Assembly: GCA_963931925.1 (NCBI GenBank)
Contig: OZ007573.1
Coordinates: 37,480,796-37,544,795, forward strand
DNA: 64,000 nt
Origin: Onchidella celtica
Taxonomy: Eukaryota; Mollusca; Gastropoda; Systellommatophora; Onchidiidae
Direction of reading: 5' to 3'
Within the stretch, counting starts at the first letter, position 1. Each line of letters begins with the position of its first letter. The translations under genes were made by a program, and so were the position numbers. The notes under the pieces were generated by a model. It saw only the letters and a list, made by a program, of their open reading frames with translations. It ran no database searches and was not told where the DNA came from. Below are positions 1-64,000 of the stretch, piece after piece.

Positions 1-2475
1 TCTACGCAGGCACAGTGTACAGAAGGGCCCTGGAGGAGATCCAATTTAATTATTGTGATGTGGATCCAAAGGATGTACACTCGGTCTGCAAAATGTTGCC
101 TGATGGGCATGTGGGCCTGCCATCTGGCATACTTTTTCAGAGAATCGAGCCAGGTGAGAATATAATTGATAATGTTACACTATGGACTGGCATTTGTAAA
201 GCCACAGGTTTTCAATGATTGACTACAAGTGGCCATTCATTTTGTTCTCTTTTTTTAATAACAATCTAGATCTAACACTTTCAAAACTTATTTACCAGGA
301 ATGTAATTGTTGAGAACATAAAAACCATTAATTCATAATCATACATGTACTAACAATTAGTCAATACTTGCAGGAATCTAACAGTAAGACATTCTTACGA
401 AACAATATAAATGACTGTGGTCAATTATAACTTTTTAATGCTTTGTCAGGTCGATACGTGCAAGTATCTAATGGCACTTCAACCATGGAGAGTGAGACTC
501 CACACGAAAATGCTGAGCTTGATGACAGCACAATTTCTCATGCTCCAGCCTCAACCCCAAGCCAGGATGAGAATTTTCAGAAGAAACGTGAGTATTTATA
601 TTTTTATTGTTAGTGCCTGCTGGTATTTCCCTGTAATTTCAGTCAATTGTTGATTTGTTAAAAAATGTTATATTTGCTGTTTGGGTGGGAGGACTTGGTT
701 TTGAGTCTCGCGCAGACCGGGGTGTATCTTTTCGCTGGAATTTTTGTCACTCGTTGGTGTAACATGCAGTCACCTCAACTCAAAATGATTTTCACATTGT
801 CGACTGGGAGACATAACGCACATTCGCACTTAAAGATAGTGTTCATTTCAGGTTTTATGCTTTATACTTTTTCCTTCAATTATTTTGCAATTTGTTGATT
901 CTCCGAATGCACACAGGGCAAATAAAATATGCACCTGTTATGTTGACAGAACTGGAATTTTTTTTCTTCATAGCTTTGCCTTTCTTCACACAGAATGTAT
1001 TAAATGAAGAGAGCATAGATTGTCAAAGATCAAAAATAGACAAGACAGCTGAATTTTGCTCTGTAGCTTACAGTAATGTTATTTTTTCAGAATGGACAGA
1101 TGCCAAGGTGCGCCACCTGGTGGCTTTGTTCCAGGATTTTCAGGATCGGTTTTCTAATATCCTGGTGAAGAAGAAGGACACATGGGAGAAGATTGCCAAG
1201 GTGGGGTTCAGTTTACTGCTGAGGATGTGGACCGCAAGTGGAGGAAACTGAAAGATAGGTGAGTGTTAGTGAATATGTACTCCTCTACTAGTAAACTAAA
1301 TCAAGACAGAATAGGCCAGCTTTAGCCACTGTGTAAGCTATATTTTAGGGGTTGTTAACTCTCAACAGTCGGGTCCATATGGATTTTGTTAGTGATCACA
1401 AAATAGGCTTGTTGATGTTATGTATGATTTTGTGTAGAACTAAATGAGATTTACTGTGATCAATGTATACAGTGCCTTTTTTGTGTGGCAAAGAAAAGAA
1501 GATACACTATTAGTTTTTTAGGTCTGAAATCACCATTCTCAACGACAAAGACAAAATAGAGGTGCAACAAGAGACAGAAATTCATTTTATATCAAAAGTA
1601 TACCACATTATATATATTGAATAGTTTTTGCAACGTGTCCGAAATATCTTGTCAATTGTAAATACTGTATTACTGGTAAGGAAAATTGTACCATGTATAC
1701 ACAGCGCAATTCTACTCATTTGATTAACTGCAGGACATTATAGGTGAGGAATTATGTTCACTATAATTGATCCTGAATTTTCACTCAAAATCCTGAATAT
1801 TTGCCCTTATTATCCCTGATTTGGTGTTGTGGAGGTTGGCAGATCTACAGTCATACAATTCCCCTACTTATTGGATAAAAAGAAGATGAAAGATCCATAT
1901 TGGAAGTTTATATAGGAGCTTGGGGGTGAGTCGATATGTGCAGCCACTCTAAATTCAACACTTGTTAAATATTGGTTTGGAGTCTTTGACATAAAAAGGA
2001 AATGTGAATTTTTACTACAATGCTCACACCAAACAACACTTTATCAATTCTTTTCAGTTGCATCAACAGGAATTTTGCATTCTTTTTCAGAATCAAAAAG
2101 ATAAAGGATCAGCATTCATCTACTGGTCAAGGGAGGAGTAATTGGCCATACATGGACCTCCTCAGCTCTGTACTGGAGAAGGACCCTGCAGTGAACTCGC
2201 CAATTGTTATTACTGCTGGTGCCTCCTTCAGTGCAGAGCAGAGGGAAGGAATGAGTCCAAGCCCTCCAAACTGCCCTTCTGTCTCCTCTACTCCATCTAG
2301 TGGCTCATCCTGTTCACGGAAGAGGAGGGTATCATCACCACCAGGATGGATGCTCTCTTACATGGAAAGGTGTGAGCAAGAAATGCAGGCCCTACAGGAC
2401 AACATGAAACAGTTGGTGGATGAGGAGAAAAGGAGGAATGACCTCCTAGAGAAGCTTGTAGATAAGCTGAATTAA
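1..2475 (+). CDS. Myb/SANT (MADF-like) DNA-binding protein of a PIF/Harbinger transposon, 5' partial, four exons
   Basis: I infer exons 1-153, 450-587, 1091-1258 and 2091-2475. Each junction is GT-AG, and phases match at the first two junctions. Exon 3 encodes a Trp-containing helical block (QWTDAKVRHLVALFQDF) and a second one (VDRKWRKLKDR), and exon 4 continues with RIKKIKDQHSSTGQG and SNWPYMDLL. This is the tri-helical Myb/SANT or MADF layout of Harbinger accessory proteins, which bind DNA and carry the nuclease into the nucleus. The C-terminus is Ser/Pro-rich and ends in a charged coiled coil. The gene converges on the HARBI1-like gene on the other strand, the usual two-gene Harbinger layout. 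In exon 3, five extra bases near 1208-1212 shift the frame inside the DNA-binding domain, and removing them restores the phase expected by exon 4. It is therefore either inactivated or alternatively spliced. The start lies upstream of the window. Confidence 0.65.
1741..1850 (-). repeat. Transposon terminal fragment in an intron of the Myb/SANT gene
   Basis: Read on the minus strand, these about 110 bases match 4099-4205 base for base over long stretches. Both have CTGCCAACCTC near the outer end, then AAATCAGGGAT, TTCAGGAT and a closing CTCACCT. The outer end at 1850 is degenerate (GATCTGCCAACC rather than GACCTGCCAACC). I read it as a truncated or MITE-like copy of the element that begins at 4099. 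No target duplication was identified. Confidence 0.55.
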
Positions 2476-3274
2476 TTAGATGAAATTAATAAAAAGTCCT
2501 GTCAGGTACATTTTTGTGCTTGTTTACAATATTATTCATCAGTATGGTTCATCAATAATAGTATATTAAGTAATAGTTAAAGTCAAATGAAGTTTTCTAA
2601 ACCCAAGTAAATACACACACATTAGCAGTGTGGTCAAAGCCACATCTCCAAAATGACTGTAGCGAGCAACTTGTAGACTAGTATAGTAGACATGTAGTAG
2701 AGGTGTAGCGATAAACACGCTTCACCTTGAAAACGCCACTGTCACTGTCGAAATGATAAACCCTGACACTGTTGTTATGTATAGAACATTTAAATCACTA
2801 TAACTCACATCAAGAGAATTTGGCGCTAGTGTAGCACGGAATAAATTTAAGGTATTACATTTCTTTTTAAAGTGGTGCGGAGATATTTTAGGAAACTGGT
2901 GCGGACTATTTTGACACGAATTATAATGCAAGCAATTATAACACAGGCAAGTATAACACAGGCAAAATGTGCTACAAAGTAAAACAGTCATACAAAAAAC
3001 TTAAACAAGGTTAATTTAAGCAGAGCCTTCCTGTATTTTCCACACTCACTGAGCTGTCACATCAATGGAGACAAAAACCAAAAAGGAAAAAGGGACATGA
3101 GAAAAACAACACTGGCCAAGACAGCAAACTACTCAGCATGAAAATTACAATAAAATTCACAGTGCAGCACATAGCCTGTCTCTTTTCCTTGCAGCTGATG
3201 AGTCCTGGGTAATTTGCCTGCAGCCAGACAGGTTACTGTTAAAACTTTCTTCTTCCAATGAAATTTCACTCTCA
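2476..3274. other. Spacer between the convergent Harbinger genes
   Basis: This 0.8-kb AT-rich stretch lies between the two stop codons. It has only short open frames and a small duplication near 2935-2965 (ATAACACAGGCAA repeated with variation). I see no gene in it. It probably holds both 3' untranslated regions. Confidence 0.5.
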
Positions 3275-4258
3275 TCAACCACCTCCAAGTTCTAGAATAA
3301 TATTGTGCATGACAGCTGCACACACAATCATTTTGCACATCAAGGTGTCGTCCCGTGCATCAAAATTCTTCAGGCGTCGAAACTTGCCCTTGAGGAGTCC
3401 AATACACCTTTCCACACAACAACGATCAGATGAATGAATAGCATTGAACTTCTTCTGGGCGTCGGTCAGGTGGCCATTATCCCTGTAGGGTGTCATCACC
3501 GATATGTCGAGCTGATAGGCTGAATCTCCGAGAAGGTGGAACTCCACGGGAAGAGAAGTCTGGGAGATAGGGCTGTTCCTGTAAACACGGGCATCATGTA
3601 CAGAGCCAGGGTAACCAGTGCAGACATCCATGATCTTAAGGTTGCTGTCGCTTACTATCTGGGCATTCATGGCTGGAAACCCCTTGCGACAGATGTATGC
3701 ATCTCGCTGTTCGCCACGTTTCCCAGTCATTGGGATGTAAGTCCCATCCACGCACCCAACAACACCTGGCAGCTTAAATCCCTTGGCCACAGCACGCCAT
3801 TTCTGTATGTCATTAGGAAATCTAATAACCTCTGGAGCCAGGCCAAGCATTGCATCGGCAACCTCATTCACAATCTTGTGCAGAGACTGCTCTTTCCTGT
3901 ATTAAAAACAACAAAAATTGAATAAATCAATTAGATTGTTTTAATTCATGCAGTTCCAACTACATGTAGGCCTATATGTACATGACTTATAATCCTAAAT
4001 GCACCATGGGTTACCTTCCGTTTTGGCTGAAATGCATCAAAAACAATTTGGCTACATTGAAAGGATCATCAAGAGCCGGGACTAAATGATTTACTCCACA
4101 GACCTGCCAACCTCGAATGAGCAAAATCAGGGATGACAGGTGTCAAAATTCAGGATTTGGGAACAAAATTCAGGGTCAACAAAAATAAATTGTTACTCAC
4201 CTCCGAAGGTTCCTACTTTGCTGTTTATTGAAGCACAGCTATAAAATAAGACCACCAC

Positions 4259-4355
4259 AAAGTTCCAAAAGAATATTTACACTGTTTACACAAAGTTTCA
4301 GAAGAATATTTACACTGTTTACACAAAGTTTCAGAAGAATATTTACACTATACAG
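4259..4355 (+). repeat. Three tandem copies of a 33-bp unit
   Basis: The unit reads AAAGTTTCAGAAGAATATTT followed by ACACTGTTTACAC. Copies begin at 4259, 4292 and 4325, and the last is incomplete. It lies between the two left-terminal sequences at 4099 and 4372. Confidence 0.75.
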
Positions 4356-4371
4356 TCATTCTCATCTCTAG

Positions 4372-4450
4372 CAGACCTGCCAACCAGCGTCAAATCCCGA
4401 CATCCCGATTTCGTCCGTTTTATCCCGTGTTTTCGATAACGGGGAAAAAT
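4372..4450 (+). repeat. Second copy of the CAGACCTGCCAACC terminus
   Basis: The 14 terminal bases at 4372-4385 repeat those at 4099 exactly and are followed by CCCGACATCCCGATTTCG-type sequence. That inner sequence resembles the right end at 10640-10760 (reverse strand) better than the inner sequence after 4099 does. This may be the true left end of the transposon, with 4099-4371 a related element abutting it, but the flank ATCTCTAG does not match the right flank. Confidence 0.5.
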
Positions 4451-4879
4451 AATTTTTTTTAAACGCGAAAAAAAAAAGATTGGAAAAAAAATCGAAAAAA
4501 AAAAGTGCGACTTTTACAAGAAATTAGTCACATCGACTCGTATTATCGACTAGTCAACGTTGAAAACAGACTAACGATTATGCTTTACTGTACTTTGTGT
4601 AATAATTGTTTCTCACACGCTTCAAACTTCTTTGGACGCGACTTGGAGGCTGACAAAGTGAAGAGAGTGTGCTGCTGACGACCAACAGCAACGACTTGTC
4701 AACAAACTTAGGAACCAACGGTTTAGTTTGGCAACTGACGGGAGCAATGATGGTGGCTCTGCACAGATCTACCCCATTGTTGTGAGATACTTCGACAAAA
4801 TCAAGGGAGATGTTATCACTGAATTGCTCAGTGTTGCTGAATGTATTGGTGCTTCAACAGGTGAGTGAGGTTTTATCTA

Positions 4880-4884
4880 ATTAA

Positions 4885-4930
<46 letters not shown>
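4880..4930 (+). repeat. CT-dinucleotide microsatellite
   Basis: This is an almost perfect (CT)n run in the first intron of the hAT-like gene. A shorter, impure CT tract follows at 6131-6178 in its second intron. Confidence 0.9.
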
Positions 4931-6639
4931 AGAGATTTCCTACAGATCTAATTACATTTAATAATATCGATCTAGATTAAACAAGAACAAGATCTATCTT
5001 GAACTTTGCTGCAATTTATATATTTTTTTCCTTGTGTATTTTATTTTGTCATTCGGATCTATGCCTATCATTGTTAATTTTATTATAATTAATGTTATTT
5101 TATCAATAGTTACTGGCAGATATCATTATTACTCTGATTGACTAATTTAAGACTTATCTGATGAACCACTCTGAAACAGAAAGGACGGAATGCTTTACCC
5201 CCTCTTTTATAGGTAATATGTCTGTTCCTGGTCCTTAATTGGTACTTGTAAATTTTTTTTTCATCTTCTTTTCACAGGGGAAAACATTTTTAAAATCCTT
5301 GACACAGAATTATCCAAGTTCAAAATCCCTTGGAAAAATGTAGTGTCATTTTGTTGTGACAATGCCTCCGTGATGATGGGGATCCACAAAGGTGTGGCAA
5401 AATTTATACAAGACCACAATCCAAACGTCTTCATCAATGGCTGTGCCTGTCGTCTTCTTGCACTGGCAGCTAAAACAGGCGGGAAAGAACTCCATAAGGA
5501 TGTCAAAAGTGTCCTCATCGATATCTATGCCTATCTCGACAAAAGCACAAAACGTCAGAAAGAGTTCAGGGCATTTCAGGAGGAATGTGGTGTCAGCCTA
5601 ACAAAAATCCTGAAATACGGTGCTACCATATGGCTCTCATTAGAGCAATGTGTTACCAGAATGCTGGAACAATGGGAGCCTCTCCAGCAATATTTTAAGT
5701 CGGAACTGGAGGCCTTCACCGAAACACAACAAAAGAGCAGCAAGCAAGACCGTCTGCGTCGGATCAACAAGTTCTTTGACTCCTCAACATCCAGGCTGTA
5801 CTGCCTCTTTATTCAAGAGGCTCTCCCTATTTTTAACACCTGCAATCAAGCCCTTCAACGAGATGCCCCTCAAATTCACACATTACAACAACGCTTACAT
5901 GGTGTGTACACAGATTTGCTGATTCGTTTCATCAAAACATCACCCATCACCAAATGCAGCAACATATACGAGCTTGATCACTCTGATAAAAAAAACCAGG
6001 TCTGTCCAGCAGTGACTTAAAGCTGGGCTCTACGACAAGGGATCATCTCAATGAACTCAAGTTGGCAGAAAAAATCACCACCTCTCAAGAAGATGACTTT
6101 GTGAAAGGTAATAATCCTCTATTTTGTTTTCTCTCTCTCTCTTTCTCTCCTTCTACCTCTTTCTCTCTACCTCTCTATCTTTTTCATATCTTACATTTTG
6201 CAGTGCATCTCCTCATATCACAATGCAGATAGATACAATTGTTCTGTTGATTGATTTGTTGGCCAAATACAAATAAAATTAATTCCTTTTTTAATATATA
6301 TTTTTGCTCACTAGCACTGTATTACTTCCTTTCCTTGTGTTGAAGTATAAATGTTAGTTTAACTCTCAAACGTTTTCTCATATGGATATCGACCACCGGT
6401 GATCGACACATGTAACAATGATTTTTTGCATGAAAATTAATACATATAAATATCAAAATAAACGTTCTTGAGAGATAAATGCCATATTTAACGATATTAG
6501 ACCGAAAAAAGTGCATTGCAATCATTTTTAACAAAAAATGATGATGCGATTTGTAAACAACTTGTGTTTCCCCTTTCGCCGCCATCTTGGATTTGTGCAA
6601 ATACGTCATTCGACAGCGAAGCTAAATAAACGGCTGAAA

Positions 6640-8775
6640 ATGGACGAAGAAACATCTTCCGATGAAGAAATTTTGTATGAATCAAGCGATGAGGAGGTGT
6701 GGATTGAGGAGGAAGAATCAGATTCTAGCGACGAGGAGAATAGGGCCCCTACGACCAGCGGAAATGTTCGGGAGCGAGGGTGAGTTTTTCATTCTTTACC
6801 ATTGCGTGACGCCGCATTGGTGTTTTAGCTACCAAAACCTAAAATTAGTGCCACAAGTGATACTTTCAGCTGTTTCTGCAGTTAGCATATACAATTCCTC
6901 CCAACATATGGAACTCATGACTAAAACTTAGTCATTATTAGTGATGTATTTAGCCGATGATGACACCACCTGAGATCACACATAGACCTAGCAACCTGGC
7001 AGTTGCACTTGTTGACATTGGTTACCGCTGCCTATTATAAATAAATAAATATACTAATGAGCTAGGGCCTACTCTTCAACCGTATAGTAATTGCAACAAT
7101 CTAGTTATTAGATTTTGATGTTTTTGTTCATGTGGGTTTTTTTTTTTTTTTCGTAACTACCCAGTTATTTGTCACAGTCTAATTACAGATGATCATGGTC
7201 CTGTCTTGTCTTTCTTCCATTATCAGTTACGGTGATTTTGATGCTGGGCCACCAAAAGCCATCCCACCCTTCCGGCCAGAGCGACCACCTGGGGCACAGA
7301 TTCCTGACAGCACCACAAGAGAGGCCAGGCGGGAGTTCCTCACCCCCCTCTCCATGTTCAAGCTGTATTTTACAGCAACATTAGTGCAACAGCTCTGCAG
7401 CTTCACCAACAAGAATGCAGCAGTTGTGGGACCAACAAAGCCTTCTATGTACTGTAACTGGGTGGACCTCACTGAAGATGAGTTTTATAGGTTTGTGGGC
7501 CTCCTCATGTACATGGGGATGGTCCAAGTTCCTAATGTAGACCTTTACTGGTGTAAGAAAAGTTTGTATAATGGTCTTTGGGCACGTGCATTCATGTCAA
7601 AATTTCGTTTTCGGCAGATTCTTTGTTTTCTGAAAGTTTCAGATGCAGAAAGCGAAAGGGGTGATGATCAACTCTGTAAAGTTCGTCTGTTGTTTGAATT
7701 CCTGCGCAGGAAATGCATGAAATTATATCAGCCAGACATGAATATTTCAATTGATGAAAGGATGGTTCGGAATAAGGGAAGATTTTCTTTTAGACAGTAT
7801 ATCAGGGATAAGCCAACAAAATGGGGTATGAAGCTTTGGGTTTTGGCTGATTCTAGATCTGGTTACACATTTAATTTCGATGTTTATTTAGGGAAGAATG
7901 GAAGGGAAAATTCAAAATATGGTTTAGCCTATGATGTTGTAATGAATTTGGTTCATATGCTTTGTGGCCAAGGTTACCGTCTCTTTGTTGACAATTTTTA
8001 TACAAGTGTTCAATTGTTTTTTGATCTATTGAAAAAGGGGATTGCAGCGTGTGGTACAATTTTGTCCAACAGAAAGGGATTTCCTGCAGATTTGAAGAAT
8101 GTGAAGCAGTGGGAGAAGAGCAAAGATCGGGGAGCTATGAGATGGAGCAGGCAGCAAGAGATTTTGGGACTTCAGTGGAAGGACAATAAAACCGTCTCTT
8201 TCATTTCTACTATTCATTCTGCAAATGATATAAATGTAGCTAAAAGAAGATCTAAAGTAAATGGTGTTTTTGAAAGTTTGGAGGTTAGGCAGCCAGATCT
8301 TGTTAGGGATTACAATGTAAACATGGGAGGGGTCGATAAAAGTGATCAACTGTTGACCAAGTACAACATGCTGCGGAAAACAAATAAGTACTGGAAGACT
8401 CTTTTCTTTCATTTTTTGGATATTGCTCGAGTTAATAGTTATATTCTTTTTAATGACTGGAGGGAACAGAACAAAGACCTGATAGAGTTGAAAAGGAGTT
8501 CAAAATACAATCAGCTTGCATATACAGAGGAACTGATCAGACAGTTAGCAGGAATCGACCCATTAGATGATGTACCATTAGCAGCTAAACCAAAAATACT
8601 TACAGCTCATGCTATTATTCCTGTAATGGTCCCATCCTCCAAGAGGAGAAATTGTAAAAAATGTTATAGTGAATATAATCTTGAGAGGAAATCTAGGACA
8701 TATTGCTCAGTGTGTAATGTCTTTCTGTGTTTTCAAGATGACAGGAATTGTCTTGTTGACTATCATAAAGTATAA
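6640..8775 (+). CDS. piggyBac transposase (PGBD4-like), two exons
   Basis: Exon 1 is 6640-6779, an acidic Ser/Asp/Glu-rich N-terminus starting MDEETSSDEE. Exon 2 is 7227-8775, joined at GTGAGT and TATCAG sites in matching phase, for about 562 residues, close to the usual piggyBac length. The transposase excises and reinserts DNA at TTAA without footprints, in the nucleus. The three catalytic Asp regions are visible as NISIDERMVRNKGRF, YRLFVDNFYTS and MGGVDKSDQ. The C-terminus is the Cys-rich zinc-binding domain that recognises the element ends: CKKCYSEYNLE, then YCSVCNVFLC, then DDRNCLVDYH. I chose the ATG at 6640 because the downstream copy at 10004 has the same exon length (140 nt) and an alignable sequence. 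No frameshift or stop is present, so this could still be functional. Confidence 0.9.
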
Positions 8776-9358
8776 TTAACATATTTAATTAATTTGTCCA
8801 TTTCGGCCACAGTTTTATTATCATACATTGGAATGCAACCTGTATTGATGTATAAATTAAGATTTTTATGAGTTAAGACTAAGAGACCCAGTTATGAGCA
8901 TTATTTCCTAATATTATGTTCTTTCTTTCATGTTCGCACATTTATGTGGCGATTTTTGGTAATTTACATGGATTATTAACAAAAAGCTCTATTTCAGTCA
9001 AATGTCAATCAAATTTCATGAAATTTGGATATATGTTGCAAAAATGGGTGTACTTTATGAATATTATAAATTGGTGAAGTTTACCTCAAGTATGTGTTTT
9101 TTTCCTTCTTACCACTTTTGGTGTGGTCCTGTGAGAGCATACTATTTTTTCGTTTTTATCTGTAAAACAAGACCTAAAACTACACATAATGATAGAAGAC
9201 AAACATTAGACCACATTATAATGATAGCACATTCAATGCTGAAAAGATTGATATATAATATGTTAGACTAACTTACTCATGGAGGAAAATATTTTGCATC
9301 AAACCAATCCATATGAACATCTGAGTAAAATACCCGAAAAACCAAAAAACGTTTGAGG
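8776..9358 (+). other. 3' untranslated and terminal region of the piggyBac
   Basis: AT-rich sequence between the stop codon and the right terminus, with several AATAAA-like words. I see no further gene. Confidence 0.6.
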
Positions 9359-9722
9359 GTTAAACATTAAAATAAAATACACTTGTGAATTTTAAAAAAT
9401 ATTTAAAAATAAATTTAAATCTTATTGTAGTCAACAAAGTTTTTTAACTTGGGGCTGATGATTCTCTTTTTTTTTCAAATTGCAGATGTCAGAACTTTCT
9501 ATGGTTCAGCTTGTAAATACATTGTTGACAAGTTTCCAATGGATAATGAAGTGCTGGAAAATGCAAAGGTGCTTGATATAAACAACAGAGGAAAAATGGA
9601 AGAGAGCATGGTTACCTTCTTTGCAGACAAACTGGATGTTGTCCCAACAGAAAAACATGAAGACTTGAAACTGGAGTTTGCTAGGTACGTTGTGCTTGCT
9701 CTCCAAGTCACTAAACAGTAGC

Positions 9723-10235
9723 TTAACTCTCAATCTTCTTTTACCAAAGATTTCGATCACCGGTGATCGACGCTTGTATCCCTCATTATTTTAATGAAAA
9801 ACTGTTCAAAACTGCTTGAAAATGGTTTGTTTTGAAAGGCGAAACTGGTTTTTAACGAAAACAGGTGAAAAAATTATTAAACGAAGCCTTTTAAGTGAAT
9901 AGAAAGAAAGAGAAATAAGACGATCGCGTCTCTTCGGTTCCGTCGCCATCTTGGATTTTTATCTACTGCTGAGTTGCCATCATTGTCAACAAAGCGCAAT
10001 AAAATGGCTTCAAACAATCTTTCTGATGAAGAAATTGAATATGAGTCAAGCGAGGATGAAGTCTGGGATGAAGAAGACTTCTCAGATTCCAGCTCTGATG
10101 AGAATGAAGCCCCATCAACCGGCCGGAACATACGAGAACGAAGGTGAAGGTTTTTTCTTCTTTAGCCTATGTAATCATAACACAAACATTTTGGATCTAG
10201 ATCTAATTACAGGTATCACAGGTAATTATATTTAC
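9723..10235 (+). mobile_element. 5' end and first exon of a second, truncated piggyBac
   Basis: TTAACTCTCAA at 9723 matches the left end of the piggyBac at 6359, and it is followed by a perfect 16-bp palindrome, CGATCACCGGTGATCG, at 9754-9769. An acidic first exon at 10004-10143 (MASNNLSDEEIEYESS) is 140 nt long, as in the first copy, and ends at a GTGAAG donor. The second exon is missing: homology stops near 10235, where unrelated repeat sequence (ACTAGCAAG) begins. The first 2 bases of the element lie just after the last codons of the hAT-like gene. Confidence 0.8.
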
Positions 10236-10745
10236 TAGCAAGTATACCCGTTCTACGAACGGACACGGTGACAAAAACTTGTTAGTTGAGTACCTAAAAA
10301 GCTATAACGAAGACATCTTGGCTTCTTGCGTTGAAAGAGACGCTAAATATTTCACAGAGCACGCTGCTAGAGTAGATCTAGTTCTGATGAATAACGTTTC
10401 AAAACTGGCAGCACTGAGCCCAGCCACCGACAGCTAGACTTCCTTGATAGTGGGCGATATGATGACTTCGCATCATGAATACTCGATAGCCAGTCGATAT
10501 GAATAATGTAGAGCTAAACAGCTCAATCGATATCGTTTCCGTTTCGGTACTCGATATGTCACATTTTCTCTATTTTGCGACATCCGGGCTTTCGTACTCA
10601 TAGAAAAGTAGTTTCACTATTTCATTATTTAATGCGAATCGGGGATGCAAAATCGGGATGCGATCGTAAATCCGGGATAGCACGGGCCGTTTTCGGGATT
10701 CTGGGATGAGGTAAAAAATCCGGGATAATCCCGGATTTTTCGGGA
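10236..10745. other. Repeat-derived sequence up to the right end of the outer transposon
   Basis: It starts with ACTAGCAAG and a small hairpin (CCCGTTCTACGAACGG) like the heads of SINE-like repeats at 29153 and 56539. An open frame without ATG at 10270-10437 translates as 55 residues rich in Leu, Ala and Glu, and I do not recognise it. From about 10630 the sequence is built of GGGATGCAAAATCGGGAT-like words leading into the terminal repeat. Confidence 0.4.
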
Positions 10746-12269
10746 AGGTTGGCAGGTCTGACTCCAATATCATTCACCAGTTCTGTAATTATGAGAACGA
10801 TTATGAATAACAAGTAGTCAATAACAACAAAATACAATAATGACTATCGACCATCATTAGTATTATTACAATCCAAATTTATGACCACTATAAATACAGT
10901 AAAACACTGTAAATACACCCATCCTTGGGTCTGAACTTTTTAGAGTGTGTTATCAGAAGATTGTGTTATCCAGGGCGCTCAATAGAAGCAAAAACGAAAT
11001 TGGGACTGTTGAACGAGGGTGTTTTCTAAGGGGAGATTATGTTAAGCCATGAATGTATTATCAGTGTTTCAGCTCACTGTATATCATGTACAAAGTAGTG
11101 CTGTAAAACTGAGCCAGTAAGCTGAGTGAAAATTGTATTTAAAATACATTGAGGAAGTACCGGTAATAGATTAACTGATAACAATACATACTACATACAT
11201 ACTAAATACATGACAGACACAGGTATACAAGTAAAATAAAATAAAAATCATATTAAGATAGGCCTACAGGTGTGGCGTTTGTGTTTTGGGGTAAGTACAT
11301 AAGTACATGTATTCGGGGAAAAAATAACAACCTGCAAATATTGTATTTGTCATTACCCATTCCAAATCGATCAGCAACACTCCTAAAGGTTTCCAAGTTG
11401 CCGAGAAGCCAAAGAAATGCCAGAAGCTTTGTCTGAGGAGGGTGGATCCTGAACATGAGCTGTGGCTGCAGTCGTTCCATTAGGTTCTGTGGAATTTTGT
11501 TGAAATTATAACTATTCATTGCAAAGTTGAAACTATCGAGGCACCCCTCTCTTATTGGTCACACAATTTACGTATGTAATTCAATGCAGACGTCTACTGA
11601 TAACTTAGATCTAGATGTTCAGTAATCTAGAGTCAAGTTCTCTTTGCAGAGACCTTAATTAATATAAAAAAAGTTGTCCCAACAAAATGTTTTCAGGTTT
11701 GGTGTGTCATTTATGACTAGATCTAGAATCTATATAATATATATTTTTTATTATGTGCATTTGGCATAAATCTCCATTGTGGCACCGTTGTACTCTAGAC
11801 ATTTCATTACAATTTGACTTAATTACACATTTTTGAAAACTAAATTGCACGATCTTAGGCATTTCTCTGTCTATGTTTCACAGACCAATAAATAACACAA
11901 AGCCATGGAAGCACTTACCTCATAAGTTGTTCGTTTCATCCTAAAATGGGATCGAAACTCGAACTCTGTGTACTTTGGCACAGTGCGCTCTGTATATCCT
12001 TCAATTCTAGAGGGAAAAACACCATTCCTTTGCTGATCCTCGATAGTGCTCATAAATAAGATAACACTTTCGTGTCTAATAGCCCTCATACGACAATGTC
12101 GAACGGCGGCTTTTGAAGTGCTAGAGTGTAGGTCTAATAAGACGATAAGAGCTATCCGTCGTTTGTTTACTTCAGCGGCCATTTTTGTTCCACTCCAGCG
12201 GGCGCGGCTGTTCACTTAGCTGACCTCTTCAAAATTTACCGACCACTTCCGACCGCGGTTGGGTCACGG

Positions 12270-13277
12270 GCGTTTTGTTCCGCTAAAGAACACGCGTCAG
12301 GAAATTGGCAAAGTTTCCTGCGAGTTGATAGCAACAAAGTGGAGCTCTTCAGCTACCTCTCCACCATGCTTGCAGGGTCCTTTCAAGAAGAAGGCAAGGA
12401 ACTGGTGGTCACTGATGGGGAGCAGGTGATCTGTGTTCCACAGCAAGAGGACGTCAACTCACTCCCACCATGCAACCAAGAAGAGGCAGACACTCGCATG
12501 ATGCTACATGTAGCACATGCTGCACAACATGGTCACCACCAGATACAGGTTCAAACAGTAGACACTGACGTCGTGGTCCTAGCAGTGATGGTAGTCCAGA
12601 AACTACCAGCTGGAAACGAACTCTGGGTAGCCTTTGGGACAGGCAAGAACTACCGCTACATTGCAGCCCATGAAATAGCTTCCTCCCTTGGTCCAGAGAA
12701 GACATGTGCTCTTCCAATGTTTCATGCCATCACAGGGTGTGATACTGTCTCAGCCTTCGTCGGACATGGGAAGAAATATGCCTGGGCAACATGGAACACG
12801 CTGCCAGAACTCACTGATGCCCTGCTGAGTCTGGCAAATGCACCCACAAGCATCCAAGAGGATACAATGAATGTCATCGAGAGGTTTGTCATACTCCTGT
12901 ATGACCGCACAAGCAAATGCAAGGACATCAACAAGGCGAGAAAGAAGCTCTTTGCAAAGAAGAGCTCTGTTCAGAACATCCCGCCAACCTACGCTGCTCT
13001 GGAGCAGCATGTGAAGAGATCTGCCCTTCAGGGTGGTCATGTCTGGGGCCAGGCATTGGTACCAGAGCCCGTGCTCCCTCCACCAACAGATTGGGGCTGG
13101 CATCGGAGTGATGATGGGCCCTACACATCACTCTGGACCACACTCCCTGAGGCATCCAAGACCTGCTATGATCTGGTGTCTTGCGGATGCAAGAAAGGCT
13201 GCAGAAACCGCTGCAAGTGCAAGAACGCTTCACTGCAATGCACTGGGCTGTGTTTCTGTGAAGGCGAATGCCAGTAG
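12270..13277 (+). CDS. PIN/XPG-like domain protein with Cys-rich tail, 3' part only
   Basis: The open frame covers about 330 residues and extends upstream of its first ATG (12339) through GNWQSFLRVDSNKVELF, so the start is missing. Acidic motifs are spaced like a PIN or FEN1-type nuclease: EEADTRMMLHVAHA, VDTDVVVLAVMVV and ITGCDTVSAFVGHGKK. The last 35 residues are a dense cysteine array (CGCKKGCRNRCKCKN, then CTGLCFCEGEC). I know this as a multi-copy protein of invertebrate genomes but cannot name its element. Assignment to a PIN fold is inference from the Asp pattern. It lies just outside the HARBI1 start codon, so the Harbinger boundary must fall between 12182 and about 12270. No stop or frameshift is seen in the retained part. 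Confidence 0.6.
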   Translation, partial: AFCSAKEHASGNWQSFLRVDSNKVELFSYLSTMLAGSFQEEGKELVVTDGEQVICVPQQEDVNSLPPCNQEEADTRMMLHVAHAAQHGHHQIQVQTVDTDVVVLAVMVVQKLPAGNELWVAFGTGKNYRYIAAHEIASSLGPEKTCALPMFHAITGCDTVSAFVGHGKKYAWATWNTLPELTDALLSLANAPTSIQEDTMNVIERFVILLYDRTSKCKDINKARKKLFAKKSSVQNIPPTYAALEQHVKRSALQGGHVWGQALVPEPVLPPPTDWGWHRSDDGPYTSLWTTLPEASKTCYDLVSCGCKKGCRNRCKCKNASLQCTGLCFCEGECQ

Positions 13278-13618
13278 ATTAGGACAGAAAACTTGCTAGC
13301 CAACATTATGATCTGTAGACATTCATAATCCTGGTGAGCAGATTTGTGGCAAAATCTACGTTATTGTATTACATGTATGTACTGCAGGATTACACAATAC
13401 TGAAAGTTATTGTATTGGCAACTGTTTATTGTATTGAGCAGAATAAAGCACGTATCATGACCACCATCTTGCTTCACTTCATTCCTGAAGATGGTCTAAG
13501 AATGTCGAAAGGTACTTTGAAAGAAAAAGAAACAACAGACACATCAACTGACCAAGAAAGAAAAGTATGGACTTTGGAAACCTCTTACGATTTCTTAATA
13601 AGAATACGCGTTTATTAG
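13278..13618. other. No recognisable gene
   Basis: AT-rich 3' flank of the PIN-like gene; only short open frames, nothing recognised. Confidence 0.5.
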
Positions 13619-13620
13619 TA

Positions 13621-13902
13621 GTCCTGCGGCATAGCAGACCAACTGTTCAATAAGTGTTAATTCTGATGTAAAAAAAAGGAATTTTGGCCCATCTAGCACC
13701 ATACTAACGACACATAATGAAGTCTATGTAATGACGCTAATGGTAAATGGTGGCCATTTTGAACAATGGCCGCCATATCTTCCACAGGGCTAATCTTGAA
13801 TGCCTCCATATCCAAAAATGTTTAGAATATATTAATCTACATGTGTGCCAATTTTGGTGCTTTAAGAACAATTTGAACAATTGGTCTGCTATATCGCAGG
13901 AC
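13621..13902. mobile_element. MITE, 282 bp, flanked by TA
   Basis: The left end GTCCTGCGGCATAGCAGACC and the reverse complement of the right end (GTCCTGCGATATAGCAGACC) match over about 30 bp with three mismatches. TA lies directly outside both (13619-13620 and 13903-13904). The centre carries a second inverted repeat (GGTGGCCATTTT and AATGGCCGCC). There is no coding capacity. The TA target suggests a Tc1/mariner-type source. Confidence 0.75.
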
Positions 13903-13904
13903 TA

Positions 13905-14527
13905 TATGCAACGTAGAGAAATGAAACTTGGCACACGTATGTAAAATTTATTAAGCCTGTACGTGTCGAGCTCATTTTTTCCCGAAACTGTTTACTTTTC
14001 CCAGAAATTCAGTTATAATTATCAGTTATCAATGTATGATTGCGAATACGACGTGATAAGGTATTTCGGTTAATTTCGTCATTTCCGCCTCTTACCGGAA
14101 ATGTAAACTAGAGTTCACGATCCAGCCACGCCAAGAAAACTTTGATAGTGATACCGAGTATAGTGTTATACAGATGAGGTGAGTGCCATTCATTCATACC
14201 AAGAAAACTGTGCGTAAATATTTAGATCATTTTTTACGAACACATGAGCCCATGAAAAATGCTCGGTGCGCGCTACTGTGCACTGTGTACTACTGTAATA
14301 CTATCCTATCTATCTATTGATCGCCGATTTTATGTGGATGACCCAAAGTGTCTCGACATCAATGTCTTTGTGCTGATTCCTTTCGGTCTGGAGTGGTGAG
14401 CTTTGTTTTTTACCATTCGAAGAATGGGGCAGTTACTAGTTATGATAAAAAAATGAAAGAACAGTCACATTCCCAAAATTGCATGGGACTAAGTATGTAC
14501 ATTCCTCTAACTAATCTTGCTAATAGT
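13905..14527. other. No recognisable gene
   Basis: Mixed-composition DNA without a plausible reading frame or repeat structure that I can name. Confidence 0.45.
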
Positions 14528-17500
14528 TTAAGGGGATCCACGGGCGTGGGTATGGGCGAACTTGACTCAATATCCTTTAGAATATCGATTTTGAGATTTT
14601 TATCGATTCTCATAGAAAAATATCTTCTGAATCGAATAGGACATGTCCCATTGCCATCAGACAAACAGAAAGTGCCTAAAATGGCCTTTGAGGTGAGGTG
14701 GGGTCTGCAAAAATATTTACGAAAATGCCAAAATGTGCCCCGAAAGCACGCTGAATTGTGCGAAACACGATTGTCGTACCTTGACAACCGATATACCGTT
14801 TGAAAGGTCTTACTGAATGCTCCACGCTGGTATTGGTATCGTCCACATTCAAAAATAATCGACAAGGCATATTTACGCCAAAGACACCTTATTTTCATAC
14901 TTTTCATTGGTTCATTTTGGGGGTGTGTTCAGTCAAGACCGGTGATTGGCTACAGCATTCAAATGGGGGTTAACCTCGACCCACAATGCCTTGCGCCGCG
15001 GAAGCTTGTTTATGTTTCATGGCTGCAGCTGGAACCACGATTGACTTTATTTTGATGCATAAGGATTGGATTTGGCACCTGTAAGAAAGTTCCTGCTATT
15101 TACAACCTCAGGTCAACTGATCTATAAGAAAGGTGAGTGAAAGCCGCATTTGTTTTTGCATTATCATGAAGGTGTGAGGTTATTCCACCCTAGAGATCGA
15201 GATGGAGAGACAAGCATGATGAGACTGGATGGAAAGAACACGCTTGAGGCAAATACGTGTAGGATGGAAACGTGCGTGTGTTATATCTAGAATCTAGATC
15301 TAGATCTAGTCTAGTCCTGTTCTGTTCTATAGGCCTACTAGACACCACCAAAGTTATGAAACGGCTGACATCTATGAATTGGAGGCAATCTCAAACAGTA
15401 GCACCGCTTTGGTATCGATGTGGCATGCATTTCATTTCTAAGCAGAACTTTCAGTCTCATAAAGTTAGAATGAATCACAGATAGATCTAGAGTCTAGTCT
15501 AGATCAAGGTAGGTGTCTCTTTCTGTTTAGATCTATATGAAAATATTTTCTTATAAATTGTAAATTAGTCCTGATTTCTCTAACCCTGGCCATGCGGGGA
15601 AAAAAAACAAAAAACAATGCTTGGGCAAATGCAGCTCAGATAATCCATTGTTCTGTCACCCATGACTATAATGCCTTTGATATGATATCAGTAGATATTG
15701 AGAGTCTAGATATGTACATCTCATTTGTTTTTCTTTCTTTTTTTCTTTTGCCAGAGATCACAATGCCTGCTGTCAAGCAACATGCTAAGAAGACCAAGGT
15801 CTACGGGAGAAAAAACAAGGGACGAGCTGCACAACTTGCTGCTGCTCGCCTGGGAAAATTGGCACATTCACCTACTCCGGAGCCAGGTAGTAGTTCAGTA
15901 ACGCAGACACCAGAACAGGAGGTGACCGTGAATACACCACCATCTGCATCTGCACTGTCACACAAACCGACTGACGGGCCAGTAATGTCTGCATCAAAAC
16001 GGAAACTGGCGTACAACAACCCTGCGAGTGGCACAGAGCCTTCATTGCCATTCACCATCATCGACTTAGTCACCCTGCAGACTCTGTTTACAAATCTTTT
16101 GTGCCCTGACTGCCTCCAGTCATCTCTTACACTACTGAGGGACAGTAGTAAGAACTCAGGGCTGGTCATACATCTAAATGTCTTCTGCAACTCCTGCAAG
16201 AAAGATGTTTCATCAACCTACACTTCAACGAAACTCCCTGATGACAGTCGCACCTTTTCAGTGAACAGGATGGCAGTAGCTGCTGCCAGTGCCACAGGCA
16301 TGGGTTATGCTGGACTCTGTAATTTTCTTGAATTGTTGAATGCACCAAGCCTCCACGTTAAAACCTTCAATGCTCACGTAAAGTCAATTTATGAGCGATG
16401 TCTGAAATTTTCAGCCAGTGTTTTAGATAAGGCAGTAGAGAAGGTGAAACTTTTGTATCCTGTAGAAAAGGATGGCATCAGGAATGTACATGTTTCATAC
16501 GATGGATCATGGCATAAGAGAGGCCACACCTCTAAGACAGGCATAGGATGTGTCATAGAAAGAAAAACTGGTCTTGTCATTGACTTTGAGGTGCTAACCA
16601 CATATTGTGCAACATGTGAAAACGTCGGGACAAAATTGAAGCGAGAGAGCGAGGCAAAATATGAGCGGTGGTATGAAGCACATAAGCCATCATGTGAAAA
16701 AAACTTTGAGGGAACAAGTGGTGGTATGGAAAAAGAGGCTTCCATCATCATGTGGGGAAGATCTGTCAGCAAGCATGGTCTCCGTTACATGAGCATGATC
16801 AGCGATGGTGACTGCAAAACAATTTCGGAGGTGCAAAAAAGTGACCCGTATCCTGGGATTGTTGTTGAGAAACACGAGTGCCTCAATCATGTTGGCAAAC
16901 GAATGGGTACCCAACTGCGCAATTTGGTGAAGCAGAAGTCAAAGGAAAAACCTAAGGTCACTCTTGGAGGAAAGGGTTACGGGAAGCTGAGACCAGATAT
17001 CATTACCAAATTGCAGAAGTATTATTCAAATGCGATTCGGAAGAACAGCACAGTACAGTCGATGAAAAAGGCCATCATGGCCACACTCCAGCACTGCAGT
17101 TCAACGGATAACAATCCACAGCACACTGACTGCCCACCTGGTGAGGATTCGTGGTGTTTTTACCAGCGTGCCACTGAACAAGGCATTCCACTAGAAACAC
17201 TTCGCCACGAGGACCACCTCAGTACACCACTCTGCCAGTTGGTAGTGGACCATATCAAGCCAATCTACTTGACAATGAGTGACGAAAAACTTTTGCGGCG
17301 CTGCTTACTCCAAGCAACACAGAACAACAACGAAAGCCTGCATGCAGTCATCTGGGCCCGTTGCCCTAAGCACCAATTTGCCACCAGGAAAAGAGTGGAG
17401 ATAGCAGTTACTGTAGGAGTGGGTGAATTCAATTTTGGATCCACATCTTCAAGAAACTTTTTAGAGGTACTGAATTTGCCGATTGGTTTCGAAACGGTGC

Positions 17501-18411
17501 AGAGGGGCCAAAAGCGAGACCACATCAGGATACTGAAAGCAGAGAATGCCAGTACAGAGGCAGCCAAGAAATGGAGAGAGAGTAAAGCCCAAGCAAAAGA
17601 AAGAGAAGAAGAAAGACTGAAAGAACTGTATGGGGAATTTTATTTTCCGGGAGATGGAGACTGAGGTTAATAAGACTTCACATTTTTGCATACGTTTGGT
17701 TAAGGGGGTTGGGTTATTTTCTTGTGTGGTAAGACTCTTAAAATTTGATCTATTGTTTTGTGCTCAAGTGTTTTTTAGCATGGGATAATGTAATAATAAG
17801 AAAATGAAGAGTTTTCTCATCTGTGTGGATGATTTCTTCTTGGAATTGTATGTCATAATCGTTTTTGCCATTTTTCTCAAATCCTTGTTTTCGTCAGTCC
17901 GTGGCACACAAAGAACACCATATCTCAAAAAGTTCTTATCAAATAAGCCTAAAATTTTCACAGAATAATCAGTTCATATGTACCTCTGACTTGACAGAAG
18001 CTTTTGTTAAAAATTGGTTTTATTTTTGAGGTAGGTCCATTTGAAATTGGCAGGCACTGACATTTGCGGGACTCAAATTGTCAGCATCAGAGAATATACC
18101 TTAATCAAAAAAGTATGTAGAACATCAAGATATCCTTTTGTAGGGTCATAGATAGCATAAAGATATAATTTTGCAGCAAATTTCAGCTTTCTAGCATGAA
18201 AACTTTTTGAGATACAGTGTTCTTTATATTATGTCAAAAATGACTATGCAACACTCTAAACATAGTCACCGAACCTAATGTTATTGTGAAAACCGCAGAA
18301 AACATTGTTCTGTCCTCATAATTTGCCAGAAATATCATATGGAATATAACAAATATGCATTCAGACCATTAGATGTCATCTGTAGCCCTGATCATGACCG
18401 CCTCCCCTTAA
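14528..18411 (+). mobile_element. Tentative bounds of a Kolobok-like transposon
   Basis: TTAAGGGGA at 14528 and its reverse complement TCCCCTTAA ending at 18411 bracket the transposase gene at 15763-17664. Kolobok elements duplicate TTAA. The shared terminal sequence after TTAA is only GGGGA, so the bounds are weak. A second TTAAGGGGG at 17701 is an alternative boundary. The long sequence after the gene (17690-18300) contains loosely repeated GAAATTTCAGCTTT-type words as in other elements here. Confidence 0.35.
15763..17664 (+). CDS. Kolobok/Mutator-like DDE transposase, intact reading frame (633 aa)
   Basis: I start at the ATG at 15763 because it lies just downstream of a strong acceptor (TTTTGCCAG at 15746-15754) and begins the basic N-terminus MPAVKQHAKKTKVYGRKNKG. 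A probable non-coding first exon ends at a GTGAGT donor near 15132. After a Ser/Pro-rich linker comes a zinc-binding pair (LLCPDCLQSS, VFCNSCKKDV). The catalytic core follows: SYDGSWHKRGHTSKTGIGC (first Asp), CATCEN with a downstream Cys/His set, SMISDGDCKT (second Asp), HECLNHVGKRMG, and NNNESLHAVIW (Glu). This is the DGSW transposase family that Pfam calls Mutator-like and that I associate with Kolobok elements. The C-terminus is a charged coiled coil. No disruption is visible. It may act in cut-and-paste transposition. Confidence 0.75.
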   Translation: MPAVKQHAKKTKVYGRKNKGRAAQLAAARLGKLAHSPTPEPGSSSVTQTPEQEVTVNTPPSASALSHKPTDGPVMSASKRKLAYNNPASGTEPSLPFTIIDLVTLQTLFTNLLCPDCLQSSLTLLRDSSKNSGLVIHLNVFCNSCKKDVSSTYTSTKLPDDSRTFSVNRMAVAAASATGMGYAGLCNFLELLNAPSLHVKTFNAHVKSIYERCLKFSASVLDKAVEKVKLLYPVEKDGIRNVHVSYDGSWHKRGHTSKTGIGCVIERKTGLVIDFEVLTTYCATCENVGTKLKRESEAKYERWYEAHKPSCEKNFEGTSGGMEKEASIIMWGRSVSKHGLRYMSMISDGDCKTISEVQKSDPYPGIVVEKHECLNHVGKRMGTQLRNLVKQKSKEKPKVTLGGKGYGKLRPDIITKLQKYYSNAIRKNSTVQSMKKAIMATLQHCSSTDNNPQHTDCPPGEDSWCFYQRATEQGIPLETLRHEDHLSTPLCQLVVDHIKPIYLTMSDEKLLRRCLLQATQNNNESLHAVIWARCPKHQFATRKRVEIAVTVGVGEFNFGSTSSRNFLEVLNLPIGFETVQRGQKRDHIRILKAENASTEAAKKWRESKAQAKEREEERLKELYGEFYFPGDGD

Positions 18412-18749
18412 GAAGAAGAGCTTAAATTTACTAGTAATCGAGCGTTTTCTACACAAACCCGATTCTGAAAATGCCTAGCAACCAATGTGTTTATGCATGG
18501 TTACCAAACTATATTTTCGTCAAAACATAATAAAATAACCCTAGAATGCGAATGAAAATAATCATGAAGCACTGCAGAAAGAAACAGCAAAGGGAACTCA
18601 CTCTGTTATTTCTATACTGCAGTCTACTTCATTTGTAAACAAATCAACAAGTTAGGGTGAAATTTTGGATCTGGAAGCAAACAATTGTATTTTCTGTGAA
18701 TCCATCTCTCCTACTGACAAATAAGTGGACTGTACTCTCAAAAAACATA
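17665..18749. other. Non-coding stretch between the two Kolobok-like genes
   Basis: AT-rich, with runs of loosely similar sentences of sequence (such as TTTCAGCTTTCTAGCATGAA) typical of transposon 3' ends in this window. No gene is seen. The putative right end of the first element is at 18411. Confidence 0.45.
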
Positions 18750-20537
18750 ATGGGAAACGAAAAGAATGCAAAGAGAGACAAGGGTAGACCTAGAAAACGC
18801 AAATTTGGTGGTAATCAACACACAAAAACGAAGTCAGATTCACCCAAAAATACACCACCTATTATCGATAGTGAACTTCTGTGCTCTTCTGCAAAGAAAG
18901 TGAAGCCCCTATCACCCCCACATAGCCAAGATAATTCTTGCAAAGACAATGCATTTATTCTTATGGATACTGGTCTTTTGTTTGAGTTTTTATCAACTCA
19001 TGTCAGATGTGAAGTATGCCAAGACTTCGCTTTACATTGCAAGCTTTTGACGGCGTCTCAGTGTGGATTCAGCCACGACATTGACATATTTTGTTCAAAT
19101 TGTGAGGCATACAAGACCAATTTCAAAACATCTGGTGATGTAACTGAAGGTGAAATACAACATAAGCATAAAGAAGTCAACATGAGGATGATTGCCTTCA
19201 CCAGATCTATAGGTAAAGGCTACAATGCTCTTCAGAATTTTTCACTCTACTTGAACAGTCCACCACCAATGACATACACAAGTTATCGGAATGCATTCAA
19301 AAAACTCCACCAAGCCACATGGGATGTAGCGATTGAAAGCATGAAGACAGCTGCAGAGGAAATTAGATCTAGATCTAGTGAAGTGTCGATATTTGAACCT
19401 GCGGATTGTTCAGTGTCGATGGACGGGACGTGGCAAAAGCGCGGTCATGCAAGCCATCACGGTGTGGTGACCGCAATATCGGTAGACACTGGCAAGTGCC
19501 TTGATGAAGAGGTTTTGTCCAATATTTGCAAAGGATGTCAAAAATGGGAGCCAAAGAAAAGAACTGCAGAGTACGATGAGTGGAAAGTTGCACATAACTG
19601 TAAGGTAAATCATAGTGGGAGTGCGGGTGCTATGGAGACAGTTGGAAGCGTTCGTATTTTCAGCCGCTCTGAGGACAGTCGGAATCTTCGGTACACCAAA
19701 TATTTAGGTGATGGAGACTCTTCTTCGTACAAAAAAGTATTTGAATCAAAGCCGTACGTTAATAAAGAGGTCCAGAAGTTGGAGTGTGTTGGCCACGTTC
19801 AAAAGAGGTGTGGGACGAGGCTTCGGAAACTGAAAAATGAGAACAAATGAGTAAAGCTGAATGATGGGAAAGGACTGGCTGGTGTGGGTAGACTGACAGA
19901 CAAAAAAGTGGACACACTGCAAAATTATTATGGTCTTGCCATTCGAAGGAATGCTGGAAATCTGAACCAAATGATTTCGGATGTCCGTGCAATCCTACCT
20001 CATGTCGCGTCAACAGATGATAACCCAATGCATGAGAAATGCCCTGGTGGTGAAGACAGCTGGTGCAAATACAAACAAAATCCCCAAACATACAAACACA
20101 AGAATGGCCTTCCAGCTGCAGTTATAAAATTCATTGAGCCTATCTTTGAGGGTTTAGCAGATAAACAATTACTACAAAAATGTCTCCATGGGAGGACTCA
20201 AAATACAAATGAATGCCTCAACAAATTGATTTGGGATCATTGCGCAAAGGAAATTTATGTGGAAAAAGATGTCATTGAGGAATCTACTTACAGTGCAGTG
20301 GCATACTTTAATGATGGCAGTAGTTCTATTTACAAAGTGTTGACAAAGTTGGGGTTCGGCGGTGCTCATACCAGAGGACTATGCATGAAGAAGGATTTGA
20401 AACAGATCAATGCGTCAAAATTCAAATCGTCACAACCAACCATGCAGAGAAGGAAGAAGCTTAGAGCCATCAAAAAGGGCTTCATTGACAAGGCAGACGC
20501 TGCTGAAGGAGACGTGTATACACCAGGAGGCCACTGA
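18750..20537 (+). pseudogene. Second Kolobok/Mutator-like transposase with one in-frame TGA
   Basis: Starting at the ATG at 18750 (MGNEKNAKRDKGRPRKRKFG), the frame runs 366 codons to a TGA at 19848-19850 and then continues in the same frame to 20537. The same landmarks as its neighbour appear in order: VRCEVCQDFA and FCSNCEAYK zinc pair, SMDGTWQKRGHASHHGVV (first Asp), CKGCQKW, YLGDGDSSSYK (second Asp), LECVGHVQKRCGTRLR, the stop, then NTNECLNKLIWDHC (Glu). The two proteins are clearly related but diverged, so this is not a recent duplication. A single stop in an otherwise clean frame looks like a young point mutation; sequencing error or read-through cannot be excluded. Confidence 0.75.
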
Positions 20538-21140
20538 CTGGATTATTTGGACTTACTTGGGATAGCAGCTGATTTTTCACAAGAAAAAGGTAAAAAATAT
20601 TAGTTTTTGTCCGTTTTCTCGAAACTAGCTTTTTTCGCTTATCCAACATCTTTGGTGCACGGTTACTAAAAAAGTTATGAAATAATCTTCTTGAAATTTG
20701 GTGTGTGTATGGAGAATATCAATATGCAGGTCCTGTACCAGGATGGAGGGATTTCAATAAGAACTTTTAAGAGTTATGACCTCAGTGCATATTAAATAAG
20801 GTCGTTAATTTCAAACTTTTCCACAGGCCAAAATTACAAAATTCACATAAAATACAATTCTTTTGGTACAGGACTTAAAACATTGTGTTAGCTCTCTTTA
20901 TGCAAAGTTTCAAAGCAATTGCTTCACATTTGTGTGCACAAGGTTGCACCAAAGTTTATTCTATTTCGACAAACCGTCGGCCATCTTGGATGACCTAATT
21001 TGCATAATTTATGCAAAAAATATCAAAATATTCCTTCATCCATGTTGATGCTATATGCCAAGTTACATAAGAATAGCTTCATAAATAATTATTTTAGCCC
21101 CATAGCCACTAATTCTACCTTTATAGTTTAGTAGGACGCA
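20538..21140. other. 3' flank of the second Kolobok-like gene
   Basis: No gene seen. It contains words such as GAAATTTGGTGTGTGTATGG and CAAAGTTTCAAAGCAATTGC that recur, with variation, after other elements in the window. Confidence 0.4.
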
Positions 21141-21142
21141 CT

Positions 21143-21523
21143 GTGGTGAAACCAAAATCTGAGACAGCCGTTGCTGCAGAGCACAGAAGACTGGATGAAT
21201 CTGTCAACCATTTTCCAGTGATAGCAGAAACTAACAACAAAAGATGTGTGGTGTGCGAGGCTAGGTTCCTGTGGGCTCGCAAGAAAGAGAAAAAAACAAC
21301 TGAACGGTGCAGCATGAAGACTGTGAAGACAGCCTTTCAATGCCAGGGCAGAAATGCATACCTTTGTATCAAGAAATCCAGGAATGCTGATGCATATCCA
21401 GTACAATCCGACTGCTGGGAAAAATACCACATCAAAGCAGCATTTTGGTGGCCACTGCCATGGGAAACTACTTCAGCATCGTCACAGTCCTCACCAGAAC
21501 CTGGACCTTCAGGTCTCAATTGA
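21143..21523 (+). pseudogene. piggyBac transposase C-terminal fragment (Cys-rich end-binding domain)
   Basis: About 126 residues that start mid-protein. HFPVIAETNNKRCVVCEARF, then RCSMKTVKTAFQCQ and AYLCIKKSRNADAYPV fit the zinc-binding C-terminus of PGBD-type transposases. None of the catalytic Asp regions is present upstream; that side is unrelated AT-rich DNA with stops. It is a 5'-truncated relic followed by a SINE-like repeat on the other strand. Confidence 0.6.
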
Positions 21524-21856
21524 GAGTATGCCAGCTTTGCAAATAGGACAGTGCAACAGTGTAACTAAGACCTCTGCAGGTCAAGCTTATTTTGGACTAT
21601 GAACACTGAGCAACTATCTTTTTTTTTTTTCCCATTCTTGTCAACAGTGGTTGTTTTTTCTTTCTATTTTGGTTATATGGACAGTGACTTTCTAATAATT
21701 TCATGATGGACTATTGATGTGTTATTCACTTATTGACATTGTTTTCTGTGGATTACGTGAAAAGGACATTACAGACAGCAAGAGAGTAAGTCAAAATTGT
21801 TGTGTAATCTTTATTTTTCTTCTTTCCCTATCACAAACAAACTACAAACATCAATC

Positions 21857-22300
21857 TTATTATAAAAAAAAATAGTGCTGGGAGTAATTCATTTTAGTGC
21901 AATTTTGCCCCCTTTTTTTGCTCGACTCTACAGCCTAAATGACAGTTTCAAGAATTATAAAATTAATTTTCTTAAGTGTCAACTAATCCAGTCGCTTTTG
22001 TATCGATCGATTGTGTTGATTCAAGTTTCGGGTATTTTTAAATAAAAAGTAGTAAAAATGTAAAACACAATTATCTTTGTTTTGGCTCCCTGTAGTTAGC
22101 CCATCGCACCGGAAAGGGTATATTAATACGCGTTCAATTCCGTGCGCACAGTTTCCCTATCAGAAATGAGTGCGCTCTGGTGTGCATGAAATCTGTAGTA
22201 AGGCTGTAGAATAATGGAAAGCTTTCTAGACCAAAAAGAGAGGGGGGGGGGGGGGGGGGTTGTTCACAGCTTTATCCCAGTAATGCCAGGAACTTCATCT
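21857..22300 (-). repeat. SINE-like repeat, copy 1
   Basis: Read on the minus strand it aligns along its whole length with 33320-33765 on the plus strand. It begins AGATGAAGTTCCTGGCATTA with a hairpin-like CCCGG/CCGGG head and ends in an A/T run plus ATAAGAT. A tract of 18 or more G lies at 22242-22259. The head and tail resemble other ACTAG-headed repeats here. There is no coding capacity. Confidence 0.75.
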
Positions 22301-22416
22301 AATATTTTCAAATAAAAACAGTTTTTCAGGTAGCACAAACCATTTTTCTTCATGAAACTATATACTTTTATGGGTGTTGCTGTTCAATTAAAAAATTATG
22401 ACAGTTTTCCTGAGCC

Positions 22417-23260
22417 ATGTCACATTTTCACCAAACCAGCTCACGAGGGCATGGTTCCAATGGCCAAGTTATGCTTCCCCCTCTTCAGCCTCTCCCCGAT
22501 GACAATGAACTTATGAGGCTCTTTACAGCAGACAGTGCAGAAGCCAAAGATTTTCAACAGCATAATCATGCTCACAATTCTTCATTTGCGTTTGCATCCC
22601 TAGGGTCAATGAAGATGCGTTGCCAGCTGGAGTGTATGGCCTACTCATTTCGTATAAACGGTGTGGTATTCCACAGAATCGGACCGATACAACCAAGTCA
22701 TCAGCGCCCTAAATTTTCGCAACGTTACATTCATGACACCCAAAATGAATTGAAAACAGACTCCACTGGTTCAGTCACCTACACCAGAACACCATGACAC
22801 CAATCCCTTTAGTAAGAGTATATAAACATACTGCAACAGTGATTGAACAAGCAGGTGAACGAGGAAAAGAAGTTAAAATGATTCTCCACTCAGATTCTTC
22901 AAAAGATCCAAGACGATATTTTTTTACCGACTGCTTCAGAAATTGCTGACATAATACCGGATGCACCACATAATTTTACCAGTGGAGACATTGTGCTGTA
23001 TCGTAAAACCGAAGACCATCCTCTGCAACAGTCTGTCGTCCGAACTGCTGACACTCATCCGCACTTTGACCCACTTCACTATGTTTTATTCTTCCCAAGG
23101 GGAGAGGAAGGATGGGTACCCTACATGAGATTAAACGGCACTTGAACAGGACAAATAACCCCAAGGCAGTTCTGTGCTTTTAGACTCATGCAAAGGCAAG
23201 ATTTTAATGTCATTTTACATGGTGGTCGCCTCCTACAGCAGTATGCAGTTGATCAGTAGG
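22417..23260 (+). pseudogene. Helitron replication-protein fragment (N-terminal domain)
   Basis: Two overlapping-frame pieces belong together. The first (22417-22797) includes NSSFAFASLGSMKM and FRINGVVFHRIGPIQPSHQ, the start of the Helitron-like N domain. The second (about 22830-23250) includes SGDIVLYRK and DPLHYVLFFPRGEEGW, which follow in Helitron proteins. A frameshift near 22920 and a stop near 23143 break it, and the HUH nuclease and helicase parts are absent. The protein nicks and unwinds DNA for rolling-circle transposition. It is not a copy of the Helitron at 40483, from which it differs clearly in sequence. Confidence 0.65.
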
Positions 23261-23284
23261 CTATGCAGTTGAGGAACAATTCCA

Positions 23285-23905
23285 TGCGACATGGGGATAA
23301 TAAAAAATTTAAAGTGCCACTACAGAATTGCACTCTTGAAACGTTTGATTAAACATGTGGACGGTGGCAGCACATTTGAAATCTTCAAGCCATCGCTCCT
23401 TGATGCAGTGCAACTATTGAAGAAAAGCTGGGAGAGAGTGGAGGCTGCAACAATTGTCAATTGCTTCAGGAAAGCCGGCTTTACATCTGAAACAGCAGAA
23501 GACACTATGTCCCTACTTCTGATCCTTCGTCTTTATGAAGAGTATGGCCTCAACGCTCTAGTGGCAGATTTAGATGGGCTTGGTGATGAAATGAGACTGC
23601 ACCCCACCCAACTGACTCCAGCACCCCTGTACCTCACGAGAGCGAGGAAGATGCTACGCCTGAGGTGGAACCAGAAAATGACGACCAAGGTGACGAATTA
23701 CCCATTGTTACTGAAAATCAAGAGATGGAGGGAATGAGTACAGCAGAAGCATATTTCATGCAGAAAGGAATCAATGAAGACTGCCTAACGAAAGTGTATG
23801 GGGCAATCCAGGAAAACGAAGGGAAAATCCAAGGAACAGACCACCATCACCTCCTCCTTCGGACCAAAATGAATTTAAAAGAGGAAAAATACGGACACCC
23901 CTCCT
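23285..23905 (+). pseudogene. pogo/Tigger-type transposase C-terminal fragment
   Basis: GIIKNLKCHYRIALLKRLIK, then FKPSLLDAVQLLKKSW and TIVNCFRKAGF are hallmarks of the C-terminus of DDE_1 transposases (pogo/Tigger/Jerky). A frameshift near 23660 moves the acidic tail into another frame (PENDDQGDELPIVTENQ). The N-terminal CENP-B-type domain and most of the catalytic core are missing. The fragment abuts the Helitron relic with no spacer I can define. Confidence 0.7.
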
Positions 23906-24263
23906 AGGCCTACCCTCTTTCACTTTCCCAGCAGCATTACGAAATCCCCTTCCTCAAATAGTCTATCTCCCAAAAATAAAAATCCCTGATACCGGCTCCC
24001 TTTGGTCTACAACACCATCATTTCACAAAATTACCCTCCCCTCCTCAAAAATAACTACACGGCACAACAAGGAAATCCTTGCCATCAGTCAACTCTCTAT
24101 CCCAAAAGCATTTGAACACATCCCCCCCCCCCAAAAACCTCCTTGAAAGCATTATAGTATACATTACAATGACTTTTCAACCCATAGCAATTAATCCAGC
24201 AATTATTTTATGTACCAGCTAGGCCTTGGCTGTCGATAATGAACACGGTCTTACATCAACATG

Positions 24264-24858
24264 TTTGTTGCGACATTACTGAATGCAAACAGCTCCTGTT
24301 TTAGAAATAGGAAAACCGAGACCAACCCCAAGCACTGTCGCACAATACCGGCGAAAGATCCCACCCCAAGAAGTGCGCCAGGATGGGCTGAACCACCTGC
24401 CAGAACACACAACATTCGTGGTCGCTGCAAACAGAAGGGATGTGACCGTCTCAGCTACACAAAATGCACCAAGTGTGACACATTCCTCTGTCTCAACAAG
24501 GACAGAAATTGCTATGCAATCTTTCACCAATGACTTATTCCATGTTTCTGTGTTCAGCCAACATCAAAGTTTAATTAAATTCTTTCATTCTTTAATTTAT
24601 ATCCTTTTTATCTATTTTATATGTGTGCTAAGTGTAAGCTCTGTAAAAAGTACAAGTTGCCCAGAATGTATCATATCTGATACATCAAAATGAGATACCA
24701 CTTACGCCCAATATATCAGATATGATACATTTCACAGCACAAAAATTTGAGATGCCAAACACAAAATGAGTGCAGATTGTGTCATAGGGACCAAAAACAA
24801 GCCTGCACTGTGAAATTAAGAATTTTCTGTGTGCTCCTTCTATGCTTGGGCAGTGAAG
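24264..24858 (+). pseudogene. piggyBac C-terminal fragment with its right-end region
   Basis: Codons to 24530 encode RGRCKQKGCDRLSYTKCTKC and LCLNKDRNCYAIFHQ, the piggyBac Cys-rich domain. Upstream, a different frame reads GKPRPTPSTVAQYRRKIPP, so one frameshift is present near 24400. The sequence then ends in GGCAGTGAAGGGTTATAA at about 24850-24860, which looks like a piggyBac right end with TTAA changed to TTATAA. Catalytic motifs are absent. Confidence 0.6.
24666..24730. repeat. Two linked palindromes in the piggyBac 3' region
   Basis: ATGTATCATATCTGATACAT (24666-24685) is itself an 8-bp-arm hairpin. It is followed 27 bases later by ATATCAGATATGATACAT (24713-24730), which is nearly its inverse. 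Subterminal inverted repeats are common in piggyBac ends. Confidence 0.75.
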
Positions 24859-24959
24859 GGTTATAAAGTTTAAACTATTATATTGACATTGCTATGTTTA
24901 CAATATTGCCTGAGTTATTTCACGTGCTAAAACCACGCTGAATTGTAATCTGGTATTGA

Positions 24960-25345
24960 TATGTGAGAGAGAGAGAGATAAAAAATAAAAATAAAAATTT
25001 TTGTTCACGTGCTAATTTCACGTCGACTATAGAGAGAGAGAATTTTCTTGCAGTGAGTCACAGATGGATGACACTGCTTTGTTGAGATAGAGAGAGAGAG
25101 ATATTGCGGATTCATCGCGTTGAGAGAAAGATAAATTTTGACAGTGATAACTGAGGACACTGATTCGTCGCATTGAGAGCGATAGATATATATTTTGTTG
25201 CAGTGGGATTAACGGATAGACGGCACTGCTTTATCTATATTGAGAGAGAGAGAAATAAAATTTTTGCAGTGGGAGTAACGGATAGACGGCACTGCTCTGT
25301 TTATATACAGAAAGAGAGAAATAAAATTTTTTGCAGTGTAATTAA
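24960..25345 (+). repeat. Degenerate tandem repeat field with GA tracts
   Basis: About six units of roughly 60-75 bp. Each has GCAGTGGGAGTAACGGATAG or a variant, then a stretch such as GACGGCACTGCTTTAT, then (GA)n and ATAAAATTTTT. The last two units (about 25195-25340) are most alike. It precedes the Ty3-like element. Confidence 0.7.
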
Positions 25346-25359
25346 AATTGCCTACTATA

Positions 25360-26166
25360 TACAGGGAGAGTGTAGCATCTGCAAGCTATCCCTTGCCCTC
25401 CCCCGTTTTCGTCGTACACTGGTGAGCATGTGTTCATTTCTTCTTTCATTTTATTGTTGACGACCGCCAGAGTGTACTGTACTCCGTGACCTGACCTTCT
25501 TTTCTAGTGAGTAGTTTTTTTCCTCGCTCGCTTATTGTCAGTGTTTTGACTCGTTTAGTAAATATTAGTATGTTCCCGAACATTCGATAACATTGTGGAG
25601 ACGGATGTTTACGCCAGATTTGGCCTTGGGTGATGTAACCTGATGACGTATTGATGCGTGATTGGTTAGTTTGTGCGAGGGCAAAGGTAACGTTTATTTC
25701 GGGAACTTTCTGTAGGAATGTTTATATATATAGACCTGTGTGAGTGGTTGGTCGGTGAGTAAGTGAGTTTCCTTTTGTGTGGCGTAGATATTTAGTTTCG
25801 CTGGCGTCTTCCTAGTAATTTATTGTTCACTATACAGTTATTAAACTTTAGTATTATTTAATCTATCGTCGGATCTCGTGTTTATTTATTTTACAGCTGT
25901 AATAGTTTCGTTTTCTAAAGGGTTGTAGTTATATCAACTAACTCCCCCCTACTATAACGTGCTAGAACAACCTCAGCTGTTACAGAGAGAAAGACGATTT
26001 TTTTCAAGCAGTGGTAATATAGGCCACTGATAGTGATATTGAAAGTAAGTTGACTGTTATATATAATACAGGTGATACCGAGGTACACCGGACCAGTCAG
26101 TAAAATCATATTATTTGTGCACACACTAGTGTGCCAGTGTTTAAACAACACATTTTAATTGAAATC
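25360..26166 (+). promoter_or_regulatory. Probable LTR and leader of a Ty3/gypsy-like element
   Basis: The stretch between the tandem repeats and the gag start contains a TATA-like tract (TATATATATAGACCTGTG at about 25723-25740) and a possible polyadenylation stretch (TTATTAAACTTTAG at 25840). That is the arrangement expected of an LTR. I could not fix TG...CA ends, a second LTR or a primer-binding site, so the boundaries are approximate. Confidence 0.35.
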
Positions 26167-27110
26167 ATGGCCGATTTCGTTAAATATATTGAGTCTGCCA
26201 AGGCCCTGGGGATACCAGAAGAACAACGCGCCTCATGGTGCCAAGAACAAATACAGAAGGACCGAGACCGGGAGGATTGGTTAGAAGAACGCGCAAGACA
26301 AAAAGAAGAAAGAGAGAGAGAAAAGGAACAAAGAGAAAGAGAAAGAGAAAAAGAAGAAAGAGAGAGAGAAAAGGAACAAAGAGAAAGAGAAAAAGAAGAA
26401 AGAGAGAGAGAAAGGGAACAAAGAGAAAGAGAAAAGGAGGCTGTGGAGAGAGAAAAAAGGGAACATGAGATAACATTAAAGAAATTAGAACGAGAAGGTC
26501 TTTTGAGCTCCACTTCTACCGGCAATACCTACGCTGGTAAGCCCAAGCTTCCCACTTTCAATGAGAAGATTGACCGCATCGACGCGTACTTACATCGTTT
26601 TGAACTGCACGCAAAATGCGTTGGGTGGCAGCCCGCAATGTATAGTTCCTGCCTTTCAAATTTGCTGACAGGTAAGGCTCTCGAGGTTTTCCATAGCCTC
26701 AAAGTAGAGGATGCGGACAATTATCAGAAACTTAAGACAGCGTTGCTTTTTAAAAGAGATTTCAACATACAGAAGATGGGTTTCATCAGAAATTTCGCAG
26801 CTGTAAACCAGAAGCGTCTTAGAATTTCTCGACATATGTAAATCGACTTAGGCACTACTTGTATCGTTGGATCGAACTCGCGAGCGTGACCGCTGGGAAT
26901 TATTCTCAACTTTATGATTTGGTATTAAAAGACCAAATTTACGCGGCATGTCACTCTGATTTGGTTGCCCACCTTAAGGAGAGAGCACCGACATCCTCAG
27001 ATGAAATCACCTCGTGTGCGGAACGTTATGCGTCCGCCCACCCAAATCGTCCATTGGCTAGGCCTAAGGATACAGAACCATGTTATGCCAGCGTTGGCAA
27101 AAGTGCGCCA
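26167..27110 (+). pseudogene. Ty3/gypsy-like Gag with a Glu/Arg/Lys-rich coiled coil
   Basis: The ATG at 26167 starts MADFVKYIESAKALGIPEE. Residues about 40-100 are a highly charged E/R/K coiled coil encoded by a purine-only GAGAGA-type tract. A capsid-like core follows: DRIDAYLHRFELHAKCVGW, LLTGKALEVFHSLKVEDADN and YQKLKTALL. A frameshift near 26800 ends the first frame at 26841; another frame continues with RWIELASVTAGNYSQLYDLV and HLKERAPTSSDE to about 27110. This Gag type assembles the cytoplasmic particle of the retrotransposon. No zinc knuckle, protease, reverse transcriptase or integrase follows: unrelated repeats replace them. Confidence 0.65.
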
Positions 27111-27166
27111 ACGTGCACACGGGCCCTCCGAATTTTTTCGTCCTTATCCGAGAAGACTAGGTACTC

Positions 27167-27290
27167 GATCCTACCCCCCAATAGGACCAGGGACTTGAAA
27201 ATATGAGAAAAATCCAATTTCCAAGAACTACTCGATCCTACCCCCCAATAGGACCAGGGACTTGAAAATACGAGAAAAATCCACTTTCCA
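27167..27290 (+). repeat. Tandem duplication of about 61 bp
   Basis: CTCGATCCTACCCCCCAATA and the 40 bases after it occur twice in a row, starting near 27167 and 27230, with one or two differences. Confidence 0.85.
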
Positions 27291-27296
27291 ACATGC

Positions 27297-27366
27297 CTGC
27301 ACTGCCCGGGTTTAGAACCCGGGACCCTTGGCATGAGAGGCGAGCACCTTGCCTCTAGACCACCTC
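27297..27366 (-). repeat. tRNA-like fragment (tRNA pseudogene or SINE head)
   Basis: On the minus strand GGTGGTCTAGAGGCAAGG resembles a D arm and CCGGGTTCTAAACCCGG forms a perfect T arm with a seven-base loop. The 3' acceptor strand would be GCAGTGC, but the bases before the D arm do not pair with it. It is therefore not a functional tRNA. Confidence 0.5.
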
Positions 27367-27522
27367 AAAAGCGTGAATCTAACAGTTTAACTTTACATTT
27401 ATTTACTCACCAACTATAATTCGCGAGGGCCGTTCAAGGCCACCAGCCAATTTCTCATGGCCTTGGTAAAACAACAACAACTCACTCTCTGCGTGAGTTT
27501 TAACAACATCCGAATCATGACA

Positions 27523-27777
27523 TTATGGACCTGCTTCATCTGGCCTGTTCCTATTTGTTTATTTTATTTTTGTTTGTTTGTTTTTAAATAAGTCTTACTG
27601 CTCTGCCTTTGTGAGTTGACACCCTGCGCATCCCGCACAATAGCATGATTTGCGCACGGGTTAGTGTGTTTGATAGTGAACACATCGCAGGAAATGATAA
27701 CGAAACCTTAAAATGGCGAACCATGACTCAAAATAGATCTAAATGATGGCGAAACAATAAATTTCCAATAAAAAAAA
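27523..27777 (+). repeat. Direct repeat, copy 1 (with 29218-29478)
   Basis: ATTATGGACCTGCTTCATCT and about 235 further bases recur at 29218-29478 in the same orientation with few differences. The downstream sequence ends near 27926 in ACAAATATATATAGTATAGAT, a tail found again at 28755-28775. Confidence 0.85.
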
Positions 27778-27929
27778 CTACACCGATTTGAGACTTCTAT
27801 TAAAAACTGTGCAACCTTACATCCATTCTGATGCACCATATAAAATTTGAAGTCTGAGTGTTGAGTGGTTCAGAAGCCTTTTGCAACGAAAAATCTCAAG
27901 TCCACAAATATATATAGTATAGATATGAA

Positions 27930-29152
27930 AATTTGGTTGCACAACACATCATTAAAAAAAATGTAAACAACACTGCATTGCACGGCACATTTTAACATTG
28001 AACACGCGAGTGAAACAACAGCAACACCAAGACAACGCTTGTACTTGTACTCGAACTAATCACACTTTCTTACGGTTTTAGCCATAACAGATTACCTGTA
28101 TTTGTATGCCTAGATCTAGATATTAACATTTTGTTGCACAACATATCATTAAAATTTATAAACACTGCATTATTTGGTGCAGGACACATTTCACTCAACA
28201 CATGAAAGCAAGACGAACAGAAAGTTGGAAAGTTGGAGTGTACCTCGGTAATTGTGCTTTGAAATTATCGCGAAATATCGATACCTTTGGCAGTTTCCAG
28301 GCAAGACAGCCAGATAACGTTTAGGTGTGGCCAGATCGGTCAATTTAAGGAGCCAGTGTGATAGGTGATCAAACAAAACAAAAGACGTTCCCAGGAAATT
28401 TTAATATTTTAATAAAACAATGTCAACACAGGTCTAATTTATATGAAATTGCTGTACTGTCTTTTGGCGCAAAGGAGATGTCAATATTTTGGTATTTAAT
28501 TTGAGAAGCCGAACTTTTTTTTTTTTAAACTGGCAAGTAACCTTCGTTAGTTGTTAAAAAATGTTAATGGCGTTCCCAAGTCTTAAAGAACGCGAAACAA
28601 AGAAAATAACGGAAAATCACACATAGAATGCAAACAGTTTCGAACATCTGAATAGGCTAAGAACCTCCGATAAATCATAAAAAGATTCCATGCCAAATTT
28701 GGCCCCAATCTGGTCAGTGGTTTTTGAGATGGGCGCACACAAAAATCCCAAGTCCACAAATATATATAGTATAGATGACAGGAGCCATTGCAATGGAGCT
28801 GGCGTGTGCTGAGACAGCGAAGACTATAATTTGTATTAAATATCCTATGAGTCATTAGTTATATTTGATCCAGTACTAGGACCTTTTAGTCCATTCTAAA
28901 ATTGTATTCTTATTTTGCAGTTACCCTGATAGTCATTTCATTTATATATGTTATCTTATTCAGCTAACTCAATACATTATTGTGGCCCTACAGGTCTGAC
29001 AAAACTAATTCATTTGAGTTGTTTAATTAATTCCAGTCGGAAAGTTTAGTGTGTTCGTCGAGTGTGTGTTTTCCTCTTTAATTGCAGTCGTTTGCTATAA
29101 ACCACATTCGCGACAGCTACGACAAACAATTTGATGTATAATTTTTTTAAAT
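27930..29152. other. Repeat-derived DNA without a gene
   Basis: It includes a second repeat tail (AAGTCCACAAATATATATAG at about 28748) and patches like TAACATTTTGTTGCACAACA repeated at 27940 and 28120. Only short open frames are present. Confidence 0.45.
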
Positions 29153-29868
29153 ACTAGCTGAGGTCCCTGGCCCTGCCGGGGATAAATCGGTTTGAATATT
29201 GGTTTCAGTTCTGGGTGGTTATTATGGACCTGCTTCATCTGGCCTGTTCCTATTTCTTTATTTTATTTTTGTTTGTTTGTTTTTAAATATCTTACTGCTC
29301 TGCCTTTGTGAGTTGACACCCTGCGCATCCCGTACAACTGCATGATTTGCGCACGGGTTAGTGTGTTTGATAGTGAACACATCGCAGGTAATGATAACGA
29401 AACCTTAAAATGGCGAACCATGACTCGAAATAGATCTGAATGATGGCGAAACAATAAATTTCCAATAAAAAAAACTACAGCAATTTAAGACTTGTATGCC
29501 TACCGATAGTACGTTTTTTAAGGGGCATGCTGCATCAGTGCATGCTAGATCTAGCTCTCACAGACACTACTGTGATTATGAATAGAATTCCGGGGCCGGA
29601 AGTGGAAAAGCGATTAACAAAGAAAGAGGTCATAGGTTAACGAACGTACAATTCGGATCAAACGCTCTCGCAAATTTACTGTTCCATTCTTATCGCATTA
29701 TTGGAATAACTCACGAATCCCATAAGCTTTTTTATGCCTATGTACATAGGAACACTGGTCAGTATCGTACAATTGTGTGTGCCAAATTTCAGTTCAATAC
29801 GTCCAGTAGTTTTTGAGTCCATAGGGAACAAAGGGGTTTTCTTACATTTTTTTTGTATAGATGTTCAT
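29153..29868 (+). repeat. SINE-like or non-autonomous retroelement, about 716 bp
   Basis: The head is ACTAGCTGAGGTCCCTGGCC with a CCTGGCCCTGCCGGGG hairpin, and the tail is TTTTTTTTGTATAGATG at 29855-29870. The first part contains the 29218-29478 copy of the direct repeat. The ACTAG head and TATAGAT tail define a family of repeats present at several sites in the window. No reading frame is present. Confidence 0.5.
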
Positions 29869-29869
29869 T

Positions 29870-30843
29870 TTTAAGGAATTTATGACTGAAATCATTTTGC
29901 CGCATATTCAATGCACTAAATAAACTGAAATGAGACTAAAAAGAAGGGTGTAATGTCTTTCTTACAAGAAGTCTAGAAAATGTTTAATGTTCCCTTTAAT
30001 CAGCATAAAATTACGCACAATTTGATGTAAGGTTTATCAAAATCGAATGATTTTTAACGAAATTACATTGTAAGACGTGCATGCTCGGGCAGCGGGTGTC
30101 ACAAAATGCAGTGCTAAAAATCTATTATAAAAAAAAAACTCGCTTTTTTTGTAAAAGCCGTAGCTCGGCTATCTGTGCACCAATCGAGCTCAAATTTTGC
30201 ATACAAATTTCTTTTGGTCTGAAGTTGATTCCTTGCTACACTCATTGCTGAACACTCTCCGTAAGTATTTTTTTGAACTACGCAAATTTGCATTTGTTCC
30301 AAATAAATACCATCCGGGCGTGAGTTTTTATGTGGCATGACGTCACTGAATTTGAGGTCCACCGTGCGATCTCAACGTCCGGTTCCCCAAATTTGAAACC
30401 GTGCTTCCGAGTCCATCCATAACATTCGTGGTTCTTGCTGCAGTGACAGTGTGGCAAAAACATGCCGAGTCCATCCATAACATTCGTGATGATCCATTTG
30501 TTCCGGTACGTTGATGAAGATTTTCAATTTTTATAATAGATCTAGATCTAAATCTACATCTAGATCTACTAACAGATATCTAGGCTTGAAGTCCACGTTT
30601 CATCATGTCTTTACATGATAGCTACCCCCCCCCCCGCGAATTTCGTGGGTTCAATACTAGTGACTCCAAAACAGGCTGAAAAAAAAGTTGAAAAAAATAT
30701 CATATCTCTCTAGAACCAATTGAGATATCTGAAAAATTTTAAAAGCTTTATAATCAGAATACCAGCCCAATGCATTGCTGCAATTTTCAATTCATTGTTA
30801 TGAATTTGAAATTTTCACTAAAGTGCCTATTTGAAGAGGGAGC
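29870..30843. other. No recognisable gene; local duplications
   Basis: CGAGTCCATCCATAACATTC occurs twice (about 30409 and 30465), 56 bases apart. A poly-C tract (13 bases) lies at 30626 and a cluster of AGATCTAGATCT words at 30538-30570. Nothing codes. Confidence 0.5.
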
Positions 30844-31050
30844 TTAACCCTTAACCCGCGGTAGTGCTGATTTTTTGCCAAATTCGACTTAAGTCGAATT
30901 ACAGACTAGCGCTACGAAAAGGCCGAATTACAAAAACCACGAAGCCGCCGGTTATCGTGGGTGATTTCCCTTGCCTCTAAACATGATTAGACTTCCGGAA
31001 AAAAATTGGGGACCAGTTTCTGCCCGTTTTTGCTGAAGAAAACGTTTTTC

Positions 31051-32896
31051 ATGGCTTCAACAAGTGTACATCGTCAGGACTCTGACTCAGACGAGTCACA
31101 CAATGATTCTGATGGTTCTGATGATTCCTGGCAAAGCTTTGACGCAGTTTCTAGGCCTGACAGTGACAGTGACAACGAAGCGCTCGTCGAAGAAACAGGT
31201 GATGGGGGTGATCAAAGAGATCAACGTCAAAGAGGTGGGCGTAGTGAAGGTAGGCGTGGTACCCAAACAGCTGGCCAAGGCCTACAGTGGAATTATCTAG
31301 ACCCACACCACGTTGAAATAGAAAACCCTGTTGACTGGAAGCTGCTATTTGATGCAGATACACATGGTCTGACTAATATCAATGATGATGTGGATACATC
31401 AAAGCCACTGGATTTATTTCAAATGTTTTTTTCTCCTGAAGTCATTGCGCTCATACGTGATGAAACCAATCGTTATGGTGACGCATTTGTTGACACAACA
31501 CCACTCAAGGACAAATCAAGGAAAAAACAATGGACTCATGTTGATGATGTAGATGTGAATGCTGTTCTAGGCCTACAAATTGCCATGGGCATGTGTAGCA
31601 AGCCCGCGGAAACAGATCACTGGCAAAAAAACTTTTGGCTCAATGCTACGCCGTACACGAAAGTGTTAGCCCGCAATAGATAACGTCATTTTTGCATTTT
31701 TGCAACAACGAAGAGCGTGTACCAAGGGGACAGGATGGCCATGACAGTCTGTTCAAGATACGACGGCTCCTAGATCTCATTCTGCCAGCATTCCTCCGGT
31801 ACTACAGACCTACACAGCAGCTGTCTATCGATGAAAGCATGGTCGCATTCAAAGGGCGCATATTTTTTCGGCAATACCTCCCAGCTAAGCCTATCCGGTT
31901 TGGAATCAAATTGTTTGTTTTGGCTGATGCCAACACTCACTATTGTCTAAAACTGAAAGTGTATACAGGCAAGACTGACTTTGAAATTGAACTTGGACAA
32001 GATTTGGGGGAAAGCGTGGTGAAAGGTCTGTTGGAGGGGTTTGAACACAAAGGTCATGACATCTACTGCGACAACTACTACACCTCAATCAAACTCTTCG
32101 AGGACCTAATAGAGAGGGAAATTGGTTCTTGTGGAACAATTCTTGACAACAGAAAAAACTTTCCAGAACAGCTGAAGAAAAAAAAACAAGCAAATGAGAA
32201 AAGGAGATGCGCCTGCATTTGCGAGAAGCGGCAAACTTCTTGCGTCAACCATTCACGACACAAAACGCGTAAACTTTCTGTCAACAATACATAACAATGA
32301 CACTGTAGAGAAGCAAGTTAGATCTGCCAAAGAACCTGGAGGCTTCAGAACTCTTCAAAAACCAAAAAGCTGGAGACGACTACAATAAATACATGGGCGG
32401 AGCCGATGCTTTCGACCAAGTTTCAGGCTATTATTCATTCCCATACAAATGCCAAAATTGGTATCTGACATTGTTTCATTTCCTTGTAGAAGCTGCTCTA
32501 GTCAATAGCCACATTTTGCACAGTCTTGCAAACCCTGACAACAAACTTACAAGCAAACGTTTCCGAGAAATTGTGTATCTTGGTTTAGTTCAGCCACAAG
32601 TTGAACGACGCGACCGTGACCTTCCTGGCCCTGCTCCTCCTGCTCCTGAAACCCGTCGCATCGGAGCACCACATTACCCCTCAAAATATGACAATGTTAA
32701 GTATAAGCCTAACTGTGCTGTTTGCAAGACTATTGATGTGAGAACACAGACATCATACTACTGTGAAGAATGCAACACCCCCTTGTGTACCTTTCCCTGC
32801 TTCAAGATTTTTCACACAAATGAACACATTCAAGCTTTCAGGACGCACAACCAAGGACCACGGCAAGAAGAGACGAAGACAGTAAACTCAAACTAG
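31051..32896 (+). pseudogene. piggyBac transposase with frameshifts
   Basis: Starting MASTSVHRQDSDSDESHNDS at 31051, the protein has an acidic N-terminus and the piggyBac catalytic regions QLSIDESMVAFKGR, DIYCDNYYTSIKLF and YMGGADAFDQVSGYY. The Cys-rich C-terminus begins KPNCAVCKTIDV. The frame breaks near 31683 (stop in NR-TAA, the sequel lies in another frame), in an A-run at 32178-32187, and near 32360. It is clearly a different lineage from the piggyBac at 6359. The homopolymer break could be a sequencing or assembly error; the others look like real decay. Confidence 0.8.
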
Positions 32897-33319
32897 AACA
32901 TGTACAAAGCAGAAATAAAACCAATACAAAGGTTGGTGAATCTTTTTTATTGAATGTTACTTTATTTTTTATTTTTTCGTCAAAAAGCATGCATGAAATA
33001 ACATATGTTTGTTCTCAATCTACACCCCCCATGACCTCTCATACGTTTCCTATAACTAAGTTACACATAAATATAACAAACATAAAATAAACAACATAAA
33101 TAATGCTTTATTAGCACTTTTGAAGTACATGAGAAAGTAATTTTGCCAAAAAACACTATAAAATCCCATTTTAGCCGAAATCCAAGATGGCCGCCACGGC
33201 CACATCACCTCATTTGCATATTTTAATATTTTTTTCATATGCGCCAACATGTAATTAGTCAATGCTGAAAATATCTTGGGGCTATCTCTTACGGTTTGGG
33301 AGCTAGAATTTTTTATCTG

Positions 33320-33765
33320 ACAAGATGAAGTTCCCGGCATTATCCGGGATAAACCTGTGAACTCTCTATCTTTTTGGTCTAGAAAGCTTCCCATAATTAT
33401 TCTAGTCTTACTACAGATTTCATGCGCACCAGAGCGCTACATACTCCTTTCTGGTAGGGAAATTGTGCGCACCGACCTGAACGCTTATTAATACGTCGTT
33501 TCCGGTGCGGTGGGCTTCCTACAGGGAGCCAAAACAAAGATCATTGTATTTTACATTTTTACAACTTTTTATTTAAACATACCTGAAACTTGAATCGACA
33601 CAATTGGTCCATACAAAAGCGATTGGACTGGTTTAATTGACACTTGAGGCAATTAATTTCATAATTTTTGAAACTGTCATTTAGGCTGTAGAGTCGAGCA
33701 AAAAAAGGGGCGAAATTGCACCACAATGAATTACTCCCACCACTATTTTTTTTTATAATAAGATA
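33320..33765 (+). repeat. SINE-like repeat, copy 2
   Basis: Plus-strand partner of 21857-22300: AAGATGAAGTTCCCGGCATT, head hairpin CCCGGCATTATCCGGG, the shared GCGCACCAGAGCGCTAC region, and a tail ending ATAATAAGAT. Where copy 1 has a long G tract, this copy has only ATAGAGAG on the corresponding strand. Confidence 0.8.
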
Positions 33766-33925
33766 TGTACTGCTTTCTGTTACTACATCAAAAAAATGCT
33801 GGCAAACTGAATGCATATAGGCCAAAAAATGGTGGCAATGTAAGGGTTAAGGACACAACCAAGCAGTTGCAGAGCCCGTCTCGGAGGGGAGGAATGAGGG
33901 GAAGGTTTTAACTAGCGAAAGAAAA

Positions 33926-35705
33926 ATGAAAAGTTATTTCAAGTCAAAGGCGTTGAAGAGACAGTTCACCATTAAAGAGCTGAAGGAGGAGGCGAGGGAC
34001 CTAAAGTCTGACAAGAGTGCTTTAGAAAAGAAGATTCTAAAATTTAAAGACAAAGAATTTTGCAGTGGAGGTGATTTTTATGGGGATGAGGTGAGGCTTT
34101 GTGTGTACGACCTGCTGGGCCTTGAAGTTGGAATCGAGAAAGTCTCTCCAGTGATCAAGGCTGTGGCTGAGAGACTTTTTGATGCCCAGATTGATCTCAG
34201 GGATTTGCCATCCAGGCAAACAGTTCTACGGATGACAGATGAGGCACAACATCTGGCCAAGAAGTATTATGCAATGGGCCTAGACTCAGTTGAGTCTTTC
34301 GGAATAAAGAAAGATGGAACCGCGAGGAAAAAGATAAATATTCTTGACACAATTTTCACCCTACTGAGTGATGAAGTTCTCCCTCAAGGCTACAAGCCTG
34401 TCGCTAGGGAGACGGCTCAAGCAATTACGAGCACCACACAGTCACATTTTAAAGAACTTGAAAGCACTGCTGGTCAAGATGCCGCCTGGACTGCAAAACT
34501 CCTATCCAAAATCAGATTTAAAATGACTGACAAGGCAGCAAATGAGAAACTGTCCAACAACCAGTTGATACAATGAATTCAGAGTGAACTACAGTCAGTG
34601 GGCCTCCCAGAAACAAGAGTCCACCTGATGTACTGTATGGTACATGTTCTGCTGGGATTTCAGAGGGAAATAGTGCAGGCTGTGACTCTATTTTAGGTAT
34701 TAAAAGACAGCCTTGTCCATGTGGAGCAAAGAAGGTTAAGAGGGGAAAACGAGGTGGCCGTAGAAAGCAACGGCGGATCCAGGTTGTTATGACTAACCGT
34801 GGAGAGAAGAAAGAACAAAAACGGAAGGCTACAATTACACCTAACAACTTGATTACTATTGACACTAGACTGAACACACAAGATCTATCTTATGTCAACA
34901 AATATGTCAACAAAAATAATCGTTTCAATCGACTGTAACAACACTGTACAAGAAAGAGTTCCGTTCTACCGCACGTTATATCAACGCACAATCTTGTAGA
35001 AATAAGATTACAAGAATCAACGACACAATTACAGAACTAAATATAGACCTTTTGTGCATAACTGAATCTTGGCTGTAAGTTCACTCAAACTGGGTCAACT
35101 CACGCTCCTCGAGTCACCGAGCTCAGGCACAGACTACAACTGAATGAAAAACTGAAAACGTCAGGAGCTCTCCCTTTCATTCCTTCTCTCCTTCCTCTTT
35201 TCTGTCTATCTCTTGAATGAGACTTCATTGATATGTCATTTATCTTATTTGCAGATGACCCGACTTCAAAGCTTGAAAGCTTGCTTTTTGGCTGTCGGCA
35301 AGGGGAGAAGGCCTGCACAACCAAGCAAATGTACCTGCAACAAGAGACTTAATCCAGCTTAATCTAATCAGAGACCTTGGTAAAAAATCTGATCGGATGA
35401 GGATGAAGAATCCAACATTCCATTTGAATTTAAAAACCAAGGCGAGTGGGTGTGTGTGTTTTACGATATCGGTTATTTTATTGGGCAGGTTGTTGAAGTC
35501 AAGGACACTGACACCGCTCTCATAAGATTTATGCAGAAAGCCCATGGCAGACAAGACTACTTCAGATGTCCAGCAGCTGTTGACACTGCCATTGTTTATA
35601 GACACTTTGTCTTTCGCTGGTATATAACAGTGAACATTGGTTTCAGTGATGGTCGTTTTTGGGTTGTTCCAGACATTAAAAAAAATCGAAGCCACCTATA
35701 AGAGA
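33926..35705 (+). pseudogene. Relic of the element-A transposase family, with a Tudor-like C-terminal piece
   Basis: The first frame (33926-34576) has a charged coiled coil and then LPSRQTVLRMTDEAQHLAKK and KKDGTARKKINILDT, followed by FKMTDKAANEKLSN. These align with LPSSSTSVNIADEAHFLSK, TDGTSRQKRKYVG and VMSDRAAVMQSFN of the transposase at 48607-51234. A TGA at 34574 is followed in frame by LPETRVHLMYCMVHVLLGF, the counterpart of NKRVHFLYCNAHFLLGL. A LINE fragment then intervenes. At 35420-35700 the C-terminal module reappears: EWVCVFYDIGYFIGQVVEV and GRFWVVPDI. The middle of the protein, with the expected Glu, is lost. Sequence divergence from element A is large, so this is an older lineage. 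Confidence 0.65.
34697..35080 (+). pseudogene. LINE (CR1/L2-like) 5' fragment reaching into the endonuclease domain
   Basis: An interrupted frame reads basic residues (KRGKRGGRRKQRRIQ), then, across a shift near 34935, YINAQSCRNKITRINDTI and ELNIDLLCITESWL. The motif N-A-(R/Q)-S-x-x-N-K followed by D-L-L-C-I-T-E-(S/T)-W-L marks the start of the apurinic-type endonuclease of CR1/L2-like LINEs. It interrupts the transposase relic. Confidence 0.6.
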
Positions 35706-35865
35706 CTGGCTGAAAGCTGCTGAGAACTCTGTATGTAACATGATTTGCAAGCTGTACTAACACAAAACGTTTTTTATTGACATCGTTAATGTTTTAACAG
35801 TATGAAATTTTCGTGTTACAGGCAGAACAAAAATGTGAATGTTTTATCTATGCTTGTTAAGGACA

Positions 35866-36300
35866 GAAAGAAGCTCTTCCCAAGGACAGAGATTACGTAT
35901 ACTTAACCCTGTTCGGAGTCACAGCTATTTACCTGTCGATAGAGCTTTTGGCCGAGTCTTGAAGGAAATTCGAACACATGAAACCCTTCATGTCCCAGAG
36001 GACTATATAAAGATTCTCAACAATCATGGGGTTGTCGAGTATAAAAAGGACTAGGAGTCTTACAACTACAAAAAGGAGGTTAGGTTACCCTATATGTCAA
36101 AGCTAAAAGAGACTTTCAAATTTCAACTGTGAAAAATGTGAAAATCAACGGTGATAAAATTCACGCTTCTGACTCGTACAACAGAGAGTACAGAGAGCAT
36201 GGACTTCTTAAACATGGCAAGATCTGGACTACCTTCACACCTCCTTTGCTTCCAATGGACAGCACTGAATTTTTGCCCATGTAGAAACAAGTAACTGCAA
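35866..36300 (+). pseudogene. Transposon-derived protein fragment, family not identified
   Basis: NPVRSHSYLPVDRAFGRVLK and HVPEDYIKILNNHG, then after a stop KKEVRLPYMSKLKETFKF, are recognisable as a C-terminal segment I have seen in uncharacterised repeat-encoded proteins of invertebrates. I cannot name the family with confidence. At least two stops break it. It immediately precedes the P/THAP9-like fragment. Confidence 0.4.
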
Positions 36301-36313
36301 ACAGGATGATGAT

Positions 36314-37012
36314 TTGTTTTTGCTAAACTTAAAGCAGATGACAAGCATCAATCCATCTAGATCTAAATCGTCAACAAACGATGTTCAGCCTGAAATTGTA
36401 CGAACAAAAAACAATGAGAAGCAAAACAATGTAAATGTAGAAGACATAACAACAAAAATTGTCCCTTCATTTGAATTCCAACATGACAAAAACTTAAAAG
36501 ACATACGTGTCAATGTTCTGGCCTACATTGCAGGTTATGCTTCAGCCAAAGTCAAGCCATTTGCATGTGACAATTGTCCCATTGTTGGTAGTTCTGAGCA
36601 ATTGAATCAAGATGACTTTAGATTTTTGTCAGAGAAGCAACTGAGTGACTGCAAAAATGGCCTAACCATTCCAAGTCCAGAACTGCTACACATGCTAGTA
36701 TTGCTTGAAGACACTTATTGCCAAATTATTGACAAGATCATTCATGCTTCCAAAGTTAAATTGAAATTAATCAACCACTGTATGAAAAGTCTTGGTTTAA
36801 TTGAAGAAGAGGAAACTTGTTGCTCTTTAAACTGTGAAATGTGTTCCAAGTTATTAAAATGCACTCAATGTGAAGCTGTTCATAAAGTGATCAGCTTATT
36901 TTGCAACATACGACTACACTTTTCTCTGAAGCAATATTCAAAAGAACTTTCCAGTGCTAACAAAAACACAACCAAAAGAAACAAAAAGATACTGAAAGTT
37001 AATCACTTGTAA
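36314..37012 (+). pseudogene. P-element/THAP9-like transposase C-terminal fragment
   Basis: The motif NVLAYIAGYASAKVKPFACDNC, followed by an acidic/helical block and SLNCEMCSKLLKCTQCEAVH, matches the C-terminal part of THAP9 and P-element-type transposases (YIAGY(I/V)xxK with a C-x2-C). The catalytic core and THAP domain are missing. The open frame covers 232 codons and ends at a natural stop at 37012. The start given is only the first in-frame ATG. Confidence 0.55.
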
Positions 37013-37428
37013 TTCATACCTCAAACTATAAAACACCATGTCGGTGTTATTTTGATATAAGCTCTAATGTTAAATTACTTTGTACAACATGTATCATGTC
37101 AGATTCTGTATCTACATTGTATCTTTTTTACTGATAAAATTCCAGTGTTGCACAAGTTGTCAATGAGATGCATGTTTTGTGAAAACTGAAGTTGTAAATA
37201 CATGTAATTTTCTTAATATTATGATACCTATATATTGCTACAACAGACCTGCTCATTATATTATAATAATAATGTGTGCCTATTTTTATTGCCATTACTT
37301 ATTTCTCTATTTATTCACATTTGATTAACTGAAACAGATTAAAGTTTGTACTCTTTTTGTGTGTGAATGTGTGTCAAGAGTGAGTGCTGCGTGCAAGTGT
37401 TTAGTGTGAATTTTTTTCCTGTATAGTG
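37013..37428. other. No recognisable gene
   Basis: AT-rich spacer with no plausible coding sequence. Confidence 0.45.
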
Positions 37429-37492
37429 CTTTGAGGCCCCCGGGTGATAAGGCGCTATATAAATTAATTAATTATTATTATTGTATATAAAT
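37429..37492 (+). repeat. L2-type SINE/LINE 3' tail
   Basis: AGTGCTTTGAGGCCCCCGGG, then GGCGCTATATAAATT and (TTA)n. This is the same stem-loop plus microsatellite tail as at the 3' end of the LINE at 59567, in the opposite orientation. Confidence 0.65.
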
Positions 37493-37508
37493 GTTTTAAT
37501 CTATTATA

Positions 37509-39354
37509 CAGAAGTGATCAAAATTAACGCAACACTTTTATTTTAGCACCTGGTGGGATATGTCTTAACAAAACTTAAGAAACCGATATACCAATCGAAA
37601 GAGAATTAAATTCTGCGTACAGTGGTACCTCATTCTTTAGTCAGTGTCAAGTATTAAGTGAGATACAATCTGTCAAACCCAAATCTTCAAATTTGCAGAC
37701 TTGGGAAACAGTACATTGAGGCTCTAAACAAATGTCTTTGGTTACCACACTATTGGTTTACACACCACTGCACCATTCTAAACCACTGTTGAACGCATTG
37801 TTTTCTTCCTGTTAATGTCTGCTGGTCTTAGCCATTTTCTGTTTAAAACCCAGATCTAGATCTAATTCAAAATAAAGATGCCTAAACTAAGCACTGAAGA
37901 AAGGTGCAGAATAATTGGTCATCTTGAAGCTGGATGTAGTGTGACGCAGGTTGCACTCATGTTTCATGTGTCAAGATCATCTGTGTACAGGCTTCAGGAG
38001 AAGTATGAGGTCACCGGGAGTGTGAAAGACTTGGAAAGAGAAGGGCGCCCGCGAGTGACGAACGGACAGGGAGATGGGAACATCGTTCTCATGCACGAAG
38101 CCGAGCCCTTTAGGACAGCTGTAGAGACTGCAGCACAGATGAATTGCAGCCGACACACGGTGAGACGGCGTCTTCTAGAGGCAGGTCTACGTGCCAGACG
38201 TCCAGCCGTGGGACCCATGCTTTCACAACAACACCGACTAGACAGACTGCAGTGGGCGCGACAGCACATGCGGTGGACACATGACCAGTGGTCACATGTT
38301 CTTTTCTCCGACGAAGCAGCGTTCCAAGTGGACAGAAAAGACGGTAGGCTGATATGCTACAGAAGGACAAATGAACGATTTTCACAACAGAACATTCAGG
38401 AAGTTCTAAACCGAGGTTACGGTACTGTGAGTGTTTGGGGTGGGATTGTTGGTGGCAGAAAAACACCTCTAATCCGCATCAACGGAAGGTTAAACGGACA
38501 GCAGTACATCGATCAAATCCTACGGCCCCACGCTGTCCCATTCGTAAATGACCCCGTTAACAACGTTGGCATCTTTGTTCAAGACAATGCTCCTCCTCAC
38601 CGCGCACAAGTTACAAAAGACTTCCTTAGAGACAATGGAATAGAAACCTTGACGTGGCCTTCACTATCACCAGACATGAACCCGGTGGAGCACATGTGGT
38701 CACTGATTAAACGAAACCTCAAGCGACATGACCTGACAAGAGATAACGATGCACTGTTTGCTCTGGTAAACGAACTCTGGGAGGAAGTACCAGATGACAT
38801 CGTCTTAAATCTTACACAGTCCGTGGGACGGAGAGTCAGAAGTTTGGTTCAGGTGGAAGGAGGACACACCAAGTACTAGATCTAACTGTATTTTTCCAAT
38901 TGAAACTGTTATTGTAAAGGAAAAAAACAAGCTGTAATAAATGTATGTGGTTAATTACATTGTTAACTGTTAACTTTTGTTATGACTTTTTATCATATGC
39001 ATGTGACAGAAGAGCGTGTTTAACATAACGTTACCGTAACAAAAACACAAACAATTTAAAAACGAAACAAAACAAAACAGCGATCGACAAAAGCAGGTGA
39101 ACCTACATTACATGCATTTTTTTTCATTTTTCAAAAACCGGCGTTAGATCTAATTTTGCAAAGTTCGAAAAATGAAACATTCGTCTTTTAGACCAGATAT
39201 ATCAATGAATTCACACCAGAGCCGCATGCGCCTGGTATCAGCGTATGCAGAATTTAATTTTCTTTAAGATGATATATGATTCGATTGCTTGTGTAAAAAA
39301 CTGTTTTCTTCAGTTTAAGAAATAAAAGTGTTGCGTTAATTTTGATCACTACTG
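37509..39354 (+). mobile_element. Tc1-like transposon, 1,846 bp, complete
   Basis: The ends are 35-bp inverted repeats differing at one base: CAGAAGTGATCAAAATTAAC at the left, CAGTAGTGATCAAAATTAAC on the minus strand at the right. TA flanks both sides (37507-37508, 39355-39356). It contains one intact transposase gene, so it is likely to be young. Confidence 0.95.
37878..38879 (+). CDS. Tc1-family transposase, DD34E, intact (333 aa)
   Basis: Residues 1-110 form the paired-like bipartite DNA-binding domain (RCRIIGHLEAGCSVTQVALM, HVSRSSVYRLQEKY, then CSRHTVRRRLLEAG). The catalytic triad is complete: LFSDEAAFQVD, IFVQDNAPPH and SPDMNPVEHMW, with 34 residues between the second Asp and the Glu. 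The length is typical for Tc1 (about 340). The enzyme cuts and pastes the element at TA sites. The ATG follows the 5' inverted repeat and untranslated leader; no disruption is visible. Confidence 0.95.
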   Translation: MPKLSTEERCRIIGHLEAGCSVTQVALMFHVSRSSVYRLQEKYEVTGSVKDLEREGRPRVTNGQGDGNIVLMHEAEPFRTAVETAAQMNCSRHTVRRRLLEAGLRARRPAVGPMLSQQHRLDRLQWARQHMRWTHDQWSHVLFSDEAAFQVDRKDGRLICYRRTNERFSQQNIQEVLNRGYGTVSVWGGIVGGRKTPLIRINGRLNGQQYIDQILRPHAVPFVNDPVNNVGIFVQDNAPPHRAQVTKDFLRDNGIETLTWPSLSPDMNPVEHMWSLIKRNLKRHDLTRDNDALFALVNELWEEVPDDIVLNLTQSVGRRVRSLVQVEGGHTKY

Positions 39355-39562
39355 TATATTTCAGTAACTTGCAACCTTTGGCATCACTAACTGACCAAAC
39401 CATACACTCTTCAGGCCTTAAATTTGGCAGGAAGGTGGCAATTGAGATAAGGAAGATGATGGGTATAATTAAAAGTTGTTTACTTCAAGCATGTATTTTT
39501 AAAAAATAACAATGTTGAATGCTATGTAACATCTGTATTTTTGCACGTTTGTTTCGTTTTAG
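39355..39562 (+). repeat. Repeat shared with 56889-57097
   Basis: TATTTCAGTAACTTGCAACC and the next about 190 bases recur almost unchanged at 56889. This copy begins exactly at the TA next to the Tc1 right end; the sequence left of the Tc1 element does not match the left flank of the other copy. Confidence 0.85.
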
Positions 39563-39940
39563 AGTATTTCCATCATTTGTATTGACTAAAGTAAGATATT
39601 GCCAGACAGCCCTGCCTAGGTTTAGATTTTTACTTGACTTTGACTCCAAAGAATTGGCTTCATACTCTTTATGGACTCCATCACTTTGAATTCTGTTGCT
39701 TAAGAAAGAAAACTGTGCACTAAAATTAACAAGAATGTAATAAGAACAGTTGAAGAAGAGCTGAAAGCCTAAATTTAAGCAAGAGAAAGATAAAAAAAAA
39801 AAAATGTTGGTAGGTCTATGTGTCAAAACAAAATAAAATCTGGCACTCCCTAAATTTGTGTGGAAAGTTCGAACAGAGAAAAGAAGTTGCTCCACGTGAG
39901 AAGTTTATATCGCAGTACCAGATCTAGCTCTACCCTACAG
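39563..39940. other. No recognisable gene
   Basis: The minus strand has an open frame of 136 codons (39895-39485) rich in Phe and Ser that overlaps the repeat; I do not consider it a gene. Confidence 0.4.
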
Positions 39941-40481
39941 TAGGCCTGAAATCTTCTGTTTCAAGATCTCAGTATGAAGTGTATCGTAGTCGCGTTGTGA
40001 CGGCAGGATCCAGATTTCTAGATTTATGTTGTTATGAAGTGAATCATAGTCGTAATTGCTTTGTAGTCATGTTATGAAGTTTATCGTAGTCCTCCTAGAT
40101 CTAGATCTAGATCTATTCTAGAGTAGGCCTGAAATCTTCTGTTTCAAGATCTCAGTATGAAGTGTATGGTAGTCGTATTGTGACGGCAGGATCTGTTCTA
40201 GATGTCTAGGTTTGTGTGACTAAGCTTGGAATCGAAATCTGTAACCAAGATCTGAAGTGTTGTTATGAAGTGAATCATAGTCGTATGACATTGTGAACTA
40301 AGCTTGGAATCGAAATCTGTAACCAAGATCTGAAGTGTTGTTATGAAGTGAATCATAGTCATATTGACATTGTGAAATCGAAGAATAATGCAGAATTAGA
40401 TGAGACTTCAGTTCACATTTATTTAAACAACATTAAGAATTAGATGAGACTTCAGTTCACATTATTTAAACAACATTAAAA
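39941..40481 (+). repeat. Nested tandem duplications upstream of the Helitron gene
   Basis: At least three units are repeated. A unit beginning GTAGGCCTGAAATCTTCTGT is at 39941 and 40124. A unit containing GAACTAAGCTTGGAATCG, of about 75 bases, is at about 40218 and 40293. A 45-base unit starting GAATTAGATGAGACTTCAGT is at 40392 and 40437. Palindromic AGATCTAGATCT words are interspersed. Confidence 0.75.
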
Positions 40482-40482
40482 A

Positions 40483-42710
40483 ATGCCTCGACAAAGAAGA
40501 TTATTAGTAGGAACACTAACACCATTTCAAAGAGAGAGGCGGAAACGAAGAAGAACTCGAACAGTTGAAGAAGAAACAAATCATGAAAATGTCCCTCCTT
40601 TGGCGCCTTTGCCTGCTCACCCTGATCTTACAACAAATGATGAAAATGTTCCTCCATTGCCTATACCCACTCTTCCAAGAGCATTTGTGTATGACTCAAC
40701 AACATTTCAAACAGAATGTGACGTGGGCACACTAACAGTACAGTGCCCTCATTGTATGGCTCTTAAATTTCCCGGAGAAACAAAAGGCATGTGCCGTTTA
40801 AATGGCAAAGTCGACTTGGAAACATTTCCACAACCTCCACCAGTACTTGCAGCTCTGTTAAGAGGTGAAATGCCTGATTCTATGCATTTTTTAGATAACA
40901 TCAAGAAATATAACTGTACATTCCAGATGACATCGTTTGGGAATAATGAAGTCAATTTACATGGATGGAATCCAAAGTTTAGAATTCACGGCCAAGTGTG
41001 TCACCGTATTGGCCCACTTGAACCTAACAATGAAGAAGACAGAAGCTTTCTTCAAATTTATTTTTTAGACAACCAAGCGGATGAAGCAACTTTACACGGT
41101 GGAATTGTTGGTGCATTGCGACATGAATTAATCTTAACGTTGCAGGATATTTTGCACACCCATAACAAATATGTGCGAAATTTGAAATCTACATATGAAT
41201 TTGCAAGGGAAAACTTCCAGTCATACAAGATTGTTATCAATGAAGAGGCCAGACCAGCAGGAGAGCATGAAAGAAGATACAATGCACCAAATTCACATGA
41301 CATTGCAATTCTCATGCCTAATGACCCAGTCGGACACCGGGACATTGTACTTCACCCTAGATCTAATCAGCTCCAGAGAATATGTGAACTTCACAAAGCA
41401 TATGACGCTCTGCAATACCCAATTCTTCTACCACACGGAACTGATGGGTGGAGTTTGGCCCTAAAAATGAACAGCCGTAATAAAACCACACAACTCCAAT
41501 TTTATTGCTTCCATTTTTTTACTAGACCCGACAACTATCTACTGCTTACCCGCAGATTGTTCCAACAATACTTGGTTGACTCATATGCCAAAATAGAGTG
41601 TGTGCGTCTCCAATTCATCCGCAGACAACAAGGCCAGCTGCATGCAGACAACTATAAAGATTTGCGAGATGCTGTTCTTGACAATGATGGAGATCTACAA
41701 AATTTAGGACAGAAAGTCATTCTTCCTGCAACATACTGTGGTGGACCTCGCTACATGTTTGAACGCCAGCAAGATGCCATGGTGTATGTTCGCAAATTCG
41801 GTCGCCCTGATCTATTCATAACAGTGACAACTAACCCACAGTGGAAAGAAATAAAAGACAATCTTAGCACAGGACAACAATCACACGATAGACCCGATTT
41901 AGTCGTGAGAGTCTTCAGAATGAAACTTCAAAAGATGATGGGACTTTTAAAAGATGGATGTTTTGGTTCTCTGCGAGCATGGCTATATTCCACTGAATAC
42001 CAAAAACGTGGTTTGCCCCATGCACATATACTTTTGTGGCTTGATGCAAATGCTTCCATTCACCCAAACACAATTGACAATGTTGTATGTGCAGAGATTC
42101 CCAATAAAGATACTGATCAGGAGCTTCATGAAATAGTTGTCAGTAACATGATTCATGGTCCCTGTGGTGAACAGATCAGCTCAGCGCCATGCATGAAAGA
42201 TGGAAAGTGCTCCAAGAACTACCCACGGCCTTTCGTGCAAGATACAGAAGTAGGGATGGATAGTTACCCTAAATAGACGCAGACATCCAAATGATGGTGG
42301 AAGGACAGCAGTAAAAAAGTGCAACAACAAGGATGTAACCTTAGATAACCAATGGGTTGTTCCATACAATCCATGGCTCCTACGCCAGATGAAGTGTCAT
42401 GTCAATGTGGAAGTATGTGCTTCAATAAAGAGCATAAAATATGTTTTAAAATATGTTCATAAAGGTGCAGACATGGCCACAATTCAACTGCGGCAAGCTG
42501 GCAGCAGAGATGAAGTTTCAAATTCTGTTAAAGCACGCTATATCGGCAGCACAGAAGCTGCATGGCGCATTTTTGACTTGCCAATTCATGAACGTCACCC
42601 AGCAGTTGTTCAGTTATCAGTACACCTAGAAAATGGACAGCGTATGTACTTTAATGAAAACACAGCTCAACAAGTCATTGCTGGAGATCCATTTAACACC
42701 ACATTAACAA
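40483..42710 (+). pseudogene. Helitron replication-helicase protein, N-terminal and HUH nuclease part
   Basis: From the ATG at 40483 (MPRQRRLLVGTLTPFQRERR) the frame runs 597 codons. It contains a zinc-like CPHCMALKF, the Helitron-like N domain (CTFQMTSFG, FRIHGQVCHRIGPLEP, YDALQYPILLPHGTDGW) and the Rep HUH motif GLPHAHILLWL. One frameshift near 42270 is followed by the rest of the nuclease with its paired tyrosines (KYVLKYVHKGADMA). The reading frame then stops at 42710 at the insertion point of element A and resumes in frame at 52149. Helitrons transpose by rolling-circle replication in the nucleus. The leader carries tandem repeats. Confidence 0.85.
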
Positions 42711-43416
42711 TAGGTATCCCAAACCCCTGCTAAGCGGCAGGCAAACGGTTGGGCGAGCCGTGAAAATTCGGCATTTTCAAACTGTTGGTAGATGTGTTGT
42801 ATCTTAAGCAATAGTAATAAAAATTATACCAGTGTTTTCTGCAACCTTAGATCTACCCAAAAATGAAATCAGATTGTAATATAACAATATAACAAATAAA
42901 CAGTTTTGCTTGAAAGTCGGTCACCGATTTACGCAAAATCGCCTTTTCCAGTCAGCTCGGTTGAGACTGAAATCAGGTCGCCTCACGGAAATCATTGGCG
43001 CTCTGCGCTGAAACAAGCTAGCGATGTAAAACCAACTGTGTCAGATCGTGCTTTGGATGGGCTTTCCCATGGTACCTTCCGCTGGGTGTTTACATCGGTA
43101 GAAGTTTTGATAACAACGGGAGAAAAGTAAGCTATTTTTAGACAGGAGATTCCGTACCGACATCATTGATTGGTCTATCTAAATTCGGTATCATATGAAA
43201 CGTCATCATTTGCTGTTTATAATATGTAAAAACCAAAACTATTGGTCAAACGGGCACCGAGCGCCACCTCTCGGAAAAACATGACCTATTTGGGTAAGCG
43301 CGGGATGCCCGAAACCCTCGATGCGGCGGCAGTGAACGTGCGTGACAGGACTTCGCCCGCAAATTTACCAGCTCTCGGTTTTGAGTTCTTGGATATACTC
43401 TGTGTGTGAATTCACT

Positions 43417-46400
43417 ATGGAAAAGGATTTAATTGGTAAGTAAATGCATTTCATATTATTTCATATTTGTTTTCATTGCTTTATAAACAATTTTGTCGAA
43501 AAACAAGCGTCCTTCGCTTTGTTTACCGACGAAAAATGGCTCTGCCTGGAACAGTGCCTTCATCATTTGGCATTGCTATTTAAATCTAGGCAAGCTATCA
43601 GGTTAAAACTAATGCCATTTAGTAGAAGAAATATTGAAGTTTACATCCATATCACATAAATTCTCAGAATATGTCTCTGTATCACTGAAATTTGGCATTT
43701 TTTATTGAGCACGTGACCATTTTTCCTTATCGGGAAGCCATCATGGCGGCCCGAAAACCAAATGCTGTGATATGACAATGGACTCGCCCGGGATAGGTAT
43801 GTGTCACCCGCCCACGAGTAACATGCCTAGCTAGCTTTAATTTTGATACTATTTATATATTTTATAAATTACTATATTTACTTGGTGGAAACCCTTAAAC
43901 TCATGCAGTGACCAGAGTAATTGAATAAGGCTATAATGCTGCTCTGTGAAAGTTGTACTAAGTAGATCTACCCCACTTTGAAACTAATGGACTCGTTATC
44001 TTGTTGCAGCGCAGTGCTCTCACCGCAAGTATGATAATTATATTATTATAACCGCACATTTTTACCCAAATGACTCTAGTAGGCCTATATTAATTATTGA
44101 TAGCAGGCATCTCGTTATACATTTTGCCTTTGGTTTTTGTTTCAGAGGATGAGCAAATGGAATGCCTCAGGGCAACTCTCCTGAAAACTGGCAAAGGTCG
44201 GAGACCTACACTTCCAGACTTGGAAGTTAACAACAAGTTACTTCTGCAGTTGTATCAGCTTCGGATTGAAGGTGGCAGAACAACCAAAGAGGTGCATACT
44301 CCTTAATATTTATATAAGATAATATTACCATTGATAAATCTGACGATACTCAATGAATCTGGCTCCGTTCTGATTAAAAATTATCTGCGTTCGGGAGATG
44401 ATGCACTGTTATCAAATTACTGAAAAACATCATTTCTTATTCAGTGTAATGTATGTTTGTCTTCAGTTCTGGCTGTACCAAATCAGCTTTCTTAGCCTCT
44501 TCAAAATTTTTTATGTTGAGTTTGTGATTTGTTCTTTAAATGTGTTTATCCCTGCGACTGCAGAGTTTTATTACCACAGGCAGTTTTGTTATTCGAGTCT
44601 TGATCTGATATTGTTCATTTAAGAGAAAGTAAGAAATAAACTTTTTCATTTCAGTTTTAAATGAAAACAAATTAAAAAATTTGATTTTATGACTACTGCA
44701 ATTGCAAATTGCTGCGACAGGAATTGAACCAGGAAGATAAATGTGTATATTCAACAGAACTTACATATAGTCATTTAGCGCAATCTTTAATTGAGTATAT
44801 CATTTTCGCTAACGCAGTATTTTGTCCTTTTCCCTTTCTTGCCATTAGGTTGAGCAGTGGTTTAGTAAACCCTGTCCAGACTCCATCTTCCCCTCAAATA
44901 GAATATGGAAACGAATTGAGAGAGTATGGAAAGCAGCAAACAATCTTGAGGGCCAAGATATTAAGAATTACATAATCCAACCTGTAGACTTGGACTTCAT
45001 CAGTGATGCTCTACATGTGGTTGGAGTGACAAGGGCACTAAAGAAGTCACAGTTTGTTTGCTGTACAATAACAAATATTATTGCAGTAGACTTGGGAATG
45101 TTTATGCTCAAAGAAGGATATACCTACAGTGACTTCTTGGTGATGCTGTCTGCTCTGACACAAAGTGAACTGACCATTACGGCTAATGACTTGCGACAGA
45201 GATATTTAGTGGCAGAAAAGGAACGCAAAAAACTGCTTAAAAATGTGAAGCGAGATCCAACATCTCTGAAGATGTGGCTAGAAAAGCCCTTTTTTCAAAC
45301 ACACACAGCTTCTGAAGAGTCTGCACCCACAGCTACAACTTCAGCATCTCAGATCTCTACAGCCAGCACCCTGACATCTCAGGATGAACCAGCCATGGCA
45401 ACATGCTCTGAAACTGCAACACTAGAAACAACTCACTCTGAAACCAGCCACTCTGTTGTGACTGCCTCAGTTGAACCACACCCATCAGAGATAAAATCCA
45501 CCAAAGAGTTCAATGTTCTGCAGCAATCACTGCGGGATGCACAAGACTGCATTGCAAGCCTTGGACTGAAGCTTGAGGCTGTGACAGAACAATACAGAGA
45601 TACCAAGGCAGAATTGGTCAGAACTGAGCTTGAACACAAAAAGCTTGCAAATGAAAATACTGATCTTAGTAGGTACTAGAAACTGCCTAGTATCTGACCG
45701 CGAACAGCCGCGGTCTGTGATAGCGACAACGAAAAAATTGGTTTTGACCCATGTTCACACTACTATTGCTCCCAAACGGCTTGGTGTATTTTAAAACAAA
45801 TTGCACAGTTGTAAAGTTCGTCTTTTTCTCGTCACAACAGTGCTATTTTATTTTTTGTTACTTTTGTTTAAAAGTGCGGTTGGATCCCGTGAAAAGCGCC
45901 AGTTTTGTGCGCTTCGGATCGCGGCGAACTCGGCAGGGCGCCGGGAGATTTTGCAAGATTGGGGGTGTGTCGGCATTTCGCGTCGTGAAAGTTTTCCTGC
46001 TGTCGTACACATTCGAAACGTGTGCAAAAAGATGCAGAAATGGCCGCTGAATCGATTGGTATAATATTCATCCGCCTCCGATACTGCAATCTTGGCGAAA
46101 ATGTGAATTTTCTGGAAAAAATCGTATTTTTTACGCAAAAACGACGTGAAAACGTAATTCTAGGCGATCATGCCATGCGCCATTAAAATCTACGTCCAAT
46201 TCTGCATTATTATGCAAAATTTCGTGGAACTACTTTGCAATGAAAAGTTTCTCACGCCGTTTCAAAATACCATCCAATTTACGAATGTAGTTCTGTTGTG
46301 ATCGGGAAGCCAAGATGGCGTCTTGTTTACCAGTTTAGGATACGAGTGTTCAATCCATGGATTATACACCGCCTGTGCTTTCATCGATGGATATTTTCGC

Positions 46401-49400
46401 TTTTATCGGTAAGTAAAGATGTTAATTTAATTAGATTTACGCTTCTTTATTTTTTTTACGATGAATATAGCAATGATATCCAGGCTTCATTGAGTCGTAA
46501 ATGTCTCTATCGGGAGGTTCGCGTCGACTCCAACATTCGAGAACGCTGTTAATTAATTACGGGCAATCAACAGCAGAGTAAACGCTATTATTTGACTAAA
46601 GTAGTTTTAATTTTGTTACTCAAACTGTCATATTCGCGATTTAATGGATAGAATAACCATCAGCAGCTTACAAAACGATGTGTTTCGGCATCGATTTATA
46701 AATGCCGCTTAGTCCGATAGAGTAACATCCCTTTACAGGCGAACGACCAATCGGGTACGCGCGAGCGAGCTACTTTCACTTTCGTTTTTGTAGCTTAACA
46801 TTTCGTTTTTGTTCGTTTTGTTTGTTTATAGCCTACTGCCCTGTGCTCAATATCGCACATTGTAGTGTTTATTACTGAAACTCCTGCTTTATGTCTAAGA
46901 CTGGGTGCAGATCTAGCCTGATATGGCATGACAGTTTAAGGTTCAGCCACAAACAATGCATAGCATTGCAGAAAGAACCCTTTGCACAAATTCCTTGCCA
47001 CCCCCTACACCCCCCCCCCCCCACCCCCCACATTTCCATTCTTGGTGTACATATTAAACTCATTATAATCATGGAACATTACTATACTATACTAATTAAG
47101 GAGTTCATGTATCTGCTGTGTAAATAAAAAAAAAGGATACATGTTTCAATTTATTTTAAAATTGATAATGTTTGCTTTGAATTGCATGTATTTTTTTTTT
47201 TCAGATGACGATAATTACAAGCTCTTTCGAAGATGTTTCTTGACTACAGGAAAGGGTAGACGGCCAACAATACCAGAAATCCCAATAACAAATAAGTTGT
47301 TACTTCAACTTCATACTCTGAAAACAGAAAGCAATGTACCATACCACAAAGTGAGTAGTTTGGATTTTTATGCTGCTGCGGGACAAAATCATTCATTATT
47401 TTCATGCATAGCAGACAAAATAAAGGGTACAATGTAACGAACACTTTATTATTTTTTTTTTATTTGTTATTGACGATGTTTTCGATCTTGTGTGTGTTTT
47501 TTTTTTTTTTTTTGCTGTTATCGTGCCGAAGAACGGCTTTGGCATTATTCATTATTATCCCTTTTTCTGTGGTGAGAAAGAGAACTCGATAATGAGAGAT
47601 ATGGTGATCTTCGTTTTCTTTTTGTGAAAAGTATTTTGAATAACTTTTGTACCCAGGCATTTTCGTGGCTGAAGCAGATCATGCCAGACACCGCCCTCGA
47701 TGACGAAAGGTACAAGTACATCAGTGAGAAATTGTGGAACGAAGCCCAAAATCTAAAACCGGACAGTTTCAGAGCATTTTGCGACGAAGAATTTGATTTG
47801 GACATCATATGTGAGACGTTTGGACTCAACCGGAAGACTCTTTTGCAACCTGAATGTTTTCAACGACCCTCTCCAATGCCAGATGTGACGTTTGCTCTTC
47901 TTATTGAGCTTGACCGCTTTAGGAAGAAATACAAATTGTTTTCAAGTTAATTTACAGTCAACACACTTGTAGTTGTTAATTACTTGTGGTATTTTATTAG
48001 TTTGGGAAATTTTTTATTTTTTTTTGAAATTTTTTTTCCTTTTTCGTAATTTTGCAGTTTCTGCTGAATTATCTCCCTCTTATTACGCAAACCAAGCTTC
48101 GTAACCCCCCGAAAAAAATTGAGAGTGATCTATGTACCGGTGGCATCATGTATGAGAAGTTTTATCTTTGTGGCTTGATTAGAAAATAAATTGTAGTTGC
48201 CTAAAGTTGGCACATTGTGCTGTTTGCAACGGTTTTTTTTTGCCAACATCATGTCCCGAACCCTTATTTAACTGAAAATACAGATGTAATTTGTTGTAAT
48301 TAGTTCATTATAACATCATAAGCTCACAATAAATGTTGTAGGGAAATGTTTTTAGTGATCTGAGACCTCTTGCTAAGAAAATCTGCGAACCGTGAGCGCT
48401 CGAACATGGTGTCGTGGCACACGGCGCACCGTTGCGATAAAAAACTAAGTCCAGCCAAACATTATTTGGTCATAATTTCTTTATTTATGAAGATATTTTA
48501 AAACCAAAGACATCTTTGTGCTCAGGTAAATAATCTCTATCAGACTGTATCAACAAAAACAGAAAATAGTCAATTTAAAAAATCAGTTTCTAGTACCTAA
48601 TCTTAGGCTCAAAATTAAGCAGCTGAAGGAAGCCACTGACAGTTATGAAGATATAACAAAAAGCAAACTTTACAAGAACAATCACAAGTTGAAGAAAAAG
48701 TTTTCTGCTCTTCAAACCTTGAACAATGTTCTATCTACGAAAATAAAGAGCTTGAATAAAGAAATCAAAGAGCTGAAGAAAAGCAAACTTTCTTTCCAGA
48801 AAAATTTAAGTAAAACAAAGAAGATAAACAAACAACTGCAACAGGAAAAGAATAACATTGATGCAGGAGCCATTACAAAAATACTGGAAGGCTGTAAGGA
48901 AGAACCACAAAGTACAAGAAACAGACACTGTAATCGTTTTAATGATAATATACGAATGACAATTATAGGGCTTCAAGAGGCAGGAGTTGCAGCAAACAAA
49001 TGTTCAGCAGCAATTGATATAGTTGCTCGCTACCTGTTCAATACACAACTGACAGATTTGCCATCTTCCTCAACATCAGTTAACATTGCAGATGAGGCCC
49101 ATTTTCTGTCCAAGGCCCAAGCCGCACAGATGATCATTGAATCTGCAAACACCACCCTGCACACTGATGGCACCAGCAGACAGAAGCGCAAATATGTTGG
49201 GCAGCAAGTTACTCTGTGTGACGGGTCTCTGATTAGCCTTGGCTTCTCGGAAGTAGCTACTGAGGATGCAGAGACATTGCTGACCACAACTCTTTAACTT
49301 GTTGGAAGAACTGTCTGACATATATTGTGATGTAACAGATGAAGTGAAACCTGATGTATTTAAGCAAATACTGGAACATGTTACAAGTGTCATGTCGGAC

Positions 49401-51234
49401 AGGGCTGCAGTCATGCAGTCTTTCAACTCAAAGCTGCAGCAGTACAAAGAAGATCATATAGGTTTAAACAAACGTGTACACTTCCTGTACTGTAATGCCC
49501 ATTTTCTTTTAGGATTGTCTACTGCCTGTGAAAATGGACTACAAGATATTGAGGAGAGTGTCCGAGAAAAATATGGTCCACTTGGAAGAGAGTTATCTCC
49601 TCAGTTCAAGCACTGGACTTCATCAGAAGCAGCCACGACAAGATTAATTCGGACAGCGGCTGATGTGTTTGGTCCGCGAGGGGACGAGAAGAGTGGTGTT
49701 CGCGAAGAGTGGTTGGCATTCTGCAGGAAAGAAGAATTTATGTCAGAAATAACCAGCTACAGATCAAATCGCTTCAACTGCCTGTTCGAGAATGCTTCAG
49801 CTATCTTCCACCATCGATGTCATATCAAAATCTTCCTTCAGGATTTTTCGTCATCAGCCAACAAAAAGCTGCAGAGTGTGCTGGCAGACATCTCTGACAT
49901 ACGACTGCAGTCTTTAATCACGGCAGTGGCATTGTTACATGCCTATGTTTCTAAGCCCTACTGGAATCTGATCAACAGCTCTGTTCCATATGTGGATTTC
50001 CACAAGTATGTACAAATGATGATGTCAAATTTGCGAGATTGGAAGGAAAATCCACATCATCTTCTTGACACAGAATGCAAGGGTGCTTTCAATGGAGAGT
50101 TCTTGGATGAAGTTGACACCTCACTCCATGAGTTTGCCGTTCAGCAACACCTCGTGACAACAGCTTTGCAGGCCCTTACTTCCAAATTCATCGATGTTAC
50201 TTTGCGTCAGCTGAAAGATTTTCTGCCTGATGGTGTCTTTGGTAAAGGTGTGAGTGATGATGTGGAAGCAACCCTTAAACACTGCCCACTCACAAATTTA
50301 TCTGGCGAACATGCATTTGGTGATTTAGACTATAGCATGCATGTGAAACGACACACTTCCTTGCACCACCACAGCACTACAAACATGTTGAAACGGAACA
50401 AAACCACAGCATGGCTAGCAGGGAAATCGCCATCTGATCTTCAGTCTGGGCTGAAAATTTCAAGAAAGCGGGCCAGGTCTCTGAGACAAACATCGTCGCC
50501 AAGAAGAGTTGGTCAAGCTGCGCATTCAAGAGCGCATTGCAGAAAATGAACGGGTGAAGAAGGAAAAGGAGATGGCAGCTGTAGCAGAAAAACAACGCAT
50601 TACTGAGGCTGTCATCCAGCTGGGTGGCCCTGTGAAGTGTGTTCAGGATATCCACACCTTACTTAAACATCATAGTAATGGTGTGGAAGTTTTGAAAGCC
50701 CAGCTTAGATATCTGAAAGTAGTCCTAGGCATTAAAAATGTCAAAACCAGTGGCAGTAAGGCACAGCTCCAGAGTTATCTTCAGGATTACATTACTGGTG
50801 AAAAATCCAGCACCTCTTCACCACCAAGAAAACGGAGAAGGATTGCAAAAGGCAGCTGCAGTTCAGATGCAAGCCATGTTAGTGCCAGTTCTGAAGATAG
50901 TTCTTCTGACGATGAATCAGCCACGATGCACAGCTTCACATTCGATCGTCAGGGACAGTGGGTGGCTGTGTATTATGATTCTGCCTTCTACATAGGCCAA
51001 GTAATAGAAGTGGAAACTATGTCAAAAGCGACGGTCAAGTTCCTCACAGCCACTAAAGGAAGGAAAGATTATTTCAAATGGCCTTCAGCAGAAGATATTG
51101 ACTCTGTTGATACTACATTTGTCTTTAAATGGGACTTTGATGTGATTCCCATCTCAAGTGACGGGAGAATTTGGTCAGTGCCTCACATTGATTCCATAGC
51201 AAAAGCGTATGACAGAATACGAAATACTGACTAG
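43417..51234 (+). CDS. Element-A transposase candidate: novel N-domain, coiled coil, DDE-like core, Tudor-like C-terminus
   Basis: Exons: 43417-43435 (MEKDLI), 44146-44291, and 44849-51234; the last is split by element B (45670-48606 removed). Phases agree at every junction. The ancestral protein is about 1,200 residues. In order: a conserved N-domain (TGKGRRPTLPDLEVNNKLLL; WFSKPCPDS; VWKAANNLE), a Ser/Thr-rich stretch, a long Lys/Glu coiled coil, then a core with TDGTSRQKRKYVG (Asp at 49164), VMSDRAAVMQ (Asp at 49398), YCNAHFLLGL, and SGEHAFGDLD (Glu at 50306) followed by HTSLHHHSTTNMLKRN. About 300 residues separate the second Asp and the Glu, as in hAT-type RNase H folds with a helical insertion; this core assignment is inference. 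The end is a basic, acidic-serine linker and a Tudor/SH3-like module (QWVAVYYDSAFYIGQVIEV, GRIWSVPHI). Single-base frameshifts near 49288 and 50505 break the present copy. Confidence 0.7.
45670..48599 (+). mobile_element. Element B: 2.9-kb relative inserted in the element-A gene
   Basis: The ends are perfect 16-bp inverted repeats, TAGGTACTAGAAACTG (45670-45685) and CAGTTTCTAGTACCTA (48584-48599). The 7-bp duplication ATCTTAG is at 45663-45669 and 48600-48606. Excision restores an open coiled-coil frame in element A. A hairpin with 7-bp arms, GACCGCG and CGCGGTC, lies just inside the left end (45696-45715). It shares with A the outermost TAGGTA, the 7-bp duplication and a gene with the same first three exon positions. 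Confidence 0.9.
46357..47950 (+). CDS. Element-B protein: stand-alone N-domain of the element-A family
   Basis: Exons 46357-46408 (starts MDYTPPVLSS), 47205-47350 and 47657-47950, about 163 residues, with GT-AG sites and phases identical to element A. Exon 2 is 146 nt in both. It reads LTTGKGRRPTIPEIPITNKL, aligning with LKTGKGRRPTLPDLEVNNKL of A, and exon 3 continues WLKQIMPDTALDDERYKYI and LWNEAQNLK, aligning with the A residues after exon 2. The protein then ends naturally (KKYKLFSS, stop), with no coiled coil, catalytic core or Tudor-like module. It could be an end-binding or regulatory factor, a repressor, or a remnant of a larger transposase. No frameshift or stop is present. Confidence 0.75.
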
Positions 51235-52126
51235 GTTAGTACATATATTTATTTATAAATGGACATAAAAAGGCCTAAAGTAGACATACAAGGCATTGTT
51301 CCTTTAACTGAGCACCATTTAAGGTCCTTGTACTTCAGTAGTGTGAATTTTACTTGTTTGAAATCTGTAATGAAAATTTTTTTATGATCAGATTATCATA
51401 TTTTTTTTGCCTAACTTACTCTCATGCAACACATTATCTGCTCATTGTAGAAAGAAAAGGACACCATTTTTGAATTCCTCATCCAAAAATTAGTAAAGTA
51501 GCAAAGTTTCAGAAGTCTGTCATCAATAGTAACGTTTTTATATGATGTTGCATAATGGCTATTTTGGGGGGATTTTTTTCCACTTTCGTCGAATTAAGCC
51601 ATCTGTCATTTTCAGTGAGCAGATTTTGATTGCATTTCTTACCAGAAGGCCCCGAAAAAAATTGGGCACATTCTCTGGCATACAGAGCCTTACGTCATTA
51701 AGTTTCATGAACATATCTCATTTAGTTTTGATTTTGTGGGATCTTGAACTTGCCCTTTGGGGCAGTTTTGCCATCAAATTAGCCGTCGTAACTGTACAGT
51801 TGTCCCACTTTGAGCTATCATATTTTTTGTTATAACAACTTTAGCATCTTGATATGCTCCATACATGTACTGTATAACTTTGTAGTTCAAATTGCTCATT
51901 GAAATGAACTGTGCAATGCTTTGCTGCGGAAATTTTGACCTGCAAAAGTCGTGTATTGTCAAGCGGACACAAAGTCATTAATTATTCTAAGTCCCAGCAA
52001 ACTTTAAACATTGATATCTCCGCTTCTAATTAAGCTACACACAAAATCTTGGTACAATTTTTCTCGTCTCATCAAGCTCTATCTAAATATGTCCATAGAA
52101 TTGCTAAATTATGGTATTGAAAATTT
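51235..52126 (+). other. 3' region of element A
   Basis: AT-rich non-coding sequence. Near 51985 it has TTCTAAGTCCCAGCAAACTT followed by ATATCTC, a motif that recurs about 100-180 bases inside the right ends of element B (48452) and of the fragment ending at 53961 (53810). Confidence 0.6.
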
Positions 52127-52148
52127 GGTTTGGGATACCTATTAACAA

Positions 52149-53099
52149 GCTTCATAACACTATGTGCAACAGATGAGTTCGCACGGACAATCACCTACTC
52201 TGATGTTCCAAAGTACTACACCTGGGATAAGAGTTCAAAGACATGGAAAAGACGAAAACGGGGTCATGCCACCAACACCCCTGGTGTATTTGAAACAGCA
52301 ACACTTGGAAGAATTTATACAGTCAGCCCAAAACAAGGCGAATGTTTCTGCCTTCGACTTCTATTACTGACAGTTAAAGGACCAACGTCATTTCAAGACT
52401 TGAGAACATATGAAGGTCATGTACACCAAAGCTACAGAGACGCATGTATTGCCAGAGGCCTATTGGAGGATGACAACATGCAAGGCCTCGCGTTACAAGA
52501 ATCTGCCATCAGCAGCTTTCCGCAACAATTGCGAAACCTGTTTGCTTTATTACTGACACAGACATCACCATCAAACCCAATGGCTCTATGGAATGAATTT
52601 AAAGAAAACCTGACAGAAGAATACATCAACCAAGATTTAACAACAGACCAATCAGAAAACATGGCCCTTATTTGCATTGAAAATATGGTTATGGAAATGG
52701 GGGGACCAAAATTACATGAATTTGGATTACCAAGAACTGAACGTGAAGCAGCAGAACGCACAGGAAATGATTATAAGCGTGAAACCAGTTACGACATTGA
52801 GCAAGAAAGGCAAAGAGCACAACAAAATGTGGAACTTTTGACACAAGAACAGAAAACTGTTTTCACGCATTTCACTCGACAATTAGAAAAATGATCAAGC
52901 TGGACTTTATTTTCTTGATGCCCCTGGTGGATGTGGTAAAACTTTCCTCATAGAGACAATTTTGGCATCGGAGAGAGCTAAAAGTAAGATTGCAATTGCA
53001 ACCGCAAGCAGTGGTCTCGCTGCAACATTATTACCTGGAGGCCGGACTGTTCATAGCACTTTTAAAGTTCCTCTAAATATAATGAACACAGATGCCCCG
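52149..53099 (+). pseudogene. Helitron protein, continuation with start of the helicase domain
   Basis: In frame with the part ending at 42710: CATDEFARTITYSDVPKYY, TPGVFETATLGRIYTVSPKQ, GECFCLRLLLLTVKGPTSF. A one-base shift in an A-run near 52888 precedes the SF1 helicase Walker A site (DAPGGCGKTFLIET) and the next motif (ATASSGLAATLLPGGRTVHS). The protein is cut off at about 53099, where a piggyBac fragment abuts it, so most helicase motifs and the Helitron 3' end are missing. Confidence 0.85.
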
Positions 53100-53463
53100 A
53101 TTGGAAGACATTGTTTTTCCATTTTCTAGATATTGCCAGAGTAAATAGTTATATTTTGTTTCAGGACTGGAGAAAGCAAAACCCTGATTTGAAAGAACTA
53201 GATAGAAGTAACAAGTTTAATCAGCTTGCATTTACAGAAGAACTAATCAGGCAACTCGGGAAAATTGACGACTTTGCAGATGTTCCAACAGCCTCAAAAC
53301 CAAAAATTTTTACTAATCACCCAATTATTCCTGGTATTGTTCCAACTTCTCAGAGAAAGAACTGTAAGCTATGTTATGATAAATTACATGTTGAACAGAA
53401 AAGCAGATACTTCTGCAGAACTTGTAATGTTTTTCTGTGTCTGCATGACACACGGAAAAGTTA
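53100..53463 (+). pseudogene. piggyBac C-terminal fragment fused to the broken Helitron
   Basis: Starting at WKTLFFHFLDIARVNSYILF, it covers the last about 120 residues of a piggyBac close to that at 6359 (shared LAYTEELIRQL-type block), through NCKLCYDKLHVEQKSRYFC and NVFLCLHD. The final NC...H residues are lost. It starts with no TTAA, so it reached this place by deletion or a rearrangement, not by its own transposition. Confidence 0.75.
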
Positions 53464-53961
53464 GCTCTTTAAATGACTTCGTAAACGTCGTCAACAAATC
53501 CTCGGTGATGAACGTAGCACAGCTATGTGGTGACGAAGGTGTTATCTGAGGTGTTACAGATGTCCAAAAATGGCAGTTTGTCTCTTGACATTGCCAAATT
53601 TGTCAACAGCACTGTAAAATCCCCCAACTTTGGGGTCCCATAGAGTCTTGAATATGTATCTCTTGAGCCTGATATTTGTTTTGTATGTACACATGTTGTC
53701 AGTTTGTAGAGGTAATCAGTTTTATAACATGTATTTTGTTTGCTTATGATGTTATGAGTGCGCGAAAGTGGCTTATGTCATCGTGGCGCATCGTCGCCAA
53801 ATTTTTCTAAGTCCATTCAACTTTCAAAACGTCATATCTCACTTATTTTTTGTCCGATTTTAATGATTTTGATATCAATGTTTTTGTCTCTTTGAGCTCT
53901 ATATGAATACACCAACCAAATGTGTATTGGATCTGTTTTAAAATTTGGTTTGGGATACCTA
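53464..53961 (+). mobile_element. Right-terminal fragment of another element of the A family
   Basis: It ends GGTTTGGGATACCTA at 53947-53961, identical to the right 15 bases of element A. About 150 bases inside lies TCTAAGTCCATTCAACTTTC followed by ATATCTC, as in A and B, and further left a GCGCATCGTCGCC patch matching GCGCACCGTTGCG in B. It sits directly in front of a transposase frame (53962), so it interrupted that gene. Its left end is not present. An open frame at 53470-53550 (NDFVNVVNKSSVMNVAQLCG) is not recognised. Confidence 0.6.
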
Positions 53962-55459
53962 CATCAAGAGCTTTAGGGGAAACAGATTCAATAATCTGTT
54001 TGAGTCAGCTGCAGCTCTCTACTATCATAGGAAAGATATTCAGCTGTTCCTCGATAGTTTTGTGACGCACCAAAACCTCAAGCTCAATAGTGTTCTGGAG
54101 GACAATAGGGACAACATCATCAGTGTATGCCTGCAAGCTATTGGCATTATGTTCCACACAATAACAGGACCATACTGGAACATTCTAATGAGTTCCACTC
54201 CATATCTGGAATTTTACAAGTTTGTCATCCAGATGAAGAATGCCTTTGAGGAATGGTCCACAGACAGCTCCCTAGCCATAAGGAAGGATGTACATATATT
54301 CCCAGACTTTCGTGTGAAAGATACTTGCTGTATGGAGTACTTATATTCTGAAGTGTCTCCTGAAACACAGGAGGTTTTGAAGAGTCTATCAAAAGCCTTC
54401 CTTGATGTCACTATTCTTCAGCTGAGTGACTTCTTGCCAGAAGGGAGATATTATGCCATCACTGATGAGGCCAGGCAAGACAAAATGGCCCACTGTGTGC
54501 TGACAAATTTAATGGGGGAGCAGTGTTTGGGAGACTTGGACTTTAGGCGCAGGCATTCAACTCTTCATCACCACAGCACCATCAACATGTTGAAGAGAAA
54601 TGCAACTGTGTCAAAGTGGCTTACATCTAAGTCCTCTCACCTCCAGAACACCCTGCTGAAAAAGGCCTCAAGCTGCAGTGTATTGTTTCGTTCACGAAAT
54701 ATGGACAAAGAGCGAGCTGTCCGGGCACAGGTCCAAGCAAAAGTACAGGAGCAGCATGAGGCAAAGGAAAAGAAGGCGGCTGCAGCAGTCGAGCGAAAAA
54801 TGGCACTGACCGCAAAACTCAGCAACCATGGAGGCCCGCTGCAATCCCTGGAAGCACTCAGTTCAGCTCTGCGCAATTGCAGGTCTAAAACTGCCCAAAA
54901 GAGCTGCGTTCAGTCTGAGCTGCAGTACCTGCGCCATGTCATCGGCAAGAGTGTGCGACTGACCGGCAGCTTAGAGGACCTCGTTGCGACTCTCAGTGAG
55001 CACATCTCTGGGGAAACATCGTCAGTCCCCATACCCTCTCCCATGAAGAAACGCCGGAGAATTAACAGCTCCGACAGTGAAGAGCTTGACGAGGAAAAGG
55101 AGCTGGACCCAGAAAGTGAGCAGGAGCTGGACACAGAACATGTTAACTTGACAGCTTTCAGCTACACCACTCAGGGAGAATATGTGGCTGTTTATTATGA
55201 CCAGCAACTCTACATTGGCCAGGTAACCGCTATCAAGAGCCCTGACCTTGGCACTGTCAGTTTTTTGCAGCAGTGTGGGCTGAAGAAAAACTGCTTCAGA
55301 TGGCCTACTACAGAAGACATTGAAGATGTTCCTGCAGACTTTGTGCTTCATAGTGCATTTGAACTTTTCTCAAACAGTGGTAGAGTTTGGACACTGCCGG
55401 CACACCATCAGCAGCGTCTGGAAGTTTTGTATGACGAATACAAGAAACGCATGTTTTAA
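53962..55459 (+). CDS. Second element-A-type transposase, C-terminal half with Tudor-like module
   Basis: The open frame, about 500 codons, starts at the junction with the terminal fragment and is continuous. IKSFRGNRFNNLFESAAALYY aligns with ITSYRSNRFNCLFENASAIF of element A, then VTILQLSDFLPEGRYY, LTNLMGEQCLGDLDFRRRHS (Glu region) and LHHHSTINMLKRNATVSKWL. A Lys/Glu/Ala coiled coil, a serine/acidic linker with MKKRRRINSSDSEELDEEKE, and the C-terminal module follow: GEYVAVYYDQQLYIGQVTAI, FRWPTTEDIEDVPADFVLH and GRVWTLPAH. The N-domain, coiled coil and both Asp regions are missing. The retained half has no stop or frameshift, unlike element A, yet the sequences differ widely. Confidence 0.75.
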
Positions 55460-56888
55460 GGTGAAATTCATTACATTCAGCTTTCTATTACTTGAGAATA
55501 TCTAGGTATGATTATGTTATATTACTGCAGTCATAATCCACCACCTCAGCTCACAGGTATATCAGCAGTTAACAATAAGTAAAAAAAATTAGCCCTGTAC
55601 TAAATGAGGGTCTGCCTCATATGACCTTATTCACACAATATTTCAAAAAGTCTAAATGATAACTTAACTTAAGAGACATATTCAGAAGCCCATTGTAAAG
55701 AGCTTGAAAATGATATATAGTTTTATAAGTCTATCTTGAATAGTTTTCGAGATATTGTCAAAAAACCACATATTTTAGCAATTTGTTGCTTTTCTCGACG
55801 ATCCAAAATGTACTCGACCACTACTTTGCAGGTCTATAATTCCATAAATAAGCATGTGGATAGTCTTAAAAAAATTGAGCCAGCTCTCTATGTATCTGTC
55901 TTTCACTTAATGGGTTTATTTAGGTAATAGGTTAATATTATTTGAAATTGCTGATGCCCAAAAATGCCTCTCGGGGTGCTTTTACAGTTATGCAATTGCA
56001 TTTTCTCAAATTTTGGGATCATGCAGCAGACAAATATAGTGATTCTTGTATTGTTTGGGTGTATAATAGTAATCTATGTGTGCATGGCTTTAAGATTAGT
56101 AAATATGGATGCCCTAAGTTAAGTAGTTCTTAAGTTATTGGTGCATGAAGTCAGGTGATCGTGCTAATTTTGCGTGTACGGACATTACTAACTAAACTTA
56201 AAGACCCATAACTCGAAAAGTTTGAAAGCAATTGAGCTGAAATTTTGTGTGTGACTTTGTGGGATGATAGTCTTTCAAACTATGTTGATTTTAACAGTGT
56301 ACAGAGATTTCAAAATTTTGGCTGCCGGTACCTAATTGTAGGCCCTCAAACCCACTGCAGTTTTGGGAAAACCACAAGTTAGAGTTAGGTCGAGATTTCC
56401 TTAGGCGAGATAACTTGAATGAACTCAAGTCCTGTTGTAAAAAGTGAGTAAAATGTTTCCTTACTTTAAACTTCAGTACATGAATGTATTAAGTTTCTCC
56501 CTTTCTGTCTTTCCTGTACACCAAATGATTACTTTCGTAATACCCGTTCGTAGAACGGGTTCATGGTCTAGTTATAATAATCTGAACTTGGGCAGCTGTA
56601 CTATTTTGATGTTCCACAAAGTAAAAAACTAAATGAGCATCAACGCTGATAATTTAGAAACCGGTACACCACATGTTGTTTGCATCATTTAGCTCTGTTC
56701 GAGTGTTAGATACACACATTTCATCATATGGGCCAGATTTGTTGACTCTGTAAAAAAAAAAAAAGGAATTTTTGACCCTTTAGTCAATTTCTAAACCAAA
56801 AACTACTGGGCACAAGGAGTGTAAAAAAGAAATAGGTTCAAACAGTGGAACAATGACAGCACTTTTACAATATTTCAGCTCTGTAACT
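55460..56888 (+). other. 3' non-coding region of the second element, with a possible extra terminus
   Basis: No gene is visible. GGCTGCCGGTACCTA ends at 56334, preceded by AAAGACCCATAACTCGAAAA, which resembles A-family right ends. A hairpin AATACCCGTTCGTAGAACGGG lies at 56538, like the heads of SINE-like repeats. Confidence 0.4.
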
Positions 56889-57097
56889 TATGACATATTT
56901 CAGTAACTTGCAACCTTTGGCATGACTAACTGACCAAACTATACACTCTTCAGGCCTTAAATTTGGCAGGAAGGTGGCAATTGAGATAAGGAAGATGATG
57001 GCTATAATTAAAAGTTGTTTACTTCAAGCATGTATTTTTAAAAAATAACAATGTTAATTGCTATGTAACATCTGTATTTTTGCATGTTTGTTTCGTA
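56889..57097 (+). repeat. Repeat shared with 39355-39562
   Basis: About 208 bases nearly identical to 39355-39562 in the same orientation, beginning TATTTCAGTAACTTGCAACC. It runs straight into the third SINE-like copy. Confidence 0.85.
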
Positions 57098-57290
57098 ATT
57101 ATAGTGCCGTGCATGTCATAAAAGTAACCGTATCAAGCGTTCAGTTTGGTGTGTAGTGTTCTGGTGCGCATGAGTTCTGAAGCAAGACTGTAGTTTATTA
57201 CTTTTATTATATATGAGAGAGAGAGGGGGGGGGGGGGGGGAGGTAAGCACATGGTTGTTTATTCCGGGCAATGCCCGGTAGGACATCTAG
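57098..57290 (-). repeat. SINE-like repeat, partial copy 3
   Basis: On the minus strand: ACTAGATGTCCTACCGGGCA with head hairpin, a 14-16 base C tract plus (CT)n, then ACTCATGCGCACCAGAAC as in copies 1 and 2. The 3' half is missing. Confidence 0.65.
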
Positions 57291-57544
57291 TTTATGACAT
57301 TTCAAACTTGGACAGTTGCAATGTTTTGACGCCTTCTTTTTGTCGTTTACGTGATTCTGGCCATTTTCAGCCTCAGCTTATTACTTTATTTGATGCTTTA
57401 GCCAAGGGGACTTTCCTTTATGTTTCTTAAGATTGTTTCAGTCACTTGATCATATCAGAATACGTATGATCAGAAGTAAGTTGCGAAAGATATTGTTTTG
57501 TGAAGGTGACACTAAATCAAAATGAGAAACTGAGCACAAAAAAA

Positions 57545-57694
57545 AAAAAAGTCCAGCAAAACTATAAAATGGCATATCTTTCTTAATTTTGAAGCTACAC
57601 TAAAAACAGTTTTTGTTTGTTTCAGGAAGTTCTTTTCATTTAAATGATTATATCTATAAACTAAAGACTAATCAAAATCAGTTTCATATACCTA
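57545..57694 (+). mobile_element. Right terminus of an A/B-family element
   Basis: AAAGTCCAGCAAAACTATAA then ATATCTTTCTTAATTTTGAA mirrors the inner motif of A and B, and the end reads AATCAGTTTCATATACCTA (57676-57694), close to the element-B end AATCAGTTTCTAGTACCTA. It is probably the right end of the element encoding the protein at 53962-55459. The following bases TTTAGAA would be the 7-bp duplication; the left end is not found in the window. Confidence 0.55.
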
Positions 57695-57701
57695 TTTAGA
57701 A

Positions 57702-58964
57702 CTACAGTCACATTAAAAATGAGATGTATGCTCTCCAGTCAGAAAAAAAACTAGATGCATCCAGCTTAGGAACTTCTTTTCCAGTGAAGTGTTGAAATCT
57801 TCGAACAGCTGCATTTTGATACCATTTTCACAAAAATTGGATAATTTTATGTGCAAAAATATGTTTCTTAAATTATTAGTACTCAGGAAATAAGAGTTAT
57901 TTCCATTTGCTTGGAGAAAAGTGGGAAGCTCTTTAGGCACTGGGCTGATACTTTTCACCAGCTTTGGGCAGGAAAAGGTTAATTGTCTCAAGCCCTTGCT
58001 TGAAGGCTTTCACTGCAGCAGTTGTGTGCAGGCTACTACAAACGCTGCAGTGAACCTGCCAAAACCTGTGGATTTGCAGTCCACATCAGTCCAGTGCTCA
58101 GCATGTGAGTTTACAAAAAGGTATTCCAAACTGACCTGCTCAAACAGAAGAAATATCACAGAATGGGATTTTGCACTGTATTTTGTTGTTCCTTTTGTGT
58201 TCAGTTTTAACTGTTGTGTAACAAAATTAATATAATAGTACTGTATGTTATTTCCTTTTTCCAAAACTCTTTCAACACAGGAAAGTTATCTGATTGAGAC
58301 AGGGACCTGAAATATGCTAGCCATTCCCAGGGTTTGTCGTTTTCACCTCAGCCAAATTTGACCCCCATGGTACATAAATATGCCTTGCATCTTCAGGACA
58401 AAAGCTATTGTTCTGAAGTTTCAAACATTTAGAAGCTGAATGTTTTCCCCGGATTTCATAAAACACAAGACATACGTGCCCTTCACCGTGGTATTTAAAA
58501 TTCAAACTGAAGATAAACTTTCATTTTTTTAAGGAGTTCCGGATGCTAAAAGTTGTTGTATGTTGCACTGTTTGAATCTACATTTATTCTTTCTTCATGT
58601 GAAATATTGGGCAAAATCATCCATACTCTCCTCAGACTGCAAGTGATTACTAAAAACATCCATCCTTCAACTCTCAAAACTCGGTTCTCTCCTCATGGCT
58701 GCCGTGACGACTGGTACATGGGAACCCCCAGCGGTGGAGGCAATCGACAAACTTCTGAACAGGGTTTAAAAAAACGGCTGTCTTAGCAGTGCAATTTCCC
58801 TCTAAATGGGGTCTAGAAGGCACTCTAGAAAACGTTTACTGGAAGGAAGGGGCTGATTCTTTGCATGTTAACTTTCAGCTTTCCTCCTTGGATGGTAAAT
58901 TCATATTGCTTCACTCTCAGTGGAGCGGAAAACTTGTCATTATCTTCACTCTAACTTTACAATA
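57702..58964. other. No recognisable gene
   Basis: Open frames of 60-104 codons occur on both strands but none shows a known domain or codon bias that I can see. Confidence 0.4.
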
Positions 58965-59345
58965 TAAGGAGTTATCTATCTCCACCTTAGATGTACAACA
59001 CACAAGGATCTAAGTGACAAAACAATGTTGGTAACTTCAGTGTAGCTGTACAACAGGCAAATATCTAAGTGATATAATAGGCTGCCTATCTCCAGCTTAG
59101 CTATGCAACAGGCAAGGATCTAGATCTAAGTGACAAAATGATATTGCATATCTTCAGTGTAGCTGTACAACAGACAGCGATCCAAGTGATATAACAGGCT
59201 GCCTATCTCCAGCATCGGTGTACAACAGGCAAAGATCTATTTGACCAAACAAGACTGCATTTCTTCACCTCAGTTGTACAACAGCTAAGGATCTAAGTGA
59301 GAAAATGAGAGTGCATATATCTTCAGCTTACCTGTATAATAGGCC
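58965..59345 (+). repeat. Degenerate minisatellite, about 60-bp unit
   Basis: About six copies of a unit containing GTGTAGCTGTACAACAGGCA and AAGGATCTAAGTGACAAAAT, each 55-65 bases, with alternating versions of the middle part (TATCTCCAGCTTAG or CATATCTTCAG). Confidence 0.8.
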
Positions 59346-59565
59346 AGCGTCTGACATGACAAAATGAGGTTGCTTTGCTTGATGGTCGCTGATGTACCAG
59401 TAGTATCGTTGAGGCCATTGCGGCATAGATTGTCATACATTCTTGCAGATGATGGAGAAATCAAAAGTTTCGTCTGCCCAGAGTGTTCTCTATTCCATCC
59501 ATAGGGAGAAGTCTATGATTAATATGGCCCCAAAGAATCTGCTGCTAAGTGGAGTAGATGACAAG
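59346..59565. other. No recognisable gene
   Basis: Short spacer between the minisatellite and the LINE tail. Confidence 0.4.
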
Positions 59566-59566
59566 A

Positions 59567-61600
59567 ATAATAATAATAATAATAATAATAAGTTTATTTA
59601 TATAGCGCTTTCCTTATAAACTCAAAGCGCTTTACAAAAGGCATAAAATGTTATAAAACATTACGTAGAAGGCGTTAAATAGTGTATACGTAGATACATG
59701 CATATAAAATTGAGAATAAAAATATAGACATCAAAACATTACATTCATATCTCCCCCCCCCCCCTCCCCTTTTCCGTCTCCTTCATCCTCGAAATAAAGC
59801 ATGCATTAAACCACAGTACATAATATATTACATAGAAATAAAAATATGGACATAATTTTGTTCAGTTAAAATGTGCCTGAAATAAAAATGTCTTTAATTT
59901 AGATTTAAAAGAAGGTAATGAATCAGATGCTTTGACATCTTCTGGCATATCATTCCAAAGAGAAGGGCCATAGAAATCAAAAGAACGTTCACCATAAAAT
60001 TTCTTGTTGGCTTTTGGTTTCACTATCAAATTTTGTTTGGCTGACCCCAATGAGCGTGGTGGTTCATACATCTTTATTTTCTCTGACAGGTAAGACGGGA
60101 ACTGATGATCATTCAGACACTGATAGGTCAAAGACGAAATTTTGTAATTGATTCTAGATCTTACTGGCAGCCAATGAAGTTCCTTCAGTACAGGGGTAAT
60201 GTGCTCTTTCATAGAAACTTTCTTTACCAACCTAGCAGCGTGATTTTGTACTTGCTGCAGCTTATTCATTTTATCCTCCGAAATTCCAGCAAACAAAGCG
60301 TTACAGTAGTCTATTTTAGATATAACAAAAGATAGAACAAGTTTAATGGCTGCTTCCTCTGAAATAAGATGCCTAATTTGACTAATTTTCCTTAACTCAA
60401 GATAGCAAATTTTTCTAACATACGAAATGGCCTTCTCCATGGATAGATTGCAGTCCAGGTAAACCCCTAGATTTTTCACACAATGGGATATAGGTATCTT
60501 AGTGTCATCAAACTCGATAGTGGACCGTTGTACGGACTTCAGTTTTCCCGGTGTTCCAACTAACATTACTTCAGTTTTCTCATTGTTCATTTTCAATTTG
60601 TTAACAGTCATCCATGCATTAATAGATTGAACACAAATAACTAGGTCATTCATCATTTGGTCAACGTTGTTAACATTTACAGATTTGACGCAGCTGAGTA
60701 TCGTCGGCGTACATATGAAAAGCAAAATTATGATCTTTAATAACTTGCGTCACTGGTTGTGTATATAGGGAAAATAAAACTGGACCTAAAACTGACCCTT
60801 GCGGAACACCTGTTGTGAGCACTTTTGTTGTTGATATGTGGCTCCAATTGATACATTCTGTTTTCTTTCACTCATGTAGGAGCTAAACCATTTAAGGACA
60901 GTCCAAGATATACCATATGAAAGTTTTAATCTCTTTATAAGAATAGTGTGGTCAATCGTGTCGAAGGCTGCTGAAAGATCTAATAGCACTAGCACTGACA
61001 CTTTGCCTTCATCACAAGCTGTTAACAAATCTGATGTTACTTGTACAATGGCCGTTTCCGTACTGTGACTTTCAAGCTGGTGTAAAACAACTTTCTCTAA
61101 AATCTTGGATAAAAACGTAAGATTTGATACAGGTCTGTAGTTATTATATATATTTTTGTCTAGGCTTGGTTTTTTTATCAATGGCTTTATGAGGGCTCTT
61201 TTGAAAGAGCATGGGACCACACCCTTCCTTAAAGAATCATTTATTATGTTTGTCATACAAGGCACAAGGATGTCAACACATTGTAAAAATAGTGAAACTG
61301 GTAATACATCAAGTTGACAAAAACTTTTAGGTGACTTCAAAATAATACTTTTCACAACATCGTCATCAACAGACTGAAACTCTCCAAAAGGTGACCCATT
61401 AAACAAAGCATAACATGGCTCTTCATTACTTAAGTCAAGCTCATTCCTTATTTTTTCAACTTTGGTGACAAAAAAATCATTGAACAAACATGGTATCTCA
61501 GAAGCATTATGGTTGGTTGGTAAAGAATTACAATTAGATTTTCCTAACATTTCATTACAGATTTTAAATAGCTCCTTACAAGAGGAATGCATAAGGTGAA
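59567..61600 (-). mobile_element. CR1/L2-like LINE, 5'-truncated, with (ATT)n tail
   Basis: On the minus strand the 3' end is a stem-loop tail (AAAGCGCTTTGAGTTTATAA, then AGCGCTATATAAA) followed by (TTA)n at 59567-59591. The tail is typical of L2-clade LINEs, which recognise it for target-primed reverse transcription. The 5' part, with the endonuclease, is missing. Confidence 0.8.
59862..61592 (-). pseudogene. L2-like reverse transcriptase, frameshifted
   Basis: Two frames together form the RT. The upstream one (61592-60786) has FKRALIKPLIKK, YRPVSNLTFLSKILEKVV and LLDLSAAFDTIDHTIL (first catalytic Asp), but lacks the usual 25 or so residues between LHQLESH and STETA. A break near 60790 leads to the frame carrying [12 protein letters not shown] and the [10 protein letters not shown] active site, and another to the downstream frame (60725-59862) with LKMNNEKTEVMLVG, KNLGVYLD, HWLPVRSRINYKI and the C-terminal SFKSKLKTFLF. 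It copies its RNA into DNA at the nick site; this copy cannot as read. Confidence 0.85.
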
Positions 61601-63058
61601 TAAAAGTCCACTACAAAACAAACTTCATCTTTGAATCCAGGCTGCCTGATTTTCCCTACACCATCTCTCTGGCCTCCTGAGCTCAGACAACAAATGTGAG
61701 GGCAATCCACACCCAGGAATGGAACCTGGACACAAAAAAATTTCTTCAGTTTTTTTCTGCAAGTATGTGTGTCTAAATTGCATTAAAAATATTTAAAAAA
61801 TGAATCAACAATACATAAAGACATATCAATGTCACCATCACGAATCTGTCCCCTGAGATAAGAATGAATCATATGAGGTACCATCTTGATCCCAAGTCAT
61901 TTCTCACTTGTTTCTTAACCCTCGCCCCACATAGAGTGAACTCGTCCAGGTAACGCCCTGTACGGGGAGAGCGATTGCCAGTCAGTCGCTCGTTCGCTTG
62001 TTACGGCTGTTAATCGGGTCTTTTTGAACATGTGTATCCTGTTTACTTTAGTATGTAATAACAACAATAATGACGGATAAATCATAGGTGACCCCTATGG
62101 TATAAGTACTTGCACTGAGGTGCCATAAAGTTTTTTTGTTACACAGAAGGCCCATAACAAGAATTTTCTGCATTCTACATTTAACACACGTTTTAACCTT
62201 TTCCCACGAGGTCTGCGCTTTTTTGTCCCCATTTTTTCTCGATTTTTTGTTTTTGCGAACCTGATGAAAAGAGACGCACGCAATATCCCAATTCTGCAGT
62301 ACACTGATCAGGCAAGTATTATCCAATTTGTGTGAATGAATAAAATAAAACCATATTGTGTGTTTGATAGCTGAACGTTGGCACATTGTTTTGATGCAAG
62401 TTGGGTGACAATACGAGCTGATGCTATCGAGCTATAGCGCTATTATGATTGCGTCATTTTCCATCGGTGTGCGTCATCTTTCGCAGTGACATTTGGGGCC
62501 ACAAAAATATACTAATATTTGCAAAATTACCGTTTTTTTTGCCCTGGAAAGTAATAAAAGGGTCTGCTCTGCGACATTTGCGATAAAAACGCAAAAAATA
62601 ACAAAAACTAAAAAAACTGACGGGAATAAGCGACCTCGACCCCTCGTGTCTCCGGAATGACAGTCTCGCAAATCAACATCCGGTGCTTCGCGCTGCCTCG
62701 ATGACTGTCCGATTCGCATGTAACGGGGTGAAATCGAAATCTGGCACCATCCTCCTTTAAGATCTGTGAATATTTTGGTTTTATACAACGTTTAAGATCA
62801 CAAACGGCTTGCTTTCACTTGTGCGTCGCCTCAGTTTCGCACCGTCAGTCTCCCATGATTTGTCTCATGTGATCTACGTCGTTCTTCTTCACCCGAAATT
62901 TCCCGCTATCCAGATAGATGAGCTTCAGTATTATTGCGCAATGTCAGTGAGAAGCTTAAGTCAGTCAAATCTACCAAGAATAGATTGTACATTTTACAAG
63001 CACAGAAGTTTATTGTGGGTTGATAACGTCGCGTCTGTGCCGAAAACGAACGTGCAAA
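61601..63058. other. No recognisable gene
   Basis: Short open frames only. Nothing recognised on either strand. Confidence 0.45.
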
Positions 63059-63122
63059 CCTGATGGCGGAAGGATGCACAAAATAGCGAACCTGATGGCG
63101 GAAGGATGCACAAAATAGCAAA
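63059..63122 (+). repeat. Tandem duplication, two copies of a 32-bp unit
   Basis: CCTGATGGCGGAAGGATGCA and the 12 bases following occur twice in direct succession, with one difference. Confidence 0.9.
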
Positions 63123-63289
63123 CCTGACGATAGATTGCGCCAAACATTGGTGTTGACTAAAAAGTAAAATACAAAACAACAACAACTGGATTTATTCCCC
63201 ATTACTGAATTGTTATTATTGGATTTTTAACAAATTGAACACATTGTCATTGATTCCTAATTAAAAAAGGAAACATTTTAAAAAATATG

Positions 63290-63362
63290 GGGCTGCGAAT
63301 CAAACCATGGTCACCCAACTGACACAGTGACATGCTAACCACTACGCTATAGCGTAAATGTA
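63290..63362 (-). repeat. tRNA-like SINE head or tRNA pseudogene
   Basis: On the minus strand TAGCGTAGTGGTTAGCATG fits the A box of RNA polymerase III promoters and GGTTTGATTCGCAGCCCC fits the B box, with spacing like a tRNA. The 5' acceptor strand does not pair with GCAGCCCC, so it is not a functional tRNA. A tRNA-derived SINE is most likely. Confidence 0.6.
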
Positions 63363-64000
63363 AAGGAATTTTTCCAAAATAAATATTACTAAACCACTTA
63401 GTTATCAGCAGATAAACAATATTCATAATTCTAAGGCTACTAAATTAGGCCTAGATAGTAAAACTACTGGGCGATTCCACGTAAAATGTTACCTCAGTAC
63501 CAGTTTTTCAAATGTTTCTGACTTTAATGCAAGTTGGTGTATCAATATGTATACTAATTGAACTAATATTTTTTATATGAGTTATCCCACTTTTTTGATC
63601 ATGTGACCTGGGAGCCATCTTTGAAAACTGCACATTGTCACAAATCCCAGACTGGGAGATGTAATAATTATAACAGGACAACAATCACGAACGAACACGT
63701 ATAACACTTAACAGAACAACCCATCAGACTCACACATTTATTAAACATAAAGATAAAGATAAAGATGCAATTACATACATTATATTACTCAATTAACTGC
63801 CGTCCAACGGCCTTCTTCCCTCAAGCACTCTTCCTCGGGTCCACAACCCGGTAGTTACTTTTAAAGGCACTTCGGCTTCAGCCTCTCCACTCAATGTCTT
63901 AACACATTTAGTATTTCTTTCGCACCGCAGTCTCTCAATAGCACCTCCCTATGGCAATAACACCTTAGCCTTCCAATAGCACCTCAACATGTCCATAGCA
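63363..64000. other. Unassigned terminal stretch
   Basis: No gene seen. TGTAATAATTATAACAGGAC at about 63659 could be the start of an LTR whose body lies outside the window, but nothing else supports it. Confidence 0.3.

Follow-up and report, generated by a model that had tools for sequence, protein, structure and literature searches.

Elements A and B, two nested insertions in a 64,000-nucleotide stretch of the Onchidella celtica genome (hereafter the window), very probably belong to a cut-and-paste DNA transposon lineage that is deep and diverse in animals. The best reading is of a deep, unannotated hAT/P-like lineage that is possibly a superfamily of its own. Terminal inverted repeats, target duplications of fixed length and conserved D, D and E residues uphold an earlier sequence-only reading of the window, which had taken both elements for DNA transposons.

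Structure and genes of elements A and B

Both elements are complete, B is nested in A, and both ends of each begin with TAGGTA. Element A is 9431 bp long with ends TAGGTATCCCAAACC and 15-bp perfect terminal inverted repeats, located by script and in the sequence itself. Element B is 2930 bp long with ends TAGGTACTAGAAACTG and 16-bp perfect terminal inverted repeats. A splits a Helitron gene (Pfam Helitron_like_N, E = 3.9e-53) whose frame is restored on joining the flanks of A, and the insertion point of B is the coding sequence of A. The whole window was scanned blind for exact 7-bp duplications next to perfect inverted repeats of 9 bp or more, with the two ends spaced 0.1-16 kb. Three pairs were returned: A (15 bp), B (16 bp) and an AT-rich pair at 33097/40468 (9 bp). 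The nesting, the shared TAGGTA and the exact duplications TTAACAA and ATCTTAG described earlier are correct to the base. Of the three pairs, these two elements carry the longest repeats, and their boundaries are established (Table 1). The TAGGTA hexamer occurs 20 times in the window against 18.8 expected, which is chance level, so the evidence for the elements is the repeat together with the duplication; TAGGTA alone was rejected as a marker.

The weakest point of the earlier description is the 5' subterminal hairpin. DNA folding of 70 nt gives z = -3.7 for B and z = -1.4 for A. When 80 nt from the 5' end were folded as RNA, using one copy from each of seven families, only B (-3.2) and G (-2.4) had z-scores below -2, and A stood at -0.45. 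A hairpin was rejected as a defining feature of the family based on these two of seven families. GC content is higher at the 5' end (0.47-0.56) than at the 3' end (0.28-0.35) in 7/7 families.

Splice sites judged by eye gave the inferred exons of both genes. The A gene is degraded; it is interrupted by B, and downstream of B it consists of three overlapping frame pieces. The motifs TDGTSR, MSDRAAV and GEHAFGDLD, which had been assigned to one large protein, are all present in A, spread over two frames because the gene is frameshifted. The proposed length of about 1,200 residues matches that of long relatives (for example P0093, 1199 aa) and not that of A itself. B encodes a protein that has only the N-domain and aligns to approximately residues 31-182 of the long relatives. 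The N-domains of A and B match at 33% over 113 aa (E = 3e-20, two-sequence blastp), in agreement with the claim that the two elements have this domain in common. A search of a large protein database with the B protein returned 7 candidates, none at E <= 0.001. The window contains further family pieces in copies C and E and in element D, whose 5' end was not found.

Table 1. Features of the window, numbered from its first nucleotide.
Feature	Position	Strand	Basis
Element A, degraded DNA transposon in Helitron	42711..52141	+	15-bp perfect repeats and flanking TTAACAA
Left target duplication of A, TTAACAA	42704..42710	.	
Right target duplication of A, TTAACAA	52142..52148	.	
A gene exon 1 (inferred)	43417..43435	+	GTAAGT donor, reading frame
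A gene exon 2 (inferred), N-domain TGKGRRPTLP	44146..44291	+	Splice sites judged by eye; homologous to B
A gene exon 3, as far as the B insertion: remaining N-domain and following region	44849..45669	+	Open frame, N-domain profile match
Element B, 2930 bp, nested in A	45670..48599	+	16-bp perfect repeats and ATCTTAG duplication
Left target duplication of B, ATCTTAG	45663..45669	.	
Right target duplication of B, ATCTTAG	48600..48606	.	
B gene, inferred exons 46357-46408, 47205-47350, 47657-47950	46357..47950	+	Open 163-aa protein, N-domain only
A transposase core, frame 1: coiled coil, then first catalytic Asp (TDGTSR)	48607..49297	+	Open frame 48530-49297, profile match
A transposase core, frame 2: second Asp (MSDRAAV), CNAH, conserved Trp, Glu (GEHAFGDLD)	49284..50549	+	Homologues, residue counts
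A C-terminal frame: weak SAP-like stretch, Tudor-like GQWVAVYYD..FYIGQV	50485..51234	+	Pfam sub-threshold only; module recurs in part of the relatives
Element D (A-type), 3' end, inside copy C	53937..53961	+	25 bp, 96% identical to the 3' end of A
Copy C, another family member: C-terminal core and Tudor-like module	53962..55459	+	Open frame, tblastn with homologues
Copy E, degraded member of the family in two parts (about 33851-34690, 35411-35703)	33851..35703	+	

Genome copies and target duplications

A search of the genome (1.14 Gb, 43 contigs) with the core gave at least 105 matching stretches, with the best 100 of 261 candidates scored; several stretches may be one copy. A subset of the core matches was examined for ends. 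Family F comprises eight copies that are 99.9-100% identical over at least 4,130 bp in 28/28 pairs, and the eight copies lie in eight different target duplications. Two F copies retrieved whole measure 5932-5933 bp. The family has ends TAGGTACC and open frames of 1086 codons from stop to stop. Family G has two closed copies of 6748 and 6759 bp and a third copy with the left end only. Family H has nine loci that are about 97-99% identical with A-like ends. Seven are closed, one of 3372 bp within its own locus and six more using fetched windows, and two are not. Families I and J are single copies with open frames of 1236 and 1163 codons. Perfect terminal repeats are 6-16 bp long in the 7 families. 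A quick tree of 82 core sequences places the genome families on separate branches among outside relatives, with many inner forks weakly supported. Judged from this sequence record, the lineage is recently active, and one branch (F) appears to have jumped so recently that its copies remain practically identical.

The length of the target duplication was tabulated for 21 closed insertions from seven families (A, B, eight F, two G, seven H, I and J). The duplication is exactly 7 bp in 20/21 and 6 bp in the remaining one, L027 of family H, so the 7-bp length proposed as characteristic from A and B holds across the genome copies. Eleven further examined loci were not closed and are outside this count. 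These are L015, L026 and L022, each with a left end and no right end found; D, with a right end only; and seven of 16 loci (L003, L004, L005, L017, L021, L029 and L031) where A-type ends were absent within the 3.8-4.2 kb examined. Two assignments involved a choice of pair or reading. A 9-bp duplication with the repeat one base later is also possible for L032, and the 7-bp reading was used because it agrees with the other copies. In the blind scan of J (L018) a second pair scored equally, and the termini decided in favour of the TAGGTA pair. I (L016) is the top-scoring pair of its scan.

The 20 exact 7-bp insertions, excluding L027, share the motif nTnnnAn, with T at position 2 in 19/20 and A at position 6 in 19/20. 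Sets of 20 window 7-mers drawn at random did not reach these counts in any of 20,000 draws. Hermes, a hAT element, prefers 8-bp nTnnnnAn duplications (PMC10368747), so nTnnnAn has the same symmetry with one base fewer. This symmetry pulls the family towards hAT, and there is a considerable chance, short of even, that the family is a divergent hAT branch, on a par with the 7-bp hAT7 group, instead of a separate superfamily. PMC12730594 describes hAT families with 5-, 6- and 7-bp duplications (hAT7 = 7 bp), which fits this placement, and also gives 7 bp for Kyakuja. Galileo, of the P superfamily, makes mostly 7-bp duplications (PMC4168063). The earlier statement that hAT and P make 8-bp duplications, if read as 8 bp only, is not supported, and a 7-bp length as a trait unique to the family was rejected. 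Length is shared with other groups and therefore does not by itself prove a superfamily.

Catalytic core and relatives

Residues were counted in an alignment of 81 sequences, using the rows with a letter at each position. Seven fish proteins were left out of the counts, and the core of A is outside the alignment and was compared separately. Conservation among the 74 non-fish sequences is D1 55/55, D2 68/68, R 68/68, Cys 70/70, His 69/69 and Glu 70/70, and the core of A has the same residues at these positions. hAT transposases have the motif order D-D-CxxH-E, and SERxFS is a hAT motif; P0065 and P0069 read SERDFA around the Glu, resembling it, which adds to the case for a hAT branch.

AlphaFold was used to model the relative P0003 (522 aa, 27-row alignment), with a mean pLDDT of 91.9 and a pTM of 0.86. 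The model starts with strands 37-46 (containing D42), 49-58 and 63-71 and helices 76-94 and 98-111. Strand 112-117 then leads to D118, followed by helix 120-138 and strand 145-148, which leads to C149xxH152. Only helices are present from 152 to 410, and E421 lies within helix 418-433. In an RNase H-like transposase such an order is expected, with a helical insertion preceding the last catalytic helix; in the predicted P0003 core, strands and helices follow one another as in an RNase H fold and the helical insertion is present. The hAT-like core suggested earlier is supported by these data, in that the motif order D-D-CxxH-E is kept and the strand-helix order predicted for P0003 agrees.

The spacings of D42, D118, C149xxH152 and E421 are of the same order as those of Galileo (D327, D415, D449xxH452 and E642; PMC4168063), which together with the 7-bp duplications and a DDE core with a C/DxxH motif would suit a member of, or sister to, the P superfamily (P, Galileo). 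This placement is unlikely, as a THAP domain was not found in nine long relatives or four open frames of the genome, the nTnnnAn motif differs from the Galileo GTATTAC, and the family has CxxH where Galileo has DxxH.

The A core matches 80 proteins at E <= 0.001, and a profile search reached at least 103 proteins among the matches listed (best 8000 candidates scored). Named sources are mostly molluscs and also include Lamellibrachia, Lineus, Nymphon and fishes; we take the first three to be an annelid, a nemertean and a sea spider. The viral, bacterial and archaeal contigs scanned contained no relative. Long relatives have 1,000-1,231 aa. The relatives from named sources are labelled hypothetical, unnamed, uncharacterised or, once, host gene. 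The N-domain profile matches 37/163 core-found proteins and 19/33 of those with at least 850 aa; these counts come from a single-pass profile, used in place of an iterated one that had strayed into the core. A strict pattern for the Tudor-like motif is found in 19/168 sequences, including A and G. It is absent from the F, I and J open frames, so the module is not universal. The N-domain and the Tudor-like module that had been read in A do recur in part of the relatives, the latter with this restriction. Pfam Spin-Ssty, presumably a Tudor-like family, matches 2/27 alignment members (best E = 1.1e-7), including P0069.

Seven fish proteins (those named are from Esox, Siniperca, Brachyistius and Genypterus) match both the N-domain and the core. 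D1, D2 and the Cys of CxxH are missing in 7/7, the His is kept in 1/7 and the Glu in 6/7. They form one clade with a long stem and shorter tips in the 82-sequence tree. By sequence, the fish proteins look like a domesticated gene.

Placement among known superfamilies

No match of the core to a named transposase family was found in the libraries searched, in line with the earlier reading, which knew of no superfamily with this combination of features. Profile searches of Pfam found no transposase family for the pieces of A, for the 27 alignment members (among the 25 of 28 matching families listed), for nine long relatives, or on four open frames of the genome at E up to 10. NCBIfam likewise matched no transposase family, and no transposase was among the PDB matches at E up to 10. 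In the same window, Pfam recognised piggyBac-, Tc1-, Mutator- and Harbinger-type transposase frames and a reverse transcriptase, and missed fragment 5217-6017, which had been taken by eye for hAT. Among the papers listed in literature searches, judged by titles and abstract openings, none appears to describe the transposase protein.

The same searches bear on a hAT branch. Neither a hAT dimerisation domain nor a BED finger was matched by Pfam in the alignment members (25 of 28 families listed), the nine long relatives or the four open frames. This counts weakly against hAT because Pfam also missed the by-eye hAT fragment. A hAT Pfam domain is present in 0/103 of the profile matches listed, in a search that reaches only proteins sharing exact words. 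Direct comparison with the by-eye fragment was not significant (probability 0.4%), with the second-Asp region aligned. The family resembles hAT (Hermes; hAT7, hAT6, hAT5) in its predicted RNase H-like core with helical insertion, its symmetric T..A duplication motif, its terminal inverted repeats and its TAGG termini. It differs in having 7 bp instead of the usual 8, an N-domain that is not a recognised BED finger, a coiled coil and, in part, a Tudor-like end.

It is highly improbable that the family belongs to Dada or Kyakuja (KDZ). Dada resembles the family in its 6-7 bp duplications, its large intron-containing gene and its DDE core with an xxxH motif. PMC3706591 describes Dada as having no terminal inverted repeats, DxxH and insertion in small-RNA genes, and its described zinc fingers are a further difference. 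The family has inverted repeats and CxxH. For A and B, the two elements whose targets bear on this point, the insertion sites are a Helitron and A itself, respectively, and there is no Rfam or tRNA match in the window; Dada was rejected. Kyakuja shares the 7-bp duplications, but PMC12730594 gives it CA..TG termini without inverted repeats, and it was rejected because the family has TAGGTA termini with inverted repeats.

An autonomous element of this deep hAT/P-like lineage would encode a transposase of about 1,000-1,240 aa with an N-domain, a coiled coil, an RNase H-type DDE core with CxxH and an all-helical insertion, and a weak SAP-like stretch. The N-domain may bind the transposon ends, the coiled coil may serve multimerisation and the Tudor-like C-terminal module of part of the family may contact chromatin. 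We infer that the transposase recognises ends beginning with TAGGTA and cuts the element out. The element would then be joined to target strands staggered by 7 bp, with nTnnnAn preferred, leaving the 7-bp duplication. The mode of action would be like that of a hAT or P transposase. B, with the N-domain only, would be a non-autonomous relative whose product may have a regulatory or accessory binding role.

New-superfamily status is possible but unproven. It comes close to an even chance that the family is an unnamed animal superfamily sister to hAT and P, with TAGGTA termini, 7-bp nTnnnAn duplications, its own N-domain and a partly Tudor-like C-terminal reader. Such a superfamily would be active or just silent, accompanied by N-domain-only satellites or regulators such as B, and domesticated at least once in teleosts as a catalytically dead gene. 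Although relatives of the family span molluscs, an annelid, a nemertean, a sea spider and fishes, the transposase families of the searched libraries do not recognise them. The open frames and practically identical copies make family F directly testable as an active element, and the 7-bp nTnnnAn duplication offers a natural experiment on how the stagger of a hAT-like transposase is set.

Family H elements

Family H of the lineage of element A was represented by nine loci elsewhere in the genome (L014, positions 783-4154; L015; L023-L028; and L030), which share ~97-99% identity. Their termini (TAGGTATCCCAAACT) are almost the same as those of A, and the elements are shorter than the others. The frame of the transposase core in L014 spans 544 codons.

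Transposable elements in the window

A splits a Helitron replicase-helicase, and the end of this Helitron continues by eye into a piggyBac-like C-terminal fragment (about 53121-53460). Inverted repeats of 24 bp flank the Tc1-type frame, one at 37520 and the other at 39343. Copy E, a degraded member of A's lineage, is split by a non-LTR retroelement-like fragment (34691-35239; ITELNIDLLCITESWL) identified by eye.

Other coding features in the window
Feature	Position	Strand	Source
Harbinger-type transposase frame	3275-3898	-	Pfam
piggyBac-type transposase frame	7183-8772		Pfam
Mutator-like transposase frames (2)	15541-17661 and 18639-19847		Pfam PF20700
Tc1-type transposase frame	37866-38876		Pfam
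Helitron replicase-helicase	40480-42710 and 52149-53129

Protein database relatives

Three relatives found via the core (P0065, P0069, and P0077) form a distant sister group that may bridge A's lineage to hAT. SERDFA surrounds the catalytic Glu in P0065 and P0069, and P0069 also matches Spin/Ssty. A gene model from Plakobranchus (P0120), which carries the name WD repeat and hmg-box DNA-binding protein 1, holds the conserved N-domain plus part of the core and probably reflects fusion of a transposon with a host gene model. A single clade of seven proteins (P0123, P0125, P0126, P0127, P0131, P0132, and P0135; four with fish names) has kept the N-domain and core and lost catalytic residues, and it probably represents a domesticated transposase gene.
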